DNA from: Acidobacteria bacterium 13_1_20CM_3_53_8
GTDB taxonomy: Bacteria > Acidobacteriota > Blastocatellia > Pyrinomonadales > Pyrinomonadaceae
DNA length: 36,450 nucleotides
Direction of reading: 5' to 3'
Assembly (NCBI GenBank): GCA_001920415.1
Contig: MNJR01000077.1
Coordinates: 1 to 36,450 of the forward strand
Position numbers and translations under genes: made by a program. How positions within the stretch are numbered: position 1 is the stretch's first letter; every line of letters starts with the position of its first letter. The notes under the pieces are model-generated. The model saw only the letters and a program-made list of their open reading frames with translations. It was not told the DNA's origin and did no database searches. This document shows, one piece after another, positions 1 through 36,450 of this stretch.

Positions 1-764
1 AAAGCAAAGAGGTTCTGTACACGGTTGAGGGCGCGGTTGCGCTCGTAACACTCAACCGTCCTGAGAAGCGGAACGCGCTGAACGATTCGCTCATAGCAGG
101 ATTAAAGGATGCTCTCAGCATGGCGGACGAGACCGAGAACGTGCGTGTAGTGTGCGTGACGGGTGCGGGCGCGGATTTCTGTTCGGGCGCAGACCTCGCG
201 GCGCTTCAAAAAATTTCCCAAAATTCCGTGACGGAAAATCTGGATGACGCGCGCTCGTTGATGGAATTGTTCGCGCTCGTTCGTCGTCTTCGTGTGCCCG
301 TCGTCGCGGCTGTGCGAGGCAGAGCTTTGGCAGGAGGATGCGGGCTTGCGACCGCATGCGATATAGTGCTCGCCGCTAGAAGCGCGCGCTTCGGTTACCC
401 GGAAGTGAAGATAGGCTTTGTGCCAGCGATGGTCATGGCTACCTTGCGCAGAAACGTTTCCGAGAAGCGAGCATTTGAATTGATTGCTCTAGGCGCAGAA
501 ATCGGCGCTGAAGAGGCCGAGCGGTTCGGGCTTGTGAATCACGTCTTCGACGACGATGCGTTCGAGACGGAAGTTGAATCTTACCTGCAAGGCTTCGAGA
601 AAGTTAGCGGCTCGGCTGTGCAGTTATCGAAACGTTTGCTATACCAGATTGATGGGCTGACGTTCGACGCGGCGCTTGAAGCAGGCGCTGAAGTCAACGC
701 GATTGCACGCATGACCGAAGATTGCCAGAGGGGAATTGCGAGGTTTTTGAAGAAAGAAAAATAG
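1..764 (+). CDS. Enoyl-CoA hydratase/isomerase family protein (5' end cut by window)
   Basis: Crotonase-fold enzyme, likely hydrating an enoyl-CoA in fatty-acid or branched-chain amino-acid breakdown. The reading frame is open from base 3 and reads SKEVLYTVEGAVALVTLNRP, a typical crotonase N-terminus, so the true start lies at or just before the window edge and the ATG at 120 is internal. Oxyanion-hole regions are visible as ADFCSGADL and ALAGGCGLATACD. The second catalytic Glu of classical hydratases is present in YPEVKIG, but the position of the first (Glu144 in the rat enzyme) is Gly in GGCGL. The GFVPAMVM stretch resembles methylglutaconyl-CoA hydratase-like members. Family assignment is firm; substrate is not. 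It ends 321 bases before a convergent crotonase. Confidence 0.9.
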   Translation, partial: SKEVLYTVEGAVALVTLNRPEKRNALNDSLIAGLKDALSMADETENVRVVCVTGAGADFCSGADLAALQKISQNSVTENLDDARSLMELFALVRRLRVPVVAAVRGRALAGGCGLATACDIVLAARSARFGYPEVKIGFVPAMVMATLRRNVSEKRAFELIALGAEIGAEEAERFGLVNHVFDDDAFETEVESYLQGFEKVSGSAVQLSKRLLYQIDGLTFDAALEAGAEVNAIARMTEDCQRGIARFLKKEK

Positions 765-1085
765 AAACAGGTGTCTTCATCGTGTAGCGAAAGATTTACC
801 CGCTCGTTATGCTCACAGATTCTCAACTTACCCTATGCAGAATTTAGATTTCAGCCCGCGAGAGCGGGCGGCAGTATAAAGCCCAGTGCGTTAGCGCTGG
901 GTAAAGATGTTAGTTAAGATTATCAAAGCCCGCGTGAGCGGGCGACAGAGTGTAGCAATCAAAGGGCTGTCGCTATCTTCGATAGCTCGCTCTTCATTCC
1001 TTCAACTCTAACCCAGCACTTACGTGCTGGGCTTTACTCTGTCGCCGTCTTCGACGGCTCAGAACTTTTGACCGCGCAACATCCA
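765..1085. repeat. Intergenic cluster of short hairpins with shared linker
   Basis: No gene seen. The stretch holds at least six perfect or near-perfect hairpins: 854-869, 882-901, 928-943, 972-986, 1012-1031 and 1044-1058. Four of them (854 and 928 on plus; 972 and 1044 read on minus) start with AGC, have 6-bp stems of different sequence with GAGA, GTGA or GAA loops, and are followed directly by G(A/G)CAG. Two also continue with an A-rich linker into a second hairpin beginning CCCAG. The stems differ but stay paired, so structure rather than sequence seems conserved. It lies between convergent genes, so a role in transcription ending is possible. Confidence 0.65.
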
Positions 1086-1712
1086 TCAGTTCTTAACAAC
1101 CTTTCGAAGCTTCTCAGCAAACTCCATCGCAATATCGAGAACGGGATCGCCCACTCGATGCACAAGACCGATTTCAAGAGCTTCCGAGCTATTTACACGC
1201 CGGGTGGTCAGCAAAATTTCCAGAGCGCGTGTCGCACCGACGAGTCGCGGAAGACGCTGAGTGCCGCCCCATCCTGTGATTATTCCGAGTCGCGCACCGG
1301 GATGAGCGAAGATAGCCGCGCTTGGAGCGAAACGAAAATCAGCAGCGAGCGCCAAGTCCAGGCCGCCGCCCATGCAGAAGCCGTTGATGGCGGCGATGGT
1401 TACCTGTCTAGCGCCCGCAATCTCTTGAAATAATTGCTGGCCCAAGAGAGCGAAGTCGTTTGCTGTTTCTGCTGAGAGCGTGCGCAACTCGCGTATGTCA
1501 GCGCCGGAAGCAAAGACATCGTCCGCGCCTGTGAAGATGATTGCATTGATGTTTGAACGGCTGGCGATTGAGGAGAATGATTCTTTCAGTTTTCGGAGCG
1601 TATTGGCTGAAAGGGAGTTGCGCTCTACGGGACGGTTAATGCGTATGATGGCTGTGCGGCGGAGGATTTCGGTCAGAATAGCGCCACTTTCATGCTCGCC
1701 ATTCTCAATCAT
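1086..1712 (-). CDS. Short enoyl-CoA hydratase/isomerase-like protein
   Basis: Crotonase-fold protein of 208 residues with the usual N-terminal motif [12 protein letters not shown], the first oxyanion loop [11 protein letters not shown] and the second [17 protein letters not shown], followed by [13 protein letters not shown]. It is about 50 residues shorter than usual: it stops just after the region following GLVHRVGD, so the C-terminal helices are missing or very short. The first catalytic Glu position is Asp (GGGLD), and the second is Gly (HPGARLG instead of PE..LG), so classical hydration chemistry is doubtful. Its ATG overlaps the stop of the B12-binding mutase subunit by four bases (ATGA), which indicates translational coupling and a role tied to methylmalonyl-CoA or related acyl-CoA metabolism. 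It could be a decarboxylase- or isomerase-like member. Confidence 0.85.
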
Positions 1713-2110
1713 TCGCGTGGCCGTACGTGTTCGCGCAGAAACTTAACAATATCTTCAGTCGAAGTGCCCGGAAGAAAGATTTCAGAGACGCCCTGCTCTT
1801 TTAGTTTCGGAATATCTTCCTGCGGGACGATGCCACCCACTAGCACCATGCAATCGTCCATCCCATTTTCACGAAGAAGTTGCACGATGCGCGGGCAGAG
1901 CGTGTTGTGCGCGCCGCTCAAGATGGAGACTCCAACCGCGTCAACATCTTCCTGCAAAGCGGCTGCGGCAATCATCTCAGGCGTCTGTCGCAAGCCCGTG
2001 TAGATGACCTCCATGCCTGCATCACGAAGAGCACGCGCTATAACCTTCGCCCCGCGATCATGCCCATCCAGACCCGGCTTAGCAACAAGTACGCGAATCT
2101 TCTTTTCCAT
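1709..2110 (-). CDS. Methylmalonyl-CoA mutase, B12-binding (small) subunit
   Basis: A 133-residue cobalamin-binding domain. It carries the base-off signature D-x-H-x-x-G as LDGHDRG near residues 14-20, where His replaces dimethylbenzimidazole as the lower cobalt ligand, plus the SILSGAH and VLVGGIVP segments that line the nucleotide tail pocket. It has no catalytic barrel. The barrel is supplied by the separate large subunit encoded just upstream on the same strand, so the enzyme is a two-polypeptide type interconverting (R)-methylmalonyl-CoA and succinyl-CoA. The 96-base gap to the large-subunit gene contains an AT-rich inverted repeat; downstream it overlaps a crotonase gene by four bases. 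Confidence 0.95.
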
Positions 2111-2120
2111 AAGCGATAAA

Positions 2121-2206
2121 AGCAGTTTTCAGTTTTTAGTTTTAAGTTTTAAGTAAAAGCGTTTCTCTTCTTTCTGAAAACTGAAAACTAAAAACTGAAA
2201 ACTGCT
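2121..2206. repeat. AT-rich inverted repeat (CAGTTTTCAG family)
   Basis: Arms built of CAGTTTTCAG / TTTTTAGTTTT words on one side and their complement on the other, separated by about 20 bases that include AAGTAAAAGCGTTTCTC. It fills the gap between the two methylmalonyl-CoA mutase genes. Related repeats occur at 15020, 17706, 18745, 29310 and 30106. As RNA it would form a long A-U-rich hairpin. Confidence 0.8.
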
Positions 2207-3889
2207 TTAAAATGCTGGCTCTTCGTAAAGCCCGTAAACGTCGCGCAGGGCGTCGCAGATTTCGCCGAGCGTGGCGTAAGCGCGCACGGCTTCAATCGTA
2301 GCGGGCATTGTGTTCTCGTCGTCGCGCGCAGCCTTCTTCACTTTTTCCAGCGCGTTTGCGACTGCGCCTTTGTCACGTCGCGTACGCGTCTGTTCCAATC
2401 GCGCGACTTGAAGATCACGCACTGCCTCGTCAATTACTAGGGTGGAAATCTCCGCTGGTTCTTCAGACATCTGGTACTTGTTCACCCCGACAATCGTCTG
2501 GTCGCCGCGCTCTACGGCTTTCTGATATTGATAGGCGGATTCCTGAATCTCCCTCTGCGGGAATCCTTTCTCAATCGCTTCGACCATTCCGCCCATCGCG
2601 TCAATTTTCTGGAAATAGTCCAGCGCCCCGTCTTCCATCTTCTTCGTCAGAGTTTCGACGAAGTACGAGCCGCCAAGTGGATCAATCGTGTTCGCAGCGC
2701 CTGTCTCTTCCGATATGATCTGCTGAGTTCGAAGCGCTATGAGCGCAGCGCGATCTGTAGGGAGAGCTAGAGCCTCATCATAAGCATCCGTGTGTAAAGA
2801 CTGTGTGCCGCCAAGTACGCCAGCGAGAGCCTGAATCGCAACGCGCACTATGTTGTTGAGCGGCTGCTGAACTGTTAGAGAAACGCCAGCCGTTTGCGTG
2901 TGGAAACGCAACTGAAGGGTACGAGGGTTTTTCGCATTAAAACGTTCGCGCATAACACGCGACCAGATTCTGCGCGCAGCCCTGTACTTTGCAATCTCTT
3001 CAAAGAAATCGTTGTGGGCGTTGAAGAAGAAAGAGATACGCGGCACAAATTCGTCAACGTCCAGCCCTGCGCGTGCGCCCCACTCCACGTATTCAATACC
3101 GTCGCGCAAGGTGAAAGCGAGTTCTTGAATCGCCGTTGCTCCGGCCTCGCGTATGTGATAGCCGCTCACTGAAATCGGGTTGTAGCGTGGCACATGACGC
3201 GTGCAAAACTCGAATGTGTCGGTGACGAGTTTCATGGCGGGGCGAATCGGATAAATCCATTCCTTCTGCGCTATGTACTCTTTCAAAATATCGTTCTGAA
3301 GCGTGCCCGAAATTCTCTTCCAGTCAGCGTTCTGTTTCTCTGCGACCACAAGGTACATAGCAAGAAGTACGGAGGCTGGCGCGTTGATGGTCTGCGAGAC
3401 TGTGACCTCTTCGAGGGGAATTCCGTCGAAGAGAATTTCCATATCGGCTAATGAAGAAACAGCAACGCCGCATTTCCCGACTTCGCCTTCCGAGAGCGGC
3501 GAATCCGAGTCGTAGCCCATCAGCGTCGGCAAGTCATACGCGACCGAAAGACCCGTCTGCCCCTGTTTCAATAAATATTTGAAGCGCCCGTTGGTCTCTT
3601 CGGGCATGCCGAACCCTGCGAACTGTCGCATCGTCCAGAGCTTCCCGCGATAGCCCGTAGGGTGTATGCCGCGCGTGTAAGGGAATTCGCCGGGGAAAGA
3701 GATGTCGCGCTCAAAATCAATCTCTTCTGTGTCGGCAGGCGTGTAGAGGCGAGCGACTTCATCAAGAGAAACAGTCTCGAAGCGCTTCTTCCTCTCAGGC
3801 CTTTTATTTAGAGCAGGCGCGAGCGTCTCCTGCTCCCAGCGCTCAACTTCGGCTTGAGCTTGCGATGCAATCTCTTTCGTTTCAGGCAT
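2207..3889 (-). CDS. Methylmalonyl-CoA mutase, catalytic large subunit
   Basis: A 560-residue protein covering the substrate-binding TIM barrel of methylmalonyl-CoA mutase without the B12 domain. Conserved family segments are visible: [30 protein letters not shown], the active-site stretch [19 protein letters not shown] around residue 245, and [17 protein letters not shown]. Length matches the separate alpha-type subunits found in archaea and many bacteria. The ATG at 3889 is preceded by GGAG. It probably forms an operon with the B12 subunit and the short crotonase. It rearranges methylmalonyl-CoA to succinyl-CoA, the last step of propionate, Val/Ile and odd-chain fatty-acid breakdown. An isobutyryl-CoA or ethylmalonyl-CoA mutase relative cannot be fully ruled out. 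Confidence 0.94.
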
Positions 3890-4275
3890 AAAAACTTCTC
3901 CGGCACAGATGATAAACGCGCAACAGCTTAATTGTGTTCGACAAATAAAGAGAGTTCGATATTAGTTGACGCTAAGAGGGAGTGTCAACCGCGGTCATTT
4001 CATGAGCGACGGGTCGGCTTCAAACTTATTAAAGGTTTCCATATAAGAAGGGGATAGCGATAGAGTCAGTGCTAAAATCTCAAATCGAATCATTGCTCAT
4101 TTCTGAAGTTATGAGCGCTAAGAAGGTCGCGCGGCTTCGGTCTTGGTGACCAAAGCCGCGCGCGAACTCGGAGGGAACTCCTGAGCAGAAGGAAGCGAAG
4201 CGGGAATCGGGCGGCAGGCAACGGCGGGCGGCTAATAACTTTACGGCCTGCTCGAAATGAGCCTTCGCTCGTGAC
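3890..4275. other. Intergenic region upstream of the mutase operon
   Basis: No convincing gene. The short ORF here has no recognisable domain and no context. The part next to 3889 is AT-rich and should contain the promoter and GGAG ribosome site of the mutase genes on the minus strand. The part next to 4275 holds the hairpin at 4128-4162. Confidence 0.5.
4128..4162 (-). terminator. Hairpin, probable terminator of the division-protein gene
   Basis: Arms 4128-4142 and 4148-4162 pair over 15 positions with one mismatch around a five-base loop (CGCGCGGCTT / AAGCCGCGCG core). It lies about 115 bases past the stop codon of the minus-strand FtsB/DivIC-like gene. On that strand it is followed by CTTCTT but no long T-run, so Rho-independent action is uncertain. 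Confidence 0.4.
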
Positions 4276-4692
4276 TCATTCGGCTGGCACGACAATCTCG
4301 TTGGCACGAACCATGTTCAGGCGCGTGCGCGCAGCGGCCTCAACCGCACGCGGGTCTGTGCGCAAACGGCGCACCTCTGTTTCGATTGAAGCGTTAGTGG
4401 TACGCAACGCCTCAACCTCTGCGGAGATTTGCTGGTGCTGCTCGATTGCTGAGCGCATCTCGGCGTGAGTTCGCATGGTGACTGTGACGCAAAGCGCGAA
4501 GGTCGCCAGGATAATCATTCCGAAGATAACCCAGGAAGGAATGATCCCGCCTCGGCGACGAATCTCAGTTCGCGTGCCAACCAACTCGCGCGAAATATCA
4601 CGCGCGGGCGGGAAAGAAGGAATCGCGCGCTCTGCCACGCGCTGCGCCCTAAGGCGGTCATCAACCCAGTAAGTATTTTCGGCCCTGTTCAA
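4276..4692 (-). CDS. FtsB/DivIC-like septum formation protein
   Basis: A 138-residue bitopic membrane protein with a ~45-residue cytoplasmic N-terminus, one membrane segment (IPSWVIFGMIILATFALCV, about residues 51-69) and a periplasmic coiled coil. It ends with DPRAVEAAARTRLNMVRANE, the 'DP..iE..AR..lgmv...E' pattern typical of FtsB/DivIC/FtsL-family proteins that bridge the divisome. The start is TTG at 4692: a perfect GGAGGT at 4698-4703 sits five bases upstream, inside the end of the preceding phosphohexomutase gene, and the two coding regions overlap by 32 bases. The long N-terminal tail is unusual for FtsB. It could be an FtsL-type member instead. Confidence 0.8.
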   Translation of the reverse strand: MNRAENTYWVDDRLRAQRVAERAIPSFPPARDISRELVGTRTEIRRRGGIIPSWVIFGMIILATFALCVTVTMRTHAEMRSAIEQHQQISAEVEALRTTNASIETEVRRLRTDPRAVEAAARTRLNMVRANEIVVPAE

Positions 4693-6067
4693 GTAGCACC
4701 TCCAAATCTTTTTTCGATTCCCTCTCGGCGTATATGCGAACCAGCGGCTCTGTTCCCGAAGGCCGCATCAACAACCATGAACCATCTGCGAAAATGAACT
4801 TCACTCCATCCGTGCGATTCGTCCTCTCTATGGGACGACCGCCAATGTCATTCGGGTCTTGCTTCAATTTCTCGGCGAGCGATGCCTGAACATCGGGGGT
4901 GAGACGAATACCAATACGTCCTGATTCCAATCTTCCAACTCGCGCATACAATGCTTCTAGCTGATCTTTCAAGCTCGCGCCGCGAGCCGCGACCGCCTCC
5001 GCTGCAAGCAGACACGCAAGGATGCCATCTTTCTCCGGATAGTGACCTTTGATTGACATCCCCGCCGACTCTTCACCACCAAGGATGATCTTGTCTTCAT
5101 TAATCAATTCTCCGATAAACTTGAAACCTACGGGCGTTTCATAAACAGGCAGCCCGCGCTCCTTTGCTACCAAGTCAACAAGGTGCGAAGTTGCGACAGA
5201 GCGAGCCACGCCGCCAGTCCAACCACGCGAGTCAGCCAGATAGTCGAACAGCAGAGCGATAAGTTGATTCGGCGTGATGAAACTGCCGTCTGCATCCAAC
5301 ACTCCGAAACGGTCGCTGTCGCCGTCCGTTGAAAGACCAAGCGCGCAGCCACGCCCAACTACAGCCTCTCGCAACTCGTTCAGGTGACTCTCCTCAGGCT
5401 CGGGCGAGCGCCCGCCAAACATCACGTCACGCCAATCATGTATAGTCTCAACTTCAAGCCCGTGCGAGCGAAGCACTGCGTCGAGATAGCCGCGACCTGT
5501 TCCCCAGAGCGGATCGAAAGCATAACGACCGTGCGCGTTAGCAATTATGTCGAACCGTATTTTCTGCGAAAGGTCTTCCAAATATCCTGGGCGGGGATCG
5601 AAGGACTCACCGCCATTAGTGGCAGGAGCATCTCTCTCTGCCTGATCCCCCTTTGATTGAATCTCACCGATTAATCTCTCGACTTGCTTTGTAATTTCGG
5701 GAAGAGCAGGCGCGCCATCCGCCGTAGAAAATTTCATCCCGTTGTATTCTGGCGGATTATGAGAAGCTGTGAAATTGATCCCGCCTGCGGCCCCTTGACT
5801 GCGAATCGCATGTGAAATTGCTGGAGTCGGCACCGGGTGATTGCATACAAGAGCGCGAAAACCATAGGCCGAGACCTCTTTTACGCATTCGTCTGCAAAT
5901 TTCTCACCGAGAAATCGTGTGTCGTAACCTACTATAAGACTATCTTGGGCCGTTCCGCTTCTCTTAAGGTGCTCGCAGATTGCTCGTGTAACAGTTCGCA
6001 CCCCGGCGAATGTAAACTCATCCGCGATAATCGCGCGCCAGCCGGAGGTGCCGAACCTGATTTCCAT
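4661..6067 (-). CDS. Phosphoglucomutase/phosphomannomutase family protein
   Basis: Alpha-D-phosphohexomutase, interconverting hexose 1- and 6-phosphates through a phosphoserine. All four active-site loops are visible in order: TASHNPPEYNG (phosphoserine, near residue 100), STDGDSDRFG (metal site), GGEESAGMS (sugar-binding) and RPSGTEPLVRIYAE (phosphate-binding). The start chosen is the ATG at 6067 giving MEIRFGTSGWRA; a TTG at 6073 would add two residues. Neither has a clear ribosome site. The 468-residue length fits the family. Specificity (glucose, mannose or glucosamine) cannot be read with confidence; the GTSGWR opening and the split loops fit phosphoglucomutase/phosphomannomutase better than GlmM. 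Confidence 0.9.
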   Translation of the reverse strand: MEIRFGTSGWRAIIADEFTFAGVRTVTRAICEHLKRSGTAQDSLIVGYDTRFLGEKFADECVKEVSAYGFRALVCNHPVPTPAISHAIRSQGAAGGINFTASHNPPEYNGMKFSTADGAPALPEITKQVERLIGEIQSKGDQAERDAPATNGGESFDPRPGYLEDLSQKIRFDIIANAHGRYAFDPLWGTGRGYLDAVLRSHGLEVETIHDWRDVMFGGRSPEPEESHLNELREAVVGRGCALGLSTDGDSDRFGVLDADGSFITPNQLIALLFDYLADSRGWTGGVARSVATSHLVDLVAKERGLPVYETPVGFKFIGELINEDKIILGGEESAGMSIKGHYPEKDGILACLLAAEAVAARGASLKDQLEALYARVGRLESGRIGIRLTPDVQASLAEKLKQDPNDIGGRPIERTNRTDGVKFIFADGSWLLMRPSGTEPLVRIYAERESKKDLEVLLEQGRKYLLG

Positions 6068-6178
6068 AATCAATAACAGATACTAATCCAAAGATGTCTA
6101 TCGTACTGCGCGCCAAAATGCTGCGGCGCTCTCGATCTGATGGCTGTAACTAGAAAAGACTCATCCGATTTTTGAGAA

Positions 6179-6204
6179 TTTGTCGTTAAGCGCTTAACGA
6201 CAAA
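6179..6204. promoter_or_regulatory. 26-bp perfect palindrome, candidate operator
   Basis: TTTGTCGTTAAGC followed by its exact reverse complement with no spacer. Perfect dyad symmetry of this length between divergent genes is typical of a binding site for a dimeric repressor or activator. The cognate regulator is unknown. It lies 112 bases upstream of the ATG at 6067. Confidence 0.5.
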
Positions 6205-6503
6205 GTTTCGGGAATGTAACATGCGTTTCAAGAGGTGTAAAGACATTTCTTTCCAACGACTTGGAGCGCTAACTTCAATATTTACTTGAAGTAAGAAGAT
6301 TCGAGACAGTGCGCGGCGAACAGGCGGCGAACGGAAATCCGCGAAAAGGGCAGACGGTTCGGAGGTCTATTGATCTCACCAAGATAGAATCCGAAACGAC
6401 GAGTCACAGGTGTGGAAAACGTCATCACTTGCTAGCTTGGTCTTCGTGCCGAACTGCTGAGATGAAAAGTTGGATCAGAATAGAAATGAAATGTTAAATG
6501 TTG

Positions 6504-6532
6504 TTGACACTTATCAATTGTTGAGCTTAGAC
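6504..6532 (+). promoter_or_regulatory. Possible sigma-70-type promoter
   Basis: TTGACA at 6504-6509, a 17-base spacer and TTAGAC at 6527-6532. The -35 box is perfect and the -10 box is weak. It would give a leader of about 160 bases for the sigma-54 activator gene at 6702. Confidence 0.35.
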
Positions 6533-6701
6533 TGTGAATCAATCGGTTGTATCCTCGCCCCGGATCGACCTTTGGTGGTGACATGCCTCGAAAGACTCTC
6601 ACCTTTGTCATGCCCCATATTTCGTGCACGTAAGTAAGCGTAGCCTTAACGCGCACGTGAATGCCATTTTTAGTTAACAAACGGCTAAGGGTCGGAACAC
6701 T

Positions 6702-8252
6702 ATGCCAGGTTTACAAGGTTCTATAGTTGCAAACATCTCGGGCAAATCATCTGTAACGTCATATCAGCTACCTCTAGCATCAATGATCCGTGCTCTCTGT
6801 AAAGCGGCAACGTCGGGGCCGGACATTCTTTATGAGGTGATGCTCAAGCTTGCTCTTGCCATTGATGCTACGGCGCAAACATACGGTCTTTCTACATGGA
6901 CACAGAAATATGGTGAACGCCCTCGCATCAATTGGCTAGAAGGGTTGGAGCAGGATGAGATTGTGGAGGCTGAAGAGGCTGTTGCCAACGCATTCAGAGT
7001 TTCCGATGAAGCAATTCAAATAAAAGATGGAGACCGTGCGATCTGTTTAATCCTTGCGGCGACAACTCCCTTTCGCGAAGGAGCGGCGATTTACGGGCGC
7101 TGTGTCAAACCTCTGACCGAGACTCAAGCTCACGAATTAAGGGTGCTGTTTGATGTGGCGCAACTTGCGCACGCTCACGTCAGACTCCGTGGAGAAAGGC
7201 AGCAAAATCATAAAGCGGAGTTGCGCCCCGTCGCTCAATACTCTGCGCTTCCGGGAATGGTTTTCACCAGTCGTGCCATGTCAAGTGTCGCCCGCGCAGT
7301 CGAAAGAATTAAAGATTCCGACTCGACCGTATTAATTACCGGCGAGTCAGGGACTGGAAAAGAGTTGGTTGCGCGCGCCATTCATCGCTTAAGCAAACGC
7401 TCGCAGAGAGAGTTCATTCCTTTTAATTGTACTGCTGCTCCTTCTGATTTAATCGAAAGCATGCTCTTCGGACATCGTAAAGGAGCATTCACGGGCGCGC
7501 ACGCTGATTCCGAGGGTTTAATTCGAGCTGCGGAGGGAGGAACGCTCTTCCTGGATGAGATTGGCGACCTACCTCTGGCGCTTCAGCCAAAGCTTCTGCG
7601 TTTCCTACAGGAAAGTGAAGTGCATACGTTGGGAGACCGCACGCCGCGCAAGGTGAATGTGCGCGTTGTGGCAGCTACTCATAAAAATTTGGAGCGCATG
7701 GTGCTCGAAGGCACATTTCGTGAAGACCTCTATTACAGAGTAGCCCCGCTGGTTATTCACGTCCCGCCACTGAGGGAACGTCCTGAAGACGCTCTTACGC
7801 TTATCTCTCATTTCCTGAGCTACTATGCGCGGCGCAATGACCGGGCTGTTTCAGGAATTACTGCGGAGGCTATCAACGCTCTTCAGAACTATTCGTGGCC
7901 GGGGAATGTGCGCGAGCTTGCCGCTGAGATGGAGCGGTTAGTTCTTTACGCTGATGAAGGGTCGTTTATCTCGCTCGAACATCTTAACCATCGCGTCTTG
8001 CCTGAAGCTATGCGCATGAAGAGTCAGGATTCGCAAACGAATCTGGATAATCTTCTGGAAGATTATGAGCGGCGCGTTATCACCGAAACGCTCAGGCGTC
8101 ACGATTGTAACGTAGCGCGCGCTGCGGATGCTCTCGGCTTGGGGTCACGTCAGACGCTCTATAAAAAATTGAAGCGCCTTGCAATTGACATAGGAGAGTT
8201 TTTGCAGGAAGACACAGAGCCTGGGCTTCAACTGCGTGCGGAAAGAAGTTAG
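6702..8252 (+). CDS. Sigma-54-dependent transcriptional activator (NtrC/PilR class)
   Basis: A 516-residue bacterial enhancer-binding protein. Residues 1 to about 190 form a sensor region I cannot assign (GAF-like possible; no response-regulator receiver motif seen). The AAA+ domain follows: Walker A GESGTGKE near 213, the sigma-54 contact loop GAFTGA near 261, Walker B GTLFLDEIGDLP near 283, arginine-rich REDLYYRVA and PPLRERPED, and SWPGNVREL. The C-terminus is a Fis-type helix-turn-helix (NVARAADALGLGSRQTLYKKL). It would use ATP to open promoters bound by sigma-54 RNA polymerase. A terminator, candidate binding sites and a -24/-12-like promoter follow it, then the Tad pilus genes, so that locus is its probable target. 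Confidence 0.93.
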   Translation: MPGLQGSIVANISGKSSVTSYQLPLASMIRALCKAATSGPDILYEVMLKLALAIDATAQTYGLSTWTQKYGERPRINWLEGLEQDEIVEAEEAVANAFRVSDEAIQIKDGDRAICLILAATTPFREGAAIYGRCVKPLTETQAHELRVLFDVAQLAHAHVRLRGERQQNHKAELRPVAQYSALPGMVFTSRAMSSVARAVERIKDSDSTVLITGESGTGKELVARAIHRLSKRSQREFIPFNCTAAPSDLIESMLFGHRKGAFTGAHADSEGLIRAAEGGTLFLDEIGDLPLALQPKLLRFLQESEVHTLGDRTPRKVNVRVVAATHKNLERMVLEGTFREDLYYRVAPLVIHVPPLRERPEDALTLISHFLSYYARRNDRAVSGITAEAINALQNYSWPGNVRELAAEMERLVLYADEGSFISLEHLNHRVLPEAMRMKSQDSQTNLDNLLEDYERRVITETLRRHDCNVARAADALGLGSRQTLYKKLKRLAIDIGEFLQEDTEPGLQLRAERS

Positions 8253-8295
8253 TTAGAGTTTCAATACAGGTCAGTAAGAACTTTAGAATAGAAAA

Positions 8296-8346
8296 TTCGG
8301 CGGGACTACATATTTTAGTCATATGTAGTCCCGCCGAACTGTTTTT
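8296..8346 (+). terminator. Intrinsic terminator
   Basis: A perfect 18-bp stem (8296-8313 with 8321-8338), a 7-base loop TTTAGTC, and then CTGTTTTTAT. It lies 44 bases after the stop of the sigma-54 activator gene. The upstream side carries GAAAA, so it could also work on the opposite strand. Confidence 0.85.
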
Positions 8347-8366
8347 ATCTCTCGCTACAAATACCG

Positions 8367-8414
8367 GTCGCCTACGGTTGAAAAGTTTACTGAAGCTTGT
8401 CAACCGTAGGCGAC
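8367..8414. repeat. Inverted repeat hairpin
   Basis: Arms GTCGCCTACGGTTGA (8367-8381) and its exact complement (8400-8414) around an 18-base loop. There is no T-run, so it is not an obvious terminator. The right arm ends GGCGACAG, like the GACAG that follows the hairpins at 854-1058, so it may belong to that repeat family. Confidence 0.6.
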
Positions 8415-8446
8415 AGTTTCATAACTGTCTCTGAACAAAACCATTT

Positions 8447-8491
8447 GTTCGATCTTCTATTATCTAATCGAACGTTTCATCTCGAACGTTT
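8447..8491. promoter_or_regulatory. Candidate activator sites (GTTCGA/TCGAAC cluster)
   Basis: GTTCGAT at 8447-8453 is inverted relative to ATCGAAC at 8467-8473, and TCGAACGTTT occurs twice in direct order (8468-8477, 8482-8491). The cluster is 85-130 bases upstream of the -24 element at 8574, the usual distance for sigma-54 enhancer sites. The activator encoded next door is the obvious candidate binder. Confidence 0.45.
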
Positions 8492-8572
8492 TGTCAACCG
8501 CAGTTAACAAGACTCGCCGTTCGCTTCCTCAAAGAATCAACAAAACCGCAGCTTCTATCACTGAATTGCTTG

Positions 8573-8587
8573 TGGCACAGCGATTGA
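8573..8587 (+). promoter_or_regulatory. Candidate sigma-54 (-24/-12) promoter
   Basis: TGGCACAGCGATTGA matches the consensus TGGCAC-N5-TTGC except for the last C (A here), with correct spacing between the GG and TTG elements. It lies 66 bases upstream of the first ORF of the Tad locus. The adjacent gene for a sigma-54 activator supports it. Confidence 0.55.
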
Positions 8588-8653
8588 GAAGGCCGCAGGT
8601 GAAATCGGCGAAGCTAAAAAGCATCGCGCGGTAGAGATAAGGAGATCAATAGA

Positions 8654-8935
8654 ATGAGAACAGTCAACGCTAAAGTGATTTTATCAATGATAGGTGCTGT
8701 TCTCATCATTCCTCTCTTCGCTCTAGCAGTAATAACCGGCGCTCATGCAAACGACCTCGCGCAAAGTGGTCTAGACGATCTGCTGCTCGTCGGACTGGCG
8801 TTGGGCGGTGCGATTGCAAGCCTCGTTAATGGTTTTGGCCGCCGCGCTGTTAGAGCTAAGGAGATGAAGAGCGAGAGAAGCACTCATGTTAGAGCATGCT
8901 CGCAAAGGTCTTCGGTCTCAGCAATGAACTTTTAA
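8654..8935 (+). CDS. Small membrane protein leading the Tad locus
   Basis: A 93-residue protein I do not recognise. Residues 8-32 form a signal-like hydrophobic stretch ending AHA, a plausible signal-peptidase site. A second hydrophobic segment (DLLLVGLALGGAIASLVNGFG, ending near residue 61) follows, then a basic and polar tail. It has no Flp-type G/xxxxEY cleavage motif, so it is not an obvious pilin. AAGGAG with 8-10 bases spacing precedes the ATG. Its place directly after the candidate sigma-54 promoter and before two pilin genes suggests a minor pilus component or membrane accessory, which is inference only. Confidence 0.6.
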   Translation: MRTVNAKVILSMIGAVLIIPLFALAVITGAHANDLAQSGLDDLLLVGLALGGAIASLVNGFGRRAVRAKEMKSERSTHVRACSQRSSVSAMNF

Positions 8936-9021
8936 CTGTCTTGGCGCGGTCACGCACGGCGCGCGGCTCGCTCGGGACACTAACTCTAAACCTTGAACCA
9001 CATTCTTAAAGGAGCAGAAAA

Positions 9022-9177
9022 ATGATTAAGAGATTCCTTCGTGATGAAACAGGACTTGAGTTGTCCGAGTACGCAGTCGCCGCCGCGCTCGTCGCGCTCG
9101 CAGCCGTAGTAGCATTCAAAGCTCTAGGCACGAACATCGGCACGAAGATTCAGAGCCTGGCCGATACTATTAAGTAG
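9022..9177 (+). CDS. flp: Flp/Fap-type type IVb pilin, copy 1
   Basis: A 51-residue prepilin: MIKRFLRDETG then LELSEYAVAAALVALAA. The basic leader ends in Gly. Cleavage after it by the locus's prepilin peptidase would leave Leu1 with Glu5-Tyr6, the Flp signature. The hydrophobic helix packs pilin subunits in the fibre. A GGAG ribosome site (9011-9014) sits seven bases before the ATG. The protein is nearly identical in its first two-thirds to the next gene, 30 bases downstream, so the two arose by duplication. The major adhesive pilus subunit is the likely role. Confidence 0.93.
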   Translation: MIKRFLRDETGLELSEYAVAAALVALAAVVAFKALGTNIGTKIQSLADTIK

Positions 9178-9207
9178 TCGTGCTGAAAGTAAAAGGAGGC
9201 TTCGGAG

Positions 9208-9363
9208 ATGTTCAAAAGATTTCTTCGTGATGAGACCGGATTGGAGTTGTCTGAGTACGCAGTTGCAGCGGCACTGATAGCGCTCGCGGCAGTCGTGGCA
9301 TTCCAGACTCTCGGCGGCAACATAGCTGCGAAGATAAACGATCTGGCCTCGAAGATTGGCTAA
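9208..9363 (+). CDS. flp: Flp/Fap-type type IVb pilin, copy 2
   Basis: A 51-residue paralogue of the preceding pilin, reading MFKRFLRDETG then LELSEYAVAAALIALAA. It has the same processing site and the same Glu5-Tyr6. The copies differ mainly in the C-terminal third (FQTLGGNIAAKINDLASKIG here against FKALGTNIGTKIQSLADTIK), the part exposed on the pilus surface. An AAAAGGAGG ribosome site lies just upstream. Two pilins could be co-assembled or used alternately. It is directly upstream of the peptidase expected to process it. Confidence 0.93.
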   Translation: MFKRFLRDETGLELSEYAVAAALIALAAVVAFQTLGGNIAAKINDLASKIG

Positions 9364-9400
9364 ACCTCCTCGCTAATAAAAGTAACGGGCGCGCTTCAGC

Positions 9401-10045
9401 TTGCCGCTCATGGCGGACAAGAAAGCGCGCCCCATACTTCAAAAAAAGTTTTCAGATCAACTTTACGAGAACGGCTTTCCGATTCAGGGAAGCTTCAAAG
9501 CATGGGCGGTTGAACAGATGATAGACCCCTTCATCATTGTCAGTTGCGCTTTACTCATTCCGCTCGCCGTCATAATCACTTATTACGACGTGCGCTATCG
9601 TCGCATACCAAACGCATTCGTGCTAGCCACTTTAATCAGCGGTCTCGCGCTCAACGCTGTGAGCAGTGGGCTGCGCGGCATGGGGGCAAGCCTCGAAGGT
9701 TGCCTGCTCGCATTCATACTAATGTTCATGCTCCACGTTTTCGGCGCTATGGGCGCTGGCGACGTAAAACTGTTTGCCGCAATCGGATCGGTGACGGGCG
9801 CGGAGCTGGTCATCCCTACATTTCTCGTGGTGATTCTGACAGGCGGGTTGCTTGCGCTCGTTTCCGTAATTCGAGCGGGTGCATTTCGCACAACTATGCA
9901 GCGCGTCACGCAGATTTTAGTGGGGCTTCTGCCGGGTTGGCCCATGCCGCGTTTCGCTGTGCCGTCCGACAAGAGGCTCACGATTCCATACGGCGTGGCT
10001 ATAACTTTCGGGAGCATCATTTCGCTCGCACTCTTTCGCGTCTGA
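9401..10045 (+). CDS. tadV: Prepilin peptidase TadV/CpaA (A24 family)
   Basis: Aspartic-type membrane peptidase that removes the leader of Flp prepilins. Both catalytic Asp motifs are visible: YYDVRYRRIPN (first Asp, after the first membrane segment) and GAGDVKLFAAIG (GxGD). Five or six hydrophobic segments follow, as in the short, non-methylating CpaA type. The start is uncertain: 9401 adds a 39-residue hydrophilic extension with no clear ribosome site, while an in-frame ATG at 9518 (MIDPFIIVSCALL) would give the usual length of about 175 residues. I think 9518 is at least as likely. It lies directly after the two pilin genes. Confidence 0.88.
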   Translation: MPLMADKKARPILQKKFSDQLYENGFPIQGSFKAWAVEQMIDPFIIVSCALLIPLAVIITYYDVRYRRIPNAFVLATLISGLALNAVSSGLRGMGASLEGCLLAFILMFMLHVFGAMGAGDVKLFAAIGSVTGAELVIPTFLVVILTGGLLALVSVIRAGAFRTTMQRVTQILVGLLPGWPMPRFAVPSDKRLTIPYGVAITFGSIISLALFRV

Positions 10046-10093
10046 AGCAATTCAAGGCGCGAGAGGTCTTCTATTTGAAAGGGAGAAACATCA

Positions 10094-11014
10094 ATGCGGA
10101 ATAAACGATTTCTATTCGTTCTGGCGGGAGCGCTCGTGTTCGGGTTGCTCGCGGCGATTTCTGTCAGCCGCTATCTTTCAGGCGCGCAGGCTTATGCCAA
10201 GAGTTTGAACAACGTGGTAGTCGCCAAAGTGGACATTCCGCTTGGCACTAAGATAATTCCAGAGCAAGTCACTGTCGCACAGTTCCCGCGCGAGTCCGTC
10301 CCCGATGGAACTTTTGATGATCCAGGCAAACTGGTCGGTCGCGTCGCTGTGGTCAACATACAGGCGCGCGAGCCTATTACGGATTCGCGTCTAGCCGCAG
10401 AGGGCACAGCCGGAGGACTTTCGGCAGTGATACCTGAAGGCTATCGCGCTATGACCGTGAAGGTTGACGATGTAGTAGGAATATCTGGCTTCATTCAGCC
10501 GGGCACGATGGTTGACATTGTTGTAGTGATTGATCCTGATCCAAATTCAACGAATCAGAATCCCATCTCCAAGATAGTTCTGCAAAACATCAAGGTCCTA
10601 GCCAGCGGCCAAAACATTGACCAGCCGCACAACGAGCGCGAGACCAATAGCGTCAAGGCCGTGACTCTTCAGGTCACGCCGGAGCAGGCCGAAAAGCTTG
10701 CGCTCGCAGCTATAGAAGGAAAACTTCAGCTAGTGATGCGCAACTCCATAGATCAGGACGACGCGCAGACCGTAGGCGTGAACAAGCGCAGCCTTCTGTC
10801 AGGAGAGCACGCTCAACCTGCGCCCGACCCCGGTTCACTACGCAGCGAGCAGCCGAAGCCACAGCAATCCGTTCAGCCTGCGCCGCGCAGAGCGCAGCAG
10901 CATCCCGTGAGCGTGCAGAGCAATACGCCCGCTCAACCTGCGCAGCCACAGCCGCCGCGCGCTTCGGTCGAAATGATCGAGGGCGCGAAGAAACATAACG
11001 TTGATTTTCCGTAA
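10094..11014 (+). CDS. cpaB: Flp pilus assembly protein CpaB/RcpC
   Basis: A 306-residue periplasmic protein anchored by one N-terminal membrane segment (FLFVLAGALVFGLLAAISV). A SAF domain follows at residues ~40-105 (VVVAKVDIPLGTKI then TVAQFPRESVPDGTF), then the CpaB C-terminal domain with GYRAMTVKVDDVVGISGF and PGTMVDIVVV. The last ~70 residues are Gln/Pro-rich and low complexity. CpaB/RcpC works next to the secretin and may contact peptidoglycan or stabilise the outer-membrane channel. GGGAG precedes the ATG. The gene sits immediately before the secretin gene, the standard Tad order. Confidence 0.93.
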   Translation: MRNKRFLFVLAGALVFGLLAAISVSRYLSGAQAYAKSLNNVVVAKVDIPLGTKIIPEQVTVAQFPRESVPDGTFDDPGKLVGRVAVVNIQAREPITDSRLAAEGTAGGLSAVIPEGYRAMTVKVDDVVGISGFIQPGTMVDIVVVIDPDPNSTNQNPISKIVLQNIKVLASGQNIDQPHNERETNSVKAVTLQVTPEQAEKLALAAIEGKLQLVMRNSIDQDDAQTVGVNKRSLLSGEHAQPAPDPGSLRSEQPKPQQSVQPAPRRAQQHPVSVQSNTPAQPAQPQPPRASVEMIEGAKKHNVDFP

Positions 11015-11018
11015 ACCG

Positions 11019-11112
11019 AATTTGCGATTTTCGATTTCGGATTAACGAGCGAACTGAATTTGACGAACAAGCTGTCTTTCAATCGCAAATCGAAAATCTA
11101 AAATCGAAAATC
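11019..11112. repeat. Imperfect AT-rich inverted repeat (GATTTTCGATTT type)
   Basis: GCGATTTTCGATTTCGGATT near 11023 and AATCGCAAATCGAAAATCTA near 11081 are partial reverse complements, flanking a spacer of about 40 bases. It separates the cpaB and secretin genes. It resembles the CAGTTTTCAG repeats in design but has a different word. Confidence 0.55.
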
Positions 11113-11132
11113 AGTATAAGGAGCTACAAGCT

Positions 11133-12734
11133 ATGCAGACCCGTTCAAAGAGTGCGCGCGTATTGAGCCTGTTGTGCGCCGCGTTGCTAATCACAGTCGC
11201 AATCCCCAGCGCTCACGCGCAGGAGACCTCTTATACCGCATCCTTCACGCACAACTCGGAAGCGATTCCGGTCAACGTGCTTGTAGGCCAGTCGCGCGTT
11301 ATTAACTTTGACCGTCCCATAGGGCGCTTCTCGGTCTCGAACCCTGAAATAGCGGAGGCAGTGCTAGTGGCTCCAGATCAGGTGCTCGTCAACGGAAAAG
11401 CTTTCGGGCAGGTGAACTTCATCGCATGGGAGAAGGGCGGAAGCAAGTTTCTAGTCTTCGATGTTTTCGTTCGCGCCAATCTTTCGTTGATTGACTCGCA
11501 GATGCGCGTGCTCTTTCCGAACGACGACATTCGCTTGAACCAGGCGAACGGCTCCGTTGTTATCTCTGGCAGCGTTCGCGACCCGCGCACGGTCAAGCAG
11601 GTTCAGGATGTCATAGAGGCCGCAGGGTTCAAGACTGTGAACATGCTTCAGTCGCCTGTTAGGAACATTGCTCAGGTGCAGTTGCAGGTTCGCTTCGCCG
11701 AAGTGAATCGCAGTCGCATGCGTGAGTTCGGCGCAACCTACACGAGCGTTGGTGGCGGAACGACCGCTTACGCGAATAACGGTGGCGGGCCAGCGACTGC
11801 TTCCAGCATAACCAACGGCGCTATTGAAAGCGTCTTCTCGTCTGCGATGAATCTCTTCGTCTTCAATAACGCCATACATACAGCCGCAGCACTGCAAGCT
11901 CTACGTCAGCAGGGCGCGTTCCGCGAACTGGCCGAGCCTAACCTTGTAGCTATGGACGGGCAGCAGGCCAGCTTTCTGGCGGGCGGCGAGTTTCCCGTGC
12001 CGGTTGTTCAAAATTCCGGTAACCAGATGGCTATAACTGTGGTCTTCAAAGAGTACGGCATACGCTTGAACTTCAAGCCGACGATTATTGATGAAGATCA
12101 CATACGTCTTGAGCTTGAGCCTGAAGTCTCAACGATTGATTTTGCTACGGGCGTGAAGTTCAACGGCTTCCTGATTCCTGCTCTGCGCACGCGTCGCGCG
12201 CATACAGCCGTAGAGTTGCGCGACGGGCAGGCTTTTGCGCTCGCGGGTCTTCTGGACAATAACGAAACTCAGTCGCTCGCAAAGATTCCCGTCATCGGCG
12301 ACATTCCTATACTCGGCAATCTCTTCAAATCGAAATCGTTCCAGCATAACGACACTGAACTGATCTTCTTCTGCACTGTGAATCTAGTGAAGCCTGTGAG
12401 TCCAGACGATCTTCCGCGCACACGCGGTACGGATGGGCTGAGAACTGGTTCTCCGCTTGGAGTCGAGCCGCGCGGCGAAGGCATACAGGGCGAGAGCGGG
12501 CATTCAATCAGCACTAGCACGCCTGCTCCTACGCATACTGCTCCTGCTGCCACACCTGCTGCACAGCCTAAGCCTTCCCAACGACCTGCTCAGCAACAGA
12601 CTAGGCCAACGACTCTGCCTGCTGCGGGCGACGGGACGATATCGCTTCTTCCTCCGAGCGAAGTGAATCGCGCGTGGCCTCATGCCGCAATCATTCAAAC
12701 TCAAGCGATCGTTGACATGCCGCCAGCACCGTGA
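11133..12734 (+). CDS. cpaC: Tad secretin CpaC/RcpA
   Basis: A 533-residue outer-membrane secretin. It has a signal peptide ending AHAQE (about residue 30), then the pilus N-terminal domain (VLVGQSRVINFDRPIGRFSV, SNPEIAEAVLVAPDQVLVNG), a BON-like segment (GSVRDPRTVKQVQDVIEAAG) and the secretin core (NLVAMDGQQASFLAGGEFPV, LEPEVSTIDF, KIPVIGDIPILGNLFKS, TELIFFCTVNLVKP). These regions match type II/III secretin hallmarks. The last ~110 residues are Pro/Thr/Ala/Gln-rich and unusual in length; they may mediate envelope or pilotin contacts. AAGGAG with good spacing precedes the ATG. It forms the pore through which the Flp pilus leaves the cell. Confidence 0.94.
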   Translation: MQTRSKSARVLSLLCAALLITVAIPSAHAQETSYTASFTHNSEAIPVNVLVGQSRVINFDRPIGRFSVSNPEIAEAVLVAPDQVLVNGKAFGQVNFIAWEKGGSKFLVFDVFVRANLSLIDSQMRVLFPNDDIRLNQANGSVVISGSVRDPRTVKQVQDVIEAAGFKTVNMLQSPVRNIAQVQLQVRFAEVNRSRMREFGATYTSVGGGTTAYANNGGGPATASSITNGAIESVFSSAMNLFVFNNAIHTAAALQALRQQGAFRELAEPNLVAMDGQQASFLAGGEFPVPVVQNSGNQMAITVVFKEYGIRLNFKPTIIDEDHIRLELEPEVSTIDFATGVKFNGFLIPALRTRRAHTAVELRDGQAFALAGLLDNNETQSLAKIPVIGDIPILGNLFKSKSFQHNDTELIFFCTVNLVKPVSPDDLPRTRGTDGLRTGSPLGVEPRGEGIQGESGHSISTSTPAPTHTAPAATPAAQPKPSQRPAQQQTRPTTLPAAGDGTISLLPPSEVNRAWPHAAIIQTQAIVDMPPAP

Positions 12735-12746
12735 ATCTTAAGGCGG

Positions 12747-12841
12747 GTCAGTACCGCCTGCGGTAGCGGGCGGGTTGTGTTTGAAATAGCAGGCAGTCAC
12801 GCAGTCACAATTACCCGCCCGCTACCGCAGGCGGTACTGAC
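12747..12841. repeat. GC-rich inverted repeat element, copy 1
   Basis: Perfect 29-bp arms, 12747-12775 and 12813-12841 (GTCAGTACCGCCTGCGGTAG...), around a 37-base centre. The same element, with the same arm core and a partly conserved centre (TTGAAATAGCAGGCA here), occurs at 22174-22277. It lies between the secretin and tadG-like genes. Confidence 0.85.
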
Positions 12842-12878
12842 TTGGTGCTCATTAATGGCGTGAGAGGGGGGACGCGAG

Positions 12879-14000
12879 ATGAATAAAAGAACGGAAAGAT
12901 ATTCGGACAGAAAAGACGAGCGGGGTTCGGTTCTTGCCATCGCAGCCGTAGGAATGCTTGCCCTCCTCCTAGTCGTAGGCCTCACTGTTGACATAAGCCA
13001 TTTCTACCTTGCGAAGAACGAGCTACAGAATGCTGCGGACGCATCGGCGCTTGCAGGGGCATCTGCGCTGAACTCGTCAGCAGCCGGAATCACAGAGGCG
13101 GTCAACCGCGCTGTGAAGGCCATGAACAATTACGAGTTCGGCAAGCAGGGCGTAGCTTTCCCGCGCTCGAACGTTCTGTTCGCAGTCAACCTGGATGGGC
13201 CATACATGAGCGAAGGTTCCGCCACAGCGCAGCCCGCCAACATTCGTTTCGTTAAGGTGACGACGCCGGATTCGCCCGTGGGTGTTTCGTTCGCGCAAAT
13301 GGTTCTGGGAAATAATCGTAATATGGCGGCGACGGCCACTGCGGGTCTTTCAATTCCCATCAACACCTACTGCGATTTCATCCCGCTCTCTGTGATTGAT
13401 TACGACATTCCAATGCGGCCCGGACAGGTCTATACGATTCGCGCGCCTGCATCTGGCGGCCCTTCGCCGGGCGACTACCAGATTCTGGCTGTCGCAGGGC
13501 CGGGCGGTGTTGACGTTGGTTTCGGTCTGGGCGCGGGCGTTGATGCGTGCGCAGAGCCGGGCGCTACCTACACGGTTGACTGCAAGCCCGGACTGACTGC
13601 GGGCAAGGTGCGGACGGGAATCAACGCGCGGTTCGATGATTATCAGGGCAGCCAGCTAGACCCCGCGCGCGAACCGCCCGACACGAATGTTCAGGAAAAC
13701 ATTTCATACGCGCAGTACGTTGCAGGCTCTCCCTTTAAAGCGCCGTCGCATACGGGCATCGCAGGTCGCCGCATCGTACTCATTCCTATTGTGAAGCTGG
13801 CCGAATACGATCAGGGACGCTGCACTGTAAAGTTCGATCGCTTCGGCGCGTTCTTCCTAAAAACCAAAATCGGCGGCGGCAGCGGCGGCGACGTTCAGGC
13901 TGAATACATAGCGGATCGTCTTGCCGTCGGTAAAGGAACTTACGACCCGAACGGGGTGGTTGGCGATCCAGCGCTGGCAGCGCCAGTAATTTACAGGTAA
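12879..14000 (+). CDS. tadG: TadG-like pilus assembly protein
   Basis: A 373-residue protein with the Tad 'TadE/G-like' N-terminus: a basic leader, then ERGSVLAIAAVGMLALLLVVGLTVD (split here as residues ~14-38) and DISHFYLAKNELQNAADASALAGA, the standard pattern of TadG proteins. The first segment resembles a pseudopilin transmembrane helix. The remaining periplasmic part lacks an obvious von Willebrand domain, so this is the shorter TadG type. GGGGGG-rich ribosome-site sequence precedes the ATG at about -10. TadG and the two TadE-like proteins downstream are thought to form a minor-pilin complex needed for pilus assembly. Confidence 0.85.
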   Translation: MNKRTERYSDRKDERGSVLAIAAVGMLALLLVVGLTVDISHFYLAKNELQNAADASALAGASALNSSAAGITEAVNRAVKAMNNYEFGKQGVAFPRSNVLFAVNLDGPYMSEGSATAQPANIRFVKVTTPDSPVGVSFAQMVLGNNRNMAATATAGLSIPINTYCDFIPLSVIDYDIPMRPGQVYTIRAPASGGPSPGDYQILAVAGPGGVDVGFGLGAGVDACAEPGATYTVDCKPGLTAGKVRTGINARFDDYQGSQLDPAREPPDTNVQENISYAQYVAGSPFKAPSHTGIAGRRIVLIPIVKLAEYDQGRCTVKFDRFGAFFLKTKIGGGSGGDVQAEYIADRLAVGKGTYDPNGVVGDPALAAPVIYR

Positions 14001-14012
14001 CGAGTTGAAGCG

Positions 14013-14528
14013 ATGAAAGCGCGCATAAGAAAAATCAGAAGACGTTTGCGCCTGAGCCGCTTCAGGCGCAGCGAGCGAGGCACGCAGCTTGTGGAACTGG
14101 CGATTGTCGTTCCAATCCTCCTGATACTATTTGCGGGCGCGGCAGAATTCGGTCGCTACTTCTACGAGTATACGACGCTTGCCAAAGGCGCTCGCGTCGG
14201 CGCTCGATACTTGAGTACAGCAGGAATGAAAGTTGATCCCGCACAGCAAGTGCCTGTAGATGGCGCGGCTATGAATCTGGTCGTTTACGGAAACACAAGC
14301 GGAACAGGCTCGCCCATCTTGAGCGGGCTGACGACCAGCAATGTTCAAATTTCTCGCGCTGGTGGAGTGCCGGGCGTTCCGCAGACCATAACGGTGCAGA
14401 TTATTAATTACAAACATCAGCCCGTCTTCAACATAGGGGCGCTGCTGAAGATGCCCTCGCTTTCGCTCAACATTGATGTGAAGCCGAGCGTCACTATGCG
14501 CAACCTGCTGACGACACCTGTTATTTAA
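14013..14528 (+). CDS. tadE: TadE-like pseudopilin
   Basis: A 171-residue protein with a strongly basic N-terminus (residues 1-27) followed by ERGTQLVELAIVVPILLILF, a prepilin-like motif with the conserved Glu (LVELA) at the head of the hydrophobic helix, then AAEFGRYFYEYTTLAKGAR, which is typical of TadE. It is expected to be cleaved by the TadV peptidase and to act as a minor pilin. The gap to the upstream gene is 12 bases. The downstream gene is a paralogue beginning 11 bases after this stop. Confidence 0.9.
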   Translation: MKARIRKIRRRLRLSRFRRSERGTQLVELAIVVPILLILFAGAAEFGRYFYEYTTLAKGARVGARYLSTAGMKVDPAQQVPVDGAAMNLVVYGNTSGTGSPILSGLTTSNVQISRAGGVPGVPQTITVQIINYKHQPVFNIGALLKMPSLSLNIDVKPSVTMRNLLTTPVI

Positions 14529-14539
14529 GAGAAGCGAAA

Positions 14540-15016
14540 ATGGCGAGCAGAAAATTTTCAATAAGGGATGAGCGCGGCACGACGCTTCTGGAGTTCGCCA
14601 TAGGCGCGACAGTTTTTCTGACGGCCATGTTCGCCGTGCTCGAATTCGGTCGCGCCCTATGGATTCACAACGCGCTTGCAGACGCGGCGCGCAGAGGCGC
14701 TCGCTACGCCACATTACAGTGCAGCCCGTCAGACGCTGGCTGCCCGAACTCAGCGACTTCAGTCCAACGGGTCAAGAACGTAGTTGTTTACGGCGACCCG
14801 AACGGCGGCACCAAGCCACTGGTTGATAACCTGACGACTGCGAACGTAGATGTCACATACGCGGGCTTCGGATTGGATACGGGCACGGTCTCCGTGAGCA
14901 TAACGGGTTACCAGTTCCAGTTCGTTCTTCCGCTTCTTGTAAAGACTATAACGATGCCCGGCTACACGACGACGCTCCCGGCAGAGAACGCGGGCTATTT
15001 GCCGCCGAACATGTAA
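14540..15016 (+). CDS. tadF: TadE/TadF-like pseudopilin
   Basis: A 158-residue paralogue of the preceding gene: basic leader, RDERGTTLLEFAIGATVFLTA with the conserved Glu, then VLEFGRALWIHNALADAARR, as in TadE/TadF. It contains two cysteines close together (LQCSPSDAGCP) that may form a disulfide in the periplasm. AGAGAAG precedes the ATG. It is probably a second minor pilin. The name tadF reflects position; TadE and TadF are hard to separate by sequence alone. Confidence 0.87.
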   Translation: MASRKFSIRDERGTTLLEFAIGATVFLTAMFAVLEFGRALWIHNALADAARRGARYATLQCSPSDAGCPNSATSVQRVKNVVVYGDPNGGTKPLVDNLTTANVDVTYAGFGLDTGTVSVSITGYQFQFVLPLLVKTITMPGYTTTLPAENAGYLPPNM

Positions 15017-15019
15017 AGG

Positions 15020-15092
15020 CAGTTTTCAGTTTTTAGTTTTCAGTTTTAAGAAACGACCAAGGCTGAAAACTAAAAACTGAAAACTGAAAACT
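15020..15092. repeat. AT-rich inverted repeat (CAGTTTTCAG family)
   Basis: Arms of CAGTTTTCAGTTTTTAG words and their complement around AAGAAACGACCAAGG. It fills the gap between the tadF-like and tadZ genes and ends six bases before the tadZ ATG, leaving no room for a normal ribosome site. Confidence 0.8.
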
Positions 15093-15098
15093 AAACCA

Positions 15099-16328
15099 AT
15101 GACACAGCCACTGACATTAGTAGTTCTGAGCGCGGGGCTTGAGAGTTTTAGGGAGATTCGCGCAGCGCTGGCCGAGGATGGGCGCGGTCGTCTCCTTGCG
15201 GGCGGCGACGATGCGGAACAAGTTTACGAGCAGCTTCTTCACCTGAAACCTTCTGCGGCAATCATCACGCTCGGCGCGAACGCCGAACCGACGCTGAAGT
15301 TGATCGAGCGCATCAGCGTTGAGTGTCCGAAGACCTCTGTAATCTCTGCTGCGCGCGACGCATCGCCAGACCTCATACTGCGCAGCATGCGCGCGGGCGC
15401 TAGAGAATTCTTGCGGCTGCCGATCAATTCAGACGAATTGAAAACGGTCTTGGACCGCACCACAGAATTCAGCGCTGTGCAAACGGAAGAGCCGCGAAAA
15501 AAGGGACGAATGATTGCAGTGTTTTCGAGCAAAGGCGGCTGCGGCACTTCGTTCGTCGCAACGAACATTGCTGCGGCTATGAATCAGCCTACAGTGCTCG
15601 TTGATCTCAATTTGCAGGCTGGCGACCTTCCGCTATTCCTCGGAGTGGAAGCGAAATATTCAATCGCAGACCTTGTGGAAAATCGCGCGCGTCTGGACGA
15701 CACGCTGCTGAAGAGTTACATCACCCCACACTCGTCCAAGCTCGCGCTGATGGCCGCGCCGCGCGAGGCAGATGCTGCGGACGAGATAGAGCCTGAGCAC
15801 GTATTTGAAGCGCTCGAAAAATTGCGCGAGCACTTCGAGTACGTCGTGCTAGACCCGCAGCACACGTTTGATGCCATCACGCTCGCTGCTCTGGATCAGG
15901 CCGACGACATCGTGCTGGTTCTCACGCTGGACATCCCCGCTATTCGCAGCGCACAGCGCGCATTGGAAATTTTCGACCGGCTGGGCTACCAGCGACGCAA
16001 AGTTCGTATAGTCGTCAATCGCTGGAGCAAGCAGATTGATCTTGATTTGAGACAGGTGGAAAAATTTTTGGGTGAGCCGGTCGTCGGATTCATACAAAGC
16101 GACTACCAGCCCGTAGTCACTTCCATCAACCTGGGTCAACCGCTCGTTGAATCCGAACCGTCATCACGCATAGCCATCGAAATCAAACGCATCGTCAGCA
16201 CGATTGTAGGCAACAAGATCGCGGTTAATGAAGACACAACGCAGCGGCGAAGAATCTGGGACTCATTCTTCCGGCGCGGCGCTTCGCAGTCGAGCGTGGA
16301 TTTCAGCACGACGCTGGGAAAAGTTTAA
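15099..16328 (+). CDS. cpaE: TadZ/CpaE pilus-localising ATPase
   Basis: A 409-residue protein: an atypical receiver-like domain (residues ~1-125, with SMRAGAREFLRLPINSDEL near its end), then a MinD/ParA-type ATPase. The Walker A region is SKGGCGTSFVATNIAAAM. It keeps the KGG of the deviant motif but has Thr where the usual second Lys would be, which is frequent in TadZ/CpaE proteins. Later segments VLVDLNLQAGDLPLFLG and DIVLVLTLDIPAIRSAQRAL match the family. TadZ positions the Tad apparatus in the cell and recruits the TadA ATPase encoded next. There is no clear ribosome site: the ATG follows the repeat at 15020-15092. Confidence 0.92.
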   Translation: MTQPLTLVVLSAGLESFREIRAALAEDGRGRLLAGGDDAEQVYEQLLHLKPSAAIITLGANAEPTLKLIERISVECPKTSVISAARDASPDLILRSMRAGAREFLRLPINSDELKTVLDRTTEFSAVQTEEPRKKGRMIAVFSSKGGCGTSFVATNIAAAMNQPTVLVDLNLQAGDLPLFLGVEAKYSIADLVENRARLDDTLLKSYITPHSSKLALMAAPREADAADEIEPEHVFEALEKLREHFEYVVLDPQHTFDAITLAALDQADDIVLVLTLDIPAIRSAQRALEIFDRLGYQRRKVRIVVNRWSKQIDLDLRQVEKFLGEPVVGFIQSDYQPVVTSINLGQPLVESEPSSRIAIEIKRIVSTIVGNKIAVNEDTTQRRRIWDSFFRRGASQSSVDFSTTLGKV

Positions 16329-16367
16329 GTACGTCTTTGGCAGAATAAATTTTCACGGGACACAGAC

Positions 16368-17699
16368 ATGGCACTTCGAGAAAGATTAGTTAGAGAGACG
16401 TTCCCGAACGGCGCGGGTCAAAGCGGCGCATCGGAAGGTCAACATAACTTTCAGGAGATGAAGTCTAGACTTCACCGCGCGCTCATCAACCGTATGGATT
16501 TGACCAAGCTAGGCGAGCTTGCGCCCGATCAACTCAATGCGGAAGTTTCGCGCCTGGCGGAAGGCGTGCTCGCGGCGGAAGCAACGCCGCTTTCGATAGC
16601 GGAACGCGACCGCCTTGTACGCGACGTTCAGCATGAGCTTTTCGGATTAGGCCCGCTTGAGCCGCTTCTGGCAGACACGACCATCTCGGACATACTCGTC
16701 AATCGCCACGACAAAATCTACATTGAGCGACGCGGCAAGCTGGAAATCACAAACGTCGCATTCAAAGATGACGAGCACCTTATGCGCGTCATCGAGCGAA
16801 TAGTTTCATCCGTAGGCCGTCGCATTGACGAATCCTCTCCGATGGTTGACGCGCGATTGCAGGACGGCTCGCGCGTGAACGCCATCATCCCGCCGCTTTC
16901 GCTCGATGGCCCTGTGCTCTCTATTCGTCGTTTCGGCGCAGAGCCTCTGCGTATGAACGCGTTGATTGAGAATAAAGCTTTGACGAAAGAGATAGCAGAT
17001 ATGCTTGAGATGTGTGTGCGCGCACGCCTCAACGTGCTTATCTCAGGCGGCACCGGCGCTGGCAAGACAACGCTTCTTAACGCGCTCTCAGCTTCGATTC
17101 CAGAAACGGAGCGCATCGTAACGATTGAAGATTCAGCAGAGTTGCAGTTGCAGCAGCCGCACGTGGTTCGCCTTGAGACGCGACCGCCCAACATAGAGGG
17201 GCGCGGCGAAGTGACGCAGCGCGATTTAGTGCGAAACGCGCTTCGCATGCGACCCGACCGCATAGTCATCGGCGAGGTTCGCGGCGGCGAAGCCATAGAC
17301 ATGCTTCAGGCCATGAACACAGGCCACGACGGAAGCTTAACGACGATTCACGCGAACACGCCGCGCGACTCGCTTGCGCGTCTTGAGACGATGATTCAGA
17401 TGACCGGCATGCGACTCTCTGATAGAGCCATGCGTCAACAAGTTGCGTCAGCGCTCGATCTGGTAGTTCAAGTCGCGCGCCTATCAGACGGCACGCGCCG
17501 CCTGACATCAATCTCTGAAATAACCGGCATGGAAGGCGAGACGATAACCATGCAGGAAATCTTCCAGTTTGAACGCACTACGGTTGACCGCGACGGTAAA
17601 GTCGTAGGCCGCTTCCGCGCTACAGGCATACGCCCACGCTTCGCCGAAAAACTGAAGGCCAACGGCATGATTCTGCCGCGCATATTCTTTGAAGAATGA
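16368..17699 (+). CDS. cpaF: TadA/CpaF secretion ATPase
   Basis: A 443-residue hexameric type II/IV secretion ATPase that powers Flp pilus extension and probably retraction. Visible motifs are [20 protein letters not shown] (N-terminal domain), Walker [17 protein letters not shown] near residue 230, the Asp box [16 protein letters not shown], Walker [18 protein letters not shown], and the His box [15 protein letters not shown]. Length is typical of CpaF. The gene lies 39 bases after cpaE. Downstream are the two inner-membrane platform proteins, TadB and TadC, with which it forms the motor. Confidence 0.96.
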
Positions 17700-17705
17700 G
17701 AAGAG

Positions 17706-17779
17706 CAGTTTTCAGTTTTTAGTTTTCAGTTTTAAGAAATTTTCTGGGCTGAAAACTAAAAACTGAAAACTAAAAACTG
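17706..17779. repeat. AT-rich inverted repeat (CAGTTTTCAG family)
   Basis: CAGTTTTCAGTTTTTAG arm, a central AAGAAATTTTCTGGG, and the complementary arm. It occupies the gap between tadA and tadB and ends three bases before the tadB ATG, replacing the usual ribosome site. Confidence 0.8.
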
Positions 17780-17782
17780 TTT

Positions 17783-18745
17783 ATGATTCCATTTCTGGTA
17801 TTCATCTTCTGCCTGTTTCTTTCGCTCGGCGGCTACCTGATAGCGACGCGCGGATCTGATGCGAAGCGCCGCCGCCTTCAGCAACGCCTTTCGGAAGCTC
17901 TGCTGCATTCGGCTAATACGGAAGACGTTGAAGTTGTGCTCGCGCGTCAGGAGTTGATGAGCGAAATCCCCTGGCTCAATCGCACGCTCGTGCACATACA
18001 GAGCGCAGTGCAGTTGAAGCGCGTGCTGGATCAGGCGGATTTGCACATAACGGTTACGCGCCTATTTATGTTCTCGTTGATGGCAGGCTTGCTTGCAGGT
18101 CTTGCGGCTTCAATGTTGACGGTTTCGCTTCTCATCATCATCGTCAGTGGTCTGGTCGGCGCGGCAATTCCTTTCGTGCACGTATGGTGGACTAGGAAGA
18201 GAAGGTTCGACAACTTCCTTGAGCATCTGCCGGACGCGCTCGAATTGATGAGCCGCGCGCTATCGGCAGGACATGCGTTCTCGGAAGCGATGCACATGGT
18301 TTCGGTCGAGATGCCGGAGCCGATTGCTACAGAGTTTCGCAAAACTTATGAGGAACAGAACTTCGGACTCTCCTTGAAATTAGCGCTTGAAAATTTGACG
18401 CAACGCATACCGCTTCTAGACCTGCGGCTCTGCGTTACGGCTGTTCTCATACAGCGCGACACGGGCGGCAATCTCGCTGAAATTCTTGAAAAGGTCGCTT
18501 ACACGATACGCGAGCGCTTCCGAATCCTTGGCGATTTGAAAACGCTGACGACAAGCTCGCGCATGTCAGCATGGCTGCTCTGCGGTCTTCCGATAGGCGT
18601 TGCTTTCGCCGTCACCGCGCTCAATCCAGAATACATGAGCATTCTGTGGCGCGACCCGCGCGGCCATATTCTTATCGCAGTCGCACTCATGATGCAGATG
18701 ACAGGAATGCTGATCGTGAGGAAAATTTTGAAAATCAAAATTTAA
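17783..18745 (+). CDS. tadB: TadB inner-membrane platform protein
   Basis: A 320-residue T2SSF-type membrane protein. It has one N-terminal membrane segment (MIPFLVFIFCLFLSLGGYLI), a cytoplasmic stretch, two central hydrophobic segments (about residues 95-135), the cytoplasmic F domain with FDNFLEHLPDALELMSRALS, GHAFSEAMHMVS and DLRLCVTAVLIQRDTGGNLA, and hydrophobic C-terminal helices. The DALELM...L..G....A pattern is diagnostic. It pairs with TadC to form the inner-membrane platform turned by TadA. The ATG at 17783 immediately follows an inverted repeat. Confidence 0.94.
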   Translation: MIPFLVFIFCLFLSLGGYLIATRGSDAKRRRLQQRLSEALLHSANTEDVEVVLARQELMSEIPWLNRTLVHIQSAVQLKRVLDQADLHITVTRLFMFSLMAGLLAGLAASMLTVSLLIIIVSGLVGAAIPFVHVWWTRKRRFDNFLEHLPDALELMSRALSAGHAFSEAMHMVSVEMPEPIATEFRKTYEEQNFGLSLKLALENLTQRIPLLDLRLCVTAVLIQRDTGGNLAEILEKVAYTIRERFRILGDLKTLTTSSRMSAWLLCGLPIGVAFAVTALNPEYMSILWRDPRGHILIAVALMMQMTGMLIVRKILKIKI

Positions 18746-18835
18746 GTTTTCAGTTTTTAGTTTTCAGTTTTCAGAAAAAGCAAATGCTTTCTGATTACAT
18801 ATCAACTGAAAACTAAAAACTGAAAACTGAAAACT
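18745..18835. repeat. AT-rich inverted repeat (CAGTTTTCAG family)
   Basis: Arms of AGTTTTCAGTTTTTAGTTTT and complement around a ~30-base centre. It starts at the last base of the tadB stop codon and ends six bases before the tadC ATG at 18842, so it fills the whole spacer. Confidence 0.8.
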
Positions 18836-18841
18836 GAGCTT

Positions 18842-19777
18842 ATGCTTCTAATAATCACACTTTCGACTTTCATCTGCTTCTCGCTCGGCGTGATGGGCGT
18901 TTACTGGCTGGTGTTCCGCCCGCAGAGCGCAGCTACAGAGCGTTTGCGTAGGCTTGGCGAACGAAATGCTGGCTCGACCGCAACGGCAGGAATAATCATT
19001 GCTGAAGATAGTCCTGTCGCTGAGTTTGCCGAAAAGATTGCTGCGCCACTTAATCGTCTTGCGCCGCCGTCGGCTGCTGAAGCCAGGAAATTGCAGAAGC
19101 AGTTGATGCAGGCAGGCTTCCGCTCGCCGAACGCGCCTGTGATTTACCGCGCAATTCAGGTCGGGACGCTCATTGGTTTGCCGGGCGCGGTCGCGCTCCT
19201 GTGCGCTTTGCTCGCTCGCCCTTTTGGTGACGCGCTTCTTTTAATCCTCTTCGCGTTCGTAGTGGGATTCTTCGTGCCACGCTATTTTTTGAAGCGAACG
19301 ATTCGATACAGGCAGCAGCGTATACGCTGGGGATTGGCGGATGCGCTAGACCTTATGGTCGTTTCGATTGAAGCAGGGCTGGGGCTGAACGCTGCCATGC
19401 TGCGCGTGAGCGACGAGTTGAAGGACGTTCATCCAGATATAAGCGAAGAGTTCGAGCTTGCGAACCTTGAAATTCGCGTGGGTCGAGACCGCGAAGAGGC
19501 GTTGCGTAATCTGGCGGAGCGCACAGGGGTTGATGATCTTTGCAGTCTGGTCGCAATGCTTATTCAGGCGGATCGCTTCGGCACTTCAATCGCACGCGCG
19601 GTGCGAATCTTCTCCGACAGCCTGCGCACCAAACGTCGCCAGCGCGCAGAACAGGCTGCGCAGAAAGCTGCTGTAAAACTTCTGTTTCCTCTGGCGTGCT
19701 TCCTATTTCCAACTCTGTTCATAGCTATCTTAGGCCCTGCGGCACTCACCCTGATTGACACACTCGGCAACATGTAA
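18842..19777 (+). CDS. tadC: TadC inner-membrane platform protein
   Basis: A 311-residue T2SSF-type membrane protein paralogous to TadB. It begins with a membrane segment (LLIITLSTFICFSLGVMGVY). The F domain contains RWGLADALDLMVVSIEAGLG, LNAAMLRVSDELKDVHPDIS, RNLAERTGVDDLCSLVAMLI and QADRFGTSIARAVRIFSDSL, followed by KRRQRAEQAAQKAAVKLLFP and a C-terminal hydrophobic hairpin. This R..RAEE.A.KA.VK..FPL pattern is typical of TadC. It partners TadB in the pilus motor base. Its stop is directly followed by the ribosome site of tadD. Confidence 0.94.
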   Translation: MLLIITLSTFICFSLGVMGVYWLVFRPQSAATERLRRLGERNAGSTATAGIIIAEDSPVAEFAEKIAAPLNRLAPPSAAEARKLQKQLMQAGFRSPNAPVIYRAIQVGTLIGLPGAVALLCALLARPFGDALLLILFAFVVGFFVPRYFLKRTIRYRQQRIRWGLADALDLMVVSIEAGLGLNAAMLRVSDELKDVHPDISEEFELANLEIRVGRDREEALRNLAERTGVDDLCSLVAMLIQADRFGTSIARAVRIFSDSLRTKRRQRAEQAAQKAAVKLLFPLACFLFPTLFIAILGPAALTLIDTLGNM

Positions 19778-19792
19778 AGGAGAGTGGCAAGA

Positions 19793-20758
19793 ATGCGTAA
19801 GAGAACAATCCTGGCGATCATCATAGCCTTCGTGCTCTGCTTCGGCGCAACCGCCTTCTGGAGCGCAGAGACTACGGGGCGCGATGGCGACCCTGATGCA
19901 AACATCATCGAATCCAACGGCGCGCAGGTTGGCAAATCAAGTCACGGAGGCAACAAAATCGTGCGCGTTGTGACCGCACCGTTTCGCGCAATCGGAAGAT
20001 TGTTCGGACGTGGCGGCGACAATAACAGAGTTCAGCGAATGACGGAGCAGGACGCTGCAAGGTTTGAAAGCGCAGGAGCGCAGCGCGTGACAGACGCTCG
20101 TTCGCCAGCGCCTGCAAAACCTTCGGCAGAAGGAACCGCACGCGATCATCTGGCTACTGGGCGCGCACTGCTTCAAACCGGAAGGACGAACGAAGCAATT
20201 GCCGAACTATCGCTGGCTGCTTCGCTCGACCCACACTTGAGCGAGGCGAACAATCTTTTGGGCGTCGCTTACGACAGGAAAGGAATGGGCGAGCGAGCGC
20301 GCGATGCGTATGAGCACGCGATGCATGAATCGCCCGAAGACGCACAGACGCTCAACAACCTGGGCTTCTCGCTCTATCAGAACGGGAACTATCGCGCGGC
20401 GGTTGACCGTTTGAAGCGCGCCGCCCGGCTCGCGCCAACCGATCAGCGAATTCTGAACAACCTTGCGCTGGCTCAATGTCGCCTGGGCAAATTCGACGAT
20501 GCGTTCAAAAACTTCTCGCGCGCGGGCGGCGAGTTGACAGGAAGACTTAACACCGCCGCGATTCTAGAAAGGATGGGGCGCGACGAAGATGCCATTAAAT
20601 ATTACGAGGCCGCTCTTCGACTCGAACCGAACTCGTCAATCTCGCTGCGTCGCCTTGCCGAACTCTACAAGCGAGTCGGTCGCACAGAAGATGCCGAGTC
20701 AACGCGTCGTCAGCTAGCAAGACTTGCGAACGACATGACTGTGGCGCAAAGCAATTAA
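19793..20758 (+). CDS. tadD: TadD-like TPR protein
   Basis: A 321-residue protein with an N-terminal membrane anchor or signal (RTILAIIIAFVLCFGATAFW), a basic linker and at least four tetratricopeptide repeats from residue ~120 (RDHLATGRALLQTGRTNEAI, NNLLGVAYDRKGMGERARDA, NNLGFSLYQNGNYRAAVDRL, AAILERMGRDEDAIKYYEAA). The ATG at 19793 is chosen over a GTG at 19784 because AAGGAG ends only one base before the GTG but ten before the ATG. TadD proteins act as pilotin or assembly factors for the secretin. It is the last recognised core tad gene. Confidence 0.85.
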   Translation: MRKRTILAIIIAFVLCFGATAFWSAETTGRDGDPDANIIESNGAQVGKSSHGGNKIVRVVTAPFRAIGRLFGRGGDNNRVQRMTEQDAARFESAGAQRVTDARSPAPAKPSAEGTARDHLATGRALLQTGRTNEAIAELSLAASLDPHLSEANNLLGVAYDRKGMGERARDAYEHAMHESPEDAQTLNNLGFSLYQNGNYRAAVDRLKRAARLAPTDQRILNNLALAQCRLGKFDDAFKNFSRAGGELTGRLNTAAILERMGRDEDAIKYYEAALRLEPNSSISLRRLAELYKRVGRTEDAESTRRQLARLANDMTVAQSN

Positions 20759-20832
20759 GTTTCAGGTTTCAAGTTTCAAGTTTCAGGTTAAATGCTTTTC
20801 TAACTTGAAACCTGAAACTTGAAACTTGAAAC
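20759..20832. repeat. Inverted repeat (GTTTCAGGTTTCAAG type)
   Basis: GTTTCAGGTTTCAAGTTTC and its complement flank AAATGCTTTTCT. Same design as the CAGTTTTCAG repeats but with a different word. It begins right after the tadD stop. Confidence 0.75.
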
Positions 20833-20859
20833 CGAAATTTCACGAAGGGAAATTTCATA

Positions 20860-21213
20860 ATGACGCATACGACAATTCTTACGCGCGTTGAGGTTGAGAC
20901 GATGGGGCCGCCCGTGCCCGAAGAGCTTTCCGAGACAGGGACGCACGAAGCTTTTCTGGGCGATCTGGTTTTAAAGCAGGTTGCTATGATGCCTGAGCCT
21001 ACGACCAAGCTGGTCGCGGAACAGATGCATCTGCCTCGCGCTCTCGTAGAAGAGTTGTTGCAGCGTATTTACAGAGAGAAGCTGATTGAAGTCAGATCGC
21101 AGGCGACTGTGGGCGCGACAAGATACGCCATGCTGGATCACGGCTGGGAGCGCGTGCGATTACGCTCACATGATGCGGCTGCAAGCGATACCTTCACAGC
21201 ACGCCTCGATTGA
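20860..21213 (+). CDS. Winged-helix-like ORF, probable N-terminal part of a split AAA protein
   Basis: A 117-residue ORF. Residues ~30-95 ([55 protein letters not shown]) look like a winged helix-turn-helix. From what I recall of a family common in Acidobacteria, this domain is fused in one chain to the AAA domain found here in the overlapping +1 frame. A GAAGGGA ribosome site precedes the ATG. Either two coupled genes, a +1 frameshift (biological or a sequencing error), or a recent split explains the arrangement. Its role is unknown; the position after tadD suggests a link to the pilus locus. Confidence 0.6.
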
Positions 21214-22168
21214 GACTGTTCGCACAGCATTCCACGATCTGGTTCTGCCGGACTCTCTTCTTCAAACCCTGGGCTGCGTCATCAATTCGCGCCGCTCGCT
21301 TTTTCTGACCGGCATGGCAGGAACAGGAAAGACCGCAGTCGCCGAACGCATCAACGCGGCGCTGCCCGGAGCAATCTGGATTCCCTACGCTGTGGAAATT
21401 GACGGACAGGTCATACGCGTCTACGACACGCACAATCACAGAAAAATTTCTGACGAGATGACGCCAGCGGAATACGACCGGCGCTGGGTCTTGATAGAGC
21501 GCCCGCTTGTTATCGTCGGCGGCGAGTTGACGCTGGAAAATACAGACCTTGTGTGGAGCAGCGCTTCCAGATTTTACGAAGCGCCGTTCCAGATGAAGTC
21601 CAATGGAGGCACGCTCGTTATTGACGACTTCGGTCGCCAGCGTGTTTCGCCCCAAGAATTGCTGAATCGCTGGATCGTTCCATTAGAAAGGCGCGTTGAT
21701 TATCTTGCGCTCAACACCGGCAAGAAGATTGAAGTTCCTTTCGAGCAGCTAGTAGTCTTCTCAACAAACCTTTCCGAATCAGATTTGGCGGATGAAGCAT
21801 TCTTGAGAAGAATGGGCTACCGCGCACGCGTAGAGCCTCCAACGCCAACAGCGTACGTGGAAATCTTCAAGCGTGCAGCCTATACGCGCGGTCTCAAATT
21901 CGACCAGCGCTCGATAGATCATCTTCTTAACAACTACATGATCGAGAAACGTCAGATGAAAGGCTGCGAGCCGCGAGACCTTTTAGACCGCATCACGGAC
22001 ATCTGCGTCTTCGAGGGGCGCACGCCAGAGGTTACGCCGAAGGTTATAGACATCGCGTGGCGAAACTACTTCGGCGCATCGCACAGTTTCGCAAGCGAGA
22101 AGAGGACAACGGGCGAACTGAGAACAACGGGCGAGCTTCAACTTCAAACAGAGCCGCTTGAACTGTGA
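21170..22168 (+). CDS. AAA-type ATPase, overlapping the winged-helix ORF
   Basis: An AAA-family ATPase with Walker [18 protein letters not shown], Walker [21 protein letters not shown], and the strongly conserved [20 protein letters not shown] and [20 protein letters not shown] segments, followed by the lid region. The frame is open upstream to a TTG at 21086, but homologous sequence seems to begin near 21170-21215, so I use the ATG at 21170. It overlaps the preceding ORF by 44 bases in the +1 frame. The C-terminal tail holds a short duplicated TTGEL. Members are poorly characterised; it may act as a remodelling ATPase tied to the pilus or envelope. Confidence 0.75.
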
Positions 22169-22173
22169 AATCA

Positions 22174-22277
22174 TTAAGTCAGTACCGCCTGCGGTAGCGG
22201 GCGGGTAACATTTGAGATAGCAGACAAGCTGCCCATCAACAACGACCCGCCCGCTACCGCAGGCGGTACTGACTTAA
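22174..22277. repeat. GC-rich inverted repeat element, copy 2
   Basis: Perfect 33-bp arms, 22174-22206 and 22245-22277 (TTAAGTCAGTACCGCCTGCG...), around a 38-base centre containing TTTGAGATAGCAGACA. It matches the element at 12747-12841 in arms and partly in the centre. It lies between the AAA ATPase and transglycosylase genes, starting six bases after the ATPase stop. Confidence 0.85.
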
Positions 22278-22286
22278 GTTAAGACC

Positions 22287-23279
22287 ATGAACCTGTACGC
22301 TAAAACATCCTACGCGATAATTCTTTATGCCATTCTTTTGAGCGCGGCATCATGGAATGTTTATGCGCAAGGGACGGCAAATAGTTCGGCTGTCAATCAA
22401 TCTTCGTCAGCGAACGGTGAGCAATCATCGGCGCACAAACGCTTGAAGCTCACCGACGGAACTACGCTCGAAGTTGATGATGCGTGGGAAGAGGCCGAAG
22501 GTGTCTGGTACAGGCAGGGCAGCGTGACGCACTTGATTGACCGTTCGCGTGTGCGATCCCTCGATAGCAATAGCCCAAAACATGCTTCTAATGAACAGCA
22601 GGTGGCGCGAGTGGTGAGCGTTGACGATTCTGAAAGCCGAACGAGCGATGGCGCATGGATTTATCTTGTAGGCGGCGCGCGTGTCGAAGCTGATGAAGTA
22701 ACGGAAGCCTCTGATGGAGTCTGGTACAGACACGGCTCGCTCTCCGTCTTCATAGAGCGCGCGAGAATCGAGCGGATTGAAAGAGAATCCGACCAAACGG
22801 CGACTGCGAACGGAACGCGCTCCATTGCCAGAGGCTGGAGCACAGGCAACGTGCGCATTGACGGATTGATACGCGATGCAGGCGCGCGCTACGGCGTTGA
22901 CCCTTATCTAATCTTTTGCGTGATGGAGCAGGAGTCGCATTTTAACGCTCATGCAGTAAGCCCGAAGGGCGCGCGCGGGCTTATGCAATTAATGCCGGGA
23001 ACGAGCGCGCGATTCGGCGTGCGCCGCCCCTTCGACCCTGTGCAGAATATAGCTGGCGGAACTCGCTATCTGAAGCAACTCCTTATGAGCTTCAACAATC
23101 GAGTTGATCTGGTGCTCGCAAGCTACAACGCTGGCGAAGGTGCCGTTTACAGATACGGCGGTCGCGTGCCGCCTTATAGAGAGACGCGCAATTACGTCAA
23201 CCGCATCAGCGCGCGCTACGGCCAGAGCGAGCATGCAGAGACGCGGGGACACGGCGACGCGGCGACGCGGAGAAACTGA
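22287..23279 (+). CDS. Lytic transglycosylase (SLT family) with N-terminal repeat domains
   Basis: A 330-residue exported peptidoglycan-cleaving enzyme. A signal peptide at residues 1-28 ends VYAQG. Two tandem repeats follow (~48-90 and ~110-155) that share LTDGTTLEVDDAWEEAEGVW against VGGARVEADEVTEASDGVW and the following YR.GS....I.R.R. The SLT domain begins near residue 190: GVDPYLIFCVMEQESHFNAH with the catalytic Glu, then SPKGARGLMQLMPGTSARFG and VLASYNAGEGAV. It could open the cell wall for the Tad pilus, given its position. The ATG lacks a strong ribosome site and sits nine bases after a GC-rich repeat. Confidence 0.9.
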   Translation: MNLYAKTSYAIILYAILLSAASWNVYAQGTANSSAVNQSSSANGEQSSAHKRLKLTDGTTLEVDDAWEEAEGVWYRQGSVTHLIDRSRVRSLDSNSPKHASNEQQVARVVSVDDSESRTSDGAWIYLVGGARVEADEVTEASDGVWYRHGSLSVFIERARIERIERESDQTATANGTRSIARGWSTGNVRIDGLIRDAGARYGVDPYLIFCVMEQESHFNAHAVSPKGARGLMQLMPGTSARFGVRRPFDPVQNIAGGTRYLKQLLMSFNNRVDLVLASYNAGEGAVYRYGGRVPPYRETRNYVNRISARYGQSEHAETRGHGDAATRRN

Positions 23280-23353
23280 AGCGGTTAGTGAAATCCGTCG
23301 CTCTTTCATCGTTTATTTCTCTTACTATGATTTCACAAGAATTTGATTCAACC

Positions 23354-24133
23354 ATGCCGTTAATTCGACGCCACGCCGCCTCGTCAATCCGTCATCTCAA
23401 ACTGTTTCTTCTTATACTGTCGCTCTCTTTCTTCTTACAGCTAACCGGAAGCGCAAGGGCGCAAAACTCGGAAACACCGCTCACAAACGTTTCCGTCATA
23501 AAACTGGTGCGCGCAGGTTTCAGAGAGCGAACGATAATCGCAATCATACGCACGCGACCCACGCAGTTCGACCTTTCGCCGGATCGCTTGATAGAACTGA
23601 AGCGCAGTGGCGTCAGCGAACAAATAATCCTCGCCATGATCGCGCGCGACGACCAGTCTCTAATGGGCGACGATTTCGATGATTCAGTTTTCGACGATGC
23701 AAGCGGATTACCACGAAGGAGAGCGAACGGCGGCGACGGCGGCACAAATATTTTCGGCTCAAGCGGAGGCTCGTCTTCGCGCACAAGCGGGCGAACAAAC
23801 GGCGGCTCTACGAGCGGCAACTCTCAGACAACAGGCAGCGCAACGGTTCACATAGTCCGTCCGCCAGTAGAACAGGGCGGCGCGCCACAGCTAGAGAGGA
23901 CGCCTACGCTTACAAATGATTCAATCGTTGAACTCGTAGAGGCTGGATTCTCAGAAGGCACAATCATACGTCGAATAGAGCAATCGCCCGTTGAATTCGA
24001 TCTTTCGTCGAAAAAACTGGATGAGTTGCGACGGCATCGCGTGAGCGACCGCATCATAGCCGCCATGACTTCTGCCATGAGCGACGACACAAGCACACAC
24101 ACGCCGACAGCGAACCCCAGCCCGCAGAGATAG
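23354..24133 (+). CDS. Exported protein with two repeated helical modules
   Basis: I do not recognise a named family. From the ATG at 23354 the protein is 259 residues with a signal peptide (LKLFLLILSLSFFLQLTGSA, then RAQ). Two modules match each other: NVSVIKLVRAGFRERTIIAI, RTRPTQFDLSPDRLIELKRS, GVSEQIILAMI, and NDSIVELVEAGFSEGTIIRR, EQSPVEFDLSSKKLDELRRH, RVSDRIIAAMT. A Gly/Ser/Asn-rich linker separates them. A GTG at 23288 would add 22 residues in front of the signal peptide, which argues against it. It probably works in the periplasm or outer envelope with the neighbouring transglycosylase and VWFA protein. Confidence 0.7.
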   Translation: MPLIRRHAASSIRHLKLFLLILSLSFFLQLTGSARAQNSETPLTNVSVIKLVRAGFRERTIIAIIRTRPTQFDLSPDRLIELKRSGVSEQIILAMIARDDQSLMGDDFDDSVFDDASGLPRRRANGGDGGTNIFGSSGGSSSRTSGRTNGGSTSGNSQTTGSATVHIVRPPVEQGGAPQLERTPTLTNDSIVELVEAGFSEGTIIRRIEQSPVEFDLSSKKLDELRRHRVSDRIIAAMTSAMSDDTSTHTPTANPSPQR

Positions 24134-24164
24134 ACCAAGCTATCTGAAGAGAAGTTTGCGACGC

Positions 24165-25253
24165 ATGAAGCTTGAACTTAGTAAAGGAATAAAAATTCGT
24201 GGCCGAACATTTTTGCCGCTGACGTTAGCGCTCATCGCTCTTCTTCTACTTTGTCCAGCCTCATGGATGCGCGCTCAGAGCCAGCAGGGAACGCAACAGA
24301 ATCCGCCGCGACAGGACGAACAGGAAGTTGATGAAGGCGATGTTATCTCTGTTAGCACGGACGAAGTTCTGTTGCCCGTTACTGTGCGTGACCGTCTGGG
24401 TCGCCTTGTGACTACGCTTGTGCGCGATGATTTCCGCGTCTTTGAAGACGGGCGCGAGCAGCCTTTGAGCGATCTTGCGCTCAGGCAAGTTCCGGTTGAT
24501 GTAATCCTGATGGTGGATGCTTCTTCCAGCGTCGCAAACAACATAGAAGACTTTCAGCGCGCGGCGGAAGGATTCGCCGAAAAGCTTTCAGCGGACGACC
24601 GCATCAGCCTAATCAAATTCGATGACCGTGTAGAGCTTTTACAGGATTGGACTCAGAGCCGCGTGCAACTGCGCAGAGCATTGCGCCGAATACAGTCCGG
24701 CGTCTTCACAAGATTCAACGACGCGCTTCTGCTTGCCGCACATGAACAATTCAAAAGCGCACGCGGACGCCACGCCGTTATAGTCTTGACCGACGGCATT
24801 GACAGCGGTAGAGGCTATGCAACACTCGAAGCAGCTTTGCGAGCGCTGCTTGAAGCGCAGGTGACGGTCTATGTGGTAAGCAATACGGAGATAGAACGAG
24901 CGAGCAAACGCGCAGAGCTTGATAATCTTCTCTCTTCTTCACCCTCAACGATTCAATTCAATCAGCTTCGCATAGGCGATCTTCAAGAAGGCTTGCGCGT
25001 GCTAGACGCGAGCGAGCGCCAACTGGCTCAACTTGCAGCCGCGACTGGTGGAAGACTTTACAAGCCAGCTAGCTTCAACGCCCTCGACTCGACCTATGCA
25101 GAAGTGGCCGATGAGCTTCGTCACCAATACGCTCTCTATTACATCCCGCTCAATAAAAAGAGGGACGGCTCGTTCCGCAGGGTGCGAGTTGAAACCGATG
25201 ATCCCTCGCTTCAAGTAACCTATCGCGTCGGCTACTTCGCTAAAAGAAGATGA
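24165..25253 (+). CDS. VWFA domain protein (Acidobacteria type)
   Basis: A 362-residue exported protein. It has a signal peptide (residues ~18-38), the leader domain DEVLLPVTVRDRLGRLVTTL and VRDDFRVFEDGREQPLSDLA, then a von Willebrand A domain whose MIDAS motif is complete: VILMVDASSSV (DxSxS), a Thr in SGVFTRFNDAL, and VIVLTDGIDSGR. The C-terminal ALYYIPLNKKRDGSFRRVRV and VTYRVGYFAKRR match the VWFA-related domain frequent in Acidobacteria. A TTG at 24156 is possible, but the ATG at 24165 with GAAGAGAAG upstream is preferred. It likely binds a protein or surface ligand by a metal-dependent adhesion site; a role as pilus-linked adhesin or assembly factor is inferred from position. Confidence 0.85.
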   Translation: MKLELSKGIKIRGRTFLPLTLALIALLLLCPASWMRAQSQQGTQQNPPRQDEQEVDEGDVISVSTDEVLLPVTVRDRLGRLVTTLVRDDFRVFEDGREQPLSDLALRQVPVDVILMVDASSSVANNIEDFQRAAEGFAEKLSADDRISLIKFDDRVELLQDWTQSRVQLRRALRRIQSGVFTRFNDALLLAAHEQFKSARGRHAVIVLTDGIDSGRGYATLEAALRALLEAQVTVYVVSNTEIERASKRAELDNLLSSSPSTIQFNQLRIGDLQEGLRVLDASERQLAQLAAATGGRLYKPASFNALDSTYAEVADELRHQYALYYIPLNKKRDGSFRRVRVETDDPSLQVTYRVGYFAKRR

Positions 25254-25303
25254 AGCAAAGACTCCATCAGCGAAGGCATAATACCGAATTGCAATCAAAG
25301 TAG

Positions 25304-25400
25304 AGGAAGAGAGATTATCCACGCGCGTCACACGAAACCTCACGAAATAGAGGCCGCTTAGTGAAGTTTCGTGTGGCGCGCGTGGATAATCTCTCTTCCT
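25304..25400. repeat. Long inverted repeat, 35-bp arms
   Basis: Arms 25304-25338 and 25366-25400 match over 35 positions with a single T-G mismatch (AGGAAGAGAGATTATCCACG...); the inner TCAC/GTGA extends the stem. The sequence is unrelated to the other repeats. It begins 50 bases after the VWFA stop and may end that transcript. Confidence 0.8.
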
Positions 25401-25581
25401 TTCTTTATCCTGCAATCCGATATAATCTCTATCATTACAGTAGCTTAGACCCTTAACCAACCTGCTCGCTAAAATCCTTCCGTAAATCGAAGGTGTCAAA
25501 ATTGACAGTCCGCACTTGAGATTTAGCCCTGTGGGTGTCAAAATGCCACCTCTTTCGCCGATGTATACGGTGTGAGTCTGT

Positions 25582-25610
25582 CTGACGCGCGAGCCGAAAT
25601 TTTTTATAAC
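25582..25610 (+). promoter_or_regulatory. Possible promoter of the radical SAM gene
   Basis: CTGACG at 25582-25587, a 17-base spacer and TATAAC at 25605-25610. It would give a leader of about 270 bases. The GGTGTCAAAAT direct repeats lie 40-90 bases upstream and might be regulator sites. Confidence 0.35.
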
Positions 25611-25889
25611 AATCAGAATGCGCGCGAGGGATGTTAAGATCAACTATTTCTCCACTTAGTTTTATTTTATCTTGGCGGCACAGGCATTGCTCTTGTGAGA
25701 CTGCCGGTCTGCTGTTCGCGTATAAGAGCAAGCTCAGGGATTAAGCTCATACAAATTCAGTTCTTTCCCTTCAACTGAGCCAGCCCATGCGAACTCAATC
25801 GGCATCAAAGCCCCTTTCGTCATCGGCGGCGTATACGGTAAAAAATTGCGCTGGACGGAAATCAAAATTCAGGTAGAAAAGGAAAAGAG

Positions 25890-27929
25890 ATGCGACCGAT
25901 TAAACATGCTGAGAGAGGATTGACATTCGTCGCAGGTCGTCTGTTCAATACAATTCAGTTCTTCAATAAGTACAAGCCCAATCCATCATTCACACCTAAA
26001 TGGTCTGACAAGCCGCTTCTGAAATCGTGGCAGAAGAGTAAGCCGACTTTGGGTTGGCCGCGCACGACCGACAGCCTTTGTCCGCAGTGCGTAATAGAAG
26101 CGCGCGAAGAGATCATAAGCGGCAAACGGGAAGTGACAGACCTTTTGAACGAGAAGGTCGGCGAGATTAAAGCGCAGATCATAGAGCGCGATGGACAAAT
26201 CTGGATGGTGAAGGACTGCCCCATTCACGGTCACATCGAAGACCTCATGGCGATTGATTCAAAGTTCCTTACGCACATCGAAGCCATGTTCCCCGGTCGC
26301 GACATTCCTGCGCACAACGACGAGACGCTGCACAATCACGGCTCATCAACCATCAAGTACGGTCGCGGCGCAGTTCTTACAGTTGACCTGACGAACCGCT
26401 GCAACATGATGTGCGATCCTTGCTTCATGGACGCAAATCAGGTTGGGTTTGTTCATGAACTAAGCATGGATGATGTTAAAGAAATTCTGGACAACGCCAT
26501 CTCCATCAAGCCGCGCCGCCAGATGTCCGTGCAGTTTTCAGGCGGCGAGCCAACGATTTCGCCGCACTTCATAGAGGCGATCCGTTACTCGCGTAAAGTC
26601 GGTTACAACTCTGTGCAGGCCGCGACCAACGGAATTGAGTTCGCTAAATCGAAAGAGTTCTGCCGTCAGGCTGCCGAAGCAGGTTTGCGCTATGTCTATC
26701 TGCAATTCGACGGAATCGGCAACGATGCGAACGCGCATCGTCAGGTCGGCAATCTATTCGACGTGAAGCTTCGCGCCATTAACAATCTGCACGAGGCTGG
26801 CGTAGAGATAGTTCTTGTAACGACGCTGGTGAACGGCATCAACAACGATCAGGTCGGCTCGATCATTCGCTTCGCGCTCGAAAATCCGAAAAAAATTGCT
26901 TTTCTTTCGTTCCAGCCCGTTTCATTCACAGGCCGCGATGAAGAGATAACACCGGATCGTCGTATGCAGCAGCGTTACACGCTGTCGCACCTGGCGCATG
27001 ATGTAAAGAATCAGGTGGGCATCACAGAGCCTACACGCGACTGGTTCCCGCTCTCTCTGATGGGCGCGTTCGCGGACTTCGCAGACCTGGTTCACGGCCC
27101 GGAAGCCGAGTGGGGACAGGTCTCCTGCGGCTGCCACCCGAACTGCGGCGTCGGAACTGCCGTGATGATTGATAAAGAACTAAAAGAGATGCGCCCTGTG
27201 CCGGAATTTCTGAACATTCCGAACCTGGTCAGTGACATGCGTAAGATCACGGACGCGGCGCGCAGCAAGTGGATGTCGAATTTGATGATGGGTCTGGCGC
27301 TTCTTAAACATTATAACCCGTACAAGTCGCCTTCGCAGTTCACGCTCTACGAGCTTTTCAAGAAATTCGACAAGTCATTCGGTCTGACTGGCAAGGACTA
27401 CGGTCGAGTTGATGGTAAACGTTCAAAAGATGACATAGAGAAGCGTCGCTCTGATCGCTGGAATTTTCTGTTCATAGCAGGCATGTGGTTCCAAGACCTC
27501 TTCAACTACGACTTTCGCCGCACAGAGATGTGCATTATCCCTTACGGCACGCAGGAAGGCGAAATATCTTTTTGCGCTTACAACACTGGCATAGGCTGGC
27601 GCAACATCATAGAGCACATGCACCAGAACGCGACCGTAGCCAAGTGGTATAAAGAGCACGGTCGTCACGAAGTCTTCGCAGGCGGCAAGGACGTTCCGCT
27701 AAACGAGAAGGCGCACAACATGATTCTAAACGAGGTTGACATACAGCGACCGAACAAGCCGCACATGGAAGGGCCTAAGACGGCTGCTGAAGAGATGCAG
27801 ATGATGAGAAAGCTTTATCAGGAGATGATCTTGAAGAAGAATAACATCAAGGCGGACGCTCCCGTTCAGATCAAGGGGCTTAGTCGTCAGAAGAAGTCGG
27901 AAGAGCAAGAAGCTGTTCCGGTCGGATAA
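25890..27929 (+). CDS. Large radical SAM protein with extra cysteine regions
   Basis: A 679-residue enzyme. The N-terminal region carries SLCPQC and, about 60 residues later, DCPIHGH, a probable metal knuckle. The radical SAM core starts at TVDLTNRCNMMCDPCF (CxxxCxxC, near residue 170) and continues with SVQFSGGEPTISPHF. A further cysteine group, SCGCHPNCGVG, near residue 415, could bind an auxiliary cluster. This layout resembles the MJ0619/Tes group and related bacterial proteins tied to coupling of lipid chains (tetraethers, membrane-spanning diabolic acids), which Acidobacteria are known to make. The family match is from motif layout only; substrate is unproven. GGAAAAG precedes the ATG. 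Confidence 0.85.
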   Translation: MRPIKHAERGLTFVAGRLFNTIQFFNKYKPNPSFTPKWSDKPLLKSWQKSKPTLGWPRTTDSLCPQCVIEAREEIISGKREVTDLLNEKVGEIKAQIIERDGQIWMVKDCPIHGHIEDLMAIDSKFLTHIEAMFPGRDIPAHNDETLHNHGSSTIKYGRGAVLTVDLTNRCNMMCDPCFMDANQVGFVHELSMDDVKEILDNAISIKPRRQMSVQFSGGEPTISPHFIEAIRYSRKVGYNSVQAATNGIEFAKSKEFCRQAAEAGLRYVYLQFDGIGNDANAHRQVGNLFDVKLRAINNLHEAGVEIVLVTTLVNGINNDQVGSIIRFALENPKKIAFLSFQPVSFTGRDEEITPDRRMQQRYTLSHLAHDVKNQVGITEPTRDWFPLSLMGAFADFADLVHGPEAEWGQVSCGCHPNCGVGTAVMIDKELKEMRPVPEFLNIPNLVSDMRKITDAARSKWMSNLMMGLALLKHYNPYKSPSQFTLYELFKKFDKSFGLTGKDYGRVDGKRSKDDIEKRRSDRWNFLFIAGMWFQDLFNYDFRRTEMCIIPYGTQEGEISFCAYNTGIGWRNIIEHMHQNATVAKWYKEHGRHEVFAGGKDVPLNEKAHNMILNEVDIQRPNKPHMEGPKTAAEEMQMMRKLYQEMILKKNNIKADAPVQIKGLSRQKKSEEQEAVPVG

Positions 27930-27954
27930 AATCGTTCGGGCTTTGGTTACATCC

Positions 27955-27996
27955 CATGAACCCTGCGAAGATTTTCTACCTTTCGCAGGGTTCATG
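27955..27996 (+). terminator. Hairpin after the radical SAM gene
   Basis: Perfect 15-bp arms CATGAACCCTGCGAA (27955-27969) and its complement (27982-27996) around a T-rich loop. The stem is strong but has no T-run after it. It lies 25 bases beyond the stop codon, just before the promoter of the bS21 gene. Confidence 0.5.
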
Positions 27997-28001
27997 TGCG
28001 C

Positions 28002-28031
28002 TTGACCAAAACCATTTAGGGCGTGTTAAAT
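28002..28031 (+). promoter_or_regulatory. Probable promoter of the bS21 gene
   Basis: TTGACC at 28002-28007, an 18-base spacer and TTAAAT at 28026-28031. Transcription would start about 50 bases before the bS21 start codon. It directly follows the hairpin at 27955-27996. Confidence 0.5.
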
Positions 28032-28090
28032 TGTAGTTTAAGAGGAAAATCCCCTTAAGCTTAATTTCAAACTTTAGAGATGGAGAGAGA

Positions 28091-28294
28091 ATGGCGATAG
28101 TTAATGTCAATCAGGGCGAGTCAATAGAGAGTGCGCTTCGTCGCTTCAAACGCAAGGTGATGACCGAAGAGATTATTAAGGACGCGAAGAAGCACGCTTT
28201 CTTTATGCCGCCGGGTCAGAAGGCGAAATTGAAATCCGCGCTCGCGCGCAAGCGTAACAAGAAGAAAGGCCGCCCGCGCATCAGCCGCGATTAG
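28091..28294 (+). CDS. rpsU: 30S ribosomal protein bS21
   Basis: A 67-residue, very basic protein: MAIVNVNQGESIESALRRFK at the start, EIIKDAKKHAFFMPPGQKAK in the middle and a Lys/Arg-rich tail. It matches S21, which sits on the 30S platform near the 3' end of 16S rRNA and helps start translation. The length is normal. GGAGAGA precedes the ATG. It has its own promoter-like sequence and stands apart from other ribosomal genes, as rpsU commonly does. Confidence 0.93.
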   Translation: MAIVNVNQGESIESALRRFKRKVMTEEIIKDAKKHAFFMPPGQKAKLKSALARKRNKKKGRPRISRD

Positions 28295-28519
28295 TCGCGC
28301 CCGCATGCCGCTCGTGCCTCTTATCTTGTCGCGCGAGATGGGCGTGCCGCCGCCTCACCGTTCATCCAAACCCCCGCATAGTGTGAAGAGGAAGCTTACG
28401 GCGCTCGCCGAGCGTGAATAGAATTTACGTCCGCCGTCTTCCAAGGCGTGTGGTTTGTCTTTAACACGAGAGGCTAGCTCGGGCGCGATTTTTCGCAAGA
28501 ACCGGGCTTTGACTAAAGC

Positions 28520-29287
28520 ATGACGCGAATCCTGCTAACGAATGATGACGGAATTCACTCCGACGGCCTCATAAAATTGGAAGAGGCTCTGCGCGAGGTG
28601 GGCGAGGTCTACGTTGTAGCGCCCGCCGCCGAGATGAGTGGAGCGTCGCACAGTTTGACGCTCGCTCGTCCGCTTCGCATACGCCAAGTGGACGAGCGCC
28701 ACTGGACTGTTGACGGCACTCCGACGGATTGCGTCACGCTCGCATTGAATAAAATTTTGAGCGCGGAACAACTCCCGAACATCTGCGCATCAGGCATCAA
28801 TCACGGCGGCAATCTGGGCGACGATGCGACCTATTCAGGCACGGTCGCTGGCGCGCTCGAAGCTACTATCTTGGGCGTGCCGGGGCTGGCGTTCAGTCTT
28901 GTGGCGCGCGAGCACTTCAATTTCACAGATGCCGCGCGTTTCGCCGTGACGGCTCTTCAGAAGGTTCTAAAAGAGGGGCTGCCGGACGGGACTCTTCTGA
29001 ACATAAATATTCCGCCCGGCGAAGTTAAAGGAGTGCGCGTTACACGGCAAGGTATCAAAAACGCGCGTCCTGTAATTACAGAGCATATAGACCCGCGCGG
29101 CAAACCATATTTCTGGATCGGCGAAGAGTATTTCAATTCGAGCGCGGAGGACGGCACGGATTACCGCGCCATAGAGCAGGGCTATGTCTCCGTCACACCT
29201 TTGTGCAGCGACATGACGGATCACCAAGCGCTCACCTCTCTGGATACTTGGAACTACATACGCGCAGGCGAAGTGCTGCACAGTTAA
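28520..29287 (+). CDS. surE: 5'-nucleotidase SurE
   Basis: A 255-residue metal-dependent phosphatase acting on nucleoside 5'-monophosphates (and in some species polyphosphate). Family motifs are RILLTNDDGIHSDG (metal-binding Asp pair at residues 9-10), APAAEMSGASHSLTL, VDGTPTDCVTLAL and SGINHGGNLGDDATYSGTVA. The C-terminal domain is complete. Downstream is the gene for protein-L-isoaspartate methyltransferase; surE and pcm are neighbours in many bacteria and both matter in stationary-phase survival. The gap between them is filled by an inverted repeat. Confidence 0.95.
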   Translation: MTRILLTNDDGIHSDGLIKLEEALREVGEVYVVAPAAEMSGASHSLTLARPLRIRQVDERHWTVDGTPTDCVTLALNKILSAEQLPNICASGINHGGNLGDDATYSGTVAGALEATILGVPGLAFSLVAREHFNFTDAARFAVTALQKVLKEGLPDGTLLNINIPPGEVKGVRVTRQGIKNARPVITEHIDPRGKPYFWIGEEYFNSSAEDGTDYRAIEQGYVSVTPLCSDMTDHQALTSLDTWNYIRAGEVLHS

Positions 29288-29294
29288 TGAAAGG

Positions 29295-29406
29295 GGTAAA
29301 TGGATAAAAACAGTTTTCAGTTTACAGTTTTCAGTTTTAAGTAAAAGCATTTCGCTCTTCTTCTGAAAACTAAAAACTGTAAACCGAAAACTGTTCTCCA
29401 TTTACC
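29295..29406. repeat. AT-rich inverted repeat (CAGTTTTCAG family) with extra outer arms
   Basis: The core, 29310-29394, has CAGTTTTCAG words, an AAGTAAAAGCATTTCGC centre (close to the centre at 2121-2206) and complementary words. Outer GGTAAATGGA (29295) and TCCATTTACC (29397) also pair. It fills the surE-pcm gap. Confidence 0.8.
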
Positions 29407-29416
29407 ATTTACCATC

Positions 29417-30103
29417 TTGAGTTCGGTCCCGCAGCGTCCTTCCGATTTTGCCAACGAGTATCGAATCCCGCGCGAGCGCATGATCGTACGCCTGCGCGAC
29501 CATTACGGTATAAGGGACACGCGTGTGCTTGACGCTATGAACTCTGTGCCGCGCCACTTCTTCGTCCCGGACGCTTTGCAGCCGAGCGCTTACGGCGATC
29601 ATGCGTTGCCGATTGATGCAAACCAGACGATCTCGCAGCCTTATATAGTCGCGCGCATGACGGAGTTGCTGGAACTCAAAGGCGATGACCGCGTGCTTGA
29701 GATAGGCGCAGGCTCTGGCTACCAGACCGCAGTTCTTGCCAGAGTCGCCGGACAGGTCTTTGCAATCGAGCGTCTACCTGATCTTGCTCGTCAAGCTCAG
29801 GCGCGCATAAGACATCTTGGAATCTACAACGCAACTGTAAAATGTTTCGACGGAACGCTAGGCTGGAGCGCGCACGCGCCTTACGACGGCATCCTCGTCG
29901 CAGCCGGTGGCCCTGACGTGCCGGAGCCTCTGGTCGCGCAGTTGAAAGAAGGCGGACGACTCGTCATACCTGTGGGCGAGCGGCGCGATGCTCAGCATCT
30001 GATTCGCGTCGTTAAGACAGATAGAGGAATCAAACGCGAAGATCACGGAGCGTGCGCGTTCGTCCCTCTCATAGGACACTATGGTTGGGAAGAAAATAAG
30101 TGA
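29417..30103 (+). CDS. pcm: Protein-L-isoaspartate O-methyltransferase
   Basis: A 228-residue SAM-dependent methyltransferase that starts repair of isoaspartyl residues in aged proteins. The landmarks are YGIRDTRVLDAMNSVPRHFF, the substrate-side QTISQPYIVARMTELLEL, the SAM-binding loop VLEIGAGSGYQTAVLA and the post-motif AAGGPDVPEPLVAQLKEGGR. The start is uncertain: TTG at 29417 has no ribosome site and follows the repeat directly, while the ATG at 29480 (MIVRLRDHYGIRD) would give 207 residues, close to the E. coli protein. Its place next to surE fits. Confidence 0.94.
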   Translation: MSSVPQRPSDFANEYRIPRERMIVRLRDHYGIRDTRVLDAMNSVPRHFFVPDALQPSAYGDHALPIDANQTISQPYIVARMTELLELKGDDRVLEIGAGSGYQTAVLARVAGQVFAIERLPDLARQAQARIRHLGIYNATVKCFDGTLGWSAHAPYDGILVAAGGPDVPEPLVAQLKEGGRLVIPVGERRDAQHLIRVVKTDRGIKREDHGACAFVPLIGHYGWEENK

Positions 30104-30105
30104 CG

Positions 30106-30168
30106 AGAGCAGTTTTCAGTTTTCAGTAAAAGCTAGTTCGCTCCTTTCTGAAAACTGAAAACTGCTCT
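30106..30168. repeat. AT-rich inverted repeat (CAGTTTTCAG family)
   Basis: Perfect 21-bp arms AGAGCAGTTTTCAGTTTTCAG (stated as 30106-30126) and their complement (30148-30168) around a ~20-base centre. It is the cleanest member of the family in this window and lies between pcm and the DedA gene. Confidence 0.85.
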
Positions 30169-30189
30169 TAATCACTCGGAGAAAATTGT

Positions 30190-30843
30190 TTGATTGCAAG
30201 AATCATTGAGGCGCTTTCCGTCTTCATCATCTTTGTGATCTCCGCGCTTGGGTATTGGGGCGTGGTGCTTCTGATGGCGATTGAGTCTGCGTGTATCCCT
30301 CTGCCCTCTGAAGTGATAATGCCGTTTTCGGGTTATCTTGTTTACACCGGACGGTTCAATTTATGGTGGGTCTCGGTCGCCGGAGCAATAGGTTGCGTCG
30401 TTGGTTCGCTCATAGCCTACTGGGTCGGCATGTACGGTGGTCGCCCGCTCATAGAAAAATACGGGCGCTTCCTGCTCGTCTCGCGCCATGATCTTGATCT
30501 GGCAGACCGTTGGTTCTCGCGCTACGGCGAGGCTATAGTCTTCTTTAGTCGTCTTCTGCCTGCGGTTCGCACATTTATAGCTTTCCCGGCTGGCGTCGCG
30601 CGCATGAACTTGAAACGGTTCGTCATATACACTTTCGCTGGCTCGCTGCCCTGGTGTCTTGGTCTGGCCTACGTAGGCCAGAAGCTAGGCGAGCAGTGGA
30701 ACAAGACCGACACGCTCAAGACCTGGTTTCATCGCTTCGACTTTGTGATAGGAATTATCGTAGTCGTGGCTGCAATCTGGTGGGTCTGGCGACATCTCAA
30801 ACACTCTCGTGCAACTGATAGCAAAGGGCATGTCGAAGTTTAA
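30190..30843 (+). CDS. DedA family membrane protein
   Basis: A 217-residue inner-membrane protein of the DedA superfamily, whose members act in lipid-carrier (undecaprenyl phosphate or phosphatidylethanolamine) flipping and membrane homeostasis. Typical motifs are MAIESACIPLPSEVIMPFSG, GSLIAYWVGMYGGRP and the FFSRLLPAVRTFIAFPAGVA re-entrant segment with conserved Arg residues, followed by MNLKRFVIYTFAGSLPWC. Several hydrophobic segments and a membrane-spanning C-terminal helix (FVIGIIVVVAAIWWVW) are visible. The start is TTG at 30190, supported by GGAGA seven bases upstream. The exact substrate cannot be inferred. Confidence 0.92.
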   Translation: MIARIIEALSVFIIFVISALGYWGVVLLMAIESACIPLPSEVIMPFSGYLVYTGRFNLWWVSVAGAIGCVVGSLIAYWVGMYGGRPLIEKYGRFLLVSRHDLDLADRWFSRYGEAIVFFSRLLPAVRTFIAFPAGVARMNLKRFVIYTFAGSLPWCLGLAYVGQKLGEQWNKTDTLKTWFHRFDFVIGIIVVVAAIWWVWRHLKHSRATDSKGHVEV

Positions 30844-30918
30844 GCATTGAGCACTATCAAACAACTCGAATTTGACATGCTGCTGCTGCTCACTTAGAAT
30901 CAAAAACAGTTAGTAATC

Positions 30919-30997
<79 letters not shown>

Positions 30998-31016
30998 TTA
31001 ATTAAATCAACCATTT

Positions 31017-31040
31017 ACAGCGGCCAGCATTGGCCGCTGT
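31017..31040 (+). terminator. Probable terminator of tRNA-Pro
   Basis: ACAGCGGCCA and its complement form a 10-bp GC-rich stem around GCAT, 20 bases after the tRNA. It is followed by a pyrimidine-rich TCCTCTCTTATTCTT. Confidence 0.6.
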
Positions 31041-31067
31041 TCCTCTCTTATTCTTGGAATCTTCTAG

Positions 31068-31256
31068 CTGGCATCACCGACAGCCTCAGCGCTGCGTGAT
31101 GCTGCACGATGGCGAGAGTTGCAGCAAGGTCTGACGCCAGAGCAGGTAGAGAGCCTCAGTAAAGCGCTCAAAGCAATTGAGGATAGAAATAGCGCGGCGT
31201 TGCCCGCAATGACCCCAAAAAGTCTGTTTCACCCGAAAAATAGCTTACCTCAATAG
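31068..31256 (+). pseudogene. Possible gene remnant after tRNA-Pro
   Basis: An open frame of 62 codons with no ATG and no ribosome site, ending in TAG. Its content is protein-like and helical (SALRDAARWRELQQGLTPEQ, VESLSKALKAIEDRNSAALP), as if it were the C-terminal end of a gene whose front is missing. I cannot name the family. It may be debris of an element that integrated at the tRNA. It could also be chance coding-like sequence. Confidence 0.35.
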
Positions 31257-31307
31257 TCCCAGATTGATTTCAAAGGAGTTAGTAGGTCTTGCATAAAAAG
31301 TTGCATC

Positions 31308-32786
31308 CTACTCGCGCTTCTTGATGATGCTTCGCAAGCGTCTCTTTGTAGGCGTCCTCTTGTACAAGAGTCGCTTGTGCCTTGTGGTCAATAGGTGGCT
31401 GAGGCTTTGATGACTCAAGCCAAGCAGCTTAGCGGCGCGCGTCACGCTTCCCTTGCATTCCTCTAGAGCCTGTTCGATGAACCTTGCTTCTAACTCATAC
31501 ACTGCGCCGTGCAGTGTGAAGTTTCTGTCGAACAGGTTAATACCCGACAGCCTCTTAATCACTATGCGAGCGCACATCCTGAGTCGTGAGATGTCTTCGG
31601 CGTCCTGTGTGTCTTTGAGCATCTCATCGGCGCGGCGATATATTTCACATAGCTCCGTTTCAGCCAGTCGCCTAGCCCCGTGCTCTTCGATCATCGTTAA
31701 TGCAGCCAGCCCGGCGTTAGTGAGAGCGCCGGAGTCTTGAGCTACCCTCATGGCTTGCTGAAGTACGTTGATGGAGCTTTCATGGACTCCGAGCCTAGCC
31801 CATACGACGCCTTGAACAATCATCGCATCAGCAAGTAAAGCAAGCTCGCCGCCCTTCTCGAAGGTCTTAATCACGTTGGTGATGATGCGGTTTGCTTCAC
31901 TGTACTTCTTCTCAGCTACGAGCACACGCGCTCGCGTCTCATCAACCTGTGCCAAGTTGCCCGTGTCCTTAAGGGTGGTAAAGATTAACTGAGCACGATC
32001 TAGGTGTTCGTGCGCTTCCCTATAGCGCCCTAGCTTATAGAGCAGCATGGTGAGATTGTTCAGGTTAAGCGCACAGTACCTTTCATGCTTCGCCTGTTCA
32101 TAATGATAAATCGCGGCAGTGAATTCTATAATCGCTCTGTCCGCGTAGTCGGCTCGTCCTTCACCTGTAGCAAGCCTTCTGAGGATTAAGCCTTTTTGAC
32201 CGTGCCATCTTCCCTTGAGAGCATCGCTCGCAGAGTCAAAGACCGATTCTGCCTCTTTAAGAATGCTTAGAGCTTCATAATATCTGTTCTCGCTTATCTC
32301 AACCAGCGTGCGCCTAATCAAGATTTTAGCCTTTAACTCTGTATCAGCGTCCGTTAGAGGCTTCAGCGCTTCCCGCAATACTAAGCGAGCTTCGTCATAC
32401 GCGCCGAGACGCCAGTAGCAGATGCCGAGTTCGTACTGCGCCTCAGACGCCTTTTCATATCGTCCTTGAGATTGGAACTTGCGGAGCGCCTCAAAGAGTA
32501 GGTCTTTAGCTTGTTCCTGCGCGCCTGAGACATTCCGCACGCTGCCGAGCCAGCCCGTGAGCACGCCACATTGAAGCAGAACTTCTGCTGCTATCTCAGG
32601 TTTTAGCTTTTTAATTTCGGGTCTTTGTCCGATGCCTTGCCATAGATCACCTAAAGCCTCGCATGCAGCCTCATATTGTCCTGCCTGAATTAATTCAGCC
32701 GCGATGCGGCAACGCAGTAAGATGCGCTCGTTTGTGGTAAGGGAAGGGCTATCTAGTTCCTTCAGGTGTTTATCTGTTAAAGTCAT
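31308..32786 (-). CDS. TPR-repeat regulator with C-terminal Fis-type HTH
   Basis: A 492-residue soluble protein. At least five tetratricopeptide-like repeats fill residues ~80-370 (e.g. EAQYELGICYWRLGAYDEAR, NNLTMLLYKLGRYREAHEHL, ARVLVAEKKYSEANRIITNV, VQGVVWARLGVHESSINVLQ). The end is a Fis-type helix-turn-helix, ELEARFIEQALEECKGSVTR, then AAKLLGLSHQSLSHLL, with a very basic tail. It looks like a DNA-binding regulator that senses a ligand through its TPR superhelix. A divergent gene 117 bases away encodes a small secreted peptide, a plausible ligand precursor. The domain order is the reverse of known RRNPP peptide receptors. The ATG has no strong ribosome site. Confidence 0.8.
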   Translation of the reverse strand: MTLTDKHLKELDSPSLTTNERILLRCRIAAELIQAGQYEAACEALGDLWQGIGQRPEIKKLKPEIAAEVLLQCGVLTGWLGSVRNVSGAQEQAKDLLFEALRKFQSQGRYEKASEAQYELGICYWRLGAYDEARLVLREALKPLTDADTELKAKILIRRTLVEISENRYYEALSILKEAESVFDSASDALKGRWHGQKGLILRRLATGEGRADYADRAIIEFTAAIYHYEQAKHERYCALNLNNLTMLLYKLGRYREAHEHLDRAQLIFTTLKDTGNLAQVDETRARVLVAEKKYSEANRIITNVIKTFEKGGELALLADAMIVQGVVWARLGVHESSINVLQQAMRVAQDSGALTNAGLAALTMIEEHGARRLAETELCEIYRRADEMLKDTQDAEDISRLRMCARIVIKRLSGINLFDRNFTLHGAVYELEARFIEQALEECKGSVTRAAKLLGLSHQSLSHLLTTRHKRLLYKRTPTKRRLRSIIKKRE

Positions 32787-32808
32787 GTGAGGACAGCCTT
32801 TCTCTGCC

Positions 32809-32863
32809 TATGCCACTCTCTGGCATACACAACAACACCGCCGTAACCAAGCAGGTTCGGCGG
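32809..32863. promoter_or_regulatory. Two inverted repeats in the regulator/peptide divergent region
   Basis: TATGCCA-CTCTC-TGGCATA (32809-32827) is a perfect dyad with 7-bp arms. CCGCCGTAACC and GGTTCGGCGG (32838-32863) pair with one bulge. Both lie in the 117-base gap between the divergent TPR-HTH regulator and the secreted peptide gene and are candidate operator sites for the regulator. Confidence 0.4.
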
Positions 32864-32903
32864 CAACTTTGGTGAACTCTCATAAAGCGAAAGGTGTAAG
32901 GAG

Positions 32904-33119
32904 ATGAGTAAAACTATCCGAGCCTCTGTGCTGATTCTCCTACTAGCTTGCTCTGCTTACGCTGGCGATATGCAAAACGGCGTAACTGACTCGCCGCCAC
33001 CTCCACCGCCAAGCGCCGTTCAGGAACAGCCTACGGGCGGCGAAATGCAAAATGGAGTAGCGGACAGCCTCATGGAGACTGCGCTAACTCTGCTCGAAAG
33101 CGTGCTCGCGCTGCCGTAG
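32904..33119 (+). CDS. Small secreted peptide with repeated G-[DE]-MQNGV motif
   Basis: A 71-residue precursor. A signal peptide (SKTIRASVLILLLACSAYAG) with a signal-peptidase site after AYA would release a ~51-residue product. The product begins GDMQNGVTDS, runs through six prolines, then has a second copy GEMQNGVADS and a hydrophobic, helical C-terminus (LMETALTLLESVLALP). The near-perfect decapeptide duplication suggests the motif is the functional unit, possibly cut out as a signal. GGAG lies five bases before the ATG. It is divergent from the TPR-HTH regulator, the expected partner. No known family comes to mind; its function is inferred from context only. Confidence 0.75.
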   Translation: MSKTIRASVLILLLACSAYAGDMQNGVTDSPPPPPPSAVQEQPTGGEMQNGVADSLMETALTLLESVLALP

Positions 33120-33591
33120 GTTGCACGCTCAATCTAAAGAAATAAAACTGCCTCGCGGCAGCAAAGTATCAGTGTGTCTGTGTGAGCACCGGAAAGCGGA
33201 GGGTGACGCTCACGGGCAGGAGATTACCGCCGCGCGGCGTAGAATGCAACATATTTATCAGCATCACGCGGCCTTTATTCAAAAGTCTATTCTGATGCAA
33301 AAGTCTGTGGTCTGCCCGAAAAGTCGAGATTGAGCTAACCACTGCTAAAAAGGATTCTCAGATGATGTAAAAAAGAGCCTGTGTTCTGGAATGACTTTTC
33401 TGGTGAAATCGTAAACGACCCGAAAAGTATCCGATAAGTGGATTTTGCGGGCAACGCAAATAGCGCGAAGGCTATGGCCGAGGGTAGATAACTTTCAGCA
33501 AATGGCTTCGTCCATCTAATAACTATTCTCGATATGTTTTTATCCCCATTCCAGATCAGAGGAGACACGGAAGAGATGTTCAAAGAAGAGA
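33120..33591. other. Region between peptide gene and insertion sequence
   Basis: 472 bases with no supportable gene. A small hairpin CTGCC-TCGC-GGCAG follows the peptide stop by about 30 bases and could help end its transcript. The ORFs on either strand here lack ribosome sites and domains. The sequence may be remnants of genes broken by the insertion sequences to the right. Confidence 0.4.
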
Positions 33592-34536
33592 TATGCGAAT
33601 CAGTAGTAGAAAACGAGCAGGAAGAAAGCAACTGCAAGTTTTCCCCAACAGTGGATCATTAGCGGATCAGTTGAGCGCACTTTGCTTGCTCTTTGAATCC
33701 CTGTTTTCTCCTGTATCCAGTTGAAGAGACTTTCAATGGGTTGACGGACGGAGCGCACCAGCCGATTGTAATAGTTTTCAGTGCCGGTCAGTTCGCCACC
33801 CTTCGGTTTTTTGCACGGCGCAATGAGCCGCGTCTGTTGTTCTTTCAAATGGTTGATGATTTCTGGAGTCGGATAAGCTAAATCGCCAAATAGTTCGGTG
33901 GTTGGTAATTCCGGCTGCTGTTCGATGAAGGCTTTCGAGTCGTGATGCGAGGCGGCACACAGCCACACTTGAGAGGGCAGCGGTAAGCGTCCCATCCGTC
34001 GTTGTGCAATGCAGTGCAGCCGCACGCCATGAAAGCGAGTTTTCTTAGCTGCACAGAAACCAATATCAGCAATCTCGCGCCCGACACGTGCACCGTAAGA
34101 GTGGCCGTGGCTTGCGAGCATCACGGGCAATGAGTCAACCAGATGGTCAAACTCTGGCGTGTATTGCGCGGCCAAAGCGCCAGACAAGAGTGCGCCGAAG
34201 GTCTGAAAAGTCGGTTCTAGGCGGAGAGAGACGCAGAACGAATGTTTGATAACTGGGCAAGCGTGGAAACCACGCAAGCCAATACTTGAGAATCAATCGA
34301 TGCATCTTCTTTTTCTCGAAGCAGCCCTCTAAGTGAGCAAAGAACCAGATGGTAATGAGTTCTTGGTCAGTGAAATCAGGGTTCCGGTTATTGCTCAAGC
34401 GTTGATAACAAGTCTTGGACGAAGTATCGTAGGTTTGGCAGACAAACAGGTAGATTTCAATCAGTAGGTTTTCCATGGTAAGAAAATTCTACTGATTCTA
34501 CCGTTTGTCTGTCTTTCTCAACTACTGATTCGCATA
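33592..34536 (-). mobile_element. Insertion sequence with frameshifted DDE transposase (IS982-like?)
   Basis: A 945-bp element bounded by terminal inverted repeats: TATGCGAATCAGTAGT at 33592-33607 and its complement ending at 34536, with similarity continuing a few bases inward. A transposase in two frames fills the interior on the minus strand. I see no clear target duplication. The IS982 assignment is a tentative judgement from transposase layout. Confidence 0.75.
33600..34476 (-). pseudogene. DDE transposase, broken by a +1 frameshift
   Basis: The N-terminal 85 or so codons run from 34476 (MENLLIEIYLFVCQTYDTSS ... LPSYQTFVLRL). The rest continues in the next frame from about 34220 (RLEPTFQTFGALLSG onward) to the TGA at 33600. 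The break falls in a TCTCTCT run near 34220-34230. The catalytic triad is visible in the second frame: Asp in LVDSLPVM, Asp in LFGDLAYP, Glu in PIESLFNW. The substitution of frame makes an inactive gene likely, though some IS families make transposase by frameshifting. The stop lies inside the left terminal repeat. Confidence 0.75.
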
Positions 34537-34543
34537 AAGGTGA

Positions 34544-35602
34544 ATTCAACTTGTAAGTGCAACTTTTGAACTTGGTCAGAGAAGGGCAAGCTGCGATAGC
34601 ATCAGATGCTCTTCCAACCACCAAGTTAAGAGTAGCACTGATGACATATCGACAGCTTACCCAAGAACAAAGATACCAGATTTACGCACTAATGAAAGCC
34701 AACTGGTCACAACTTGAGATTGCTCTGGAAGTTGGCGTTCATCCCTCGACCATCTCGCGCGAACTCTCTCGCAACCGGGGAGGGCGTGGCTATCGCCCCA
34801 AGCAGGCACAGGAGAAAGCTCAAACGCGCAAAGAGCAACATGTCAGCAGGCGCATCAGCCCTTCGACTTGGAGAATGATTGAAAGTTACATACGCCGGGA
34901 CTGGAGTCCCGAACAAGTCTCAGGCTGGCTTTCAAAGCGCCATCTGCGTGTCAGCCATGAGCACATCTATCAATACATCTACGCTGACAAACAGAGGGGT
35001 GGCAACCTTCATCAGCACTTACGCTGCCGCAAACAGCGGCGCAAGCGCTATGGCTCTTATGAGCGCCGAGGCCAGATAAAGGGTCGTCGCAGCATAAGTT
35101 CCCGCCCTAAGGTTGTCGCACAGAAGCGGCGCATCGGCGATTGGGAAGCCGACACTATCATCGGACAGAATCAGAAAGGAGCCATCGTCTCTGTGGTCGA
35201 ACGCAAATCGAAGCTGTGCTTACTCAAAAGGGTCGCGCGTCACACTTCGGAAGCGGTCGAGCAGGCGCTTTCGGAGTTATTAAAGCCTTTCCAGCAGAGA
35301 TGTCATACTATCACCTCGGACAACGGCAAGGAGTTTGCCAACCATCAGGCCATTGCCTCGAGCTTGCAGGCTGACTTTTACTTTGCTCACCCCTATGCCA
35401 GTTGGGAGCGTGGTCTGAATGAAAATACCAATGGGCTTGTGCGGCAATACTTCCCGAAGAAAAGCACCTTTTCAAAGATCAAGGACTCGGATGTGCAGCA
35501 AGTAATGGATCGCTTAAACAATCGTCCTCGCAAGCGGCTGGGCTACAAGACACCGAATCAGGTATTCTTCAAACAGAAACCGATTGCACTTACAACTTGA
35601 AT
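34544..35602 (+). mobile_element. IS30 family insertion sequence
   Basis: A ~1.06-kb element with imperfect terminal repeats: ATTCAACTTGTAAGTGCAAC at 34544-34563 and, inverted, CGATTGCACTTACAACTTGAAT at 35581-35602 (about 18 of 20 matching). It contains one complete transposase gene. Its left end is only seven bases from the right end of the neighbouring insertion sequence, and its right end abuts a broken ion-channel gene. Confidence 0.85.
34641..35600 (+). CDS. IS30 family transposase
   Basis: A 319-residue DDE transposase. The N-terminal HTH region is MTYRQLTQEQRYQIYALMKA with SQLEIALEVGVHPSTISREL, diagnostic for IS30. The catalytic core has Asp in RIGDWEADTIIG, Asp in HTITSDNGKEFANH and Glu in RGLNENTNGLVRQYFPKKS. 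The ATG at 34641 (MTYRQL) is chosen because the 28 codons upstream, open to a weak start at 34557, overlap the terminal repeat and do not resemble the family. It is complete and may be active. The stop lies inside the right terminal repeat. Confidence 0.93.
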   Translation: MTYRQLTQEQRYQIYALMKANWSQLEIALEVGVHPSTISRELSRNRGGRGYRPKQAQEKAQTRKEQHVSRRISPSTWRMIESYIRRDWSPEQVSGWLSKRHLRVSHEHIYQYIYADKQRGGNLHQHLRCRKQRRKRYGSYERRGQIKGRRSISSRPKVVAQKRRIGDWEADTIIGQNQKGAIVSVVERKSKLCLLKRVARHTSEAVEQALSELLKPFQQRCHTITSDNGKEFANHQAIASSLQADFYFAHPYASWERGLNENTNGLVRQYFPKKSTFSKIKDSDVQQVMDRLNNRPRKRLGYKTPNQVFFKQKPIALTT

Positions 35603-35926
35603 CCACGACTTATAAAACGAGTGGTGAAGTAACGAAAGCGGAAAACCTCGGAGATGACATTGACGCAGAACTCTACCAATTTGAAGACCCGGCAGGTCGT
35701 AAGCGATCTGTTGAGGTTTATTTTTACGATACAAATCCACAAACGCAAGGACTATCTTTATTTTGCTATGTGCACGATTACGACTACGGGTTACGGCGAC
35801 ATCAAGCCGATGACGCCGTACACAAAATTTTTATGCACGCTGGCAAACATGACAGAGTTCTTCTTCATCGTGGTCTTCTTCAACACATTGCTATCACTGA
35901 GACGGCGAAAAGAGGAGACCACCTGA
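35603..35926 (+). pseudogene. Truncated, frameshifted ion-channel gene
   Basis: The last ~60 codons read DYLYFAMCTITTTGYGDIKP and on through a hydrophobic helix (FLCTLANMTEFFFIVVFFNT), which is the pore loop with the TTTGYGD selectivity filter and the inner helix of a two-helix K+ channel. The stretch before it continues plausibly in another frame (GEVTKAENLGDDIDAELYQF, EDPAGRKRSVEVYFYDTN), so a one-base frameshift occurs near 35745. The 5' part, with start codon and first membrane helix, is missing at the IS30 boundary. It is a fossil of a channel gene cut by the insertion. Confidence 0.7.
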
Positions 35927-36149
35927 TTGTGGCATATGCTCATTTGTAGGTGTCTCTGTTAAAATCGCTAGGGCGTAGATGGGGCAGGAACTTCAAGAGA
36001 ACGATGGTGGCTAAAGAGTAGTAGATGTCAGTAGATGAAATGCTCGATTTTGTGCGCGACTGCGTGTTCTCTCCAACATTAGTTAGCTGGCTTTAGCCGA
36101 AGAGTTTGGTTTATAAGCCTCGCGTCCTAAGAAGCCTTCTTCGACACTC

Positions 36150-36450
36150 TCATTCTATTGCGTCGAGCAGCTTAATGAAATTGCGCTTACGTTTATATTC
36201 AACACGGAGCACTGCAAGGTAATCGTAGAACTGAGTTCCACGCTCCAGCCGAATCATCAGCTTGCGAACTTTCCGTAGAATCTCAACGGCTTCCTCATAA
36301 GCGGCATTGTTTGTCATCTCGACCAGTGGGGTGATTCGTTCTTTGTAGATTGAGAGCGCATCTTCCGGGTGCTCCCTTTCTCGCACATCGGCAAGCTGCA
36401 TCCACAGGTCATCTGAACAGCCGCCCGCTTGAGCTTCTTGCCAGGCTTCA
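36150..36450 (-). CDS. SWIM zinc finger-type protein, C-terminal end (cut by window)
   Basis: The frame is open from the window edge to the TGA at 36150, about 100 codons. It reads EAWQEAQAGGCSDDLWMQLA, then EHPEDALSIYKERI, NNAAYEEAVEILRKVRKLMI and VEYKRKRNFIKLLDAIE. This helical region, with the closing KRKRNFIKLLD, resembles the C-terminal part of bacterial SWIM zinc finger family proteins. The ATG at 36401 is internal. The zinc finger itself would be outside the window, so the name rests on the tail only. The function of these proteins in bacteria is unclear. Confidence 0.65.
   Translation of the reverse strand, partial: EAWQEAQAGGCSDDLWMQLADVREREHPEDALSIYKERITPLVEMTNNAAYEEAVEILRKVRKLMIRLERGTQFYDYLAVLRVEYKRKRNFIKLLDAIE

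Follow-up and report, generated by a model that had tools for sequence, protein, structure and literature searches.

Two genes that diverge from a short shared intergenic region in Acidobacteria bacterium 13_1_20CM_3_53_8 raise the question of whether a TPR regulator and a small secreted peptide, encoded back to back, form a peptide-signalling system in a Gram-negative bacterium. The pair lies in the 36,450-nucleotide stretch of contig MNJR01000077.1 that was analysed as a whole, hereafter the window. A sequence-only reading had taken it for an analogue of the RRNPP receptors with reversed domain order, the repeated motif of the peptide being the signal that the TPR domain recognizes. In what follows, the source genome (6.1 Mb) is labelled G000, the contig of the window C139, and the loci collected for comparison carry L numbers.

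The regulator, the propeptide and the region between them

The putative receptor gene (31308-32786, minus strand) encodes 492 residues, with a TPR superhelix at about 18-414 and a C-terminal HTH_8 domain at 425-476, i.e., a Fis-type helix-turn-helix supported by both Pfam and the AF2 model (codons 31359-31514, minus strand). Both the open reading frame and the Pfam matches (TPR_12, TPR_2 and TPR_19, and HTH_8 over residues 431-462 with 36 bits against a cut-off of 22) confirm the TPR protein ending in a Fis-type HTH that had been described from the letters alone. Pfam detects no AAA+ sigma-54 activation domain in this protein, and the protein is devoid of signal peptide. The AF2 model (pLDDT 89.6, pTM 0.78) retrieves eukaryotic LGN TPRs as top Foldseek matches, and the first bacterial protein is RapF in complex with PhrF. 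With VIA-align, the model superimposes on RapF with PhrF (Z 29.0, rmsd 5.1, 360 residues), Rap with CSF (Z 28.6, rmsd 4.4, 349 residues), NprR (Z 27.7, rmsd 4.8, 349 residues), AimR (Z 21.6, rmsd 4.7, 313 residues) and domain III of MalT (Z 25.8, rmsd 4.2, 353 residues). The RRNPP-like superhelix alignment spans residues of about 15-395 and is not exclusive to RRNPP proteins, as the unrelated TPR proteins APPBP2 (Z 29.8) and APC5 (Z 27.7) are equally close. TPR folds being generic, the predicted fold fits a peptide receptor without proving one.

Across a gap of 117 bp (32787-32903), the divergent gene (32904-33119, plus strand) encodes a propeptide of 71 residues, supported by its sequence and by a profile of 114 relatives; precursor, gap and signal peptide are all as first reported. 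The signal peptide MSKTIRASVLILLLACSAYA (32904-32963, plus strand) is predicted by a simple rule to be cut at AYA|GDM, directly before a first motif copy, GDMQNGVTDS (residues 21-30; 32964-32993, plus strand). Six prolines follow (residues 31-36; 32994-33011, plus strand), a Pro-rich spacer that recurs in relatives, then a second copy, GEMQNGVADS (residues 46-55; 33039-33068, plus strand), which also differs from the first by synonymous changes at Asn, Gly and Ser codons. Copies and prolines thus stand as described. The remainder is a hydrophobic or amphipathic C-terminal segment, LMETALTLLESVLALP (33069-33116, plus strand), whose character is kept in relatives. The window peptide has no convincing match among the models of Pfam, NCBIfam, PHROG and PADLOC.

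The intergenic region harbours two dyads for which no strand is assigned: an operator-like TATGCCA-N5-TGGCATA (TATGCCActctcTGGCATA; 32809-32827), centred about 31.5 bp upstream of the regulator start, and CCGCCG-N14-CGGCGG (32838-32863), centred at about 64 bp, i.e., some 32.5 bp or three helical turns further. The dyads noticed at first sight are real: over 114 such gene pairs, hereafter cassettes, 133 are found against 49 expected from shuffles (about 2.7-fold commoner). Their centres are fixed relative to the regulator start, at 31.5 bp (z 21.5) and about 64-66 bp, with a further centre at 94.5 bp in cassettes whose regulator carries a REC domain, and the half-sites vary from cassette to cassette (TATGCCA in the window; CTTGCAA, GCGCATGACC or CCGCCA in others). 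Constant position together with changing but complementary sequence is the pattern expected of operators bound by a dimeric HTH. The dyads are accordingly supported as putative operators of the regulator, in the absence of binding data, and a hairpin in the leader RNA is still possible.

As regards the surroundings, the peptide gene is closely followed by a DDE transposase broken into two frames (33600-34476, minus strand), then by an IS30-like transposase (34557-35600, plus strand) and by a fragment containing TTTGYGD, the signature of K+ channel selectivity filters (35654-35926, plus strand), which resembles a truncated ion channel next to a transposase. At a greater distance, a cluster resembling Tad/Flp pilus assembly genes (9401-20758) encompasses a prepilin peptidase, CpaB, a secretin, a TadE-like protein, CpaE, CpaF and TadB/C, all named from translations only. 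A tRNA-Pro(CGG) gene (30923-30998, plus strand) is found near the cassette. The idea of a tRNA-linked mobile island was rejected, since a tRNA occurs in only 5 of 60 cassette flanks, and no phage or plasmid match was obtained for the cassettes.

Pairing of regulators and peptides within one family

The source genome encodes three further intact regulators (60, 45 and 43% identical to that of the window), and small ORFs next to these three were also recovered, independently, by a search with the peptide. All of these ORFs are divergent, and in each the signal peptide precedes a short motif that occurs twice in two peptides (GEIQNP/GEILNP and GQIDIP/GEIEIP) and once in the other (GEMGTP). One of these paralogues has a REC domain added at its C-terminus; in another, an AAA+ domain separates TPR and HTH. 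There is also one decayed regulator fragment (L005:1531-2340, on contig C78 of G000), with a stop codon and no peptide, which looks like a dead cassette.

Beyond this genome, relatives occur in 58 of the 119 genomes of the order, with up to nine per genome, and the matches obtained by searching the class (162 genomes) and the phylum (396 genomes) are confined to the same family; the named ones are Acidobacteriota MAGs, many of them labelled Pyrinomonadaceae or Blastocatellia. Among 125 distinct regulator copies sampled from Pyrinomonadaceae, an iterated peptide profile locates a divergent peptide gene beside 114, at 74-281 bp, and in a distant clade recovered by profile search a peptide accompanies 24 of 28 regulators (motif GDMGNGGKTC and C-terminus DYLKSIFG, for example). 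Homologous regulators without any such gene nearby would have refuted the sequence-only reading; these counts do not refute it. The profile matched 117 times in the divergent upstream position and never on the same strand, either upstream or downstream, and the two opposite-strand matches downstream are the peptides of tandem neighbouring cassettes. By architecture, a peptide is present for 46 of 52 TPR-HTH, 34 of 36 TPR-HTH-REC and 20 of 22 TPR-AAA-HTH regulators, the remaining regulators of the sample being fragments or cut.

No peptide gene was seen for seven regulators whose upstream sequence is long enough (L065, L075, L087, L149, L179, L099 and L103); several come from the genomes of one genus, and they are candidate orphan receptors. 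Peptides of the family without a nearby regulator (L227 in the source genome, L228, L237 and L238) are possible orphan signals; neither the GDIASPGF.. peptide of L227:4009-4215 (contig C9 of G000, about 110108-110287) nor the GDVQAPAL..GDVSTPGITGEIGTPG.. peptide of L238:4063-4329 lies within about 4 kb of any regulator. At L231:4373-5357, L232:4029-4481, L259:168-1342, L265 and L267, two or three related peptides form an array next to a single regulator. In the AAA+ paralogues L004, L037, L044, L138, L156, L158 and L163, the readable sigma-54 loop is altered, with GSFAGA, GSFTGA or GAFRGA in place of GAFTGA. A sigma-54 promoter for the AAA+ class was considered and dropped, as no cassette intergenic region contains a strict consensus match.

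Propeptides range from 50 to 108 residues across cassettes. The motif first proposed, [DE]-M-x-N-G-V, holds for the window peptide and proved too narrow for the family, which over 101 registered peptides reads roughly G-x-[I/M]-x-[T/S/N]-[P/G]. It starts at the AxA cleavage site in 91 of these 101 peptides and is present in two to four copies in 58 (registration and cleavage follow simple rules, and 2 or 3 of the 101 are misregistered). When the first eight mature residues were compared with the later stretch of the same peptide, the match was better than with other peptides at p<0.05 in 47 of 110 cases, including the window peptide (p=0.009), and 28 of 110 were beaten by no other peptide. Over 53 copy pairs, pS reaches 0.63, near saturation, against a pN of 0.11, which is biased downwards by the choice of pairs on amino-acid similarity; the high pS indicates that the copies are old. 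Copies are therefore alike inside a peptide and different between paralogues, as expected if both copies meet one partner.

Variable short cores repeated behind a leader, within mature parts that are short and acidic, could also call to mind a RiPP or bacteriocin precursor flanked by its pathway-specific regulator. We give this possibility hardly any credit, since genes for modification, immunity or dedicated transport are not conserved in the flanks, an ordinary Sec signal peptide serves as leader and no RiPP family matches the peptides. Indeed, no third gene is conserved in the cassette flanks beyond vertical synteny, as expected for a stand-alone pair.

Covariation between the peptide motif and the TPR domain

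What would such a partner be? In a scan of TPR columns against motif position 2, column 203 stands out with a z of 9.5, the next column reaching 5.6, and no other TPR column tested has a charge correlation as extreme as its -0.80 (next, -0.50). Cross-classification of basic residues at 203 with acidic residues at motif position 2 gives 55/5/3/38 (Fisher p=9e-19), a p-value that is post hoc because the column was picked by the scan. In detail, R203 pairs with E (27) or D (12), and K203 with N or with D, which accounts for all 16 of its acidic cases (E in none). W or Y is the usual partner of A/I/D203, I or V that of T/M/V/L/N203, and E203 goes with H/T/Q/N or non-acidic motifs. In TPR proteins generally, positions 2, 5, 9, 12 and 13 of helix A line the ligand groove. 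Residue 203, an arginine in the window regulator (codon 32178-32180, minus strand), is position 12 of helix A of TPR5 in the predicted structure, which we take to be a canonical ligand-contact position. Weaker covariation is seen at 196 and 164, also ligand positions, and at 125 and 158; with these columns, the motif could extend from TPR5 to TPR3. A general enrichment is not significant: only 5 of the top 20 covarying columns fall at TPR ligand positions (p=0.06), and 203 alone is strong. Likewise, the overall correlation of motif and TPR distances is about zero, the signal residing at specific columns. It is also tempting to see in Asn243-Asn244 (codons 32055-32060, minus strand; TPR6 helix A), retained even in the distant clade, a candidate clamp of the peptide backbone, an inference without binding data.

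Since the two genes are linked and have been duplicated together, and since our tests were run on related sequences, the covariation might be a mere by-product of shared ancestry and the pairing a matter of co-inheritance. Four observations make this very improbable. One column stands far above all others on the same tree. Pagel's dependent model is preferred to the independent one (LRT 65.9, p=2e-13) over about 18-19 state changes, on a tree built without column 203. When peptides are swapped within genomes, the observed agreement of 78 out of 84 compares with 64.8+-2.8, a value of 78 is not reached in any of 20,000 shuffles, and among 92 columns 203 comes first (z 4.6, next 2.0). Finally, the same rule holds in the distant clade, which was not used for its discovery (16/1/0/7, p=2e-5) and which is the cleaner, out-of-sample test.

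Most motif copies conform to the charge rule (43 of 49 first copies and 48 of 64 later ones); in L134 and L143 the first copy violates it and the later copies obey, and in some peptides it is the later copies that break it. Taken together, the covariation of 203 with motif position 2, the swap test and the distant clade imply that the TPR domain very probably recognizes its own peptide. The earlier suggestion that the repeated motif is the signal and the TPR domain its reader thus gains support at a TPR ligand position, still without binding data. A hydrophobic C-terminus has a precedent as signal in SHP and cCF10. This option was set aside without being excluded, as covariation and repeats favour the motif. 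In the cassette peptides, the covarying motif starts right at the cleavage site and its later copies are internal; the C-terminus is the hydrophobic segment.

One may still argue that the peptide acts in the envelope, in adhesion or as an antimicrobial, and that the TPR regulator merely controls it in response to another cue, the motif not being a ligand. A signal peptide, a Pro-rich spacer and a conserved amphipathic C-terminus would suit a surface or membrane-active peptide, and no processing enzyme is encoded nearby. Yet, without contact, one would not expect a charge-complementary covariation with a single TPR ligand position that persists inside genomes and in the out-of-sample clade, and we regard this explanation as improbable.

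A proposed signalling cassette and its relation to known systems

The reading we favour, and think likely without being certain of it, is a self-contained peptide-signalling cassette based on export, re-import, TPR reception and control of the phased dyads by the HTH. Judging from sequence features only, Sec would export the propeptide, and signal peptidase would cleave it directly ahead of the first copy of G-x-[IM]-x-x-[PG]. Further trimming is inferred to release one or more of the copies as short peptides, which might re-enter the cytoplasm by Opp-type importers; the source genome encodes SBP and ATPase genes of this type (four SBP_bac_5 and three oligo_HPY matches). The TPR superhelix of the divergent regulator would then bind the motif, with residue 203 reading its position 2, as the covariation supports. 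Binding would alter the occupancy of the phased dyads by the Fis-type HTH, an inferred effect on supported operators, and the occupancy may in turn set the expression of both cassette genes and of unidentified target genes. The different motif-receptor codes of paralogous pairs in one genome would make them insulated channels. Release, re-import and regulation by the peptide remain inferred, no experiment having addressed secretion, processing, import, binding or regulation. The outer membrane hinders use between cells, and the signal could act only in the periplasm or in the same cell.

The main rival, which we consider unlikely and which none of our computations rules out, dispenses with re-import: the regulator would bind the motif of the unexported precursor in the cytoplasm and so report slow Sec export or overproduction. 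Covariation needs contact only, the regulator has no signal peptide of its own, cis-linked divergent genes suit feedback, and import is hindered by the outer membrane. A sensor of secretion flux alone leaves unexplained, however, the several matching motif copies and the diversified, insulated codes of up to nine paralogues per genome, and the motif adjoins the cleavage site in 91 of 101 peptides, as if an N-terminus were to be created. Returning to the signalling cassette, the pairing, the covariation, the within-genome specificity and the positioned dyads support the original idea of a reversed-architecture, Gram-negative RRNPP analogue.

More than 100 matched regulator-peptide pairs in one soil Acidobacteriota family suggest that peptide quorum sensing, known from Gram-positive bacteria, has a Gram-negative counterpart not described so far. 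No earlier description of the cassette was found in the literature searched, most subscription papers and all preprints being outside its scope. Bacillota are known to receive exported peptides inside the cell. In other well-studied phyla signals are typically small molecules (RRNPP_detector paper, PMC10075063). A receptor-peptide family in soil Acidobacteriota would extend such reception to organisms with an outer membrane; the rule linking residue 203 to motif position 2 offers a concrete specificity code, and the paralogue sets ready-made orthogonal channels.

How does the cassette compare with known systems? The C-terminal HTH_8 is common to the window regulator and to NtrC-type enhancer-binding proteins and other Fis-type regulators; an AAA+ domain between TPR and HTH exists only in some cassette paralogues and not in the window regulator. 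MalT and AfsR/SARP likewise join a TPR sensor to a DNA-binding domain. They use other DNA-binding domains, a STAND ATPase and small-molecule or kinase input, and differ from the cassette in having no adjacent secreted peptide family. The RRNPPA systems (Rap/Phr, NprR/NprX, PlcR/PapR, PrgX, Rgg/SHP and AimR/AimP) come closer, with a TPR receptor encoded beside a small Sec propeptide and a TPR fold that aligns with the window regulator over its full length. Their propeptides of 50-120 residues are exported by Sec and may hold one to four slightly varied pheromone copies, their receptors are specific for their own peptide, and internal pheromones also work, besides those at the usual C-terminal position (PMC11343458); multiple motif copies and receptor-specific peptide codes are likewise seen or suggested in the cassette. 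RRNPPA pheromones, 5-10 residues long when mature, are re-imported through Opp and bound directly in the TPR groove of a receptor whose HTH or effector domain is N-terminal and whose TPR domain is C-terminal. In contrast, the cassette regulator carries its TPR region N-terminally and its Fis-type HTH C-terminally, the reverse order, with AAA+ and REC variants; the motif lies at the N-terminus of the mature part; and the cassette belongs to Acidobacteriota, RRNPPA to Bacillota and their phages. An N-terminal TPR region was a reason for discarding clusters in the RRNPP_detector survey (PMC10075063), where the architecture of the cassette would have been dropped, and surveys of this design miss such systems. 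Failing on domain order and on phylum, the cassette is not a member of RRNPPA; it probably works like RRNPPA signalling. On balance, we incline to see in it an independently evolved, lineage-expanded Gram-negative pheromone system with up to nine insulated pairs per genome, in which one TPR residue reads residue 2 of the short repeated motif and a common sensor is joined to plain HTH, AAA+-HTH or HTH-REC output modules.
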